Shown here one piece after another: positions 1-56,872 of a DNA stretch of 56,872 nucleotides. Positions within the stretch are counted from its first letter, which is position 1, and every line of letters begins with the position of its first letter. The notes under the pieces are model-generated. The model was given only the letters and a program-made list of their open reading frames with translations. It was not told the origin of the DNA and made no database searches. Source of the DNA: Trichodesmium erythraeum GBRTRLIN201 (GTDB lineage: Bacteria > Cyanobacteriota > Cyanobacteriia > Cyanobacteriales > Microcoleaceae); the NCBI GenBank assembly GCA_018457135.1, contig JAGGDU010000025.1, positions 1-56,872 of the forward strand, given 5' to 3'. Both the position numbers and the translations under genes were made by a program.

Positions 1-118
1 TTAAGAGATTGGCGATCGCCTGAACGGCAAAAAAAGATCCCAAATAGGTTCTATATAGTGGGTATCTACCAAATACTCATTTTGATGCCTCATTAACCAA
101 CTTCTCAAATCATCTAAT

Positions 119-1336
119 TTAATAATTCTCATTCAAGTACAAATGTTGAAACTGCCGAAAAATTTCTCTTCCTGTAAAGTAATTCCAAGCTACATAAGAA
201 ACCTCTAGATGTCGCGAACCAGAATTAGCATCAAAAGCTGTTCTTCCATGTAGCACTTGAAAATTCTGAATCATTAGGCAGTCTTCTGCTTCTGAACGGA
301 AATGATACTGATATTCAGGACTTTTCAAATAACGGAAGAATTGACTATAAGCCTCATAGAATTTTTCCATTTTGTCAAAAGGAATATCCCAATTACAAGC
401 GTGGGAGTTACCAAAATAAACTCCTGAAACCTCCCCTTTTATGTCTAATTCAATGATCCGGCGACTACGACGGTGATAATATTTCCACTCTGTGTAAAAC
501 TGCTGGAACTGAGCAGGAGTTTCTACCAAAATTTGGAAATAGTCTAGACGGTGATAATATTTCCACTCTGTGTAAAACTGCTGGAACTGAGCAGGAGTTT
601 CTACCAAAATTTGGAAATAGTCTGGGTGGTGCTTTTGAAAATCTTGGGCTACCCGAAAGCCATCTACAAGTGTTGAATCTTCATTAGTTGCTTTAAAGTA
701 AAGAAATTGCAGTAGGTGAGAAGCATACATATAACTTTCATAATCTGTGTAGGGAGGTAGCGCGTGCCCAGTGTCAGCTATGTCATTAGCCGCTGGCTTA
801 GATTTTACCGTATAGAAGTGTCCCCCCTCTGTATAAGGAATTGGCCCAATACTACTGAGAAAATTATTTAACTCTGATAAGGGCATATTTTTGATGACTG
901 CAAAACCCAAGGTATATATTTCAACACAACCTTGGCGAGATAAGTCACTTCTGTCGAGAGGGCGGCATGAATTAAAGTCGTGTTTTTCTGGTGAATGTGC
1001 TTCTATCCGTGCAGTATCCCATAAAATTTCTTCTTGTTTGCACAGTTCGATTTTACTGTGAAAGTCCCCTTTTTCTGCTGCTTCATCATAAGCATGACTG
1101 ATCAACCAAGAAATAGGAAAAATATTGCGATGATGAGTTTCTTCATCCCAGTCTATAATCAGGTCATTATCTGTTAACTGGACCTTTAGAGGTTTGGGAG
1201 ATATTATAACCTCAGAAATATCATAAATTTTTTGAACGGAAGTAGGATGGCGAGATTAAGAACTCAGAAAGTTATCATGCAACCAAATGTAGTAGAAACG
1301 TTTTCCTTTTACTGTAATAAATGGACTATTGCCCAT
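119..1336 (-). pseudogene. Broken gamma-butyrobetaine hydroxylase-like 2-oxoglutarate/Fe(II) dioxygenase
   Basis: Read on the minus strand from ATG at 1336, one frame of 406 codons gives a GBBH/TauD-type dioxygenase: a DUF971-like N-terminal domain (IWLHDN..., then SRHPTS) and a catalytic domain with the distal His and Arg (LHGRTAF). The family hydroxylates trimethylammonium compounds or related substrates. The frame carries a TAA at 1256-1258 (codon 27), where the family has a Cys-rich zinc motif; those Cys are here Phe and Ser. The first iron ligand of the HxD motif is Tyr (PPYTD, codon 196; TAC for CAC). A 78-bp in-frame tandem duplication (469-623) adds 26 residues. Without the stop, translation could only restart internally at TTG 1105. 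I call it a pseudogene; the family assignment is firm, the substrate unknown. Confidence 0.8.
469..623. repeat. 78-bp tandem duplication inside the dioxygenase pseudogene
   Basis: Two copies (469-545 and 547-623) are identical over 77 bp with a period of 78 bp. The duplication repeats a block containing VETPAQFQQFYTEWKYYHR and keeps frame. Lack of divergence implies a recent event. Confidence 0.95.
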
Positions 1337-1805
1337 AGTTGAAATCTTGAATTTCTCGATCTAGTATTATCTAGCATTAGTAAGTAGTTAGAGAAGATTT
1401 TTGAGCACCTATCACTAGGGATACTAATTTAAAATTTATCTTCCCAGACTCGTGTCAAAATAACCTGAACAGTTTTTTTATGGAAGCTAGATTGGACAAT
1501 TCATTTCCGATTAAATTTGTACAACTTATTTTTAAATGGCTTCTCCAACTCCCTACTTCCCTATCAAATAGACCTCTCCAAAAATGCCTATTTGGTAACG
1601 GCGGGCCCAGGGTTTGATACTAAATCTGGTTATTATAGGCTGATTATAGGGTCAGGCATAATATAGATATTTATGATCAGCTTTTATAATCAGCTTTTCG
1701 CTGATCGGAATCTGGTGCCAAAACTTTTTCTGGAGATATCTAATCAATAAAATTAGGTATAATATTTACTCACCTATTATTTTCAACTGTGTTATTTTCC
1801 AAAGA
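1337..1805. other. Intergenic, no gene seen
   Basis: AT-rich spacer between panD (3' end) and the dioxygenase remnant (5' end). A short direct repeat ATCAGCTTTT occurs twice around 1673-1698. I see no ORF, RNA or convincing terminator. Confidence 0.5.
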
Positions 1806-2282
1806 TTAAATTTTATTTGTTTCGATCATTTGTTGGAGGTATTCAGATGTTTTACCTTCTGGAATTACTGGCAGGGAGTGAAATTCAACACTTCCTTGAT
1901 TGGGATTTAAAATTTGATAGAGAAATTCTCGGCAGTGGTTATTTTCATCTGCCACAAATATTTTTGCTTTATGTCCATTTTCTAGGACTTCAGCCCGATC
2001 GCATTGTTCATTAGCCCAGATAATTAATATATCATCTTTTTTACATAGAAGTGCCGCACCCCCATTTGGACAAACCATACCCGATCCTGCTTGTCCGGGT
2101 AAAACATAAGTTAACCAACGTTGGCCATTATTAAGATTAACTATTTGCACTTCTTCTAAAGGCAAAATTCCTACTTTTTCGAGTAAATCCGAGTCTATAG
2201 TCACGCTGCCAACGTAGTCAGGCTTTGCGTCTGTTACTCGTACGCGATGAAGTTTAGCATGCATTAATTTGATTGTAGTCAT
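1806..2282 (-). CDS. panD: Aspartate 1-decarboxylase (pyruvoyl enzyme)
   Basis: Decarboxylates L-aspartate to beta-alanine for pantothenate and CoA synthesis in the cytosol. The 158-aa product matches PanD: KLHRVRVT near the N-terminus (Lys10, His12), the self-cleavage pair Gly25-Ser26 in YVGSVTID, which forms the pyruvoyl group, the RWLTY segment (Arg55, Tyr59) and CPNGGAA (Asn73). Numbering is one ahead of the E. coli enzyme. It is about 30 residues longer than the usual ~126, with a C-terminal tail of unknown role. ATG at 2282 starts directly on the conserved N-terminus. It stands alone between two broken genes, so selection has kept it while its neighbours decayed. Confidence 0.93.
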
Positions 2283-2496
2283 GATTTCTTTTTTGTCTAC
2301 ATTTACAACCAGTGGGAATTAAAAAAAATAGAGGGAGAAAACAGACTCAAATTATAGACATCAAAAGGGCTCGATGTAAAACAAGCTATAAATTATGAAC
2401 CAGCACAGGTTTTAGCCATTTTTAGGGTATCGACGTCATTTCCTTGTCTAGACAGACTTTGACCCATCTTCTCAACCAGAAAATGTTTAAGTACCA

Positions 2497-3897
2497 TTAG
2501 GACTTTTGCAAAACCATAACATACATTGGTTCGGTTTCATAAATATTAAAACTTTCTTGAGTAACTAAATTCCAAGGTAACTCTTGAAGTACCTCGTGTA
2601 AGGAATTGCTCTCATCATCATAATAATTTACTCGCACAGTTAGTACAAAATATCCACCGGGTTTCAGCAAACTGGACAGATTTCTTAAAGCACGAGGATG
2701 AGCATGACCAAACGTGAATACACCAACTGCTAATATTAGATTATAACTTGCTTGAGAGCCAAAAGCTAGAGGTTATTCCAAATTACCTTGGTAAAGAGCG
2801 GTATAAACCTGCTTTTTCCTCCCTACTTCTAGCATTTGTTCGGAAAAGTCAACCCCGATGATATTGTTGTATCCTAATTCTGCTAGAGCTTCACCCACCA
2901 TAACTGTGCCTGCTCCTGCATCTAGGATGATGGCATCCTTATCTGGCAATACTTTCCATAAGGCATTAGCCGAATGGACTGGAGAACAATGATAAGGTTG
3001 GTCTAAGTCTGTATCATAAACAGCTGCCCAGGCATCATATTTCTCCTCTAAGTTATGTTATTTACCATTTTTGTAAATCCAGGAGAGGCGATCGCTGACT
3101 TTTTCACATGAGTAATATCCCCATCCTAATTGATTAGTTTTAATTGCTTTACACGTCTGATCATAAGCTGCACTTAGTTCCGGGTATTTAGCCAAAGCTA
3201 ACTGGGACAGCAATTCATAGCTTTTGTTTAGGTGTTCCTTCAAGTCTTTAGTTACCAAGACCATAAACCCTAACTCCCTGAGGAATTCTTTATAGGAGTC
3301 CAGACTAAATATTGGTTCAAACAGCAATCTATCGTATACATATTTACGGGCCATTTCGTTGATTTCCTGTGCCGGACTTATCAGGTCATCGAATATAAAT
3401 ATGCCTCCTTCCTCAAGTACGCGGTAAGCTGATCGTAATGCTTGATGGCGATCATGAACGTGATATAATGTGGCTTGGCTCCAAACATGGGTAAACCTTT
3501 TATCTTCAAAAGGTAGATTAGTTGCTCATGCCTTGATAAACTTCAACCTGAGTGATGGGTACTGCTGTGCTTTGGTTTTGGCGTTCTCAATGCGGACACT
3601 ACTGAGGTCAACTCCTACTAATTCGCACCCTGTCTGTTGGGATAGCCATATAGCAGTATTGCCATTACCACAAACAAGGTCTAGTACTCGCGAATCTTTT
3701 TCTATCCCACTCTGGAACAACATATATTCGTTCCACCGTTTACAAGCTGTGATAAAATTTTTAGGTTTTGCCTCAGTTAAATTTTCAAAATAGCCCCAGT
3801 ATAAACTTCCCTCTGAGTCCCAAAAACTACGATAAAGACTGTCTTCAATATCATAAAATGCCTCTGTATCGGCTTCAGAAAATTTGTTTTGTGTCAT
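2497..3897 (-). pseudogene. Two-domain SAM-dependent methyltransferase broken by three in-frame stops
   Basis: From ATG 3897 to TAA 2497-2499 one frame of 467 codons encodes two consecutive class I methyltransferase domains with no frameshift. Domain 1 has VLDLVCGNGNTAIWLS (motif I), VGVDLS and EEGGIFIFDD; domain 2 has ILDAGAGTVMVGEAL, IIGVDFS and LLKPGGYFVLTV. The frame is cut by TGA 3526-3528 (codon 124), TAA 3058-3060 (codon 280) and TAA 2773-2775 (codon 375). The surviving ORFs are fragments of this gene. Alternatively, domain 2 was a separate gene: the second stop falls at the domain junction, but no start codon follows it. Substrate unknown; tandem methyltransferase fusions often do sequential N-methylations, which is only a family-level hint here. 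Confidence 0.75.
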
Positions 3898-4569
3898 AAA
3901 TATATTCAATATTAATGGACATCTCAAATAAAAGTTCTCAAATCCTTGCCCCACCCTTTCCAAATCCTCATTTTTGAAGAGGTATAATATTATTCTATTA
4001 GGACTTATGTAAAATAAACTAATTCTGTCATTGCGTTAGTGCAGCTTGGCAATAGCAAACAACAACTTTTGTGGAGCAGTCCGTAATTAGCAATTTCAAA
4101 TGCCCAAAATTCCTTTGCAATAAGTAAATCCTATCTATGATCAATTTATCTCTTCCCCTTCTACTAAACTTACCCAAACTTACATGGTTTGGGAATTGTA
4201 TAAGCTTTAGACTACAGTGTCTCACCCATATACCACTGAGTGCAGTCTGTAACTTATCTTTCCTATTGAGGCAAAAAAATTACCAGGAAGCTCAGGATAC
4301 TTATTCATATAGTTTTCACTCATTACTCATGCTGTTACAATATCCCTGAGTATTGTGTAAGTTTAAGTAAGTGTAGTCAATTTTTATTGAACTGTCAAGT
4401 CCCCTATCTATAGATTGCTTTTTTCAAATACCTCACTTAGGAATGAGAACAAGCCAGAAGCTAGAGAAAATTAATTACCCTCAAGAGATTTCCTTAGTAT
4501 CAACTACAAATTTCCAGTATTATTGAATTTACGTTCCGTGACCAGAAAATCAAGTTAATATTTTCTATT
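3898..4569. other. Intergenic with a dispersed-repeat fragment
   Basis: No gene recognised. Bases 3918-3961 resemble 17321-17371 (shared GACAT, then TTCTCAAATC... TTGCCCC), a diverged dispersed repeat. GGACTTATGTAAAATA near 4010 resembles the end of the small inverted-repeat elements found elsewhere in the window. Confidence 0.45.
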
Positions 4570-5085
4570 TTACAGCTTAGATATTCCAGAACATTCTACC
4601 TCTTCTTGAAGAAGAGCGATCGCTTTTCCCGAAACTGGGTCGATCCAATTAGGAGCTATTTCTGCTAGTGGGACAAGTACAAAAGCTCTTTCTTTCATTC
4701 GAGGATGGGGTATTTGCAGATTAGGAGTATCTAATATTAAATCATCATATAAAATTAAATCTAAATCTAAAGTTCTAGGTCCCCAATGTTCTAAACGTAC
4801 CCGTTTAAATTTTTGTTCAACATCTAACAGAACTTCTAATAATTTATGAGGGGTTAATTCTACTTTTAATAATGCACAACCATTAATATAATCTGGTTGT
4901 GGTGGACCTATAGGTTTAGTTCTATACCAACTAGAATAAGTAATTAATTTAATACCAGCAATTTCATCTAAAGTTTGAATGGCATTCTTGAGAGTATCAA
5001 GGGATTCTCCCAAATTGCTACCCATACCAATAGCTACATGGCCTTGATTTTTTGGGGAGTTCTTTAAGTTAGTAGGATTAGACAT
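4570..5085 (-). CDS. folK: 6-hydroxymethyl-7,8-dihydropterin pyrophosphokinase
   Basis: Transfers pyrophosphate from ATP to 6-hydroxymethyl-7,8-dihydropterin in folate synthesis. The 171-aa protein has the family landmarks in order: GMGSNLGES, SSWYRTKPIG, QPDYINGC, WGPRTLDLDLILYDD (metal-binding aspartates in the DLD motif) and HPRMKERAFVLVPLAEI. The first ~15 residues (MSNPTNLKNSPKNQG) are a non-conserved extension. The next folate gene, folB, lies divergently about 640 bp away, so folate steps are neighbours here but not in one operon. Confidence 0.95.
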   Translation of the reverse strand: MSNPTNLKNSPKNQGHVAIGMGSNLGESLDTLKNAIQTLDEIAGIKLITYSSWYRTKPIGPPQPDYINGCALLKVELTPHKLLEVLLDVEQKFKRVRLEHWGPRTLDLDLILYDDLILDTPNLQIPHPRMKERAFVLVPLAEIAPNWIDPVSGKAIALLQEEVECSGISKL

Positions 5086-5721
5086 TTTTAGAGCGATCGC
5101 TTATAATTTACTGGTTCGTGATTGGTTGATATTATTTTATCAATAATCCTCAATTTTATAGTAATTTCTATACTCTTAAAGTACAAAATTAGTTTTTTTA
5201 AACAAGTAGTTAGGGATATTGTATACAAAGTCCCTTTTTTTTGTATTAATAATCCACGGCCAGAAAGGATAGTTAATTATTTTTAGCCAAATTGTAGTAT
5301 AATAGCACTTAAGCAAAATAGGGCTAGAAAATAAGTTTAAATATAAAATATAGATGGAAAAAGGCATAAATCATAAATTACCAATGGTTTAATCATTTTA
5401 TACCATTAAGTTAATTCCCTTATTTAGAATTAATTTAACTCATTTTTTGCCACCAGAAAATGTTGGATTAGCACTAATAAGGAATAAATTCAAGCCACCG
5501 TTGTATTAATTGTCATCTTCGAGGTGTTAGGAGAATTTAGCCATGCCTTAGTAAAATCTCAAGAATTAACTTAGGAGAGGTTTCGTTTCATCATTTGCTC
5601 AAAACTAACAACTGAAGGAATAAATATATACCCTTTCATAAATTATCTGAATAGTTTAACCATTTAATATTAAAACCATTTAATATAATAAAATGATGGA
5701 ACTATTTTTTAATTAGTTATT
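5086..5721. other. Divergent folK/folB intergenic region
   Basis: Holds both promoters by position. A HIP1 octamer lies just upstream of folK (5094-5101). Very AT-rich; no RNA gene or riboswitch recognised. Confidence 0.5.
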
Positions 5722-6084
5722 ATGGACTCAATCTCCATTACTGGAATTCGATGCTACGGATACATCGGATTTTTTCCAGAAGAGAAAGTATTAGGTCAAT
5801 GGTTTGAAGTAGATTTAACTTTGGGGTTAGATTTGACTGCTGCTAGCAAAAGTGATGCCTTAGAAGATACTGTAGATTATGGTAGTATAGTTAATACTGT
5901 CCAAAAACTAGTAAAACAATCTAAGTCTGCTTTATTAGAAAAAGTAGCGAATACGATCGCTACAGATATTTTACAACAACGACTAGTACAAAATGTCAAG
6001 GTTCGTTTAACTAAATTAGCCGCACCTATACCCGATTTTGGTGGCAAAGTTACTATTGAAATTACTAGAGTAAAGGAGAAATAA
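5722..6084 (+). CDS. folB: Dihydroneopterin aldolase
   Basis: Converts 7,8-dihydroneopterin to 6-hydroxymethyl-7,8-dihydropterin and glycolaldehyde, giving the substrate of FolK. The 120-aa sequence has the family pattern: short N-terminal strand ISITGIRCYGYIGFFPEEK (catalytic Glu after GFFP), DTVDYGSIVNTV, LLEKVANTIATDIL and VRLTKLAAPIPDFGG with the conserved Lys. Length is typical. ATG 5722 sits just before the conserved start; no strong ribosome-binding site is visible. Confidence 0.94.
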   Translation: MDSISITGIRCYGYIGFFPEEKVLGQWFEVDLTLGLDLTAASKSDALEDTVDYGSIVNTVQKLVKQSKSALLEKVANTIATDILQQRLVQNVKVRLTKLAAPIPDFGGKVTIEITRVKEK

Positions 6085-6862
6085 CTTATTTAAAAATTTA
6101 ATTATAAACTATCCACAATAGGCTAGTTTTCCCAATTATTAAATAGTAAAATTTTCTCTTTTTTTCGTTCTAATTTTTAATAATTAAACAGTACATATTT
6201 TTGGGAAAATTAGCTTAAACATAGTTATAATAAAATCAATTTTTCTAAGAGTAAAAAAACAATATTTATCAATTAATAATAGATTGAACCTGATTAACTT
6301 ACTATCAATTATCCCACGCCATAATTTGCTAATAAGTCTATGATATAAATTTCTATTATAAATAACAATTTTTAATTAATTAATTTACTGGTAATAGTAC
6401 TTGTGTCTTAGGTAAAAGAGATAGGAGAGTCAAAATATTTAGGCATGGGGAGGGCAGAAAAAACTGAATATCAGATTAGCAGAATGTGAAAAATACTCCC
6501 CGTCACCCTACACCAATTTTACTCAAAACCTTGATGGGACAAGATTACCAACTTATTTATGATATGGCATAAATTAAATATTTCTATGAATACAATTGAT
6601 ATGTATAACTATATACCTCACTATTGATTAAAGACTAAATAAATATGGTTATATTATTCCATGATTAGGAGACTCAGGCAATTGCTTATAGGGAGCTTGA
6701 TAATTATTAATTTTCTATTATTAATGATCAAACTTTTTAGGGCGAGTATATTGCCTGAAATAGTTTTATTATTAGCCTAATAAATACTCTATAAATTCCA
6801 GTATTTCAAGTCTATAGCTTTTTTATACGTACTAATAACTGATAATTAAAAACTGAAATTAT
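6085..6862. other. Long intergenic region, no gene seen
   Basis: About 780 bp of AT-rich DNA with stops in all frames. ACTGATAATTAA just before the next gene is a fragment of the heptameric repeats common in cyanobacteria. No structured RNA recognised. Confidence 0.5.
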
Positions 6863-7468
6863 ATGACAAATAAGACTTCTGTTAAACAAACATTTTTTGA
6901 CCTTTGGGCACCAAGTTATGATTGGTTATTCCCTTCTATAGTTTATCAAGCTATACATAAAAGGTTACTGGAATATGTAGATTTATCAAATTCAGCAAAT
7001 GTACTTGATTTAGGTTGTGGTACAGGAAAACTTCTCCATCGTCTTGCTGTTAATTTTCCTACTCTTCAAGGTAATGGTTTAGACTTATCTCCAGAAATGA
7101 TAAGTCAAGCTAATAGTCGTAATTGTTATCCACAGCGTTTAAAATTTTTATTAGGAAATGCTGAAGAAATACCTTTTGAAAATGATGTATTTGATGCTGT
7201 TTTTAACACTATTAGTTTTTTACATTATCCTCATCCCCAACAGGTATTTAATGAAGTGAATAGAGTGTTACGCCATGGTGGATATTTTTATTTAGTTGAT
7301 TCCTATTTTAAATGGCAAGATGAATTACAGTATTTGAGTATTTCTCCTGGTGGTTTGAAACTTTACAGTCCAACAGCTCGTGAAAAATTTGGTAAGGAAG
7401 CGGGGTTAAATTTACAAGCTAATTATTACTTATTAGGATCAGTATTACTAACAATTTTTACTAAATAA
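6863..7468 (+). CDS. Class I SAM-dependent methyltransferase, substrate unknown
   Basis: A 201-aa methyltransferase of the Methyltransf_11 type. Motif I is VLDLGCGTGKLLHRLA, the acidic residue after strand 2 is in GLDLSPEM, the post-II region is FDAVFNTISFLHYPHP and motif III is VLRHGGYFYLVDS. Small relatives of the UbiE/MenG type share this outline, but nothing identifies a substrate. It stands alone with long gaps on both sides and has no evident Shine-Dalgarno sequence. It is not a close copy of either domain of the broken methyltransferase at 2.5-3.9 kb. Confidence 0.85.
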   Translation: MTNKTSVKQTFFDLWAPSYDWLFPSIVYQAIHKRLLEYVDLSNSANVLDLGCGTGKLLHRLAVNFPTLQGNGLDLSPEMISQANSRNCYPQRLKFLLGNAEEIPFENDVFDAVFNTISFLHYPHPQQVFNEVNRVLRHGGYFYLVDSYFKWQDELQYLSISPGGLKLYSPTAREKFGKEAGLNLQANYYLLGSVLLTIFTK

Positions 7469-7863
7469 TTGTAAGATTATATATACATAAATTTGGTGTT
7501 GCCCGTGAAGTACACCTATCCAGTTTAGGAAGCCATAATAAAATATTTTTACCATTTACACTGTCCGTCATTTGCTTGTTTATCTGCACTCTAGTATCTA
7601 GCTATTAGCAGCAGTCAGTAATAAAAATCAAGTCCGTTATTTGGTAATTTAGTCTGAAAATTTGCAGAGGCGCGCTAGTAAATATTTTTATTTATCTAAT
7701 CTCCTTCAAATACCATAACCGAAGTAATATCTTCTACATAAGCTGAGTTTTACTAATTCTTAAAAGTATTGCTATAAATATAAGTAGAGAAAAATCATTT
7801 TCTTTCATAACTGAAGTTAACAAACATTAATTGTTTGGTCCAACAAATAATATTTACGAATAG
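7469..7863. other. Intergenic, no gene seen
   Basis: No coding potential or structured RNA noticed in about 395 bp. Confidence 0.45.
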
Positions 7864-8241
7864 AAAATCATTCACAAGACTAAGGATAAAGCCCCTTTCT
7901 TAAATTGTTAGGCCATTGTTTTTGGTCAATGGGCTCGTTCTTTGCAAGAATTTATAGACTTTGCAAAGCGAGCGCGCGAGAAAGATGCCGTTGTTAGTTT
8001 TAGTTGGGACAAGGCCATTACTAAACCTGACGGCAGCGTAACTATTTGCTACAAGTTAATGCCTAAACAACGGAAGGCCATTAAGTATGATCAGGACAAT
8101 AGGGTTTTAATTGTTGCAGTGACTGGTAACGATGATGATGTGATGTCGGTGATGGGGTAAACTTCTCAGGAGCCTGACAATGTTATTTTTGTAGAAATGG
8201 CAGATAGGGAAAATTGGGTTTCTGAGCAAAATAACGACTGA
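7864..8241 (+). pseudogene. Unidentified small ORF interrupted by two in-frame stops
   Basis: One frame reads protein-like from about 7864 to TGA 8239-8241, broken only by TAG 7909-7911 and TAA 8158-8160. The longest piece (TTG 7942 to 8160, 72 aa) includes LQEFIDFAKRAREKDAVV and PDGSVTICYKLMPKQRK; after the second stop it continues EPDNVIFVEMADRENWVSEQ. Charge and residue mix look like real protein rather than shadow translation. I do not recognise the family. The pattern matches other broken genes in this window. Confidence 0.4.
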
Positions 8242-8452
8242 CCAAAATAACGACAGGAAAGCGATCGCTTGTCTTCTTTCTAGTTCAATTTTTTGAGCAT
8301 TTTCTATTAATTTTATTAGCTGTTTGTCTGTAATACCAATAATTCTCTTTGTCTATTTTGGATAATGATAAATATATTCTAATATTTGATTCATGTGCAG
8401 ACATGATGTGCATGGTTTCGTTCTATGGTTTTACCTAAATTTTTATTCTGGA

Positions 8453-8560
8453 GATATCTGCTTGGGGTTCTTACCAGCTCATACACCAGAACTAGAAACA
8501 ACCAAACGACTCTGGCCGATAATTGATGAAGGGCTTTGTTGTACAAAAAAGAGAAATTAG
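8453..8560 (+). pseudogene. IS630-type transposase fragment
   Basis: In the frame starting at 8453 the translation reads GFLPAHTPELETTKRLWPI, close to the conserved LPxxxPELNPxExxW block around the last catalytic acid of IS630/Tc1-mariner transposases, then a stop at 8558-8560. The rest of the transposase is not recognisable. A minus-strand ORF over the same DNA is a shadow of it. Confidence 0.6.
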
Positions 8561-9047
8561 GGTACGATATACCTGTGAGAAGCACAAGAAACCAAAACTC
8601 AAGTTCAGAGATAAGTAAGTCCAAATCAAAGTTAAAATCAAAATCCAAGTCTTGCTATAATGAAATAGCGCTCACTTATTCAAGATATCACCTATTTTCC
8701 TTAGTAGTCTACTAATAATTTATCACAAGCTTGAAGAGTAGCGTGGCATAGCAATATAGCTCATATCTGTTCACCAACGATGCTACCAGGCATGATATTA
8801 CTTCCCTACTCCCTTACTCAATAAATGGTAGCAAATATTTATAAAACTAATATTAGGGAGCGATCGCTTAAGAAGGAGTATTTAGAGTCATTGGCTTGGA
8901 GTTAAACGGTGATAAATTCTTTTTGAACACATAAATTACAATTTTCTTCTTAATTAGAAATCATCCTGCAGTAATGCAACGCCATATAACCAGATTCTAT
9001 ATAAATACTAAAAGCTGATAGCCAGTTAAAAGACCCAGCAATCAAAC
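8561..9047. other. Intergenic, no gene seen
   Basis: Spacer between the transposase scrap and the opcA terminator. One HIP1 octamer near 8860. Nothing else supportable. Confidence 0.45.
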
Positions 9048-9087
9048 AAAAATGTAGATATGTTTTATGAAACATATCTACATTTTT
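9048..9087. terminator. Strong terminator after opcA, possibly bidirectional
   Basis: Perfect 18-bp inverted repeat (AAAAATGTAGATATGTTT / complement) with a TATG loop and A/T runs on both sides, 46 bp beyond the opcA stop. It is a rho-independent terminator for the minus-strand cluster and could act both ways. Confidence 0.85.
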
Positions 9088-9132
9088 TTCCTAGAAAATA
9101 TTCATTTTACTAGATATTTTGTCTTGCCAAAA

Positions 9133-10455
9133 TTAACGCAATTTGAGAATTTCAACAGTTACAGCTAAACTATCTTCATACAAAACCTCTCGTCCCCAAC
9201 GTTGTAACTGTTGAGCCATCAAATATTCCGCCTTCTGATCGCTTAAAGCACTGACTTGCTCTGTACGACAAGATTGAGCACTACCACCAGCCTCTAATCG
9301 CATACAACCAGTAGTTTCAGAACACAAAATAGTACAACAATCTGCACTAGGATTACTAGAATCCAAACGCAAGCCCACTAAATCTCCAGGTATTTCACCA
9401 TAGTCAGTAGTAGAAATTGCTGCCAACTCTGCTAAAATCTCTTTATTGTTAGGACCAATAAACTTAATATGAATGATGTCATAATCACCACCAGTTTCAG
9501 TATAAGTTGTAGGTTGCCAATCAAGACGACTAGCAAACCAGCCCAAAAACATTAACGCTTGAGATACATTACCTTTCTCATAATCAAGAGTAATAGTATC
9601 AATTTCACCTAAAGAAGCACGACGCTCTGGCGGGTCAAAAGTGGCAGCAGTTAACTCTTGCCATGCAGAAAGACGATGCCAATTTAAGTCAGCAATATAG
9701 GTTTTATTTTCAATCAACTCCAGCATTTTGAGAAATTCTGATTCTGGATCACTAAAATAAGAAGAATCTAGAATAATACAGTTGCTAGTTTTGCATAGGC
9801 GACGGAAAAGCTCCTGTTCTCGGTTGGGAGTTGCCTTCCACCAAACAAACTTTGGTAGATCAGGAATCATTAACGATGTAACTACATCACTCACCCGTTC
9901 CAGTGCTTCTCTAGTTCCATGTAGGGTAATATATTCACAACAAATTAGTGAAGACTGCTTTTTCTGAACTGGGCAGTAAGCAGAAACTTGAGCTGTTACT
10001 CCTGTATCTTCTCCGAAAGTAGGACACAACGTAATAACCCGACAAGGATTTTGAGCTGCAATCACTTCGCTAACACTAGAACCCCTGACATCTATATTAG
10101 GGAATTGTCTATTTTCTAGTGACTTTGTAGCCCACTCTGAGCGTAACTTCGCAAGAGTTTCAGAGTCTACTCTACCTGTGATTGGTAAATTATAGGCTTT
10201 TTGAGCTTCCTTAATAGCTTCACGAGCTACTATTCCGTTCACACCATCTATTTCACCCTTATAGAATCCTAAACCGGCTAAAAGTTGCTGGAATTCTTCG
10301 GGTTCATATATGACCATACTAAAAGTTGCTGCTCTGGTAGCAATTGGAGTTGCCTTGCCTCCACCTTGACTGAGCCAGATTTTATTCAGTTCTGCTTCAA
10401 TTTCACCCAGAGAGATATCTTTTGGTTGTTGTAAGGCAACAAGTGTTGTACTCAT
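9133..10455 (-). CDS. opcA: Glucose-6-phosphate dehydrogenase assembly/activator protein OpcA
   Basis: OpcA binds G6PDH (Zwf), promotes its active oligomer and links it to redox control by thioredoxin in cyanobacteria. The 440-aa protein has the cyanobacterial layout: a lead including AELNKIWLSQGG, a peptidoglycan-binding-like helical module (GFYKGEIDGVNG, then AQKAYNLPITGRVD, about residues 60-110), and the OpcA domain with the CRVITLCP and PDLPKFVWWKA segments. Several Cys are candidates for redox regulation (CCEYITLHG, CCTILCSETTGC). It lies last in fbp-tal-zwf-opcA, 374 bp after zwf. The length and spacing suggest it may also have its own promoter. ATG 10455 matches the family start. Confidence 0.95.
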   Translation of the reverse strand: MSTTLVALQQPKDISLGEIEAELNKIWLSQGGGKATPIATRAATFSMVIYEPEEFQQLLAGLGFYKGEIDGVNGIVAREAIKEAQKAYNLPITGRVDSETLAKLRSEWATKSLENRQFPNIDVRGSSVSEVIAAQNPCRVITLCPTFGEDTGVTAQVSAYCPVQKKQSSLICCEYITLHGTREALERVSDVVTSLMIPDLPKFVWWKATPNREQELFRRLCKTSNCIILDSSYFSDPESEFLKMLELIENKTYIADLNWHRLSAWQELTAATFDPPERRASLGEIDTITLDYEKGNVSQALMFLGWFASRLDWQPTTYTETGGDYDIIHIKFIGPNNKEILAELAAISTTDYGEIPGDLVGLRLDSSNPSADCCTILCSETTGCMRLEAGGSAQSCRTEQVSALSDQKAEYLMAQQLQRWGREVLYEDSLAVTVEILKLR

Positions 10456-10829
10456 TTTTTTTCGTAAATGCTTAGTTCTTTTGTGGTGCTTGCGTTAAAC
10501 CGGGTGTTTGTTTCGGCTTCTTTTTCCTAAAAAAATTTCTACAAAATTTGAAATTCTTAAGTAAAAACTTGAACCGGTTATAACACTTCTAATTTGACAC
10601 TCCCCACGCTCTTCGCAACGGGAATTCTTGGTTCAATGACTCACCAAACACAATCATGTAAGATTTCTCCAACACAACTAGAGGGTGTGTCTCCCCAAGC
10701 ATTACTTTCGGTGTGCCTCACCGTAGAAAGGTCTTTTTTGCAGAATGTTCAACTTTGACTTCAGTAGTTAGCCTTGGATAAGCGAACCTATTTGACATTA
10801 CTGTAAAAACCGGATCAATGATAATTAAT
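10456..10829. other. zwf-opcA spacer
   Basis: 374-bp gap inside the gene cluster. It contains AAACCGGGTGTTTG near 10498, similar to the core of the short inverted-repeat elements in this window. No gene seen; a plus-strand ORF nearby is a shadow. Confidence 0.45.
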
Positions 10830-12359
10830 TCAAAGTCGGCGCCAACGACGACCATCTTGGTTGAGCAACAGTTCAGCCTCAACTGGCCCCCAGGTGCCTG
10901 CTTCATACAAAGGTATGACTTCTGGTGGAGCAGGAGCATCCCAGATGCTAAGTATTGGTGTTAATGCTCGCCAAGATGCTTCTACTTCATCGCCACGAGT
11001 AAATAAGGTTTGGTCTCCTAACATACAGTCAACCAACAAACGACTGTAAGCATCTGTACTAGGCTTACCAAAAGCAGTATCGTAACGAAAATCCATATCT
11101 ACTGAGCGAGTTCGCAGGGAACTACCTGGTGTTTTGACTTCAAAACGCATTGATACCCCTTCATTAGGCTGGATGCGTAAAGCCAAGACATTAGGATTCG
11201 CTTGTTTTGCCGCTGACTGAAACATCAGAAACGGTACTTCTTTAAACTGAATAGCAATTTCTGAGACTTTTTTTGGCATTCGCTTGCCAGTCCGCAAATA
11301 AAATGGTACCCCTTTCCAGCGCCAATTATCAATATTGAGTTTCAGTGCTGCATACGTAGGTGTTGTAGAGTTAGGATTTGCTCCTCCCTCTTCCCGATAA
11401 GCTGGTACACTTTTACCTTTCATCCAACCCTGTGTATACTGACCACGAATTGCTGAATATTCTAAACGCTCTAAATTTGCTAGGCGGGTTGCCTGAACTA
11501 CTTTTACTTTTTCATTGCGAATACTGTCAGCATCTAAAGAATTAGGAGGTTCCATTGCTGTCAGGGAGAATAGCTGCATCAGGTGGTTTTGTACCATGTC
11601 CCGCAATGCACCTGATGTTTCATAATATCCAGCACGTCCTTCTAACCCTACCGTTTCTGCAACAGTGATTTGGACATTATCAACAAATTGACGGTTCCAC
11701 AGAGGTTCAAAAATAGCATTTGCAAATCTAAATACCATTAAGTTTTGAACAGTTTCTTTCCCTAGATAATGGTCAATACGGTATATTTGCTCTTCGGGGC
11801 AAACTTGACGCACAATTTTATTGAGTACCTGAGCTGAACTGAGGTCTCTACCAAAGGGTTTTTCAATTACTAATCTTTGCTTTTTAGGATCAACTAACAT
11901 TCCTGCTGCCCCTAACTGTTGGGTTGCTTCTCCAAAGTATCGGGGAGCTACAGACAAGTAAAATACGCGATTACCTCGCGTACCTCTCTCTTCGTCCAAT
12001 TGACTCAAAAGTTTTTTGAGTCTTTGATAATCTTCTGGTTGATCTATATTACCAGGGCAGTAAAAAATCCCCTTAGCAAAATCATTCCACAGTTCTTCAG
12101 ATTGTAAGCCACCACCAAATTCTTCTACACCTATCTTCATTTGTTCGCGGAAGTAATCATGGCTCCATTCTCTGCGAGCAACTCCCACTATTGTTAGTTC
12201 AGGAGGAAGTCTCCGTTCTAGCTTCATTTGATATAATGCTGGAACAAGTTTTCTCTGGGTTAGATCACCGGATGCACCAAAAATAATCATAATTTGTGGT
12301 TCTGGAACCCGGTCTTGTTGTAGTCCAACTCGCAGAGGATTTTCTAATACTGCTACCAT
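10830..12359 (-). CDS. zwf: Glucose-6-phosphate 1-dehydrogenase
   Basis: Oxidises glucose-6-phosphate with NADP+, the entry to the oxidative pentose phosphate pathway that supplies NADPH at night and for nitrogen fixation. The 509-aa protein has the nucleotide-binding [10 protein letters not shown] (residues 28-37), the catalytic RIDHYLGKE (about 194-202) and family-typical [25 protein letters not shown] and [16 protein letters not shown] stands eight bases upstream of ATG 12359. It lies between tal and opcA, whose product controls its activity. Confidence 0.97.
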
Positions 12360-12708
12360 CTATATTGACTCCTTCTAATTGATTACTATTGATTACTATA
12401 GAAGCTCTTTTGTTTTTGCCCAAGTATCTTTTTTTTTGATTTATAGCAACGAATTTTATCTCTGTGGGGTGCTAGCAGTCATAATCACCACACTAAAGCT
12501 ATATTCTCGCACACTTGAGGATTGAACATTACCTCAGATAACTTGGCATCTGCTGTCTGAAAATTTAGCTATTTATTTATTTACTATGATTTATCCTATG
12601 TTGAATTATTCAATAATTCAGCATCTTTAACTACATTAATTCCTATTTTTATCATCAGTCAAAGTATAACTTTTTTTCGATGACTGATGATATCAAGTTC
12701 TTTTAAAG
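12360..12708. other. tal-zwf spacer
   Basis: 349 bp with an imperfect tandem TTGATTACTA just upstream of zwf (about 12379-12400). No gene or clear terminator; it may hold a zwf promoter. Confidence 0.4.
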
Positions 12709-13851
12709 TCAAACAGGCGTTAATTTTTTAACTTTTTCTTCTAAGGAATTGATTAGAGAAGTAAAGGGTTTGATAAATTTATCAATTCCTTCTACTAGGA
12801 GTTGCTCCATTACTTGATCAATGTTAATATTAATATCAGGATCTTTGAGATTCTCCATAACCTCCTTTGTCACTTCAATGTTGGTCTCAACTCGGTTGTC
12901 AACATCACAATGGTCAGCACAAGCATCTATCGTTGGGGGGGGCAAGGTATTGACTGTGTTAGGTCCAATTAATTCGTCAACATACATGACATCACTGTAG
13001 GCTGGATTTTTGGTGCTAGTGCTTGCCCATAAAAGTCTTTGCTCTTTTGCTCCTTTTGCTGATAAAGCTTTCCAGCGATCGCTTTGAATAATTTTTTTGT
13101 ATTCTTGATAAGCGATTTTAGCATTAGCGATCGCTACTTTTCCTTTAACTGCTTCTAATTTTGCTTTAACAGTTTCATCTGTTACCTTCTTGAGTTTTTC
13201 ATCAATTAAACCATCAATATTACTATCAATGCGACTTAGAAAAAAACTTGCCACAGAAGCTATCTTATCAATATCCTCTCCTTTAGCAGCTCTAGCTTCT
13301 AAACCTTCAATATAAGCCCAAGCTGTATTTATATAGCTTTCTACAGAGAACAGTAAAGTGACATTTACATTTATCCCCTCACTAATCACTCGCGTCACAG
13401 CTGGTAAACCTTCTGGAGTACCAGGAATTTTAATCATTAGATTTTCGCGACCGATAGCCGTGTAATAACGAATTGCTTCGCTGATAGTACTTTCTGTATC
13501 TTTAGCAATAGTTGGTGGTACCTCTATACTAATATAACCATCCAACCCTTTAGTCTCTTCATACACTGGCATAAATATATCACAAGCATCACGAATATCC
13601 TTAAACACAAGAGATTCGTATATTTCAATCACTGACTTACTAGCCTTGATGCCAGCTTCAATATCTGCATCATAGATAGCATTACCAGCGATCGCCTTTT
13701 CAAAGATCGCAGGATTAGAAGTAATGCCACGAATTCCTTTCTTGCCAATCATGCTCTTGAGTTCTCCAGACTCAATTATATTGCGACTCAGATTATCCAT
13801 CCAGATACTCTGTCCTAGGTTTTCGATTTCCAGCAAATGATTAGTTACCAT
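12709..13851 (-). CDS. tal: Transaldolase
   Basis: Moves the dihydroxyacetone unit between sugar phosphates in the non-oxidative pentose phosphate pathway. The 380-aa sequence is the longer transaldolase type found in cyanobacteria, actinobacteria and plants: IWMDNLSRNIIESGEL, GITSNPAIFEKAI, ENLMIKIPGTPEGLPAV with the Schiff-base Lys near residue 139, and GINVNVTLLFSVE. ATG 13851 precedes a normal start. It is second in the fbp-tal-zwf-opcA series, 196 bp after fbp. That grouping is established in filamentous nitrogen-fixing cyanobacteria. Confidence 0.95.
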   Translation of the reverse strand: MVTNHLLEIENLGQSIWMDNLSRNIIESGELKSMIGKKGIRGITSNPAIFEKAIAGNAIYDADIEAGIKASKSVIEIYESLVFKDIRDACDIFMPVYEETKGLDGYISIEVPPTIAKDTESTISEAIRYYTAIGRENLMIKIPGTPEGLPAVTRVISEGINVNVTLLFSVESYINTAWAYIEGLEARAAKGEDIDKIASVASFFLSRIDSNIDGLIDEKLKKVTDETVKAKLEAVKGKVAIANAKIAYQEYKKIIQSDRWKALSAKGAKEQRLLWASTSTKNPAYSDVMYVDELIGPNTVNTLPPPTIDACADHCDVDNRVETNIEVTKEVMENLKDPDININIDQVMEQLLVEGIDKFIKPFTSLINSLEEKVKKLTPV

Positions 13852-14047
13852 AGCTATATTAACTTAATTTGTACTATGTTTTTTCGGAGTTTTTTGTACT
13901 TTTAGATACTTCTTAAGAATAACAAATATTATCTGCTTCAGCAGATATTCAAAATTTATTTACTATTATTCTTAAGAGTAGTAAAGTCTATGTGCAATCA
14001 CAATTTATGCTGACAACAACTTTCAATCTATAACCTAATTCAAGCTA

Positions 14048-15112
14048 TTAACCTTGATTAGAAATGCGTTTTTGTTCTTTAATAAAAGACTCAACAAGCG
14101 CCACATCTTCCTTACTACCAATAATCAATGGCGTCCGTTGATGCAGTTGATCTGCTACTACATCTAATATTTCTTCAGTTCCTGTGCTAGCTCTCCCACC
14201 TGCTTGTTCCACTAGATAACCCATTGGAGCTGATTCATATAACAGACGTAATTTTCCTTCTGGCTTTTTAACTGTACCTGGGTACAAAAATACCCCACCT
14301 TGATATAAAATTCTATGGAAATCTCCCACTAATGCGCCACCATAACGAGCAGTATAACCCTCATGGCGATGAACATAGCGGATATAATCCCGCATACTAT
14401 CATCCCACTGCCAAAAGTTACCCTCATTCACACTGTAGACCGGACCATGTTCTGGAATTTTAATATTCTCATTAACAAGAATAAACTCACCTAGGCTCGG
14501 GTCTAGAGTAAATGCGTGTACTCCTTGACCTATTGAATATACCAACATTGTGCTCGGTCCATATAGAATATAACCAGCAGCAATTTGTTTATGTCCATTT
14601 TGAAGTAAATCTTGAGCTAAACCATTTTCATCATTACCTTCTTGTTGGCGAACTGAGAATATAGATCCCACATTTAAATTTGTATCTAGATTAGAAGAAC
14701 CATCCAGAGGGTCATAAAGCAAAGTATAGCGGCCAATTGGACAATTTTCTGGAATATAATAAGGTTTTTCCATCTCTTCAGATGCCAAGCGGCAGACAAG
14801 GCCACTTTGCTTAAATACAGAGATAAATACATCATTGGCATAGATATCCATCTTTTTGACGGACTCTCCCTGGACATTAACTGTGCCAGTAAACCCTAAA
14901 GTATCTTCTAATAGCCCAGCACGAGTTAGGCGACGAGCGATTAACTTCCCGGCCAAACCTATTCTATTCATTAAGGAGCTTATATCTTGAGCATCCGGTG
15001 AAAAATGAAGTTGCTGTAGTACATGACGTGATAAGGTAGTACAGTCACGATCCAATAACTGTGTTTCCTCCAGACGAATGTGGAGGTCTTCCCGAGCTTG
15101 GGTATTTACCAT
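14048..15112 (-). CDS. fbp: Fructose-1,6-bisphosphatase, class I
   Basis: Hydrolyses fructose-1,6-bisphosphate to fructose-6-phosphate in the Calvin cycle and gluconeogenesis. Landmarks: [42 protein letters not shown], the metal-binding [13 protein letters not shown] (about residues 130-142) and GGVFLYPGT. The frame opens at TTG 15148, but ATG 15112 lies close to the conserved N-terminus and is preferred, giving 354 aa. First gene of the minus-strand cluster fbp-tal-zwf-opcA, so the leader beyond 15112 probably carries the main promoter. It is the only FBPase in the window. Confidence 0.95.
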
Positions 15113-15327
15113 ATATGTAGTTTCTCCATCTTGAGTAGCTCCAGTCAATAGACTAGTTGTTCATATTTGAACTTTACTTCTTAGATATGAATTTCTTAGA
15201 TTTATTTTATTTTAGCTTCAGTCAGAGGTTGCTCAACTTTAATATGAACTTTATATAGTTGCGTAAGTCAACATTTAAAAGTCAAAAGTCAAAAATTATA
15301 TTATTAGCCTTTGATATTCAATTGATC

Positions 15328-15417
15328 AGGACTTATCCAGCACCACTATATATGATATATTTTTGGTGATTCTTTCAGATATTCACACTATACAGAGATG
15401 CCTTTCCGTAAGTCCTG
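15328..15417. mobile_element. Small inverted-repeat element (MITE-like)
   Basis: About 90 bp bounded by CAGGACTTATCC and its near complement GGAAAGTAAGTCCTG-like end (9-bp perfect arm CAGGACTTA/TAAGTCCTG). The ends match those of the element at 20125-20227. No coding capacity. Probably a non-autonomous derivative of an IS630-type element. Confidence 0.5.
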
Positions 15418-16688
15418 TTGATAATGTAGACAAAAACAAGATCTAAAAAGTTTTACTGAATTTTTAACTATTACAACAATTCTGGAACCCAGGAGTAAAA
15501 CTTGCTAGGCTTTAATCATACTGGCAAAAGCTAGTACGACAACAGAAGGTAGAACAGATCTAAGTGTATTGAAAAGCATAAAAAATAAGTTTGAAGTCAG
15601 TGAAAGTGCATTGTAAAGCTAGTAAAATCTGAAGCGGGCATTTACTAGTTTATAAAGTACAGTCGCACTAGCTTTTTCAATAATTCGGGGAAGTATGGGA
15701 TTAAGTTTTCATTCTTGTTGAGTTAATTTACTGAAACCATTATATCACAATTACACGTAATAAGCTGTATTATTTTTGTCGTCAAGTATGGCAGTGGAAG
15801 CATCTTGTCCCCATCCTAAACCTTCTTTGTTCCTGCATACCATTATTATTCTATGAAAGAGTAACATTATTTTTTTCCCAGAATTTTAGGATCGTCATAT
15901 ACTATGTCACTCTATGCAGGACTACCAAAAAATGTAGATAAGTTTCACTAGTCTAAACGCCTGCTATCTTTCCACTATTTACAGACTTTGTTCATCCTTG
16001 CTTCCATGGTTTTAGTCACAAAACTAGTTAAATTACCTATTTTCTGAACGTGAAATGCCGTAATTTTTCCTAATAGTCATGGGATGATTAGGTTGAAGTT
16101 TTAAATAATCTTTTTTCTATATTTTAAATATAGTGTTTCCTAAGTAATTTTTAGAATAGTTAAACTTTCAGTCAAGTAATATTTGAGAATGGTAAAGAGC
16201 AAGTTTTATGAATTTAAATCTATTCCCTTTCCCCACATTCTAGTAGTAATAATTTGTGTACTTTTTTTAATGACATTAAAAGCCTAAAGTTTCAGATACA
16301 TGAGTACTAATAACCAAATAGTCAAATTGTAACGTTTTTTCTTGATTTGCTATGAAATCTAGCTCCCATAAACCCAGTTTCTTAAACACTCTAAAGCAAG
16401 CAGACTTGAGATAACTGATAATTAAGCCCCCCTAAAGCATATTAAACAGATGGCTATTTGTTACCACAGCTCCTAAACTATTATTTGAAGCTAAATTTTG
16501 TCGAGGCAAATGTATTTACTAAGGTCAGCTAAAACCAATTTCATTAATATTTTTTTATGATCCTAAGCAACTAATTCTTACTTCCTGGGATCATGAGTTA
16601 ATAACTGATAGCTGAATGCTTAATGCCAAGTTTCAAAATCATAATTTTTTATTAAAATATAGGGATAATTTTCTCAATTGTAATTTGA
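15418..16688. other. Long intergenic region upstream of fbp
   Basis: Together with the element before it this forms about 1.5 kb without a gene between fbp and the Dabb gene. AAACCCAGTTTCTTAAAC near 16373 resembles the core of the window's MITE-like repeats; degenerate ATAACTGATA heptamers occur near 16408 and 16602. No RNA gene recognised. Confidence 0.5.
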
Positions 16689-16982
16689 TTAAACTTCATA
16701 ATCAATAGTAATTTTATCTGCCAAAATTGGCTTAATCAAAGTCTGAATAATTTGTTGATGAATAGAATTTTTTGCATAAGCATCAAGAGCAGCTTTATCC
16801 TTAACTTGAACCACTAAACCATTTTGAAATCCTTGAGACAATTCTGAGAAATTATCCCCACAAGATAAATCAATTATTTCTGGAACCTTCCCTTTCATTC
16901 CTCTCAAAGCAGACATAACCGAGGCAATAGTTTCTGTTGAAGTATCTGAGTTCCATTTAAATAAAACTATATGTACTATCAT
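16689..16982 (-). CDS. Stress-responsive alpha/beta-barrel (Dabb) protein
   Basis: A 97-aa single-domain protein of the Dabb family, small dimeric ferredoxin-like barrels. It opens with MIVHIVLFKWNSDTS, continues with LRGMKGKVPEIIDLSCGDNFSE, then GLVVQVKDKAALDAYAKNSIHQ and ends with a beta-strand (ITIDYEV), the full domain. Function of bacterial members is mostly unknown. Monocistronic, followed by short intergenic DNA with no clear terminator. Confidence 0.88.
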   Translation of the reverse strand: MIVHIVLFKWNSDTSTETIASVMSALRGMKGKVPEIIDLSCGDNFSELSQGFQNGLVVQVKDKAALDAYAKNSIHQQIIQTLIKPILADKITIDYEV

Positions 16983-18153
16983 CTAAATAAATCCCTCATT
17001 TTAGTTATTAATTATCAATTATCAGTCATCAGTCCTGACATCTATTGTCAGATCCTTAAAATACTGAATCGAATATTTTTTTCATCCCCTCAAAAGGGCA
17101 GGAGACTTAATACCTTATTTTGGGGTATAAACTTCTCTTAAATTATAACACAAATTGAGGTGCAGCGATTACTAATTTAAGAGGTGAGTTTGATGCTAAT
17201 GAATGCTTACTTTATTGGATTAAAGATTTTGTTACAGTGCCAAATAAATTTATGGGTTGAGTTTGGCTCATAGTAGGCGATCGCTTTAATTCTTTCTACG
17301 ACGACTGATAACTGATAAATAGACATTTCCACAAAAGGTTCTTAAATCTTTGCCCCGCCCTTCCCTCTCCCAGCATTTTTCCAGAGGTTCCATGAGAACT
17401 GAATTCTTAAAGCTATTTTAAGAGAAACTGAAAATTCTAATTTGTTAACAGCTCGGCGATCGCCAAATTTGAGAATGCAAATTCTCTACTCTTTCTGACA
17501 GAGTGATCCTTACTCCCTGCTCATCCTTAGAAAAAATAATTTTGCCCAGGTATTTAGGGACTTGCATAAAAATCAAGTACCAGTCAGATAGTAAGCAAAC
17601 AAGCAAGCTGTACGAAAAAAAAATTGCTAAACCTAATTCATACATCAGACTTTTTGGGAATTCAGGAAAAAAAGACTAAAATCCTTATTAGTTAAAGATT
17701 CTATTTTTTTCAACACCCTAAAACCTTGAAAAGCTTACCCTGAATATTTTGAGAATTTTTTCTTTTGATTCCCTAACAACTTTATATCGTTCATAATGTG
17801 TCATTATTTTAGACATGACCACTACAATTAGTACTATTGAGTAATTCCTATGAACTTCTTGTGAAGTCTCAAAAAAGTACAATATTTTATCTCAAAATGC
17901 TAAGTTTTATTAACTGAATATAGTAATCCTATCTGAACAGAGAAAAAAATGGGCGACTAGAAGGCAGGAGTTAGAAAGAATAGGAGTTAGAGCTATTTTT
18001 TTAGACTTCATGTGATTTGACAAATGACTTATACCCATCTGGGGCAAAAAAATAATCAAGGCAATAAACTCAGTTTCTTGTTTGGATACGTAAGTCCTGA
18101 TAGTATCAATTTGAGTTGTTTTAACCCATCAATTTTTAGGACAAAAAATTCAT
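16983..18153. other. Intergenic with heptameric and dispersed repeats
   Basis: About 1.17 kb. 17008-17035 is a run of degenerate heptamers (TCAATTA TCAGTCA TCAGTCC), the cyanobacterial short tandem repeat type. 17321-17371 is the partner of the dispersed repeat at 3918-3961. 18060-18098 (ACTCAGTTTCTTG, then ATACGTAAGTCCTGA) looks like one end of a MITE-like element. The minus-strand ORF at 17445-17645 has no recognised family and I do not accept it as a gene. Confidence 0.5.
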
Positions 18154-18837
18154 ATGAATGATTTCCCAAAAATAACCCATATTATCTACGACTTAGACGG
18201 TTTACTTCTAGATACAGAATCAATTCATGCTCAAGTAAACCAAGAAGTAACAAGCCGTTATGGCAAAACTTTTGACAAACATATTAAATGTAAAATTACC
18301 GGCAGAAAATCTATTGATTCTGCCAGAAAAATTGTAGAACTATTAGAACTACCTATCACTCCTGAAAATTATCTTCAGCAAAGAAATCTTCTCACATATA
18401 AACGCTTTCCTCAAGCCAAACCAATGCCAGGTGCAATTAGCCTTACTCAACATTTATCTCAAAATAAAATTCCTCAAGCTGTAGCCACCAGTTCTTACCG
18501 TGAACCATTTAATTTAAAAACAAAAAATCATCAAGAATGGTTCCAATTATTTGATTATATTGTTGTAGGAGATGACCCCAATATCCAACATGGAAAACCA
18601 GCCCCAGATATATTCTTAATAGCCGCTCAAAAATTAGAAGTTTCTCCAGAAAAATGTTTAGTATTTGAAGATTCTTTAGCAGGTATGGAAGCTGCTTTAG
18701 CCGCTAGAATGTCTGTAGTTGTTGTTCCCGATCCTGACATGGATAAAAACTTATTTCATTCTGCTCATCAAATTCTCAATTCCCTCACAGAATTTCAACC
18801 CCATTTGTGGCAACTACCATCGTTTTTATCAACATAA
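18154..18837 (+). CDS. HAD-superfamily phosphatase (pseudouridine-5'-phosphatase-like)
   Basis: A 227-aa HAD hydrolase with all four motifs: IIYDLDGLLLDTE (nucleophile Asp13, acid Asp15), ATSS (motif II), GKPAPDIFL (motif III Lys) and VFEDSLAGMEAALAA (motif IV Asp). The small helical cap after motif I and the sequence type resemble the HDHD1/GPP branch that dephosphorylates pseudouridine- or sugar-phosphates; the substrate cannot be fixed from sequence. AGGA lies upstream of ATG 18154. It may be co-oriented with, but is about 180 bp from, the next gene. Confidence 0.9.
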   Translation: MNDFPKITHIIYDLDGLLLDTESIHAQVNQEVTSRYGKTFDKHIKCKITGRKSIDSARKIVELLELPITPENYLQQRNLLTYKRFPQAKPMPGAISLTQHLSQNKIPQAVATSSYREPFNLKTKNHQEWFQLFDYIVVGDDPNIQHGKPAPDIFLIAAQKLEVSPEKCLVFEDSLAGMEAALAARMSVVVVPDPDMDKNLFHSAHQILNSLTEFQPHLWQLPSFLST

Positions 18838-19014
18838 CTTATAGACTATAGAATATATATTTTTCAAATAGCTGTTACATAATCTAGACATAAATTATAA
18901 CTACTTCCTAATTCCTAAGCACGAAAATTATACCCGCGCTTCAGTAACCGTTAAAAATAGTGATAATATATGTGAAAAATAGTTTTTTATTTATATAAAT
19001 CAACTAACATAATC

Positions 19015-19716
19015 ATGCTATTTAATAAGTATATTCGTTTTATTTACTTCACCTTGGGTTTTACTCTTCCAATTGTGGCAGCTTTCACACTTTTACAAAA
19101 ACCACTTAATGCTCAATCATCAGAAAGTGTAAACTCAGAAAAATTTTCTCCTGTTCCAGTTCAACCAATACAACTTACCCAACTTGAACTAAACCCAGAA
19201 AAATCATCTCCTATTCCAGTTCAACCAATACAACCTACCCAACCCGAAAATGCTCGTCCTTTAGATCCACAGAATAGTCTTCTCAGTCTCCAGGGAGGCC
19301 AAAGTTTAATGAAGGAAGCTGACAATGCTATTACTTCCGAGAATTATGATTTAGCTAACCAAAAACTACAAGAAGCTCGTCAAATATTTAATCAACTTTC
19401 TAATTTCCATAGTCAATTAGCTGCTAGTTTTTCTGGTATTGACAATCGTTTAGCAGATGGCCAACGTACTAAAGCTCTGGAAACTGCCCAAATGAGAGAC
19501 CAAGCTACTTATCAGTTGGCCCTTGTCCACAGGGCCCAAAATCAACCTGAACTAGCAGTACCATTACTGGTTCAAATTATTAGCTCTCAGCAACCGACTC
19601 GTGATTTGGGAAAAAAAGCTTACCAGCAGTTACTAGAGCTAGGGTTTGTGGATATTCCTTATCCTAGAACTTCTGGAGATGGTCAACCTCCAACATCATC
19701 TCAGTCTCTTAATTAA
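19015..19716 (+). CDS. Exported protein with Pro/Gln-rich linker and helical repeat domain
   Basis: A 233-aa protein. Residues 1-33 form a signal peptide (hydrophobic run FIYFTLGFTLPIVAAF, then AQSSES). A linker follows with an internal repeat, SPVPVQPIQLTQ and SPIPVQPIQPTQ. From about residue 95 two or three TPR-like helices begin (SLMKEADNAITSENYDLANQ, then QMRDQATYQLALVHRAQNQPELAVPLL). It probably acts in the periplasm or thylakoid lumen. It sits 36 bp before bolA in the same direction, likely one transcript. Not a family I can name; cyanobacterial by feel. Confidence 0.75.
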   Translation: MLFNKYIRFIYFTLGFTLPIVAAFTLLQKPLNAQSSESVNSEKFSPVPVQPIQLTQLELNPEKSSPIPVQPIQPTQPENARPLDPQNSLLSLQGGQSLMKEADNAITSENYDLANQKLQEARQIFNQLSNFHSQLAASFSGIDNRLADGQRTKALETAQMRDQATYQLALVHRAQNQPELAVPLLVQIISSQQPTRDLGKKAYQQLLELGFVDIPYPRTSGDGQPPTSSQSLN

Positions 19717-19752
19717 AATGTAGAATAGCAGTACTTTCTTAGGGGAAAAATT

Positions 19753-20010
19753 ATGAATTTAGAGCAAGTTGAGTCAATGATTAAAGCTAAGTTGCCAGAT
19801 GCTCAGGTAGAAGTCCAAGATTTAACAGGGGGTGGCGACCATTTACAGGCTATTGTTGTTTCCTCTGAGTTTGAAGGGAAAACTCTGGTAAAACAACATC
19901 AAATGGTTTATGCCGCTGTAAAAGAACCAATGGCTTCTGAAGCTATCCATGCTTTAGCTTTAAAAACCTATACTCCCGAAGAGTGGAAAACCGCAGGACA
20001 AACTGCTTAA
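19753..20010 (+). CDS. bolA: BolA family protein
   Basis: 85-aa BolA/IbaG-type protein: helix [52 protein letters not shown] and [16 protein letters not shown] with the conserved His. BolA proteins pair with CGFS monothiol glutaredoxins to bind [2Fe-2S] clusters in iron-sulfur trafficking. A CGFS glutaredoxin is the next gene, about 320 bp downstream on the same strand, which supports that role. AGGGGA is nine bases before ATG 19753. Confidence 0.92.
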
Positions 20011-20124
20011 TTTTTGCTTTTGGGTTACAAGGTAGACAGGATTATTTGGCTACATTAGCCATAATTAATTAATTCTTATAATTTGCTATTAAACATCAGG
20101 CAAATTAATATTTTCTATAATTAA

Positions 20125-20227
20125 TAGGACTTACGTACTTAAACAAAAAACCGGGTTTATTATCCTGATTATTTTTTTTTAAACTATGAAATTTCTTTGA
20201 TCAACCTGTTTTGGTGCGTAAGTTCTA
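20125..20227. mobile_element. MITE-like inverted-repeat element between bolA and grxD
   Basis: 103-bp element with terminal repeats TAGGACTTACGTAC and GTGCGTAAGTTCTA (12 of 14 complementary), flanked by TA as in IS630/Tc1-type insertions, and an internal AAACCGGGTTT palindrome. No ORF. It separates bolA from the glutaredoxin gene and may affect their co-transcription. Confidence 0.65.
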
Positions 20228-20332
20228 GTTAAAAAGCGATCGCCTATCACTTAAGCATATCAACTATAAATTAGGGCTAGCTAAATAGTAAATGCCGATG
20301 GCTTCCATGATCATCTATTTGAGGAAAGAAAT

Positions 20333-20668
20333 ATGACTCTCACACCAGAATTAAAAGCAAAAATTGATGACTTAGTTACTAAAAACAAAATTATGGTTTT
20401 TATGAAAGGTAATAAGTTGATGCCTCAATGTGGTTTCTCTAATAATGTAGTTCAAATATTGAATATTTTAGGAGTGACCTATGAAACTTGTGATGTATTA
20501 GAAAATCAAGATATTCGTACAGGGATCAAGGAGTATTCTAATTGGCCTACAATTCCTCAGGTTTACGTCGACGGAGAATTCTTGGGAGGTTCTGATGTGA
20601 TGATTGAAATGTACAACAATAAAAAAGAAGAGCTAGAGCAAAAACTAGCAGTTGCTTCAGCTTCCTAG
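20333..20668 (+). CDS. grxD: Monothiol glutaredoxin, CGFS type
   Basis: A 111-aa glutaredoxin of the Grx4/GrxD class. Order: KIMVFMKGNKLMPQCGFSNN with active Cys33 in CGFS, YETCDVLENQDIR, the cis-Pro WPTIPQVYVDGEFLGG and a C-terminal helix. CGFS glutaredoxins carry [2Fe-2S] clusters with glutathione and partner with BolA. Strong ribosome-binding site GAGGAAAG before ATG 20333. The terminator-like repeat at 20673 follows the stop codon almost directly. Confidence 0.95.
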   Translation: MTLTPELKAKIDDLVTKNKIMVFMKGNKLMPQCGFSNNVVQILNILGVTYETCDVLENQDIRTGIKEYSNWPTIPQVYVDGEFLGGSDVMIEMYNNKKEELEQKLAVASAS

Positions 20669-20672
20669 AAAT

Positions 20673-20773
20673 CTCAACATTTACCGAAAAATAGAGTTTA
20701 AAATCTCGCCCCTAAGGAGGTGGCTTCTTAGTTGTTCTTTTTTGAATACATTATGTTATGTATGTTAATTGAT
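20673..20773 (+). repeat. Terminator-like repeat, copy A
   Basis: Aligns with 29699-29810: both share CTCAAC, ACCGAAAA, GTTTAAA, a hairpin around TCGCCC (here GCCCC/GGTGGC at 20708-20724), a T-rich run, then AATACA..A.GTTAT and TGTTA. Each copy begins just past the stop codon of a small gene (here grxD). Likely a mobile or duplicated 3' processing/termination element. Confidence 0.5.
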
Positions 20774-21349
20774 TAGTCGCGGACAGATATTCTGAGACAA
20801 AAAACTGACCCATCAGGCAACCTTAATTAACTCGTCTTGCTCCCCTCCAACCGAGGGGACCTTGATTAAGTTTGTTAGGGTTGGTTGTAGTAACCTGTGA
20901 AACGTAAATCAAACCTTCCCCTTTGTTTAGTTTGTTTCTTGGCACCTAACAGCCCAGGGGGTTAATTAACTATTGTTGATTTACTAATATTTATTAACCA
21001 TTAGTTTATATAGATTGAGATAGCTCTTATCAAGTTATATAGGTAATGGTAAAACCCCACAAATATAGTAGCTTGTGGTGTTAAAGTTAGGCTACGGCAT
21101 AACCGAATTCCTGATAAGCAACCATTGGCCTATGCTTAAGTAATTGAAACCTCTATTAGCCCCGCAAATCCAAGGCAAAGCTAGTGCTTAAAAGGATCTA
21201 CAGGTTTTCTTGTAGATATTGGGAGATTCCCCCGAACCCGGTTAATCTTGCTGTCCATTGTTAACGACTCTTAGCACTCATGGTATTGAATGTTAAGGAT
21301 CTAAATTGATAAAAAATGAAAGGTATAATAAAGTACCCTTCATTTTTTT
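20774..21349 (+). ncRNA. Candidate structured non-coding RNA region ending in a terminator
   Basis: No ORF, but dense pairing potential: a 7-bp hairpin TCCCCTC/GAGGGGA (about 20840-20858) inside a longer TTAATTAAC-closed region (20822-20970), a CCACAA/TTGTGG hairpin near 21057-21078, and a terminal terminator at 21312-21347. Part of it (21065-21115) has a diverged relative at 23190-23245. I cannot match it to 6S RNA, tmRNA, RNase P or SRP RNA. Its boundaries and whether it is transcribed are inference. Confidence 0.35.
21312..21349 (+). terminator. Rho-independent terminator with no gene directly upstream
   Basis: 14-bp stem with one mismatch (AAAAATGAAAGGTA / TACCCTTCATTTTT), 8-nt loop, T run. 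It points in the plus direction about 640 bp after grxD, or it serves the DUF6761-like gene on the minus strand 275 bp past that gene's stop. Confidence 0.7.
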
Positions 21350-21623
21350 ATCTCTATTAAACTTACTTAAGACTGGCTGATTAATTCTTAAGGCAAATTA
21401 TGCTTTAACCACACGTTGAATTTCTCAAAGTAGCAGAAGTTCGGTGGATCAAGTTTATGGATAGATCAGACGAGTAGGCATACCTAGGTCGAAAATCAGG
21501 GGACAATTTTTACTGCTACCTCCTGTGTAATTGTCATTTATCCGTACCTCCTTATTTCTAATTCCGTACAACAAATCTCGCCTATAAAAATTTTTTCAGC
21601 AAACCCTACTTAGACTTAAGAAT

Positions 21624-21875
21624 TTAATACAAATCTAATTCTGGTTGAGTTTGTAATTGTATTTCAAAATTTGAAGGGTCATACATGTAGCGAGTCGTTT
21701 CTTCCTCCAATCTGTTGATTAAAAATGGTTCGATCGCTTTAGAGATTCTTAAAGATGCCAGGTAGCCATCTAAATATATACGCATTTCCTCATAGCGATA
21801 ACCACGGTTCCACATTTCGACGAGGGCGTCGGTTAGTTTTTGATAGTGACGAATTGTGAGAGTGTCAGTTAACAT
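21624..21875 (-). CDS. Conserved small cyanobacterial protein (DUF6761-like)
   Basis: 83 aa, mostly helical: TLTIRHYQKLTDALVEMWNRGYRYEEMRIYLDGY..., then FLINRLEEETTRYMYDP. I recognise it as a widespread, uncharacterised cyanobacterial family, probably the one named DUF6761, from memory only. Soluble, acidic C-terminus, no signal peptide. Monocistronic; the long upstream region (1.65 kb) carries no other gene. Confidence 0.75.
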   Translation of the reverse strand: MLTDTLTIRHYQKLTDALVEMWNRGYRYEEMRIYLDGYLASLRISKAIEPFLINRLEEETTRYMYDPSNFEIQLQTQPELDLY

Positions 21876-22865
21876 TACTTTTCTGTTCCCAAGCTAAATG
21901 GTTATCTTAATGTTATTAGAACCTAACTTTAGGTTAATATTATTTTCTCTTTAATGCAAATTATACTACTTTTTTTCGACGTTAGTTTCAACTAATTTAA
22001 GCATTAGTATTGTAAGTTACAGTAACATTTACATATATATGAATGGGCGTGTTTTTATATCCTTGAAGTTTAACTTCACTCTATTTTTTCACCATTTTCG
22101 GATGTCCTTGAAATGTCTGTAGCAATCCTAAATCTTATGTAAAGTTACTAGACTTGTTAAAAAATAGTTATAACTTTAGTTCCTTCAGTATTAGTGCCTT
22201 ATGGCACCTACCCTAAAACAGCTTCAATCTTTCACTCTTGCTGATAGGATTGCTATACAAGATTAGTTTGTCCCTATGTTTTCCGAAAGAAAACATATAA
22301 ATTAAGACATAACATTTAATATATTAATTAGTTTATGTATGGAAATGTTTAGTTTCGTTACAAAAATTTATCTTTTTTATTTAGATATAGCAAAGTAAAG
22401 GATAGCTAGAACAATATCTTGAAGGCTTTTTTGATTGCTTGACAAGGGGACTTGCATTTACTCTTGAGTTTTTCTACTTACTTCCTTACTCGCTCCCAAA
22501 ATGGCTCTTGCTTTTTGAGATCGGGGAGCTGGAAGCGGGTCAAAATTTTACAAAAAAAATGGGGTTTAAAGCCGGACTCTATTAGGGAGAACTTTGTGCC
22601 TTATTTAAATAAGGGATATCTTATCAAATTGCTCTCAAAACAAGCGACTGACCATTTCATTGTAGCGTTGGCATATTAAACTATTAACTAGAGTTATGAG
22701 ATTAGATTTGTAATGCTTATAGTCAGAAAAGTTCTAAACAACAAGTACCAGAACACATAAGTTTTTTAAGGAAAGAAGGTGTACTTTAAGGAATACGGGA
22801 GTAGTATCAAGGAAAAGGGCAAGCCCTTGGGAAGAGAAAAATTCGATTGATTAGATAGATGCCGC
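21876..22865. other. Intergenic, hairpins only
   Basis: Contains GTGCCTTATGGCAC (5-bp perfect hairpin) near 22193 and the phrase AGCTTCAATCTTTCA at about 22211, also found near 39521. The ORF at 22452-22679 starts with TTG and has no family resemblance; I do not accept it. Confidence 0.45.
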
Positions 22866-23083
22866 AATCACAATTTAATTTAAGTTGACTCCTTGAATAT
22901 TGAATTCTGCTTTCTGGATCTGCCCCCCGCGTTTACGCGGAGAAGTATGTCAAAGATTAATTAATTGTTACAGTAATCACAATTTAATTTAAGTTGACTC
23001 GTTGAATATTGAATTCTGCTTTCTGGATCTGCCCCCCGCGTTTACGCGGAGAAGTATGTCAAAGATTAATTAATTGTTACAGT
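22866..23083. repeat. 109-bp tandem duplication
   Basis: 22866-22974 is repeated at 22975-23083 with a single visible difference (CTCCTTG versus CTCGTTG). Each unit contains a perfect GC hairpin CCGCG-TTTA-CGCGG (first at 22927-22940), striking in this AT-rich context. No coding frame. Confidence 0.95.
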
Positions 23084-23529
23084 ACCCTTGAAAAATTATC
23101 GGGGCCATTAGCGTTCCAATTCTCCAGACACTAACCAAAATATACTTATCAAGGTTAACTGATTTTAGTATAATTAGACTATAAGAGTAGTTTGTGGTGT
23201 CAAAGCAGCTCACTAAACAACCGAATTTCTGATCACTTAGTTGTCTAAATATCCGTTTTTGTCTCTGACTGAGCGCGCTCAAAAAAATAACTAAAAGGTT
23301 ACCCACATCATATCGGCAAGTCTTTAAGCTCAATTTTTCGGCAAAATTAAGTACGGATATCAGGCTAGAATCAATTTTTATGCTAATACAACTCAGACAG
23401 TTAGAAATCAATCTATCTAGATTTTAGGTGCATGATTTTTAGTAGCTTCTGTTACAAAAGCGCCACAATAATTTATGTTATTTTTATACTTAGTAATATT
23501 CAAGAAGAATCTATTAGGAAATTATTTAA
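23084..23529. other. Region upstream of the response regulator, with a repeat related to 21065-21115
   Basis: 23190-23245 shares TTGTGGTGT.AAAG and ACCGAATT.CTGAT with the candidate RNA region at 21065-21115. The minus-strand ORF here has no family resemblance. It may contain the promoter of the regulator gene. Confidence 0.4.
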
Positions 23530-24288
23530 GTGGGAGATGCTTGTATTTTAATTGTAGAGGGTAATGTGCATCTGCGCTCCTTACTTGCTTGGCATTTGCA
23601 GCAATCAAAACACTTGGTTCATCAGTCAGCAGATGTTGATCATGCAAAAAAATTAATATACGCTCATTGCCCAAGTCTCGTAATTCTGGAAACTGATCTA
23701 CCAGATGGAAATAGTTTTGAGTTTTGCCAATGGCTTCAGCAACAGCAACAGTGTTTAATTTTAATGTTATCCTCACGCAAAACTGAAGCTGATATTGTGG
23801 CAGGCTTAAAGTCAGGAGCGGATGACTATATTACAAAGCCTTTTGGTATGCAAGAGTTTATGGCTAGGATAGAAGCACTACTACGTCGTCGCAGAAGTAT
23901 TAGTTCTACCCCACCCATTAGTTTAGATTATGGTGATTTGATTATTGATTTGGTACACCGTAGAGTTATCTTCAAGGGTAATTTGATTGATTTAACTCCA
24001 CAAGAATTTAATCTTCTTTATGTGTTAGCTCAAGCAGAAGGAATACCCCTAAGTCGTTCAGAATTACTGCACAGAGGATGGCCAGATTCTATAGATAATC
24101 CTCGTACTATAGATACTCATGTACTATCTCTGCGGAAAAAAATTGAAATTGACCCCCGTCAACCTAGTCTAATTCAGACAGTTAGAAATGTTGGTTATAG
24201 ATTTAATAGAGAAATTTTAACTATAGATCAATGGAATAATAATTATCAGAAGAGCTATCAACAACCTCAAAAAGTTGCACCAGCTTAA
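23530..24288 (+). CDS. OmpR/PhoB-family response regulator with Glu at the phospho-site
   Basis: 252 aa. Receiver domain 1-120: ILIVEGNVHLR (first acidic residue kept, second replaced by Gly), LVILETDLPDG where Glu54 occupies the usual phospho-acceptor Asp, LMLSSRK and the conserved Lys in DDYITKPF. C-terminal winged-helix domain 135-235: LIDLTPQEFNLLYVLA, RTIDTHVLSLRKKI and LIQTVRNVGYRF, intact for DNA binding. The only possible start is GTG 23530, since a stop codon precedes it; AGGA lies upstream. Probably works without classical phosphorylation, or in a permanently active-like state. No sensor kinase is adjacent. Confidence 0.9.
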   Translation: MGDACILIVEGNVHLRSLLAWHLQQSKHLVHQSADVDHAKKLIYAHCPSLVILETDLPDGNSFEFCQWLQQQQQCLILMLSSRKTEADIVAGLKSGADDYITKPFGMQEFMARIEALLRRRRSISSTPPISLDYGDLIIDLVHRRVIFKGNLIDLTPQEFNLLYVLAQAEGIPLSRSELLHRGWPDSIDNPRTIDTHVLSLRKKIEIDPRQPSLIQTVRNVGYRFNREILTIDQWNNNYQKSYQQPQKVAPA

Positions 24289-24880
24289 TATTCTATCAAC
24301 TTTTAGCTCAGTTAGCCTTTTGGGTCGAAACTGGGTTAATAGCTTTGAGCTACTTTGGGTAAAAATATACCGCTGTTGCCACTAATGTTTTAGGATGGGT
24401 TGAAGTTCTTTTAGATCAAGTCTGGTTGAATAATTATTTTCTTTTGTGGGTAGGTACTTTCCATGGAAGGGACTTAGGTCGGAACAAGGATTTTATAGAG
24501 GAGGTAGTTGGATATATTTTTCTCTTGCTTCCCTCTGGTATGGGAGTGCCTCAAATGCATTTCTATGCATGAGTTTGAGGTGACTAACTTCTGGTACTTT
24601 TAGAAAAACCGAAATTTGCCTCAAACATAATTTGTGTCAATGCTTTGAGAATTAATCAGTAAGACCTAATTATTATATGATTATATGGTTGGGAGAGCTG
24701 AGTTGCTGGGGCGGTTTCAACTAAAAATTATTTAGGTTTTATATTTCCTATTATCTGTTGTTTCAAGATTATTTTTGAGAAAAATTGTAGATATGCTTTG
24801 AATGCTCAACAGCTTAATATTGGTTCAGGTATAAGAAAATGCTCCTGTTGAGTGTCGAGTGCTAAGTAGTGACGACTTCT
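24289..24880. other. Intergenic with a possible gene remnant
   Basis: In the plus frame ending at TGA 24570-24572, a hydrophobic protein-like stretch is readable (AFWVETGLIALSYFG, then VLGWVEVLLDQVWLNNY and GYIFLLLPSGMG), with one in-frame TAA near 24360. It may be a dead membrane-protein gene; family not recognised. Confidence 0.25.
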
Positions 24881-25630
24881 TTAACTCCACTCTTCAGTTT
24901 CTTGAGCTTGTGTTTGGATGATATGATGATGCAATTCAACCCAATTAACTTTACTATTAGGGGCATCTTCAATTAATACTCCTTGTTCTAGATATACTAG
25001 CTTTTGACAAAACTGTTGGGCTAAATGTGTTTGAGTAGTTGCTATAATTACTGTTACTCCACTTTCTGCATATTTTGCTAATACTTGTATAACTCGATTA
25101 GCATTACCAAGATCTAGGGCTGAGGTTGGTTCATCCAATAAAAGAATTTTAGGTTTAATTACAGCAGCACGAGCGATCGCTACTAACTGTCTTTGCCCCA
25201 TTGAAAGTTGTAATTCAGACATGGATAACCAAGATTCAGGAATATTTAACTGCTGTATCCAATGTTCGCACCTTTGCTCAATTTCTGCTTGTTTTAGTCC
25301 TCTAAGTTTTAAAGGATAAGCGATCGCTTCTACTACTGGCATTCCCAAAAGTTTTGACTCCTGTAATACCATAGTTACTTCTTTTCGTAGTTGAACTATA
25401 GGTATTTTGCAGTACTCTTGATTATCTAAATAGATATAACCAGAAGTAGGAGAACTCAATTTATTTAATAGTCGTAACAAAGATGTCTTACCCGCTCCAG
25501 AAGCTCCTACTATCGCAACCCGAGCACCTTTTTCTACAGCAAAAGAAATATTTTTAAGTAAATACAGGGAGCTAACTGGGGCGGTTAAACTTACTTTTTC
25601 TAGATATAGTTGAGACTGCTGCTGTTCCAT
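24881..25630 (-). CDS. ABC transporter ATP-binding protein
   Basis: 249-aa ABC ATPase. Walker A GASGAGKTS (about residues 42-50), Q-loop VLQES, signature LSMGQRQ, Walker B KILLLDEPTSALD, and a switch-region Thr where His is usual (ATTQTH). Its type resembles small importer/exporter ATPases such as YbbL/FetA, but the substrate is unknown. It starts 7 bp after the membrane-protein gene and is surely co-transcribed with it. No typical permease is in the window; the upstream membrane protein is too unlike known permeases to assign. Confidence 0.88.
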   Translation of the reverse strand: MEQQQSQLYLEKVSLTAPVSSLYLLKNISFAVEKGARVAIVGASGAGKTSLLRLLNKLSSPTSGYIYLDNQEYCKIPIVQLRKEVTMVLQESKLLGMPVVEAIAYPLKLRGLKQAEIEQRCEHWIQQLNIPESWLSMSELQLSMGQRQLVAIARAAVIKPKILLLDEPTSALDLGNANRVIQVLAKYAESGVTVIIATTQTHLAQQFCQKLVYLEQGVLIEDAPNSKVNWVELHHHIIQTQAQETEEWS

Positions 25631-25637
25631 TTTTTAG

Positions 25638-26192
25638 CTAGGAAATTGCAACTGCATTAAAGATCGTCCAAGCATCTACTAATAGTAAAAGTATGGTACA
25701 ACCCAATAAAATAAAATACATCCAAGGTTGTGATAGAGGACGTACATCAGTTGTATCTATACCAGTGTAAGTTTCTACTATCCGAACTAATTTGGCAAAA
25801 CCCACTACTCGCATGGGCAACAAATAACCTTCTTCAGAGTTATTCAAAAAATAGTAGACTAGACCACCTTGGCCTGTAGTCCGAGGTTTGAGAGCTTTTA
25901 TTTCTGTCCAAGGTAAATACCAACCTTTGCGAAAGAGGTCTGGTACCCAAGCTGGATAGGATACTTGAATTCCTTGACCATTTACTATTACTCTTTCTGC
26001 TAGAGCTCCATATAATGCTATCGCTCCTATTGTTAGTCCTATTACTAAAATAAAAGGGGGTACTGGCGCATTTGTGGCTTGAGATAAAAAAGGCAAAGGT
26101 ACAGTTAATGCAACATATAAGCTTAAAAGAGTTAGTTTTATCAGAGGAGAAATTTTAAATACAAGTGTTTCTGAGTCTTGATTTTCAATCAT
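25638..26192 (-). CDS. Membrane protein with PH-like central domain, coupled to the ABC ATPase
   Basis: 184 aa. Two N-terminal membrane segments (LIKLTLLSLYVALTVPLPFL and FILVIGLTIGAIALYGAL), a soluble stretch of beta character (RVIVNGQGIQVSYP..WYLPWTEIKALKP..GGLVYYFLN), then a C-terminal membrane segment (MYFILLGCTILLLLVDAW). This resembles bacterial PH-domain membrane proteins. It is 7 bp upstream of the ABC ATPase gene, so they probably work together. Not a family I can name with confidence. Confidence 0.75.
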   Translation of the reverse strand: MIENQDSETLVFKISPLIKLTLLSLYVALTVPLPFLSQATNAPVPPFILVIGLTIGAIALYGALAERVIVNGQGIQVSYPAWVPDLFRKGWYLPWTEIKALKPRTTGQGGLVYYFLNNSEEGYLLPMRVVGFAKLVRIVETYTGIDTTDVRPLSQPWMYFILLGCTILLLLVDAWTIFNAVAIS

Positions 26193-26585
26193 ACTGAATA
26201 AATACGCCTAATTAACCATAATAAAATTATACCTAGTTTGAACTAAAATTTTGTTTGATAATTTCTGAGGAGGTAGTCTTTTACCGTCCTGGTAAATGGA
26301 TATGAACAAATCAAAGCAAAGGAAAAATGTTTTTATTTAGTAATATTTACTTTGACATAAGATCTATTCATTTTATCCAAAAATTGTCAGGAATTATAGA
26401 GAGAAAATGAGTAATTACTATCATATTCTCTCTAAGGTTTATGGAAATACGAAACACAAAAACAACTCCATTTGTTTGGAGTTTTAATTATCTAGTAAAT
26501 CAACTTTTTTAAGCTTATATTTAGACTATAATTAAGTTGATTTATCCTCATAGTTTTTAATTTAACTCTTGGGAGCTTAAGGTAA
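26193..26585. other. Intergenic with terminator
   Basis: Contains the terminator at 26464-26483; otherwise nothing seen. Confidence 0.5.
26464..26483 (-). terminator. Terminator after the DUF1830 gene
   Basis: 7-bp perfect stem AACTCCA/TGGAGTT, 6-nt loop; on the minus strand it is followed by GTTTTTG. About 100 bp past the DUF1830 stop codon. Confidence 0.6.
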
Positions 26586-26954
26586 TTAATCTACTCTACT
26601 CAAAACTTGTCTTGATTTTGAAGGAGAGGTTAGTCTTGGAGATAAATTGACTGATCTTGCTACAGAATTCTTAGTTTCACAAATTGAAGAATAAGGACTT
26701 TCATTTATTTGTAGGCGATCGCAAGGTATTGTATCTGACAAGATAGAGCTGGCCAATGCTCCTGTGTGAACCTCCATTAAAGCACCAATAACTGATTCAA
26801 ATACTAAACGTTGACCTGGAAATACAACTCTTTCAAAATACCAATTAGGTATATTACTAATTTTAGCTATCTGGATTTGACTTGTGGCATTTATGTAACA
26901 ACAGATAATTGGATTGGAGCTTTTAGATGGTAGGGGATCAAGAATTTGTGCCAT
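26586..26954 (-). CDS. DUF1830 domain protein
   Basis: 122 aa. Residues 1-85 match the cyanobacterial DUF1830 pattern: MAQILDPLPSKSSN, IICCYINATSQIQIAKI, NIPNWYFERVVFPGQRLVFE and HTGALASSILSDTIPCDRL. The remaining ~37 residues are a Ser-rich, low-conservation tail. DUF1830 proteins are small, soluble and uncharacterised. ATG 26954 coincides with the conserved start. Monocistronic. Confidence 0.9.
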   Translation of the reverse strand: MAQILDPLPSKSSNPIICCYINATSQIQIAKISNIPNWYFERVVFPGQRLVFESVIGALMEVHTGALASSILSDTIPCDRLQINESPYSSICETKNSVARSVNLSPRLTSPSKSRQVLSRVD

Positions 26955-27386
26955 ATTAATCTATCAAAAGTTTTTTGTTTATACAGTTATTTAATTATTC
27001 AGATAGCTTAACATTAACTGAACTCTATGAGTTGTAATTTTGAATACTTAAGTTTAAAGTTTTTCATTCAATGGTCAAGATAAATCTCTATATCAACTAA
27101 GTAAATATCTAGTTGGAAAAGGAGATCAAAAACATTAATTTTTTTTTAAAAAACGTTAATATCTTACAAACTAGTGCTTGCTATTGTAAATATTTTTTCC
27201 AGTAGAGGCTAGGCATCAGGGAGTAAGGAATAGAAAAAAATAAAAATGACTGTCCTCATTAACTAACATTATTTAAGATTGCAGATCGAAATTTTAAGAA
27301 AGTTTAAGATTAAAACTAAATGACTCTGACAGACTAACAATCTTTCTTAAAAAAGGATTTACACAACCTTGTATCACAAAGACATT
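26955..27386. other. Intergenic, no gene seen
   Basis: Divergent upstream region between the DUF1830 gene and the radical-SAM pseudogene. Nothing recognisable. Confidence 0.45.
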
Positions 27387-28964
27387 ATGGAAAATAAAAT
27401 TCTTTATGTTCGGCTCCCATGTAATCCCATTTTTCCTATCGGAGTTGTGTATTTAGCAAATAATGTCCACAAACTCTTCCCAGAAGTAGAACAAAAGATA
27501 TTTGATGTGGGTGCCGTACCACCTCTAGCTAAAGAACAGCTTTAAATCACTGTATTGATAAATTCAAGCCAAACCTATTAGTATTCTCCTGGAGAGATAT
27601 CGAGATCTATGCACCTGTCGGGGGCCGTGGAGGAAACCCTCTGCAAAATGCTTTTGAGTTTTATTATGGAAAAAACCCCCTAATTAAACTTAGGAGTGCA
27701 GTAGGAGGTCTACGGTTAGCTACTTCCTATTACACAGAGCTTTGGCGCAATATAGGACTAATTAAACAGGGTCTAAAAAGAGCTCAAGCTTATCGACCAG
27801 AAGCTCGTGTAGTAGTAGTTGGTGGAGCAGTAAGTGTTTTTACGAACAACTGGGCCGTAGCTTACCCACTAGTACTATTGTATCTGTGGGGAAGGAGAGG
27901 TCTTGTTAGAAAGACTAAATTGTTTGAGGAGAAGATTTTAGAGATCAACGATGTTATGTGGTAGGGGAAACATTACCCCGTGATCGGATGATCCATGAAC
28001 AACCTACTTATATTGAGAAAACTGCTTGTGAGTATCACTATATCAATAGTATCTGACCAGAGTTTATATATTATCTCCAAGACCGAGACTTCTATATTGG
28101 AGTACAAACAAAACGCGGTTGCCCCCATAACTGTTGTTACTGCATCTATACAGTTATTGAAGGTAAACAAGTCCGTATCAACTCTGCTGATGAGGTAGTT
28201 GCAGAAATGAAGCAACTATATGATCGTGGTATTCGTAATTTCTGGTTTACTGATGCTCAGTTTATTCCGGCTCGGAAGTATATTAATGATGCTGTGGAGT
28301 TATTAGAAAAAATCCTTGATGCAGGGCTGAATGATATTCACTGGGCAGCATATATTCGTGCGGATATCTTACTCCGAAGTTGTGGGAGTTAATGGCAAAA
28401 ACTGGGATGAATTATTTTGAAGTTGGTATTATCAGTGGTTCTCAAGAACTTGTTAGAAAAATGCGGATGGGTTATAACTTGCGGGTGGTTTGGGAAAATT
28501 GTCGAAATTTAAAAGCTGCTGGTTTTAATGATTTAGTTTCAGTTAATTACTCGTTTAATGTAATTGATGAAACCTATGAAACAATTAGGTAAACTATTGC
28601 TTATCATAGAGAACTAGAGAAAATTTTTGGAGCTGATAAAGTAGAACCTGCTATTTTTTTTATAGGGTTACAACCTCATACTCATTTAGAAGATTATGCT
28701 TTCTCAAAATAAATATTGAGTCCTGGATATGACCCTATAAGTTTAATACCTTGGACAGCGAGAAAGTTGTTATGGAACTCAGAACTTTTAGGTGCATTTT
28801 TTGGTGAGGTTTGTATGGAGGTTTGGCAAAGAAACCCTAATGATTTTGGTCGTGAAGTTATGGATATTTTAGAAGAAAAATTAGGTTGTTCTAAACTTAG
28901 TGAAGGTTTAAGTGCGCCTATTAAAAATGAGCCTCAAATTAAGAAGTTAGAAGTCAAATTTTAA
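27387..28964 (+). pseudogene. B12-binding-type radical SAM protein, multiply frameshifted
   Basis: Starts at ATG 27387 (MENKILYVRLPCNPIFPIG) and ends at 28964. Reading across frames gives a two-part protein: an N-terminal cobalamin-binding-like domain (VVVVGGAVSVF, then YEQLGRSLPTSTIVSVG) and a radical SAM core with the [4Fe-4S] motif RGCPHNCCYC, then WFTDAQFIP, YFEVGIISGS and SVNYSFNVID. Lesions I can place: frameshifts near 27540, 27840, 27890, about 27950 and about 28375, and stops at 28054-28056, 28590-28592 and near 28710. Three short ORFs between 28207 and 28964 are pieces of it. Clearly dead. The original reaction is unknown. Confidence 0.85.
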
Positions 28965-29515
28965 ATTCTCTGCACAAACTAAATTTTATGATTGGGAAAT
29001 TTGCTAACTACCCTGAGATTTTTATGTTAGTTAACTACGGAGATAGTTGGGGGTCTTAATTTTGCTGATCATTTTTCTATTATGGGGATAATTAACCTTT
29101 GATATCCTGTAGCATTTTATGTCGGCGATGGACGAAAACCTTTAACTATTAGCTGAAAAATATTTAATGTTTGGCTAAATAATGGTTTTATAGCTTGATT
29201 CAAAAAACACCACACCCGGCTTTTTATAGGTAGACCTTAGTAGGGACATTCTCTGGAATGTCTCTACAAAAATATTTTGTTTATAACTGATGATTTAAAT
29301 ATAATTTTATTGAGTAAATGTACTATACAGCTGATGCTTTATATCAACAACTAATTCTATAACTAATTCTATTTTTGCGTAACATCAGTAAAATAATTAC
29401 GAAATAATACAAGGTTCAAATAAATGTTACAACTACAGTCAATTTAGGTAAGAATGAGCTAAACTCATATTAAGTATAAAAGGTATCAAATTTAATTACA
29501 AAAAGAGGTAAAATT
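28965..29515. other. Intergenic, promoter side of the 51-aa ORF
   Basis: 550 bp without a gene. An imperfect duplication, AACTAATTCTAT twice, occurs near 29350-29370. No RNA recognised. Confidence 0.4.
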
Positions 29516-29671
29516 ATGAGTATTTTCAAATCTATGGAAAAGGCCGTTGTTTATATCTCAGAAGCTATTCGTCGGATTTTTGGTCCTAGTGATGATATGT
29601 ACCCAATGATTGGTGTAAGTCCTTTTGAAGGAGATGTTTATCAAGGACCTAATTGGTTAGATGCAGATTAG
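29516..29671 (+). CDS. Small 51-aa protein
   Basis: ATG 29516 to TAG 29671, with a strong ribosome-binding site AGAGGT spaced normally upstream. The product starts MSIFKSMEKAVVYISEAIRR (amphipathic helix), then IFGPSDDMYPMIGVSPFEGD and an acidic end. Short cyanobacterial proteins with the pattern 'helix - IFxPxDDxYPxxGVxPFxGD' are familiar to me, but I cannot name a function. The good start site, coherent composition and following terminator hairpin support a real gene. It survives between two pseudogenes. Confidence 0.65.
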   Translation: MSIFKSMEKAVVYISEAIRRIFGPSDDMYPMIGVSPFEGDVYQGPNWLDAD

Positions 29672-29698
29672 AGCAAGTATCAAAAAATTAGTAAATTT

Positions 29699-29810
29699 CT
29701 CAACTCACCGAAAATTTTGGTTTAAAGTTTCGCCCTTCTAGGGCGACTTTTTAGTAGATTTTTTAGTGGATTTTTTTTTAATACAATAAGTTATTATATT
29801 GTTAGTTTTA
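29699..29810 (+). repeat. Terminator-like repeat, copy B
   Basis: Partner of 20673-20773. Includes a clean hairpin CGCCCT-TCT-AGGGCG (29731-29745) followed by ACTTTTTAG, a probable rho-independent terminator for the 51-aa ORF 60 bp upstream, then AATACAATAAGTTAT and TTGTTAG. Confidence 0.55.
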
Positions 29811-29839
29811 GTTGCTCTTTGTGTATTCACTAGAAAAAA

Positions 29840-30340
29840 ACGGACGGGTAAGCAAGTGTAAGGCTACTACAAAAGTAGCGACAGCTTGTAAAAGTAAACC
29901 CGCTGAGTTTCTAAGGCTCGGTTATTTCTCTACGCTTTTGCCCTGGGGATGGTGTCAATAACTTATAATTTTTGACGAAACTAATTAAATGTTTCAATGC
30001 TCTATCTGTCGGCAAAGAAAAATAACATAATATGAAATGGTTTAAATAGAAAAATTAGATCAAATTCTTTAATATGCTATAGCTTCTTCATTTGCTTGCT
30101 CAAATTTATATAAAGTTTTACTGGTTTAGATATTTGAATGTTTATTAGTTAATTTAGTTACGGGTGGGTAGTCCGAAACCAAGAACGGATAAGGAAGCAA
30201 GGGTAAGCTATTCCCTATAGCCTTTACCCATTCTTAATATTCCTCTGCTAGGATAGGGGTGGGTGCAGAAGTCTTTGGAGCGCAGAGCGTGTAATGGGTC
30301 TAAAACCTCACTCGCTTAAGGACTTTGACTGCTTTGAACT
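29840..30340 (+). ncRNA. Candidate structured RNA region upstream of the dead tnpB
   Basis: No ORF. Three nested foldable blocks. (1) 29844-29899: GGGT/ACCC around CAAG...CTTG around GCTACT/AGTAGC. (2) 30201-30229: GGGTAAGCTAT pairing with ATAGCCTTTACCC. (3) 30265-30332: GCAG/CTGC closing an arm of about 13 bp, AAGTCTTTGGAGCG against CGCTTAAGGACTT, with TCCG/CGGA further upstream near 30171. The GC content is above its surroundings. It might be a decayed mobile-element RNA (omega-RNA-like) or an independent ncRNA; identity unknown. Confidence 0.35.
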
Positions 30341-30535
30341 TCTCCTGAGTTTAATAGTTGGGGAAAATATCAAGACAATAATGATCAAGGAATAACTAGT
30401 CATTGGGGTATGTCTTTTCTTAACTAAATTATCAAAATATTGGCATAAAGACCTACGCTTTTGTGCAAGGAAGGGTCAAGATAAATAGCAACTAAGACTA
30501 TAATAATATTGCTTTAGTTTTAGTGGTGAAAAATA

Positions 30536-31387
30536 TTGAAAGCTAAATATAAATATCCTATAGAACCTAATATTGTGCAAATAGCTAAATTAAATAAATT
30601 ATTTGGCTGTTGTAGATATGTTTGGAATCAGTCTTTAGTTCATTGTAATCAGTTATATGTTTATACTGTTAAGAAACCTTCATATACTGATTTAAGTAAG
30701 CAGTTTATAACTCAAGCTAAAAAAGAATTAACTTGGTTAAAAGATGTAGCAGATACTCCATTAAAACAATGTCTTAAAGATTTAGATCAAGCTTACCAAA
30801 GTTTCTTTAATAGTTGTACTAGTAAAGAAAAAGGTGTTAAGGTTAAACCTCCTACGTTCAAAACTAAAAAATCAGAACAAACTGCTAGATTTTTAAAATA
30901 TAACTATAAGATAGCTGAAGATCAAATATATCTAACAAAGATAGGAAATTTTAAGGTTGTTGGGTTAAGAGAATTGCCTAGTATACCTACTTCTGTCACT
31001 ATTATCAAAGATAATGCAGGTTGTTACTTTGCTATTTTTGTAGTAGAAATTCCTGTTAAAAATTTACTATTGTCTAATAATTTAATTGATGTTGATTTTG
31101 GGGTTTAAATTTTGGCTAAGGTTACTAATTTTGAAAATATTTAAGCTCTGAAATTAGTTGGTAAAAAAATTTAATTTTTTGCTTGGTTTGAAGGTTAATT
31201 AGCTCAAAAAAATCTTGATGGTAGATGTAGAGAAAAGCTAATACTTAGAGTGACAAAGTTTTAGACAAATTTCAAAGATATTGGAGTTGATTTTCTGCAT
31301 AATTGATTAACTAAACTAACTTTTGAATAGGAAACTATTATATGAGAATCTTTAAATTTCTCTAGTCTGTTTAAGTATTGTCGCTGA
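30536..31387 (+). pseudogene. tnpB: TnpB (IS200/IS605 family) pseudogene
   Basis: RNA-guided nuclease of IS200/IS605 elements, here dead. From TTG 30536: KAKYKYPIEPNIVQIAKLNKL, FGCCRYVWNQSL, KPPTFKTKK, then a stop at 31106-31108 just after VDFGV, where the RuvC-I region starts. The same frame continues with recognisable TnpB sequence (REKLILRVTKF, VDFLHN.LTKLTF, IESLNFS-like) through at least seven more stops without any frameshift, to TGA 31385-31387. The zinc-finger end is missing. No tnpA in the window. Alternative: a domesticated N-terminal fragment, unlikely. Confidence 0.85.
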
Positions 31388-31788
31388 CTCCTAATACAAG
31401 TTCATTTTCAATATTTCACAAATAGTTTCTAACTTTAAATATTACATAATTTCCTGAAGTTACTGAGACTGTTCAAGTTTTGAGCTGATGAAATTTTACA
31501 GCAATTTTCTGGTATGGTAAACCCAGTGGAGACTTTGCATAAGGTATCTACTGGGTTTTGCTTATGATGATGTGGTTTATAAATATGAAAAGCCTACTCT
31601 AGATGAATGTGAGATTAAATTCTGGAAATAAGTTATGACTAGAGTGTGTTAATGATTTAAATTTATGAAGTCTTATTTAATTATAGCATTAATGGATGAA
31701 ATTTGATGTGAGTTTATTTGATTAATGCATAGGAGTTCTCTGCTGTTTCCTGGAGCGAGGTCGGGAAGGTGTCTTGGCTCTATTCTAG
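31388..31788. other. Intergenic with a long hairpin
   Basis: Contains the hairpin at 31519-31558 and no gene. Confidence 0.5.
31519..31558 (+). terminator. Long hairpin downstream of tnpB remnant
   Basis: 9-bp perfect stem AAACCCAGT/ACTGGGTTT extended by six more pairs (two G-U), loop TTTGCATAAG, followed by TTGCTT. It could be a terminator, or the right-end hairpin of the old IS200/IS605 element. Confidence 0.45.
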
Positions 31789-32523
31789 TTAAAAAAATTG
31801 ATTGAGGAAAAAGCAAAGGGCAGCACTACCTAATGGTACGGTCAAATTATCCAGACCTACTTTTGATAGGGTCTCTAAAGCAGTAGCAGCTAAGGCGACT
31901 GGAATAGCAACTATCCAGGTTTGCCAAATGTTGCCTTGCACTGCTAATAAAATTAGACTACAAACGGTATAGCTAACTAAACACATTCCTAGGGAGCCTT
32001 CCCAACTTTTGTTCATTCCCCAGACTTGATAGGGATGTTTGCCAAAGTTTTGACCAATGATAGCTGCGAACCCATCACCCCAAGCCATGGTTAATATTCC
32101 TATGGCGGCATATTGAGGTTGTTGAATAGACCAAAACCAACCGATGAGAATACCAATACTAACTGCGTAGAAAAATGTTCCTAGGCTTTTGCGCCCTACA
32201 CTGTTAACGCTGGGAAGGATGGGAAGTCGGTAGGAAATAAGGGCGATCGCTGCTGAGATAATTCCGGCAGTAATGCCTATCCAGGGGGGAATTTCTAGCC
32301 ACCAAGCAAATAGAATTACATTACCTGTGCCAATATGAACGACTTTTCGCGATATCTCTGGGTCGACTTTGGCAAAACGGTTCAGTGCTTCGGCAAAGAT
32401 TAAAATAATTCCTAACCATCCACCGACGAGGAAAACTTGGAGCCAAATATTGGGAAATGTGCTGATGATAGACACTATAAGAAAGCTGAAAAGGATAGCA
32501 TTTAATAATAACAGGATGTACAT
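31789..32523 (-). CDS. Phytol kinase (VTE5-like)
   Basis: A 244-aa integral membrane kinase of the phosphatidate-cytidylyltransferase/phytol-kinase superfamily. About seven membrane segments; the conserved cytosolic motif SRKVVHIGTGN (about residues 58-68) and the catalytic-region AWGDGFAAIIGQNFGKHPY..KSWEGSLGM are present. The family phosphorylates phytol released from chlorophyll so that it can be reused for tocopherol or chlorophyll. It acts in thylakoid or plasma membrane. Stands alone; divergent from the large surface-type gene that follows. Confidence 0.85.
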   Translation of the reverse strand: MYILLLLNAILFSFLIVSIISTFPNIWLQVFLVGGWLGIILIFAEALNRFAKVDPEISRKVVHIGTGNVILFAWWLEIPPWIGITAGIISAAIALISYRLPILPSVNSVGRKSLGTFFYAVSIGILIGWFWSIQQPQYAAIGILTMAWGDGFAAIIGQNFGKHPYQVWGMNKSWEGSLGMCLVSYTVCSLILLAVQGNIWQTWIVAIPVALAATALETLSKVGLDNLTVPLGSAALCFFLNQFF

Positions 32524-32526
32524 AGG

Positions 32527-32577
32527 AGCACTTCAGAAACTAGGTTTTTTTCCTGGTTTCTTTACTGTAAGTCCTTA
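32527..32577. mobile_element. MITE-like remnant between phytol kinase and the large FG-GAP gene
   Basis: GGAGCACTTCAGAAACTAGG, a T7 loop, then CCTGGTTTCT and TACTGTAAGTCC: the AGAAACTAGG/CCTGGTTTCT hairpin with ends like the other small elements (GGACTTAC-type). Degraded. Confidence 0.45.
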
Positions 32578-32650
32578 ATACAATAGAATTATTATGTTTG
32601 AATAATATACTATACTAATCTCTAATATTTAACTCTATGGGAAGAAATTT

Positions 32651-35326
32651 ATGATTGATGATGGGTGTACTTTTCCAGATGTCACTTTTACTGTCCCAGA
32701 TGTCAATTTTATGGCCCAAGTTTCTGTGGAACCACTAGGGGCTATGGGGATAATTGAAGAGGGGTGGAGTGAGGTTCGGAACAATTTAGCTGAGTTTGCT
32801 AGTTCTGAGACTTTTGAGAGGGATATGTTGAGTGTCTTTGGGGAGTCTACAAATGTTGATTTGGGAAGGACTATTATTGATGCTTTGGTAAAGGGTGAGG
32901 ACTGGCCACAGATAAATGTTGTGCCAGCAGCACTGATGAATGGTGCGGCAGGAGGTTTTGACCCTCTGACTGGTGAGGTGTATTTAGGGGATAGTTTGGT
33001 TGAGCCATTGTCTGTTGTGGGGAGTGAAACAAGGGAGTTTGATCTAGTTGGTGTACTTACCGAGGAAATAGCACACTCTATTGAGTGGAAGTTAAATCTC
33101 ACAGATACTCCAGGAGATGAGGGGGAGTATTTGGCAGCGTTGGTGAATGGGGATGAGTTGAGCGAGGGGGAAATTGCTCGGTTGCGGGGTGAGGATGATA
33201 GGAGGGAGATTTTAAATGGAACGGTTATAGTGGAGGCTAATTCAGATTTGACTTTTGAGACTCAAACTTTCCCAACGGGTGATCAACCTCTAGGGATGGC
33301 AGCAGCAGATTTTAATCAAGATGGGTTTCAGGATATTGTAGTAGCAAACATTGGAGTAGCAAATGGCATATCAATCTTTTTGGGTGATGGTAAAGGAGGA
33401 GTGTTAACTGCATTCTTATCTAAATTAGAAGGTGTTGTGCCCGCTCTCGTTACAGTAGGAGATATGAACCGAGACGGCAACCAGGATATCGTGACGGCAA
33501 ATTTCAGGAACGATAGCGTGACAGTGTTGTTTGGAAATGGGAAAGGTCAGTTTAGCAGTTCTAGCAATTTTGCTGTAGGCGATAATCCATTAGAATTAGC
33601 GGTAGCAGACGTAAACCGAGACGGCAACCTGGATGTCGTTACCCCTAATTATTACTCTAACGATGTCTCTGTATTGTTGGGCAATGGGGATGGTACTTTT
33701 ATGAGCGCTACGAATTTTACAACAGGAGGCTCTAAGCCTGAGGGCGTAGTTATTAAAGATATCAATGGAGACCGCAACCCGGATATTATGGTAAGTAATG
33801 TTGACTCTGCTACCGTTGCTGTCCTGCCAGGAAATGGAGATGGTACTTTTGGCTTGCCTACTAGTTTTCCGGCAGGAGGAAAAGTTTATGGTATAACAGG
33901 GAAGGACTTGAACCGAGATGGGAAACTCGATCTTGTCTTACCCACATTAGATCCAGATGGTGTTTCGGTAATGTTGGGTATAGGAAATGGATTTTTTGCT
34001 TTTCCCACGAACCTTCCAGTAGGTTCTCTACCAGAACATGTTGCCATTGAAGATTTGAATGGCGATCGCCAACTTGATCTTGTTGTCATAAACAGAGGGT
34101 CTGATAATATCTCCGTATTACTGGGAAAAGGGAAAGGACTTTTCGAGCCTGCGATTAATTTTGGGGTGGGAGAAGGGCCCAATATCGTTGTAGTAGAAGA
34201 CTTTAATAATGATGGCAAAAAAGATATTGCTGTAACAAACAGTGAAGCTGATACCATCTCCATCTTAACTAATACCAGCAAAATTGCAGTCGCCGACCCC
34301 AACATTACCATCTCTGACACCAGAATAACTGAAGGCAACAAAGGCAGGAAAAATGCTAAATTCACTGTCACTCTCGACGACGCAAGCAATAAAACAGTCA
34401 AAGTCAACTACGCAACTGCTAATAGTAGCGCCAAAGCCGGAAAAGATTACCGGAAAACCACTGGTACTCTCACATTCAAACCTGGTCAAACCCAAAAGAA
34501 AATCAATGTTCCTATCTTCGGCGACACTATAGTCGAAAAAAACGAAAAATTTCAGCTCAACCTCAGCAAACCCAAAAATGGGAAAATCAAAGATAAACGC
34601 GGCATTGCCACCATCCGCAACGACGATAAAAATCAGCCCCTGCTATCTATTGGCGACGCTCAAATAACTGAAGGGGACCAGGGCAAAAAACAACTAAAAT
34701 TCGATGTCACCCTCAACACCAAAGTCAAGAAAAGAGTTGAAGTTAATTACGCCACCGCGGACATGACTGCCAAAAAAGGTTCCGACTACCAACAAACCAA
34801 GGGCAAACTCATTTTCAAACCTAACCAGAAGAAAAAGACTATAACAGTTCCCATCCTGGGGGATACTCTCAACGAAGACGACGAGAAATTTAGAGTCAAC
34901 CTTAGCAGACCTAAAAATGCTAAACTGAGAGATAAACGTGGAGTTGGTCTTATTAAAGATAATGATCGGGGTGGAGACCAACCAGGAGATAGTTTTGAGA
35001 CAGCGATCAACTTAGACATACTCACAGGGGAACAGGTTGTGAGTGACACAATTGGTTTTACTGAGGGAATAAAGCGGGATACAAATGACTATTTCCGTTT
35101 CCAAACAGATAAAGAAGGTACTTTTGTGTTGGTTCTTGATGATCTGTTAAAAAATGCTGATGTTGATCTATATGGTAGTGAGCAAGAATTGATTAACCAG
35201 TCGAAAAATAAGGGTGTTAAGCCAGAAAGTATTAGTACCATATTAGACCCAGACACTTATTTTCTGCGGGTATATCCCCAAGGCAGCAGTCGCACAAACT
35301 ACCGTCTCAGCGTTGATTTATTGTAG
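32651..35326 (+). CDS. Large FG-GAP/Calx-beta repeat protein, probably secreted
   Basis: 891 aa, no classical signal peptide, so type I-like export is likely (inference). Order: a module with VLTEEIAHSIEW and DTPGDEGEYLAALVNG (about 125-195), which I know from many large cyanobacterial proteins; FG-GAP/VCBS repeats (about 205-545) with calcium-loop patterns such as DFNQDGFQD, DMNRDGNQD, DVNRDGNLD, DLNGDRQLD; two Calx-beta domains (about 549-655 and 662-775); and a C-terminal pre-peptidase-like beta domain (ILDPDTYFLRVYPQGSSRTNY). Probably cell-surface, calcium-stabilised. GGGAAG lies before ATG 32651. Its C-terminal half resembles the gene at the right edge. Confidence 0.85.
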   Translation: MIDDGCTFPDVTFTVPDVNFMAQVSVEPLGAMGIIEEGWSEVRNNLAEFASSETFERDMLSVFGESTNVDLGRTIIDALVKGEDWPQINVVPAALMNGAAGGFDPLTGEVYLGDSLVEPLSVVGSETREFDLVGVLTEEIAHSIEWKLNLTDTPGDEGEYLAALVNGDELSEGEIARLRGEDDRREILNGTVIVEANSDLTFETQTFPTGDQPLGMAAADFNQDGFQDIVVANIGVANGISIFLGDGKGGVLTAFLSKLEGVVPALVTVGDMNRDGNQDIVTANFRNDSVTVLFGNGKGQFSSSSNFAVGDNPLELAVADVNRDGNLDVVTPNYYSNDVSVLLGNGDGTFMSATNFTTGGSKPEGVVIKDINGDRNPDIMVSNVDSATVAVLPGNGDGTFGLPTSFPAGGKVYGITGKDLNRDGKLDLVLPTLDPDGVSVMLGIGNGFFAFPTNLPVGSLPEHVAIEDLNGDRQLDLVVINRGSDNISVLLGKGKGLFEPAINFGVGEGPNIVVVEDFNNDGKKDIAVTNSEADTISILTNTSKIAVADPNITISDTRITEGNKGRKNAKFTVTLDDASNKTVKVNYATANSSAKAGKDYRKTTGTLTFKPGQTQKKINVPIFGDTIVEKNEKFQLNLSKPKNGKIKDKRGIATIRNDDKNQPLLSIGDAQITEGDQGKKQLKFDVTLNTKVKKRVEVNYATADMTAKKGSDYQQTKGKLIFKPNQKKKTITVPILGDTLNEDDEKFRVNLSRPKNAKLRDKRGVGLIKDNDRGGDQPGDSFETAINLDILTGEQVVSDTIGFTEGIKRDTNDYFRFQTDKEGTFVLVLDDLLKNADVDLYGSEQELINQSKNKGVKPESISTILDPDTYFLRVYPQGSSRTNYRLSVDLL

Positions 35327-35753
35327 CACAAGTGTGTTAGCTGTAGTGTAATTATAGGGTGAGTTCTCTAAGTCTTTTTTTAAAGTAGGAGAGCTACCCT
35401 TAATATTATGTTTGGGTGAGTGATGATCATTAAAGTCTTTGGTATAATGATATTAAATGATGAAAAAATAGGTGTTTTTTTAAAGCTATAAAAAGACTAA
35501 AATTTTTATTTTTATGTCGATGCTTTTATATTGAGGAACCCCGAATTATAAATATTTAATAATACATAAATCATCAATTATAATAGTATAAGCAAAAAGC
35601 ACAGACATTCTAATTACTCAAACTTAGTAAATAATTACTTTTGAACTTTAATTTTTAAGCTGCGTGTCGTGCTATATTTACCTATTCCATTTCTTTAGGA
35701 ATGTTGTCTGTATAGTTTATGCTTACTTCTTCTTTCCTGAAAGTTTAAACACA
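35327..35753. other. Intergenic between convergent genes
   Basis: Lies between two genes that converge (FG-GAP protein and PAS-GGDEF-EAL). No clear terminator hairpin; nothing else seen. Confidence 0.45.
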
Positions 35754-38354
35754 TTACACTTGAAACTTAAAATTACGAAGTAGTTTAGTTGCATCCTCAC
35801 CTTCCAATGGTTTTGAGAATAAATATCCTTGTCCTTTGTTACATTGAAGTTTCTTAAGTTTTTGCATTTGAGTTCGAGTTTCTATTCCTTCTGCAATTAT
35901 TTCTAAACCTAAATTATTAGCTAATCCAATAATAGCACCCACAATTTTACAAGTTTGACCACTTGTATCCGAGTCTAATCTACTCACAAAAGACCTATCA
36001 ATTTTAATACTATCAATAGGGAATTGATGTAGATAACTTAATGATGAATAACCTGTACCAAAATCATCAATTAATAATTTAATATTTTTATTTTTCAGTT
36101 TATTCAAAATTTGAGTTGCTAAACTAACATTTTCCATAATTAAAGTTTCAGTTATTTCCAGTTCCAAATAACTAGGTTGACAATTTGTTTCTTCCAAAAT
36201 TGTGTTAATTTCTTCCAATAAATTTGGTTGTGAAAGATGCTTACTAGAAAGATTGACACTCACGGTAAAATTATCAGTAGGAAATTGACAACTAGAATAC
36301 ATACAGCAACCAGAATCATATTTAGTACTACATTCTTGCTGCCAAGTAGTTAACTGATGACAAACAGATCGCAATATCCACATTCCTAAAGGTACAATTA
36401 AACCTGTTTCTTCTGCTAGAGGGATAAATTGTCCTGGATAAATCAAGCCTCTGGTAGGATGAGCCCAACGTAGCAAAGATTCAAAACCAGTAATTATACC
36501 TGTATTTAAACAGATAATTGGTTGGTAATTTAAGATAAATTGAGAATTTACCGGATTTTGTTTAATTATTTCTATTGCCCGTCGTAGATCGTTTTCCAGT
36601 TGTAATAAAGAGATAGCTTCCCTGTGCATTGTCAAATCAAACACCTCATGCCTTGCTTTCCCTAAAGTCTTAGCTCGATACATAGCAATGTCTGCATCTC
36701 GCAGCAAATCTTCCGGCTTGTTGTAAATAGGACAAATAAGGGGATGATTTTCATCAATATCCTCAATAAAATTTCTGCGGTTAGTAACAATACCAATACT
36801 TGCTGTAGTAAATATTTCATTTCCTTCCAAGTAAATTGGTCTAACAAGTTCTTGATGAATTCTCCCAGCTACTTTAGTAGCATCTTGCAAATTAGATGGA
36901 GACTCTAGTAAGATCGTGAATTCGTCTCCTCCTAATCTGGCCAGAGTATCTGAAGCTTTGATACAGTTTTGTAGCCGCTTACTGATCGCTATTAATAGCC
37001 TATCTCCAATAGTATGTCCTAAACTATCATTAATAACTTTAAAGCGATCTAAATCTAGAAAAAGCACATTAAATTGATAGTTTGGTTGTTTTCTAGACCG
37101 ACATAATGCTAATTTTAATCGTTCAAAAAACAATGCTCGGTTTGGTAAACCTGTGAGTGTATCATGAAGTGCATCATAAACAAGTTTAGCCTGTGTTTTT
37201 TTGCGGTGGGTGATATCTTTAAGAATTATCTGTGTTGCTGCTTTCCCATCATAAGTATAAGGTATTCCCAGTATTTCTACATCTATGATTTCTCCATTTA
37301 GTTTAATCAACTTTTCTTCTTGTAAATGTGTTTCCATGCCTTGTTCTTGAACTTGTTGCAGTCGCTGTTTTTCTGTTTCTATAAGCTCTGAAGGAATGAA
37401 TTTCCGAAGTAATTGACCAATGATTTCGTCTGGGCAATTTGCCCCAAATAATTTAGCTCCAGCAGCATTTATATAGACAATTTTTTCCATGTAGTTGACA
37501 GCGATCGCTTCTGGTGAGTTCTTGACCAAACGGTGGTAACGTTCTTCACTTTCTTTGAGTGCTGCCTCTGCCTGTTGGAGTGCAAACTCTTGCGCTCGTT
37601 TTTGTTGAGTTATATCTCTATTAACTCCTATACTTCCAACCATTTGATTCTGTTGATCTAATATTGGTACAACTGTTGTTTCACATATACCCTCACTGCC
37701 ATCTTTGCGAATAAAATTAATTTCTCCTATCCACTTATCATTGACTTTGATCCTTTCTATGATTTCCTTTGTTAACACAGATGCTATTTCTGGTTTGTGT
37801 AAAATAGCTGGACTCTTCCCTAATACCTCAGTTTTACTATAACCAAACATTCGGGTTGCTGCTGAGTTCCAGTCAACGATATTACCCTGAGTATCTGTCA
37901 GAATTACTCCATCGTAGAGATACTCAAAAATTAAAGCTTTTTTTTGCAGTGATCTTTGAATAAGTGTATCTTCCAACGAAGGTGACAAGACAGAAAGTAT
38001 TGCAGTTTCGCCATTGAATTTGATATAAGACATTGATACTTTAGCCCAAAATGGTGTGCCATCTATTTTTTTTAAGTATACCTCGCAATCAAATGTCTGT
38101 TTTTTTTTGGAATTCGGCAGCATAACTTCTCCATAGAAGTTTGCTAACAAAAACTCATATTCTTGAGGGCTAAAGTAAAAATTAGATGTTGGAAAACCGA
38201 TAAAGTTATAATTAGAAAGGCCAAAAATTACTCCCAAAAATTCATTGTGGAAGATAATTATACCATCAACTGCACGACTAATCAATATTGCTGCTGGAAT
38301 TAACTTAGTAAAAATTTCCCATAGTTCTTCAGATTTTTTTTGTATCTTTTCCAT
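35754..38354 (-). CDS. PAS-PAS-PAS-GGDEF-EAL protein (c-di-GMP turnover)
   Basis: 866 aa. Three PAS domains (about 10-120, 135-255, 270-385; GYSKTEVLGKSPAIL is typical), then GGDEF (about 390-555) with the intact active site RLGGDEFTIL near residue 478, then EAL (about 590-860). The EAL signature reads ESLLRW, keeping the catalytic Glu; DDFGTGYSSLSYL, KIDRSF and AEGIET are intact. Both halves could be active, making and degrading cyclic di-GMP. No membrane segment seen, so it is probably cytosolic. No partner gene adjacent. Confidence 0.92.
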   Translation of the reverse strand: MEKIQKKSEELWEIFTKLIPAAILISRAVDGIIIFHNEFLGVIFGLSNYNFIGFPTSNFYFSPQEYEFLLANFYGEVMLPNSKKKQTFDCEVYLKKIDGTPFWAKVSMSYIKFNGETAILSVLSPSLEDTLIQRSLQKKALIFEYLYDGVILTDTQGNIVDWNSAATRMFGYSKTEVLGKSPAILHKPEIASVLTKEIIERIKVNDKWIGEINFIRKDGSEGICETTVVPILDQQNQMVGSIGVNRDITQQKRAQEFALQQAEAALKESEERYHRLVKNSPEAIAVNYMEKIVYINAAGAKLFGANCPDEIIGQLLRKFIPSELIETEKQRLQQVQEQGMETHLQEEKLIKLNGEIIDVEILGIPYTYDGKAATQIILKDITHRKKTQAKLVYDALHDTLTGLPNRALFFERLKLALCRSRKQPNYQFNVLFLDLDRFKVINDSLGHTIGDRLLIAISKRLQNCIKASDTLARLGGDEFTILLESPSNLQDATKVAGRIHQELVRPIYLEGNEIFTTASIGIVTNRRNFIEDIDENHPLICPIYNKPEDLLRDADIAMYRAKTLGKARHEVFDLTMHREAISLLQLENDLRRAIEIIKQNPVNSQFILNYQPIICLNTGIITGFESLLRWAHPTRGLIYPGQFIPLAEETGLIVPLGMWILRSVCHQLTTWQQECSTKYDSGCCMYSSCQFPTDNFTVSVNLSSKHLSQPNLLEEINTILEETNCQPSYLELEITETLIMENVSLATQILNKLKNKNIKLLIDDFGTGYSSLSYLHQFPIDSIKIDRSFVSRLDSDTSGQTCKIVGAIIGLANNLGLEIIAEGIETRTQMQKLKKLQCNKGQGYLFSKPLEGEDATKLLRNFKFQV

Positions 38355-39808
38355 GGCTTACTAAAATCTTATTAATATTTTGAATATCTAAAAAATTATA
38401 CAAGATCAATGTAGAGATATATATTATTATAACATAACTATAGAGTGTAATATATATCATCAAAAATACTAGTTTTTTTTTGCACAGACCTAACATCTTA
38501 CTAGTGGCAAATGTTAGAACCTCTAATTGCCCCGGCAAAAACTAGAGGAATAACCCTTAGCTTCGATATGTCAGAGGTTCTTAATGTAATTTTCAAGGTA
38601 GCTCAAAAGGTTCTGAAAAGAAAAAATTAACAATCTGAAATACTTGTTATTCCATAGTTTAGCAATTACCAAAAATATTAATCATAGCCATGCATTAGCA
38701 ACGTTTAATTTTATGTTTTATGGCCCATAGGAGTACCGTGACCGGAGATAATGCCAGAGGGTCGACAACTATTTTCTGGCTGGGGAAGCAGATGACAGAT
38801 AGCAAAGACTGAAGGAGGAGTTGAGGGTGAGAGTACCTCTTCAAGCAGGAAGTAATACTTCAGTAAGTGCAGAAACTTTCAATACCCAATCATTCAAAAT
38901 TGCTAGTGGGGGATAAGAGATCGGCTTATTGTACTTATGTAATTAATTTTGTAAGTAGTGGTACAGAATTAATTACACATCTATGCAAGCATACAAACTA
39001 TATTCTTTACATTATTGTGAGCTCAAATAATTAGGGTTAGCTGAAAAAACTCAAACCATTTACCAATAAAGGATATAACTTGTTTTTGTGCACAAAATCT
39101 ACAAGCTTGTTGTTCCACCGAAAAAATTGATGATTTTGAGCTATTAAGGGCAAAAAATTGAAATACTTCCGACTATATCTTTTGTAATTTCAATTTATCA
39201 GCGCCTCTCCACTTCAATATCTTTTGTAATTTCAATTTATCAGCGCCTCTCCACTTCAATATTTTCTCTCTCAATAGTTTCCACCCTGACCCATAAAATG
39301 TATTGAGCAAGTCCTAATTAGAATAGATAAGTAATAATGCAACAACACTATATTAACTAGTATTTATCTTAACTATAATTTATAAATATCTAGTAATTGT
39401 AGTTAGTTTGAGAATTTATATATTCATCCTCAATCTTTAGTAAGATCACATACCTTCTTGAAAATAGCTCCAACTACTGTAAAATAAATATTAAGTACCT
39501 CTTTCCTCCTGCATTATAGCAGCTTCAATCTTTCAATCTTGAGATACAATTATTATAGTTAATCGTATCTTTTTGAAAGACAAAAGTAAAAAAAATATAG
39601 TATTCCGTGGGGGTTGATGATAGGTGGATAGGACTTGTATTTTTGGTCATTGCTCAATTATTAAATAACAAACATTTCAAATTATTCAATTTTTATTCCC
39701 ATACCTTGATTTAGAAACTCCATACTTTTATATTATATCAAAATCTAGTTCAAATTAATATCAAAACTGTAAAATTAATGTTGAGTTAAGTAGAAGGACA
39801 CTATAACA
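38355..39808. other. Long intergenic region before acnB
   Basis: About 1.45 kb. 38520-38548 is a compact nested hairpin (CCTCTA-A-TTGCC/GGCAA-AAAC-TAGAGG), and CTAACAT/ATGTTAG flanks it at about 38489-38517. 39175-39258 is a tandem repeat. The phrase AGCTTCAATCTTTCA near 39521 also occurs near 22211. I see no gene; short protein-like stretches near 38700-38900 are not convincing. Confidence 0.45.
39175..39258. repeat. 42-bp tandem duplication
   Basis: Two adjacent copies (39175-39216 and 39217-39258) with no difference visible, each starting ATATCTTTTGTAATTTC and ending CTCCACTTCA; a partial third start follows. Non-coding. Confidence 0.95.
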
Positions 39809-42418
39809 ATGTTAGAAAATTATAACAATCAGATCCAACAACGAGCAACCCTAGGTATCCCACCTTTACCACTAGATGCTGAACAAACATCAGACCTATG
39901 TGAACTACTGAAAAGTCCACCGATAGGAACAGAAGAGAAGTTAATGACATTACTACGCTTGCGTGTACCACCAGGAGTAGATGAAGCAGCCTATGTCAAA
40001 GCAGGATTTCTCACAGGTATTGCTAAAGGAGAAATAACCACCCCTCTTATCACCCCCACCTATGCAGTGGAACTATTAGGAACAATGGTTGGTGGTTATA
40101 ATGTCCAATCTCTAATTGACATACTCAAATCGGAAAATTCTGAATTGGCCAGCACAGCAGCTACTGCCCTAAGTAAAATTCTGCTAGTATATGACGCTTT
40201 CAATGACGTGATCAAATTAGGAGAAACCAACCCCTATGCCAAAAAAGTAGTAGACTCTTGGGCAGCAGCAGAATGGTTTACGACTCGGCCCCAACTTCCA
40301 GAAGCGATAACAGTTACCGTCTTCAAAGTCCCAGGTGAAACTAACACCGACGATCTCTCACCAGCTCCCCACGCCACGACTCGTCCCGACATTCCTCTTC
40401 ACGCATTAGCAATGCTAGAGTCAAAAATGCCAGAAGGGTTAAAGACAATTGCGCAATTAAAGCAAAAAGGTCATCCAGTAGCTTATGTTGGAGATATTGT
40501 GGGTACAGGTTCATCCCGTAAATCTGCCTGTAACTCCATGCTGTGGCATATTGGGGAAGATATTCCTTTCATTCCCAATAAACGTTCTGGTGGTTATATT
40601 CTGGGAGGTAAAATTGCTCCTATTTTCTTCAACACTGCAGAAGACTCCGGCGCACTACCGATCGAATGCGATGTCACAAAAATGGAGACAGGCATGGTCA
40701 TAACTATCTATCCCTACAAAGGAGAAATTATCAACGAAGCAGGAGAAATAATTTCCACCTTTACCCTAAAACCAGAAACTATGTTAGACGAAGTTAGAGC
40801 CGGAGGGCGGATACCTCTATTAATTGGGCGTACTCTGACTGACAAAACTCGTAATATTCTAGGGTTAGAAACCAGTTCTGTATTTACTCGTCCCCAACTA
40901 CCAACAGACACAGGTAAAGGTTTCACCTTGGCACAGAAAATGGTAGGTAAAGCTTGTGGTTTAGCAGGCATTCGACCCGGTACTGCTTGCGAGCCATTGA
41001 TGACAACAGTGGGTTCTCAGGATACTACAGGACCAATGACCAGGGACGAAATGAAAGAACTTGCTTGCCTTGGTTTCAGCGCTGATTTAGTTATGCAGAG
41101 TTTTTGTCATACTGCTGCCTATCCCAAACCAGTTGATATTAACACTCATAAAGAATTACCAGATTTCTTTTCTGCTCGGGGTGGGGTAGCGTTGCGTCCT
41201 GGAGATGGAATTATTCATTCTTGGTTAAACCGAATGTTGTTACCGGATACAGTGGGAACAGGAGGTGATTCTCATACCCGTTTTCCTCTGGGAATTTCTT
41301 TCCCTGCGGGTTCTGGTTTGGTAGCATTTGCAGCCGCTCTAGGTTTGATGCCATTGGATATGCCAGAATCTGTTTTGGTGAGATTTAAGGGTGAGTTACA
41401 ACCAGGGGTAACACTACGAGATATTGTGAATGCTATTCCCTATGTAGCGATTCAAAAAGGGTTGTTGACTGTAGCTCTGGAGAACAAGAAAAATGTCTTT
41501 TCCGGACGAATTATGGAAATGGAAGGTTTGCCATATTTGAAGGTTGAGCAGGCATTTGAATTAACGGATGCGACGGCGGAACGTTCCTGTGCTGGTTCCA
41601 CAATTAAGTTGGGTGCGGAGACAATTTCTGAGTATTTGCGTTCTAATGTTACTTTGTTAAAGAATATGGTAGCACGGGGTTATCAGGATACACGAACAAT
41701 TATGCGTCGGGTTTCTAAGATGGAGCAATGGTTGGCAAATCCAAAGTTGATGTCAGCAGATGCGAATGCGGAGTATGCAGAAATTATTGAAGTAGATTTG
41801 AATGAGATCAAGGAACCTATTGTGGCGGCACCCAATGACCCCGATAATATTAAATTGATGTCCGAATGTGCGGGGGATAAAATTGATGAAGTATTTATCG
41901 GTTCTTGCATGACAAATATTGGTCACTATCGCGCTGCTGCGAAAGTATTGGAAGGTGCAGGACGAGTTAAGGGTGTATTGTGGATATGTCCACCTACTCG
42001 CATGGATGAGAAACAGTTACGGGAGGAAGGAATATACGGTGTCTTTGCTGCTGCTGGTGCGCGGATGGAAATGCCAGGATGTTCTTTGTGTATGGGAAAT
42101 CAGGCACGGGTTAAAAACGGGGTGACAGTGTTTTCGACTTCGACCAGGAATTTTAATAACCGTATGGGTAAAGGTGCTCGTGTGTATTTGGGTTCTGCAG
42201 AATTAGCGGCGGTGTGTGCGCTGTTAGGGCGAATACCTAGTGTGGATGAGTATTTGGATATTATGAAGGAGAAAGTAGATCCCTTTGCGGGTGATTTGTA
42301 TCGGTATTTGAATTTCGATCAAATTGCTGGTTTTGAGGACGAAGGTCGAGTGGTCAGTTTGGACGAGATGCCTAACACTGAGGATATTTTGGAAACGCCA
42401 GTTGTTGTGGCTAAGTAG
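39809..42418 (+). CDS. acnB: Aconitate hydratase B
   Basis: Interconverts citrate and isocitrate via cis-aconitate in the TCA cycle (869 aa); AcnB-type enzymes often also handle 2-methylisocitrate. N-terminal HEAT-like helical domain (TLGIPPLPLDAEQTSDL), then the swivel domain (NTDDLSPAPHATTRPDIP, GDIVGTGSSRKSACNSM) placed before the catalytic core, as is specific for AcnB. [4Fe-4S] ligands: Cys in FIGSCMTNIGHY (about residue 700) and the pair in PGCSLCMGNQ (about 758/761). AAGGAC precedes ATG 39809. It stands as a single gene. Confidence 0.97.
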   Translation: MLENYNNQIQQRATLGIPPLPLDAEQTSDLCELLKSPPIGTEEKLMTLLRLRVPPGVDEAAYVKAGFLTGIAKGEITTPLITPTYAVELLGTMVGGYNVQSLIDILKSENSELASTAATALSKILLVYDAFNDVIKLGETNPYAKKVVDSWAAAEWFTTRPQLPEAITVTVFKVPGETNTDDLSPAPHATTRPDIPLHALAMLESKMPEGLKTIAQLKQKGHPVAYVGDIVGTGSSRKSACNSMLWHIGEDIPFIPNKRSGGYILGGKIAPIFFNTAEDSGALPIECDVTKMETGMVITIYPYKGEIINEAGEIISTFTLKPETMLDEVRAGGRIPLLIGRTLTDKTRNILGLETSSVFTRPQLPTDTGKGFTLAQKMVGKACGLAGIRPGTACEPLMTTVGSQDTTGPMTRDEMKELACLGFSADLVMQSFCHTAAYPKPVDINTHKELPDFFSARGGVALRPGDGIIHSWLNRMLLPDTVGTGGDSHTRFPLGISFPAGSGLVAFAAALGLMPLDMPESVLVRFKGELQPGVTLRDIVNAIPYVAIQKGLLTVALENKKNVFSGRIMEMEGLPYLKVEQAFELTDATAERSCAGSTIKLGAETISEYLRSNVTLLKNMVARGYQDTRTIMRRVSKMEQWLANPKLMSADANAEYAEIIEVDLNEIKEPIVAAPNDPDNIKLMSECAGDKIDEVFIGSCMTNIGHYRAAAKVLEGAGRVKGVLWICPPTRMDEKQLREEGIYGVFAAAGARMEMPGCSLCMGNQARVKNGVTVFSTSTRNFNNRMGKGARVYLGSAELAAVCALLGRIPSVDEYLDIMKEKVDPFAGDLYRYLNFDQIAGFEDEGRVVSLDEMPNTEDILETPVVVAK

Positions 42419-42472
42419 GTAAGTTGCTAGATCAGGGTGGGCGATCGCTCACCCTACTCTTTTACAAAGCAT

Positions 42473-42732
42473 CTATACTTTAAGAGTTAATTTGGGAAAG
42501 TATTTACCAACAGTAAGTAATTTCTGTCTTTCAACTTCTACGCTTGAGCAGTTTTTTTTAGTGATTTTACAAAATATTCACTAACGGCAAGTAATTTCGG
42601 TCCTTCAACTTCTACCCTTGAGGAGTTTTCTCTAACAAAAACTTTCTCACCTATAAAAGAAACACTTGTTTGAGGGGGAATAGTTATCCTAATTACAGAA
42701 AAATTTTTATCGCATATAGTATCAATTTTCAT
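42473..42732 (-). pseudogene. Small AlbA_2-like fragment with a repeat and a homopolymer frameshift
   Basis: ATG 42732 gives 64 aa (to 42538): VIRITIPPQTSVSF, VFVRENSSRVEVEGPKLL, resembling the Schlafen/AlbA_2 tail (beta-strand-IPP..G..FYVR). The last part then repeats in DNA with a shift (about 42475-42558). Adding one A to the A8 run near 42549-42556 would continue the frame as NCSSVEVERQKLLTVGKYF to a stop at 42473. So either a truncated gene or a slippage-prone one. Similarity to AlbA_2 is moderate; function unknown. Confidence 0.4.
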
Positions 42733-43045
42733 TAAAACTTGAGTTTTTAATAGTTCAGTAAGTTGAAAATTTCTGATGGAGTTGATTAGTATCTCAATAT
42801 ATTTTTATAAGGTTTTATTCTGCTGTTTAGCTTTTCTATCAATTCCGACAATATACTTTTAATATATTTAAATTTGATGTAGATGTATCTGACTCATCTT
42901 TCTTCTGTAAAAAAAACTCTTTTATTGCTTAATTAAATAAGAACTCTTCCATTGCATTTCAAGGATTTGTTTCGTGTTTCCTGATTTAGTGCCTATTTCC
43001 CAAGCAATTCTCGACCAAGCTTTAGTGCCAAGATAAATCATACCA
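42733..43045. other. Intergenic, no gene seen
   Basis: Lies between the AlbA_2-like fragment and the stop of the first cyclase gene. Nothing recognised. Confidence 0.4.
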
Positions 43046-44278
43046 TTACTTCTGAGTAAATGCCCAAACCCCATTCCAATTTTTGGGTACACCAGTTACC
43101 ATTAAATCATCAATTCTTTCCAGATAAAGTTGAGCTGTTTTATCTGAAGAATTAACGGCTAATACTTTCTCAAAATAATCTTTAGCATCAACTAACTCTC
43201 CTACACGATAAGACTCCAAACCTAATGCAAAATCTACCTGAGTTTGTAATTTTAACTCTCGTATCTCATCAACTTCACCATCAAGAACTTCATAAACATT
43301 AATCGGTTCATCTATACCCTTAACAGATGCCCGGTCTAAAAACCTAATTTGATATTTCTGCGGATTTTTTAAATAGTTAAAAGCTGACTCAGAAATTAAT
43401 AAAGAAACACCATAAAACTTAGTCAAACCTTCCAAACGAGCTGTCAAATTCACATTATTAGAAAATGCATCTCCTGACATCCGACCCTTTTCTCCAACTA
43501 TGCCTACCATAATGTGACCCCAATGAATACCAATTCCAATTTTTATAGGCATCCAACCTGTAGATAATAGAAACTGATTATATTCCTGTAATCTTTTGAG
43601 TTGAGCAATAGCTGCCTCCAATGCATCATCAGCTCCATCTGGAAATACTGCCATAATACCATCTCCCAGAAATTTAATAATCAAACCGTTGCGATCGCGA
43701 ATTTCTGGACAAACCTCCTTTAAATAACCATTCACAAAAGCAAAAGTTTCTTGAGAAGTCATCTGCTCAGATATAGTCGTAAAAGAGCGAATATCAGAAA
43801 AGAAAATTGCCATTTCAGTACTAACTCGATCCCCTAGTTTAACATTAATAATGCTTTCTTTTGAGAGTAACTCAACATATTCGTGGGGAACAAAACGCTC
43901 GTAAGCTTTAGTGATTTTTGATAATTTAATATGAGTTTGAATCCGGGTTAATAACTCATCTTTAGCAAAAGGTTTAGTTAAATAATCATTAGCACCAAAT
44001 TGGAAACCCATAACTAAATCAGCAATTTGATTTTTAGCTGTTAACATTAACACAGGTAAACTTTGGGCCGGATATTTTTCTCTAATTTGAGAGCATACCT
44101 CATAACCAGACATATTTGGCATCATTACATCTAGCAAAATTAAGTCAAAATTATGATTATTCTCCAAAGCCGCCAAAGCTTCTTTTCCACTTAATGCCTG
44201 GGTAACTTGATAATTATTGGCTTTGAGGTAATTGTTTAAAACTTGAATATTTATCGGTTCATCATCAACAACTAAAAT
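43044..44278. repeat. Near-identical 1.23-kb segment, copy 1
   Basis: Direct repeat with 46694-47928 at a constant offset of 3650 bp. I see differences only at 43088, 43103 and 43149, near the stop codon, then none up to about 44277, where similarity drops abruptly at the receiver-domain start. Covers receiver, cyclase and tail. Confidence 0.95.
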
Positions 44279-46438
44279 ATGGAAATTACCATTATTCGGG
44301 ATTAGATGATTTTCATTTTTGTTAATATCTACGGATGTTTCTACTCCTTCAATAAGATTATTAACATTTTTAAGGGAGAAAGAATGCACAGGTTCTTTAG
44401 AAATATTCAGAGTAAAAGTAAACTCTGAACCAACACCAGGATTAGATTTTACCGAAATAGTACCACCGTGTAATTCAACTAATTGTTTGGTTATTGGCAA
44501 ACCTAAACCCGTTCCACCATATCGACGTTCTGTAGATCCATCTCCTTGTTCAAAAGATGCAAAAATTGCCTCATGTTTATCTTCAGGGATACCAATACCA
44601 GTGTCAGAGACAGTAATTGCCATTTTTGGATTGTTCTTAAGGTCAATTAATTCTGCTGAAATCGTTATTACACCGACCTCCGTAAATTTGATAGCATTTC
44701 CCACCAAATTATGCATAATTTGCTGAATGCGATTTTCATCTGCTTCCACAGGTGGTAAATCTGATGAAATAGCATTAATAAGCTGTACATCTTTCTCCTT
44801 TAAAATAATCCGAGAAAAGGTGAGAACTACTTCAGTAACTTCTCGCATTCCTACTGAAGACATTTTTAGTTTGATGCTGTGGTGACGTAGTTTGGAAAAA
44901 TCAAGAATATCATTGACCAAGTTGGCTAAACGATGTCCACTAACAACAATCATTGATAGATTCTTGTTTTGCAATTCGGAGATATTACCGGTAGCACCAT
45001 CCATCATGGATTCTGCTATGCCAATTATTCCATTTAGAGGTGTACGCAGTTCATGGGATGTATTGGCTAAAAATTCATCTTTAAGTTGGTCTAAGTGTTG
45101 CAACTCTTGATTTTTTCTTTCTAGATGATTAAATGATTCTGCTAACTCTTTTGTCATTTTATTAAAAGATTCAGCTAAAATCACCAACTCTTTGAATCCT
45201 TGAATTGATACATTTTGATTAATTTCTCCATGAGAAATTGCGTAAGCTGCTGTTGATAATTTTTTAATTGATTTAGTGATCCAATTCACTATTAATAGCC
45301 CTAAACCTGAAGCTATTGCCAAAGCTAAAATACATAATCGAATAGTTGATTTAGTATTTTCGTTTATTTGTGCCATAAATTCATTTTCTGGGATGACTAC
45401 TACTGTCAACCAATGAAGACCATGTTTATCCTTATAAGGTGAAACTTGCATAAATATTTTTTCACCATCTTGAATAAAATTAAGTTTTTTTGTCGTCTCA
45501 ATTTGACTGAGGTTTTTGTATTGTTCTATCAAATATTGTGTTGCTGATTTTATTAGTTGATTATTACTATCTATGGCTTTTTGAAAGCCTAATTTATCTT
45601 TGTCTTCTACTACAGAACTTGCTATGAGAATACCTTTGTTATTTAAAATAAAAGCTTCTCCAGTATCACCAATTTCTATAGTTTTGAGAAATAGACTTAG
45701 TTCTTCAGAGAAGAAAATATCAACACCACATATTACTTTGAGATTGTTTTCGCGATCATATACTGGCAAAGTAGCAGTAATTGTAAGCTTTCCAGTGGCA
45801 AAGTCTTTGTAAATTTCACTCCATGTCGCTTTACCTGCAGATTCACCTGCTTGATACCAGGGACGATTTCGAGAATCAAATTTTTTAGAGCCTTGTATAA
45901 CTAAATTTGTCATATTACCTTGGCTATCTAGAGCATATTCATAACGGAAAAAATTAGTTAATTCATTACTAAAAGCCAGCCACAACATATCATTTTTTCC
46001 TAACCTTTGTTCTCCCATATATTCACTTTTTTGAGGTAGTCTTGTTACTCCCATATATTCACCTTTTTCAGGACTACCACAATAAATCCATTGAATTGAC
46101 TTAAACAAATTCATTTGTAGCCAAAAAAGACCTTGACCTCGGACTGGAAATATGCTCAGATTATCTTCGTTAATAGCATAAGCAGTTAATTGATTAATCT
46201 GATGAGGGATTTGTAAATAGTTATCTACTTCTCGAACGATATGAATAGCAACTTGTTTACGCAATTTACTAGCTAGGGCATTGATAGCTTTCTGTCCATT
46301 GCGAAAAGATAACCATCCCGTTAATCCGACTACAATCAAAAGCTGCAAGAGGAAAGGAATAACTAAGAAGTATGTTAAAGGTATTTCTTCTAAAAAGTTG
46401 GTTTTCTTATTTAATTGCTTGAGAGATTTTTTTGCCAC
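43046..46438 (-). CDS. Cache-HAMP-histidine kinase-receiver-adenylate cyclase hybrid, copy 1
   Basis: 1130 aa, CyaC-like but membrane-bound. TM1 about 19-41, extracellular dCache-type sensor, TM2 about 363-387, HAMP. Histidine kinase: phospho-His in NTSHELRTPLNGI (near 462), then NLVGNAIKFT, DTGIGIPED and GGTGLGLPITK. Receiver: LVVDDEP, LLDVMMPN (Asp near 771), TAKN, KPF. Class III cyclase: FFSDIRSFT (near 880), FLGDGIMAVFPD, GDAFSNNVNLTARLEG; then a short TPR-like tail. Likely senses an external ligand and makes cAMP through internal phospho-relay (inference). Starts at GTG 46438. The 3' 1.2 kb matches copy 2 almost perfectly. Confidence 0.93.
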   Translation of the reverse strand: MAKKSLKQLNKKTNFLEEIPLTYFLVIPFLLQLLIVVGLTGWLSFRNGQKAINALASKLRKQVAIHIVREVDNYLQIPHQINQLTAYAINEDNLSIFPVRGQGLFWLQMNLFKSIQWIYCGSPEKGEYMGVTRLPQKSEYMGEQRLGKNDMLWLAFSNELTNFFRYEYALDSQGNMTNLVIQGSKKFDSRNRPWYQAGESAGKATWSEIYKDFATGKLTITATLPVYDRENNLKVICGVDIFFSEELSLFLKTIEIGDTGEAFILNNKGILIASSVVEDKDKLGFQKAIDSNNQLIKSATQYLIEQYKNLSQIETTKKLNFIQDGEKIFMQVSPYKDKHGLHWLTVVVIPENEFMAQINENTKSTIRLCILALAIASGLGLLIVNWITKSIKKLSTAAYAISHGEINQNVSIQGFKELVILAESFNKMTKELAESFNHLERKNQELQHLDQLKDEFLANTSHELRTPLNGIIGIAESMMDGATGNISELQNKNLSMIVVSGHRLANLVNDILDFSKLRHHSIKLKMSSVGMREVTEVVLTFSRIILKEKDVQLINAISSDLPPVEADENRIQQIMHNLVGNAIKFTEVGVITISAELIDLKNNPKMAITVSDTGIGIPEDKHEAIFASFEQGDGSTERRYGGTGLGLPITKQLVELHGGTISVKSNPGVGSEFTFTLNISKEPVHSFSLKNVNNLIEGVETSVDINKNENHLIPNNGNFHILVVDDEPINIQVLNNYLKANNYQVTQALSGKEALAALENNHNFDLILLDVMMPNMSGYEVCSQIREKYPAQSLPVLMLTAKNQIADLVMGFQFGANDYLTKPFAKDELLTRIQTHIKLSKITKAYERFVPHEYVELLSKESIINVKLGDRVSTEMAIFFSDIRSFTTISEQMTSQETFAFVNGYLKEVCPEIRDRNGLIIKFLGDGIMAVFPDGADDALEAAIAQLKRLQEYNQFLLSTGWMPIKIGIGIHWGHIMVGIVGEKGRMSGDAFSNNVNLTARLEGLTKFYGVSLLISESAFNYLKNPQKYQIRFLDRASVKGIDEPINVYEVLDGEVDEIRELKLQTQVDFALGLESYRVGELVDAKDYFEKVLAVNSSDKTAQLYLERIDDLMVTGVPKNWNGVWAFTQK

Positions 46439-46695
46439 GGAAAGTAATCCTGAATAATATCCAATTTTTCTGTTTTTTTACAAAACTTACGCACTAATCT
46501 TAAATTATACACTATTTTGATTTGTAGAGAATAATAGGATAACGAACCTAAAAACTATCTTTTAGAATACAATTAAGGATAATAAGGAGAGGTAGTAATT
46601 AATTATTAATTAATAATAAAATCTTTGTACTATAAGCATATTGCCTAGTGTTTTCCAGATTAAGAACCTTATAGTTTAATTTCTATAATTTAACA
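46439..46695. other. Spacer between the two cyclase genes
   Basis: 257 bp, AT-rich, containing AAACTTACGCACTA (46483-46496), like an end of the MITE-type elements. Not shared with the other flank of either gene. Confidence 0.45.
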
Positions 46696-47928
46696 TTACT
46701 TCTGAGTAAATGCCCAAACCCCATTCCAATTTTTGGGCACACCAGTTACCATCAAATCATCAATTCTTTCCAGATAAAGTTGAGCTGTTTTATCTGAATA
46801 ATTAACGGCTAATACTTTCTCAAAATAATCTTTAGCATCAACTAACTCTCCTACACGATAAGACTCCAAACCTAATGCAAAATCTACCTGAGTTTGTAAT
46901 TTTAACTCTCGTATCTCATCAACTTCACCATCAAGAACTTCATAAACATTAATCGGTTCATCTATACCCTTAACAGATGCCCGGTCTAAAAACCTAATTT
47001 GATATTTCTGCGGATTTTTTAAATAGTTAAAAGCTGACTCAGAAATTAATAAAGAAACACCATAAAACTTAGTCAAACCTTCCAAACGAGCTGTCAAATT
47101 CACATTATTAGAAAATGCATCTCCTGACATCCGACCCTTTTCTCCAACTATGCCTACCATAATGTGACCCCAATGAATACCAATTCCAATTTTTATAGGC
47201 ATCCAACCTGTAGATAATAGAAACTGATTATATTCCTGTAATCTTTTGAGTTGAGCAATAGCTGCCTCCAATGCATCATCAGCTCCATCTGGAAATACTG
47301 CCATAATACCATCTCCCAGAAATTTAATAATCAAACCGTTGCGATCGCGAATTTCTGGACAAACCTCCTTTAAATAACCATTCACAAAAGCAAAAGTTTC
47401 TTGAGAAGTCATCTGCTCAGATATAGTCGTAAAAGAGCGAATATCAGAAAAGAAAATTGCCATTTCAGTACTAACTCGATCCCCTAGTTTAACATTAATA
47501 ATGCTTTCTTTTGAGAGTAACTCAACATATTCGTGGGGAACAAAACGCTCGTAAGCTTTAGTGATTTTTGATAATTTAATATGAGTTTGAATCCGGGTTA
47601 ATAACTCATCTTTAGCAAAAGGTTTAGTTAAATAATCATTAGCACCAAATTGGAAACCCATAACTAAATCAGCAATTTGATTTTTAGCTGTTAACATTAA
47701 CACAGGTAAACTTTGGGCCGGATATTTTTCTCTAATTTGAGAGCATACCTCATAACCAGACATATTTGGCATCATTACATCTAGCAAAATTAAGTCAAAA
47801 TTATGATTATTCTCCAAAGCCGCCAAAGCTTCTTTTCCACTTAATGCCTGGGTAACTTGATAATTATTGGCTTTGAGGTAATTGTTTAAAACTTGAATAT
47901 TTATCGGTTCATCATCAACAACTAAAAC
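46694..47928. repeat. Near-identical 1.23-kb segment, copy 2
   Basis: Partner of 43044-44278; same orientation. See that entry. Confidence 0.95.
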
Positions 47929-50097
47929 GTGGAAATCACCATTAGGTATTTTACTTCCTAGGGGTTTACTCCTGATAGTTGTTTCTATGTTCTTGATCAG
48001 ATAGTGAATATTATTAACAGTAGGACTAGGAAAATTTAAAGAGGAATTAGGTACGAGTTGATTAGATATGGGTAAGGTCACGTTAAACCGGGAACCTACA
48101 CCAACTTCAGACTCAACCCAAATACGACCGCCTTGGAGTTCTACTAATTCTTTGGTGACAGCCAAACCTAAACCTGTACCGCCGTATTTTCTTATAATTG
48201 AACCTTCTCCTTGTTCAAAAGATTCAAAGATACGATCTAGTTGATCAGGGGGAATACCGATACCAGTATCAGATACCATGATAATAATTTCAGTGGCTTC
48301 ATCTTGATCTTCTTTAGGGGAGTAGAGGGAAGCAGAGATTTCGACTTTCCCAGATTCAGTGAATTTGATAGCATTGGCAATTAAATTATAGAGTATCTGT
48401 TGTAGACGGTTTTCATCAGCTAAAACGGGGGGTAAGTCTGTCGGTATAGCATTTGTTAATTGCAGATTTTTGTTTTTGCCAACTAATACTCTATTTAGGG
48501 TGATAACTGATTCAACGACTATCCTAACATCAATGGCTCTGACTTGTAATTCTAATTTGTGGTATCTAATTTTAGAAAAGTCGAGAATATCGTTGACGAG
48601 GTTGGAGAGACGACGAGCACTAGAAACTATTATGGCTAAGTTAGAGGTAGTTATAGAGTTTAAATTTTTAGTGTTTTCTTCTAGTAGAAATTCTCCAATA
48701 CCGATAATACCATTTAGTGGGGTGCGGAGTTCGTGGGAGGTATTGGCAAGAAATTCATCTTTAAGGCGATCTAGTTCTGTGAGTTGTTTATTTTGGGCTT
48801 CTAGGGTTTCAAAGGATTTCTTGAGCTGGCTTGCCATCTGATCAAAGGAGTTGGCCAGTTCCCCTAATTCATCTTCGCGATAAATTTTGAGTTGGGTTTC
48901 CCATTTTCCTTGAGAAATTTCTTTGGCAGCAGAATTAAGTTGTAAGATAGGCTTGGTTATCCAGTTAGTGGTGACTATTCCTAATAATACGGTTATTGTC
49001 AAGGCAGCAAAACTTAATAGAATAGTAGTACGAATGTTCATATTGACTTTTTCCATGAAGTCATCTTCAGGAATAACTACTACTGCTAGCCAATTAATAC
49101 CTCGTCCGTCTATTACTGGTATAACACTAGCATAGTACCATTCTTCTTCAATAGGAAAATTCATTTCGTGAGTGTGAGTAATTTCGGCAAAACTACTAAA
49201 CTTTTGTTGTAGATGTTTTGTCGTCATGCTTACTATCTTATTCTCACTAGCAGTGGCGGGTAGGCGTTCTATTTTTCGATTTTCCTGAGTTCCTTTAATT
49301 ACAAAAGGCTCCATAACCTCGGAAGAAGCAATTAAGTTTCCCGATCGTTCGATAATGAAACTTTGACCGTTGGGACTAATGTATAAGTTTTTGAGGAAAT
49401 TTGTGAGTTTGACCAGGGTGGTTTTGTTTGAGAGAACTCCTAATAAATTCTCTGTTGAGTCAAAAATAGGTTGAACTGCGAAGATGTCGAGGGAGCTATT
49501 TTGACCAGAAAATGAGGACAAAATTGGACTCCAGGTGGGCTCGCCTAATTTTTTTGCTACTAAATACCAGGGAGTATCCCGGGGGTCGTACTCTTTGCTG
49601 TTTAAATATTGGCTAATGTTACCTTGATTATTAAGCAGATAAGTTTCGCAAAGGCTTTGGGTAGGGATTTTACAACTTTTTAGGTAAATTTCTCCTTCTG
49701 CGAAATGTTCGACGCCAATAAATTCTCCTTCTTCGTTGCCAAAGAATAAATAATCCTGTAAATCTTTTTCTTTTACGACTTCCCAAAAGTATCGCCTGAG
49801 TGCGACAAAATTATAGATGTCTAAGTTTGCACTTTCTATAGCATCATTAGTGATCCTCAGAACTTGATGAGATTGATTTAAATATCCCAAAACGTGCTGT
49901 TGAATGCGATCGCTAATTTTGTTAGTTAGCTTTTTGCCCAAATCATCAACGGTTTGTTGCCCATTCAGAAAAGCTATATATCCTAATGCTCCAAAAGCAC
50001 CAAGAATTTGGATAACATAGGGTACTATTAAAATAGTTTTTAAAGAAAGCTTACTAAATATTCTACCCAGGTTTAGGGACAAAGATTTAAATGCCAT
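46696..50097 (-). CDS. Cache-HAMP-histidine kinase-receiver-adenylate cyclase hybrid, copy 2
   Basis: 1133 aa with the same layout as copy 1: TM1 about 18-45, dCache sensor (SKEYDPRDTPWYLVAKKLGEPTWSPI-type segment), TM2, HAMP (WITKPILQLNSAAKEI), kinase (phospho-His in SHELRTPLNGI near 454; DTGIGIPPDQ; GGTGLGLAVTK), receiver (Asp near 774) and class III cyclase. Sensor and kinase are clearly diverged from copy 1, whereas receiver plus cyclase differ by one residue (NYSD versus NSSD) and two silent changes. So two different inputs probably feed the same output. ATG 50097. Head-to-tail with copy 1, 257 bp apart. Confidence 0.93.
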   Translation of the reverse strand: MAFKSLSLNLGRIFSKLSLKTILIVPYVIQILGAFGALGYIAFLNGQQTVDDLGKKLTNKISDRIQQHVLGYLNQSHQVLRITNDAIESANLDIYNFVALRRYFWEVVKEKDLQDYLFFGNEEGEFIGVEHFAEGEIYLKSCKIPTQSLCETYLLNNQGNISQYLNSKEYDPRDTPWYLVAKKLGEPTWSPILSSFSGQNSSLDIFAVQPIFDSTENLLGVLSNKTTLVKLTNFLKNLYISPNGQSFIIERSGNLIASSEVMEPFVIKGTQENRKIERLPATASENKIVSMTTKHLQQKFSSFAEITHTHEMNFPIEEEWYYASVIPVIDGRGINWLAVVVIPEDDFMEKVNMNIRTTILLSFAALTITVLLGIVTTNWITKPILQLNSAAKEISQGKWETQLKIYREDELGELANSFDQMASQLKKSFETLEAQNKQLTELDRLKDEFLANTSHELRTPLNGIIGIGEFLLEENTKNLNSITTSNLAIIVSSARRLSNLVNDILDFSKIRYHKLELQVRAIDVRIVVESVITLNRVLVGKNKNLQLTNAIPTDLPPVLADENRLQQILYNLIANAIKFTESGKVEISASLYSPKEDQDEATEIIIMVSDTGIGIPPDQLDRIFESFEQGEGSIIRKYGGTGLGLAVTKELVELQGGRIWVESEVGVGSRFNVTLPISNQLVPNSSLNFPSPTVNNIHYLIKNIETTIRSKPLGSKIPNGDFHVLVVDDEPINIQVLNNYLKANNYQVTQALSGKEALAALENNHNFDLILLDVMMPNMSGYEVCSQIREKYPAQSLPVLMLTAKNQIADLVMGFQFGANDYLTKPFAKDELLTRIQTHIKLSKITKAYERFVPHEYVELLSKESIINVKLGDRVSTEMAIFFSDIRSFTTISEQMTSQETFAFVNGYLKEVCPEIRDRNGLIIKFLGDGIMAVFPDGADDALEAAIAQLKRLQEYNQFLLSTGWMPIKIGIGIHWGHIMVGIVGEKGRMSGDAFSNNVNLTARLEGLTKFYGVSLLISESAFNYLKNPQKYQIRFLDRASVKGIDEPINVYEVLDGEVDEIRELKLQTQVDFALGLESYRVGELVDAKDYFEKVLAVNYSDKTAQLYLERIDDLMVTGVPKNWNGVWAFTQK

Positions 50098-50753
50098 GAA
50101 AGCTAATTATTTTTTTTAGTTAGTATATTTCTCTGTTGATTAGGAACTGTTAATCAGTGAGTGAGTTAACATCAGGAGCATTTTGAATTAAAAGTTAACG
50201 TTAATTAATTCTAACAACTTAACTACTGGGTTTATATAGTTAGGCGATGATTATTAAACTTCCACCCATCTGCATCTAAAACTTTTGAGCAATAAGGCTA
50301 AATTTTTGGGCACATATCAAAGTCATCTCTGAGAAAATATCTGTAAATAAAATATTAAATCTTGGCTTTAGGTAAGTTAGCCACAGATCTCCCCATTTTA
50401 AAATTAATAATCTCTATGATGAGCCATAACCTAATGAAACTTAGACTTCAGAGTAGATATTTGCAGTAGATCTTAAGACTTATTTTGTAGATATTTTCTT
50501 AAATAATTTAACCCTAAATATGCTACTGCCCTACAATTTAACTATAAAAGCTTTGTTTGACAAAAATTAACAACTATGATAGACCAAAAAAAACCTCCTC
50601 AATCTATTGACTTTTAAATTTTAAGTTTTATTTCTTTAAGTTTAATAAACTTTTAAAAAATCTGTCTTTGACATCAATAATCAAGTAAGTGTTATGTAAG
50701 AATGCTTATTAGTTTTGCCCACTTAGTAAAGAAATGTAAAGTAACCATAAGTT
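50098..50753. other. Divergent upstream region of cyclase copy 2 and ndhF
   Basis: 656 bp presumably carrying promoters in both directions. No ORF, RNA or hairpin of note. Confidence 0.5.
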
Positions 50754-52817
50754 ATGGAAACACTTTATCAATATGCCTGGCTAATTCCAGTACTGCCGCT
50801 ACTGGGAGCAACCTTAGTTGGCTTTGGCCTAATTTCCTATAGCCGAGCCACAAGTAATTTACGACAGGGAGCCGCAATATTTATTGTCTCTCTGTTGGGA
50901 ACTGCAATGGTTTTATCCTTTGCATTGCTCTGGAGCCAAATAAATGGCCATGAAATCTATACCCAAATGTTTGAGTGGGCAGCAGCAGGTGACTTCAAGC
51001 TCAGTATGGGCTACACCATCGATCACTTGACTGCCCTCATGTTAGTCATAGTCACTACCGTTGCCTTCTTGGTAATGGTCTACACAGATGGCTACATGGC
51101 TCACGATCCTGGATATGTACGCTTTTACGCTTACTTGAGCTTATTTAGCTCCTCAATGTTAGGTCTAGTAATTTCTCCAAACCTAGTCCAAATTTATATT
51201 TTCTGGGAACTTGTTGGTGTATCCTCATACCTACTAATTGGTTTCTGGTACGACCGTAAAGCAGCAGCAGAAGCCTGTCAAAAAGCTTTTGTTGTCAACC
51301 GTGTCGGTGACTTTGGTTTACTCCTGGGAATGCTAGGAATTTACTGGGCCACTGGTACCTTTGAATTTGAGGCTATGGGTCTTCGCTTGGAGCAACTAGT
51401 AGAAACAGGAGCCCTAAGCATTGGTTTAGCTACCCTTTTCGGTGTCTTAGTTTTCCTAGGACCTGTAGCTAAGTCAGCCCAATTCCCACTGCATGTTTGG
51501 TTGCCCGACGCAATGGAAGGCCCGACTCCAATTTCTGCCCTGATCCACGCAGCAACGATGGTAGCTGCTGGAGTATTCCTAATTGCCCGGATGTATCCAG
51601 TATTTGAACATCTGCCAGTGGTAATGGATATTATCGCTTGGACGGGAGCCTTTACAGCTTTTCTGGGGGCAACGATCGCTATTACTCAAAATGATATTAA
51701 AAAAGGTCTGGCCTATTCGACTATTTCCCAGTTGGGCTACATGGTAATGGCAATGGGTGTGGGTGCTTATAGCGCTGGACTATTTCACCTAATGACCCAT
51801 GCTTATTTCAAAGCTATGCTGTTCCTCTGTTCTGGTTCTGTAATTCATGGAATGGAGGCAGTGGTTGGCCATAATCCAGTTTTGGCTCAAGATATGCGGT
51901 TAATGGGTGGACTCAGGAAATATATGCCTATTACCTCTACTTGCTTTTTAATTGGTACTGTGGCAATTTGTGGTATCCCTCCCTTTGCAGGTTTTTGGTC
52001 AAAAGATGAAATTTTAGGCAGTGCCTTTGGAGCAAACCCAGCTTTATGGTTCATTGGTTGGGCAACTGCTGGCATGACTGCTTTTTATATGTTCCGTATG
52101 TATTTCTCTACTTTTGAAGGAGAATTTAGGGGTAATAACACAAAAATTAAGGATCAATTATTGCTGGCAAATGCTGCACCCCTGATGGAACTTAGCCCTG
52201 GGGCTATAGCTCCCAAAGAGTTGGAAAATGGCCATGATAGCCATGACCACGACCATGATCATAGCCACTCTCCCCATGAGTCTCCTGTGAGCATGACTCT
52301 ACCATTAATGGTTTTGGCAATTCCTTCGATGGTTATTGGTTTATTGGGAACACCTTTTGCTAATTATTTTGAACAGTTTATTTATGCTCCTGGAGAGTCT
52401 TTGGCACAAGTCCTGGAGGAGTTGGCAGAGTTTGAGCTTAATGAATTTTTGATTATGGCGGGTAACTCTGTTGGTATTGCTTTAATTGGTATTACCTTTG
52501 CTTCACTTATGTATTTGAGTCATAAAATTGACCCAGATGCGATCGCTAAAAAAATCCCATCTCTCTACAACTTTTCCCTCAACAAATGGTATCTAGATAA
52601 TATCAACGATTTTCTATTTGTTAAAGGTAGTCGTCGTCTAGCACGGCAAGTTTTGGAAGTGGACTACAAGATAGTTGATGGAGCTGTTAACTTGACAGGC
52701 TTTATTACCCTATTGAGTGGGGAAGGTTTGAAGTATTTAGAAAATGGTCGAGCTCAGTTTTATGCCTTAATTGTATTTGTGGCAGTTTTGGGCTTCGTTG
52801 TTTTCTCTGGTGCCTAG
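50754..52817 (+). CDS. ndhF: NAD(P)H-quinone oxidoreductase subunit 5
   Basis: 687-aa proton-pumping antiporter-like subunit of thylakoid NDH-1, in respiration and cyclic electron flow. Family landmarks: YAWLIPVLPLLGA, FYAYLSLFSSSMLGLV, WELVGVSSYLLIGFWYDR, KSAQFPLHVWLPDAMEGPTPISALIHAATMV-type core (Lys and His of the proton path) and a C-terminal part with the long lateral helix. A histidine-rich hydrophilic loop HDSHDHDHDHSHSPHES is at about residues 494-510. Followed by ndhD on the same strand, the usual NdhF1/NdhD1 pair. Confidence 0.97.
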   Translation: METLYQYAWLIPVLPLLGATLVGFGLISYSRATSNLRQGAAIFIVSLLGTAMVLSFALLWSQINGHEIYTQMFEWAAAGDFKLSMGYTIDHLTALMLVIVTTVAFLVMVYTDGYMAHDPGYVRFYAYLSLFSSSMLGLVISPNLVQIYIFWELVGVSSYLLIGFWYDRKAAAEACQKAFVVNRVGDFGLLLGMLGIYWATGTFEFEAMGLRLEQLVETGALSIGLATLFGVLVFLGPVAKSAQFPLHVWLPDAMEGPTPISALIHAATMVAAGVFLIARMYPVFEHLPVVMDIIAWTGAFTAFLGATIAITQNDIKKGLAYSTISQLGYMVMAMGVGAYSAGLFHLMTHAYFKAMLFLCSGSVIHGMEAVVGHNPVLAQDMRLMGGLRKYMPITSTCFLIGTVAICGIPPFAGFWSKDEILGSAFGANPALWFIGWATAGMTAFYMFRMYFSTFEGEFRGNNTKIKDQLLLANAAPLMELSPGAIAPKELENGHDSHDHDHDHSHSPHESPVSMTLPLMVLAIPSMVIGLLGTPFANYFEQFIYAPGESLAQVLEELAEFELNEFLIMAGNSVGIALIGITFASLMYLSHKIDPDAIAKKIPSLYNFSLNKWYLDNINDFLFVKGSRRLARQVLEVDYKIVDGAVNLTGFITLLSGEGLKYLENGRAQFYALIVFVAVLGFVVFSGA

Positions 52818-53514
52818 TTAATTATCATTGACTAGTAGTTTTCCTAGTGATATTTGGTGGAATACTTTTTTTGTTAATTTCCTGTTTATAGGGAACATTT
52901 CAAATTTAGTAGTGTCGCTACAATTCAATATTGTAGGGTTTGGCTCAAACAACCCCTACAATACTTGAATTCTTTACTAAGACTGATGATAATATTTTAG
53001 CAGCTATTGGAAAACTATTACGTCTTTTTCCCTTTACCCAATTTTCCTTTTTCTGGAATAAGCCCTTGAAAACCTCTCTACCTCTAGGAGAGAGGTTTGA
53101 AAAAATATTTTTTATCTTCCTATTTCCCAAAATAAGGAGATTTTATCTGACCTCTGAGTCATAGGTGATACTCAGGAACTAATACTATTGCACATAAGTC
53201 AAAGTTTAAAATTCTCAAGTCAAAATTTTGACAATAAAGTAATTTAAAGAAATTATTTGAAATTTTAAGTTGGAAACTATTTCTGATATCTTGAAAATGA
53301 TTTCCTATTAAGATAGCAAGAGTAAATTTACAGCTAATTTCTGATTTATGATCCATAGCTATATTTGGTGAAAATAATGTAGTGCAGGCATCTTGCCCGC
53401 GTAGCTGTACCTCATAATAACTGAATATGCTGTAATAGCATTAGAAATAGGACAACTACCCTCATTATTTATTCTAGGATATTTTTGAATTGATTTAATA
53501 GTGATTTAACATTT
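52818..53514. other. ndhF-ndhD spacer with a hairpin
   Basis: 697 bp. Hairpin AAACCTCTCT/AGAGAGGTTT at 53070-53098 (10 bp). The overlapping short ORFs on both strands are shadows. The gap makes a separate ndhD promoter likely. Confidence 0.5.
53070..53098. terminator. Possible terminator hairpin between ndhF and ndhD
   Basis: 10-bp perfect stem, 9-nt loop, followed by GAAAAAATATTTTTTA rather than a pure T run, so termination is uncertain. Confidence 0.4.
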
Positions 53515-55098
53515 ATGATGACTAATTTTCCTTGGCTAACTACAATTATCCTATTTCCAATAGTTGCATCTTTGCTACTTCCGATCATTCCTGATAAAGA
53601 CGGCAAAACGGTGCGATGGTACTCCTTAATAGTTGGATTAATTGATTTTGCTATTATTATTGCTGCTTTCTGCACAGGATATGATGTTAATAACCCTGAA
53701 CTTCAACTGGTAGAAAGTTACCCTTGGGTACCTCAGCTAGATTTAAATTGGTCAGTGGGGGCGGATGGTTTATCTATGCCATTAATTATCCTAACTGGCT
53801 TTATCACGACTCTAGCAATTATGGCAGCATGGCCTGTAAGTTTTAAGCCGAAGCTATTTTACTTTTTGATGTTGGCAATGTACGGCGGTCAAATTGCTGT
53901 ATTTGCTGTACAAGATATGTTGCTATTTTTCCTGGTTTGGGAATTAGAATTAGTGCCTGTTTACCTAATTCTTTCCATCTGGGGTGGTAAACGCCGGCTA
54001 TATGCGGCAACTAAGTTTATCCTCTACACAGCGGGTGGCTCATTGTTTATTTTGATTGCGGCTTTAACAATGGCCTTCTATGGGGATACTGTTAGTTTTG
54101 ATATGAGGACGATCGCTCTCAAAGATTATGCTTTCAATTTGCAACTGTTGTTATATGCAGCTTTCTTAATTGCTTATGCTGTGAAGTTGCCTATTTTCCC
54201 ACTACACACCTGGTTACCTGATGCCCACGGGGAGGCAACGGCACCTGCTCATATGTTGCTGGCTGGAATTTTGCTGAAAATGGGTGGTTATGCTTTACTG
54301 CGGATGAATGCGGGAATGTTACCTGATGCTCATGCGGTCTTTGCTCCGGTGTTGGTAATTTTGGGGGTTGTAAATATTGTTTATGCTGCTTTGACGTCTT
54401 TTGCTCAACGAAACCTGAAGCGGAAAATTGCCTACTCTTCTATTTCTCACATGGGGTTTGTGTTAATAGGTATGGCTTCTTTTACTGATATTGGTTTGAG
54501 TGGAGCTGTGCTGCAAATGATTTCCCATGGTTTGATAGGGGCGAGTTTGTTCTTTTTGGTGGGAGCTACTTATGACCGGACTCATACTTTGATTTTGGAT
54601 GAAATGGGTGGTGTCGGTCAGAAGATGAAAAAGGTGTTCGCTATGTGGACGACTTGTTCTATGGCTTCTTTGGCTTTGCCCGGAATGAGTGGGTTTGTGG
54701 CTGAGGTTATGGTGTTTATTGGTTTTGCTACCAGTGATGCTTATAGTTCAACTTTTAAGGTTTTAGTGATTTTCTTGTCTGCAGTTGGGGTAATTTTGAC
54801 TCCTATTTATCTGTTGTCAATGTTGCGGGAGATTTTATATGGTCCTGAGAATAAGAAGTTGGTTGAACACGAGGTTCTCAAGGACGCGGAACCCCGGGAA
54901 GTGTTTATTATTGGTTGTTTGTTAGTGCCAATAATTGGTATAGGCTTGTATCCTAAAATTGTGACTCAGATATATGATGCGACGACTGTACAGTTAACAG
55001 CGCGGTTACGAGATTCTGTGCCTGTGTTGATGGGGCCTGAAAAAGTGGCGTTAACAGATGTGTCTGAGTTGCCGACCCGTGCCCCTGAGATTAAATAA
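53515..55098 (+). CDS. ndhD: NAD(P)H-quinone oxidoreductase subunit 4
   Basis: 527-aa NDH-1 antiporter-like subunit with about 14 membrane segments. Landmarks: [40 protein letters not shown] (conserved Glu), [21 protein letters not shown] (Lys/His), [16 protein letters not shown]. Works with NdhF in NDH-1; the linked ndhF suggests the respiratory NDH-1L form rather than a CO2-uptake NdhF3/D3 set, since no cup genes follow. ATG 53515 is immediately followed by a second ATG; either could start. Confidence 0.96.
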
Positions 55099-55261
55099 TA
55101 TGACAGTTAAATTTTGACGGGTTTTCCTCCACGGTAGACCACAGTAGATTTTCTATGAGTAGGGATGTTCTATGTAACGTCCCTACAATTTTTTGGTTCT
55201 ATTTATGAGCCCGGTTTCTCAGAATACTCCCCAACCAGAAAAGGTGATTTTGAAATCACAA

Positions 55262-55495
55262 TTAAACTTTATTTGAGATTTTTGACTCTGCCATTAACTT
55301 CGGCCAAACTATTAGGAAAAATCCCATCCAAGTCAATATAGGAATAGAAATAATTACTGTTAACCAAATGGTTCTAAATATTAACCAACTACTACTAATA
55401 ATAGTAATTCCTGTCAAAAGTATTGACCAAGGTTGGCACCACCAAGGTTTATAATTCCACGGGTTAAACTTTTCTGTTTCAACTGATTTGTTCAT
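55262..55495 (-). CDS. Small membrane protein (DUF6737-like)
   Basis: 77 aa from ATG 55495; the frame extends two codons to a TTG, which I reject. Conserved FNPWNYKPWWCQPWSILLTG, then two membrane segments (ILLTGITIISSSWLIF, VIISIPILTWMGFFLIVW). I recognise it as a widespread uncharacterised cyanobacterial family, probably DUF6737. Convergent with ndhD, 163 bp away. Confidence 0.8.
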   Translation of the reverse strand: MNKSVETEKFNPWNYKPWWCQPWSILLTGITIISSSWLIFRTIWLTVIISIPILTWMGFFLIVWPKLMAESKISNKV

Positions 55496-55641
55496 GGTCA
55501 ATAATACTATTTTTCTTAAGCTCTGAAATTATTAACTATTTATAATAGCTAATATCAAATCTATTTAATTATGCAAATTTTATTAAATTCTCTTTTCCCC
55601 GAAAACCGAAAACCGAAAACCTAATACCTAAAACCTAACAC

Positions 55642-56872
55642 CTAATTAATAATATTAATACTCAAATTATAATCAGTCCGACCGCTTCCGACTGGGAAAA
55701 CTTTCAAATAATAAACACCAGGATCTAGAATAACTTGAATTTTCTCTGTTGCAAAACCCTCCTTATTTGACTGGTTAAGTAGACTCCCATCTTTATCATA
55801 CAATTTAATTCCCAGATCCTGCACAAAACTATCTACAAAAACACTGACTAAACCTTCTTTTTCTACCTCAAAAGAGAAATAATCTTCTGTATTACGGTCG
55901 ACCGGTCCAGTTGCAAACCCAATATCATCAACCCTGGAAGTTTGTTCTGAAGACAGAATTCCTAGATCTACAGGGTTTTTAATATCCTCTGGCGCTGAGT
56001 TGTTTTGAATAATACCGACTGCTTTGGCATCTGATAACTTACCATTTTTAGCGCCGCTGAGTTTCACTTGAAATTTCTCATCCTTTTCATCAACAGTATC
56101 TCCCAAAATACTAACATTTACTGTCTTTTTGGTCTCCCCTGGTTGGAATTTCAGGACTCCCTTTTTCTTCAGATAATCTTTTCCTGACTTCGCGCTACCG
56201 TCAACGGTCTCATAATTAACTTTCACTACTTCACTGCTACTATTATCTAACTTGACCTCAAACTTCATGTTTTTCTCTCCCTGTTGTCCTTCAGTAATTT
56301 TGGCATCCCTGATGGATATTTGGGTTTCGTCGTTATCAATAATTCTGCCGACGGCTGTTTTATCTGACAACTTACCATTTCTGGCACGGCTGAGTTTGAC
56401 TTGAAACTGCTCGTTATTTTCATCAACCCGATCTCCCACAATGGGAATATTCACTATCTTTTTCCTCTGCCCTGGTTGGAATGTCACCACTCCCCTTTTA
56501 TTTTGAAAATCTTTTCCTGACTTGGCGCTGCCATCTACTGTGGCGTAATTTACCCTCACTGTTTTCGTGCTCGGGTTGTTGAGCTCGACTTCAAACTTCA
56601 TCTGTTTCTTACCCCTGTTTCCTTCCGTCACTTTGGCATCCCTGATGGATATTTGGGGTAATGTTTCGTCGTTATCAATAATTCTGCCGACTGCTGTTTT
56701 ATCTGACAATTTTCCATTTCTGGCACGGCTGAGTTTGACTTGAAACTCCTCGTTATTTTCATCAACCCTATCTCCCAAAATGGGAATATTCACTATCTTT
56801 TCCGTCTGCCCTGGCTTGAATGTCAGGACTCCCCTTTGATTTCGAAAATCTTTTCCTGACTTGGCGCTGCCC
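55642..56872 (-). CDS. Calx-beta repeat protein, C-terminal part (runs off the window)
   Basis: Stop at 55642; open to the right edge, so only the C-terminal ~410 aa are seen. Units of 111-113 aa (GDRVDENNEEFQVKLSRA, DKTAVGRIIDNDET, ITEG..., VNYATVDGSAKSGKDF, GVVTFQPGQ) are Calx-beta domains, calcium-binding beta-sandwiches. The last ~110 residues form the pre-peptidase-like end domain (DYFSFEVEKEG, ILDPGVYYLKVFPVGSGRTDY), matching the FG-GAP protein at 32.6 kb. Probably secreted or surface-bound. Neighbouring repeat units are also near-identical in DNA, for example around 56330-56510 versus 56680-56872. Confidence 0.9.
   Translation of the reverse strand, partial: GSAKSGKDFRNQRGVLTFKPGQTEKIVNIPILGDRVDENNEEFQVKLSRARNGKLSDKTAVGRIIDNDETLPQISIRDAKVTEGNRGKKQMKFEVELNNPSTKTVRVNYATVDGSAKSGKDFQNKRGVVTFQPGQRKKIVNIPIVGDRVDENNEQFQVKLSRARNGKLSDKTAVGRIIDNDETQISIRDAKITEGQQGEKNMKFEVKLDNSSSEVVKVNYETVDGSAKSGKDYLKKKGVLKFQPGETKKTVNVSILGDTVDEKDEKFQVKLSGAKNGKLSDAKAVGIIQNNSAPEDIKNPVDLGILSSEQTSRVDDIGFATGPVDRNTEDYFSFEVEKEGLVSVFVDSFVQDLGIKLYDKDGSLLNQSNKEGFATEKIQVILDPGVYYLKVFPVGSGRTDYNLSINIIN

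Follow-up and report, generated by a model that had tools for sequence, protein, structure and literature searches.

Results

Organization of the sensor-cyclase locus

Two neighbouring genes, A and B, raise the question of how a tandem pair can carry the same receiver and cyclase, down to the silent sites, behind sensor and kinase halves that differ widely. The reading favoured here, with a probability of about three in four for the account as a whole, is that of tandem sensor-cyclases in which A is an older chimera and in which the output module of A recently overwrote that of B by gene conversion. The window, i.e. the whole stretch of DNA analysed, was a contig of 56,872 bases. It belongs to a draft genome that spans 7.22 Mb over 241 contigs and is placed among the cyanobacteria by its relatives (labelled G000 in the comparisons; genes of relatives are named after their own genome labels, e.g. 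G005_A).

Both genes lie on the minus strand, flanked by acnB on one side and ndhF on the other (Table 1). The Pfam domains HAMP, HisKA, HATPase_c, Response_reg and Guanylate_cyc were recognized in both proteins, and dCache_1 scored 50.3 bits in A and 43.5 bits in B, the latter just below the cut-off of 45. A second, N-terminal receiver was absent from both, Pfam detecting a single Response_reg stretch per protein. No 16S rRNA gene was found in the genome, by a search that also missed five of the 14 control genomes, including Synechococcus elongatus.

Table 1. Coordinates, strand and basis of the features of the locus, with the identical tract of a relative in the last two lines.
Feature	Coordinates	Strand	Description and basis
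Gene A	43046..46438	-	1130 aa, GTG start; dCache-HAMP-HisKA-HATPase-receiver-class III cyclase, chimeric; ORF, Pfam, C179-like front, orthologue in G005
Gene B	46696..50097	-	1133 aa, ATG start; domain order as gene A, adjoins ndhF; ORF, Pfam, front tree with G006_B and G001_3
Captured sensor-kinase front of A, C179-type	44384..46438	-	Residues 1-685
Linker of A	44295..44383	-	Like the linkers of array genes G003_1, G001_1 and G002_1; compared by eye
Identical tract, A copy	43150..44277	-	1128 bp spanning receiver, cyclase and the greater part of the tail
Identical tract, B copy	46800..47927	-	Offset 3650
Shared-module end with mismatches 43088, 43103 and 43149	43046..43149	-	
Intergenic region B-A	46439..46695	no strand	blastn
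ndhF	50754..52817	+	ORF; neighbour of an array-type gene in 8 of 13 relatives
SIO2C9 tract, copy 1	12571-12260 (L152)		
SIO2C9 tract, copy 2	8862-8551 (L152)		Placed by offset

A shared receiver-cyclase tract between diverged genes

At an offset of 3650 bp, the two copies matched from position 43041 to approximately 44294, with dense divergence from 44295 onwards, in agreement with the direct repeat over receiver, cyclase and tail reported in the initial annotation. Mismatches were found at 43043 (past the stop codon), 43088, 43103 and 43149, none occurred from there up to 44277, and three more followed at 44278, 44279 and 44287. The three mismatches at the end of the gene, two of them silent and one exchanging Ser and Tyr, lie at distances of 42, 57 and 103 bp from the final stop-codon base (43046). 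The mismatch-free stretch behind them, already noticed as about 1.13 kb, was 1128 bp long (43150-44277); shuffling the A/B match pattern 2000 times produced runs of at most 43. Its other border is as abrupt as had been described: it is sharp at 44278-44295, within the codons of the first receiver strand (HILVVDDE versus HVLVVDDE), and is the point where the close similarity of the two genes stops. DNA identity between A and B was 48.3% for the sensor, 59.5% for the kinase and 99.5% for the module, i.e. a block of near-identity with sharp borders, silent sites included, inside otherwise diverged paralogues.

When the genome itself was searched at the DNA level with the 1249-base module as query (40 of the 112 first-look candidates scored), at least four matches besides A and B were obtained, with identities of 67% over 426 bases, 70% over 230, 68% over 182 and 89% over 36.

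Chimeric origin of gene A

The best relative of the A front within the genome was not B but a gene on contig C179 (called C179 here), with protein identities of 71% (sensor) and 86% (kinase) and DNA identities of 84.7% and 90.8%, respectively. The description of the two front halves as only paralogous thus holds between A and B and fails for the A front, which has this close relative. C179 carries a different cyclase: its module shared 55.6% DNA identity with that of A, and its receiver and cyclase 39% protein identity with the A/B module. In the sliding identity profile (150-base windows), a check recommended beforehand, A switched from C179-like to B-like across the linker: identity to C179 was 80-99% through the window starting at nt 1876 of A, 69% in the next one and 52% from nt 2026, and identity to B was 100% from nt 2176. 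The match to C179 stops at residue 685, and the linker that follows, compared by eye, was unlike those of C179 and B and was likened to those of the array genes listed in Table 1. Gene A is a chimera of a C179-type sensor-kinase half and an array-type linker, receiver and cyclase.

Immediately upstream of the A start codon, 27-43 bases resembled the upstream sequence of C179-type genes (blastn), so that the captured piece began slightly ahead of the start codon and reached roughly to where the ATPase domain ends. About 79 bases upstream of A also resembled the sequence upstream of A in the sister genome G005 (blastn). G005 possesses the same chimera, with DNA identities between G005_A and A of 92.2% (sensor), 94.2% (kinase) and 92.9% (module), and the synonymous divergence (dS) of the A front was 0.256 from C179 and 0.175 from G005_A; both observations are consistent with a chimera that predates the divergence of this genome from G005. 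The proposal of "gene conversion or very recent module shuffling" therefore stands on both counts but for its timing and its "or", the shuffling being a separate and older event visible in the C179-type front of A.

Probable recent conversion of the module

That the output module underwent gene conversion, as first proposed, was supported as a recent event in this lineage by conflicts in both trees and dS, with a candidate lineage marker flanking the tract on either side. At the two flanking sites (44279 and 43103), A agreed with G005_A and B with G006_B, the outgroups being mixed at both; these two are the only ones among the six A/B module differences that carry lineage states, the other four being private to one copy within the clade. 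In the trees, the B front grouped with G006_B (support 99) and G001_3, and the B module with A and G005_A (99-100), the tree of the block conflicting with that of its flanks; forcing the B module with G006_B was rejected (p-AU 0.009; p-AU values here and below are nominal, from 14 topology tests). The dS values from G006 were 0.489 for the B front and 0.217 for the module (measured on the A copy), and those between A and G005_A were equal for the front (0.175) and the module (0.171). For six further signalling genes set against G004, G005 or G006 (14 comparisons), dS ranged over 0.16-0.39, and for ndhF, ndhD and acnB set against G005 or G006 it ranged over 0.42-0.54.

The direction was probably from A to B, the A module overwriting that of B, since dS from G005 is the same for the front and the module of A, whereas the B front is far more distant from G006 than the module is. 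B also retains its own linker type right up to the tract. The numbers of shared sites were modest: over the module, 15 were shared with G005_A, 10 with G006_B and 8 united G005_A and G006_B; within the tract, these numbers were 15, 7 and 7, and with another outgroup set 18, 8 and 13. Because G000, G005 and G006 branch almost as a star (support of 81 for joining G000 to G006), the placement with G005_A alone is not sufficient proof of the donor.

Conversion in the reverse direction, with the B module copied over that of A, or exchange in both directions, would be unlikely, although it deserves some weight given the small number of informative sites on which the direction depends, the near-star species tree and the weak grouping of the receiver half with G001_3 (95), a relative of the B front. 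It agrees poorly with the equal dS of the A front and module from G005_A (0.175 and 0.171) and with a module that falls with G005_A and not with G006_B (p-AU 0.009).

Under the favoured A-to-B conversion, two steps would be needed. Before the split of G000 and G005, a C179-type sensor-kinase half would have joined an array-type linker, receiver and cyclase, giving A. Recently and in this lineage, homologous exchange between the neighbours, presumably carried out by recombination machinery of the cell, would have overwritten the B module with that of A. Such an exchange would be possible in the conserved module alone, as the fronts of A and B are no longer alike and, in our view, share too little identity to recombine.

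Recent conversion would not be the whole history. The modules of G000, G005 and G006 formed one clade already before it (support 100, 84 shared derived sites), and therefore there must also have been earlier module sharing or a duplication of the module at the birth of A. Forcing the B module with its front class was rejected (p-AU 0.008; 0.002 without G001_3), but a constraint to G001_3 only was not (p-AU 0.34). When the module was split into halves, a division chosen after the first topology result, the receiver half grouped with G001_3 (94-95; the AU test favoured neither placement, with p-AU 0.27 for the front-class constraint), and the cyclase half did not group with it (p-AU 0.016 for the grouping with G001_3 and 0.003 for the front-class constraint). 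With different nearest neighbours for the two halves, the deeper history of the module is uncertain, and an older swap in B before the split of G000 and G006 would be a lead only.

Assembly, duplication and selection as alternatives

An identical tract could also be an artefact, if two modules that are different in the cell had been given one consensus through collapse of the repeat or filling of a gap. The draft state of the genome (241 contigs) is in line with this, as are A/B differences that sit only near the repeat ends, where collapse would leave them. In a collapse model with differences placed at random in 1128 bp, in which only those isolated by k bases are hidden (k being assumed), all of 5, 8 or 10 differences were isolated with probabilities of 0.19, 0.0125 and 0.0005 at k = 55, and of 0.42, 0.10 and 0.03 at k = 31. 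The draft assembly could therefore hide a handful of scattered A/B differences, but hardly several percent. Moreover, the A module already differs from that of G005_A (dS 0.171), and the order B then A is independently present in G005, which together make an artefact improbable.

Recent duplication of one whole gene with rapid sensor divergence afterwards, suggested by the tandem arrangement and the same domain order, was ruled out, and with it a view of A and B as a duplicated pair with drifted inputs, by an A front that comes from another family (85% and 91% DNA identity to C179 for sensor and kinase) and by the step in identity at a domain boundary. Protein-level selection alone, without exchange, has next to no chance of accounting for the tract, as the initial annotation had argued: in the compared pairs the front was less conserved than the module, but if the assembly is right there was not one silent difference over 1128 bp, against a dS of 0.171 between the modules of A and G005_A and identities of 57-88% between same-genome modules in relatives.

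The locus in sister genomes

Comparison with related genomes, in line with the advice to inspect the locus in related strains, recovered the A chimera in G005 and a broken B in both G005 and G006. In G005, what is left of B precedes chimeric A and shows a large deletion, a shift of frame and a stop codon within the frame, by which B is classified as a deletion pseudogene there. In G006, B has an internal deletion and A was not found at E 1e-150; in G004, which is 81% complete, no B-type gene was seen. The single gene of G006 has the downstream flank of G005_A, and in 311 bases with a B-lineage reference its markers were rather B-like (six sites plus three, against three). On account of that flank it is at most a candidate for the recombined single chimera that the direct repeats were predicted to yield by repeat-by-repeat deletion. 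G006_B, being broken, may evolve faster. The suggestion that the cell keeps two inputs locked to one cAMP output finds no support as a conserved state, B being broken in both sister genomes and same-genome module pairs of relatives being 57-88% identical.

Predicted function and ligands

The motifs SHELRTPL, FSDIRSFT, FLGDGIMA and NLTARLE are present in both proteins and are taken by us to be phospho-acceptor and class III cyclase motifs. The cyclase domain matched solved class III adenylate cyclases, among them CyaB (3r5g), 2w01 and 1wc0, with E values of 3.6e-15 and 4e-15 against 1wc0 and 1wc1, which presumably represent CyaC. HisKA, HATPase, receiver and class III cyclase are thus combined in one chain in both A and B, which probably make cAMP. 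An extracellular ligand on each dCache domain would control the kinase, the kinase would phosphorylate its own receiver, and the receiver would set cAMP synthesis by a cyclase identical in A and B.

Sensor pockets were compared with the dCache_1AA amino-acid motif: A (FDSRNRPWY...Y...GVD) fits it except for F in place of the first Tyr, and B (YDPRDTPWY) carries Thr where the key Arg would be and is without the late Asp, its relative G006_B retaining the Arg. This motif includes an Arg (R126 of PctA), a Trp-Tyr pair and a late Asp (positions in part after PMC10104139). The pocket of A looks amino-acid-like and that of B does not, and with these motif differences A and B probably read different ligands for the same output.

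Known parallels

Identical outputs behind different dCache sensors are also known from Campylobacter jejuni, where, in the available part of the report, Tlp2, Tlp3 and Tlp4 are dCache_1 paralogues whose signalling domains are identical and whose sensory regions share some 30% identity, and where Tlps have been lost via pseudogenes (PMC9769880); recombination among Tlps is stated in the accessible text of another study (PMC6433261). The Tlps are chemoreceptors without kinase or cyclase, whereas A and B carry both. A conversion tract is mapped in A and B and none is in those parts of the Tlp reports, and the A front, unlike the Tlp case, was captured from a family whose output differs.

CyaC-type cyanobacterial proteins resemble A and B in that a single chain carries kinase, receiver and class III cyclase. 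CyaC bears an additional receiver at its N-terminus and is not known to have a dCache domain, whereas A and B are membrane sensors with dCache, HAMP and one receiver.

For two-component systems, domain shuffling is described as occasional, loss followed by gain being thought likelier than direct shuffling (PMC4603909, as far as its available text goes). Gene A, as a swap of front halves between two families, resembles such shuffling; unlike in that account, a close relative of the donor is present in the same genome and the joint could be placed to the linker. Among the open-licence PMC matches listed (for several listings the best 10-15 of up to 51), judged by title and opening of the abstract, no paper dealt with A and B or with gene conversion in cyanobacterial cyclases. 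The case is well explained by domain capture and gene conversion, both known processes, and does not represent a new kind of system. It offers a natural stepwise example of signalling rewiring, in which a sensor-kinase half was transferred from one output to another, with the joint in the linker, and the output half was probably copied afterwards from one neighbour to the other. The joints of natural chimeras reveal where sensor kinases tolerate swapping, and whole-receptor trees of multi-domain proteins call for caution, as they mix histories.

Arrays in other relatives

Array-type genes in relatives stand alone or form groups of two to three. In Hydrocoleum sp. CS-953 (G001), a member of the same genus as the window, and in G046-G050, same-genome modules shared 82.0-88.5% DNA identity (14 pairs) and sensors 68-80% (12 pairs measured). 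The longest identical run in these 14 gene pairs, some of them on separate contigs, was 312 bp in one pair, 90 and 80 bp in two and at most 59 bp in the other 11; whole-gene shuffles never reached runs of 50, 59 or 80 bp. The 26 module pairs taken from other genera of this family were 57-82% identical with no run longer than 69 bp; they came from 12 of 13 fetched loci (the 13th having a single module), picked from the tandem matches as a subset. Runs of 38-69 bp that no shuffle of 1000 reached were present in five of the 26, the shuffles ignoring uneven conservation along genes, and small conversions may have occurred in the arrays of relatives. Homogenization of all arrays was ruled out, no other examined module pair being homogenized over its length, and, given the identities and short runs of the 26 pairs, homogenization appears to be occasional and not a rule.

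An independent conversion, the one clear case in relatives, affects the same module in Okeania sp. SIO2C9 (G047), where 312 bases were identical between the copies, ending 22 bases before the module end. Within this tract, copy 2 was 98.4% identical to G046_1 and 84.6% to G046_2, and over the 911 module bases preceding it copy 2 was 96.5% identical to G046_2. In Okeania sp. SIO3B5 (G050), one gene combined a class-2 front (class 3 forced: p-AU 0.02) with a class-3 module (class 2 forced: p-AU 1e-6), classes 2 and 3 being labels coined in this analysis.

The A chimera, the recent tract, the 312-bp tract of SIO2C9 and the class-2/class-3 gene of SIO3B5 are compatible with a broader and more speculative reading, somewhat doubtful at present, in which sensor-cyclase arrays would be a standing exchange site: inputs would be captured onto a shared module and the modules of neighbours overwritten at times, since the module stays recombinable and the sensor-kinase fronts do not. 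If so, different inputs would be re-coupled to one cyclase from time to time.

Counting paralogues, 54 of the 61 genomes of the family matched B with an E value of 1e-200 or lower. For 13 relatives, ndhF fell outside the fetched stretch in five (G001, G002, G007, G048, G049) and lay beside an array-type gene in eight: G003 (Okeania sp. SIO2F4, likewise of the same genus as the window), G005, G006, G009, G010, G046, G047 and G050. G009 (L041) belongs to another genus of the family.

Flank of gene A and decay of the array genes

In G005 and G006, acnB and the array gene of the sensor-cyclase family were located on separate contigs, unlike in T. erythraeum GBRTRLIN201 (G000), where they are adjacent, and the flank of gene A is therefore not the same between genomes. 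In the gap separating acnB from the end of gene A lay two direct copies of approximately 71 bp each (42490-42634; 80% alike).

Gene B was a deletion pseudogene in G005, and carried an internal deletion and a frame change in G006. The third array gene of another relative, G046, had lost the greater part of its kinase: the match to the kinase ended at segment position 130, and that to the module (receiver-cyclase) began at position 39.

Coordinates of array genes in relatives and of other genes in the window
Feature	Position	Remark
acnB	39809-42418	adjoins array in G000
Gene B remains, G005 and G006	L036 8085-8640; L037 8610-11208	relatives' DNA
Third array gene, G046	L151 3399-6041	relative's DNA
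PAS-GGDEF-EAL protein	35754-38354	near cyclase genes
FG-GAP/Calx-beta protein	32651-35326	
Calx-beta/PPC protein	55642-56793	

Substitution rates and other genes

Between G000 and G004-G006, the six signalling genes compared genome-wide had dS values of 0.16-0.39, below the 0.42-0.54 of ndhF, ndhD and acnB, whereas their dN/dS was far above that of these three genes (0.20-0.50 against 0.05-0.09). The FG-GAP/Calx-beta and Calx-beta/PPC proteins are perhaps surface or secreted proteins.
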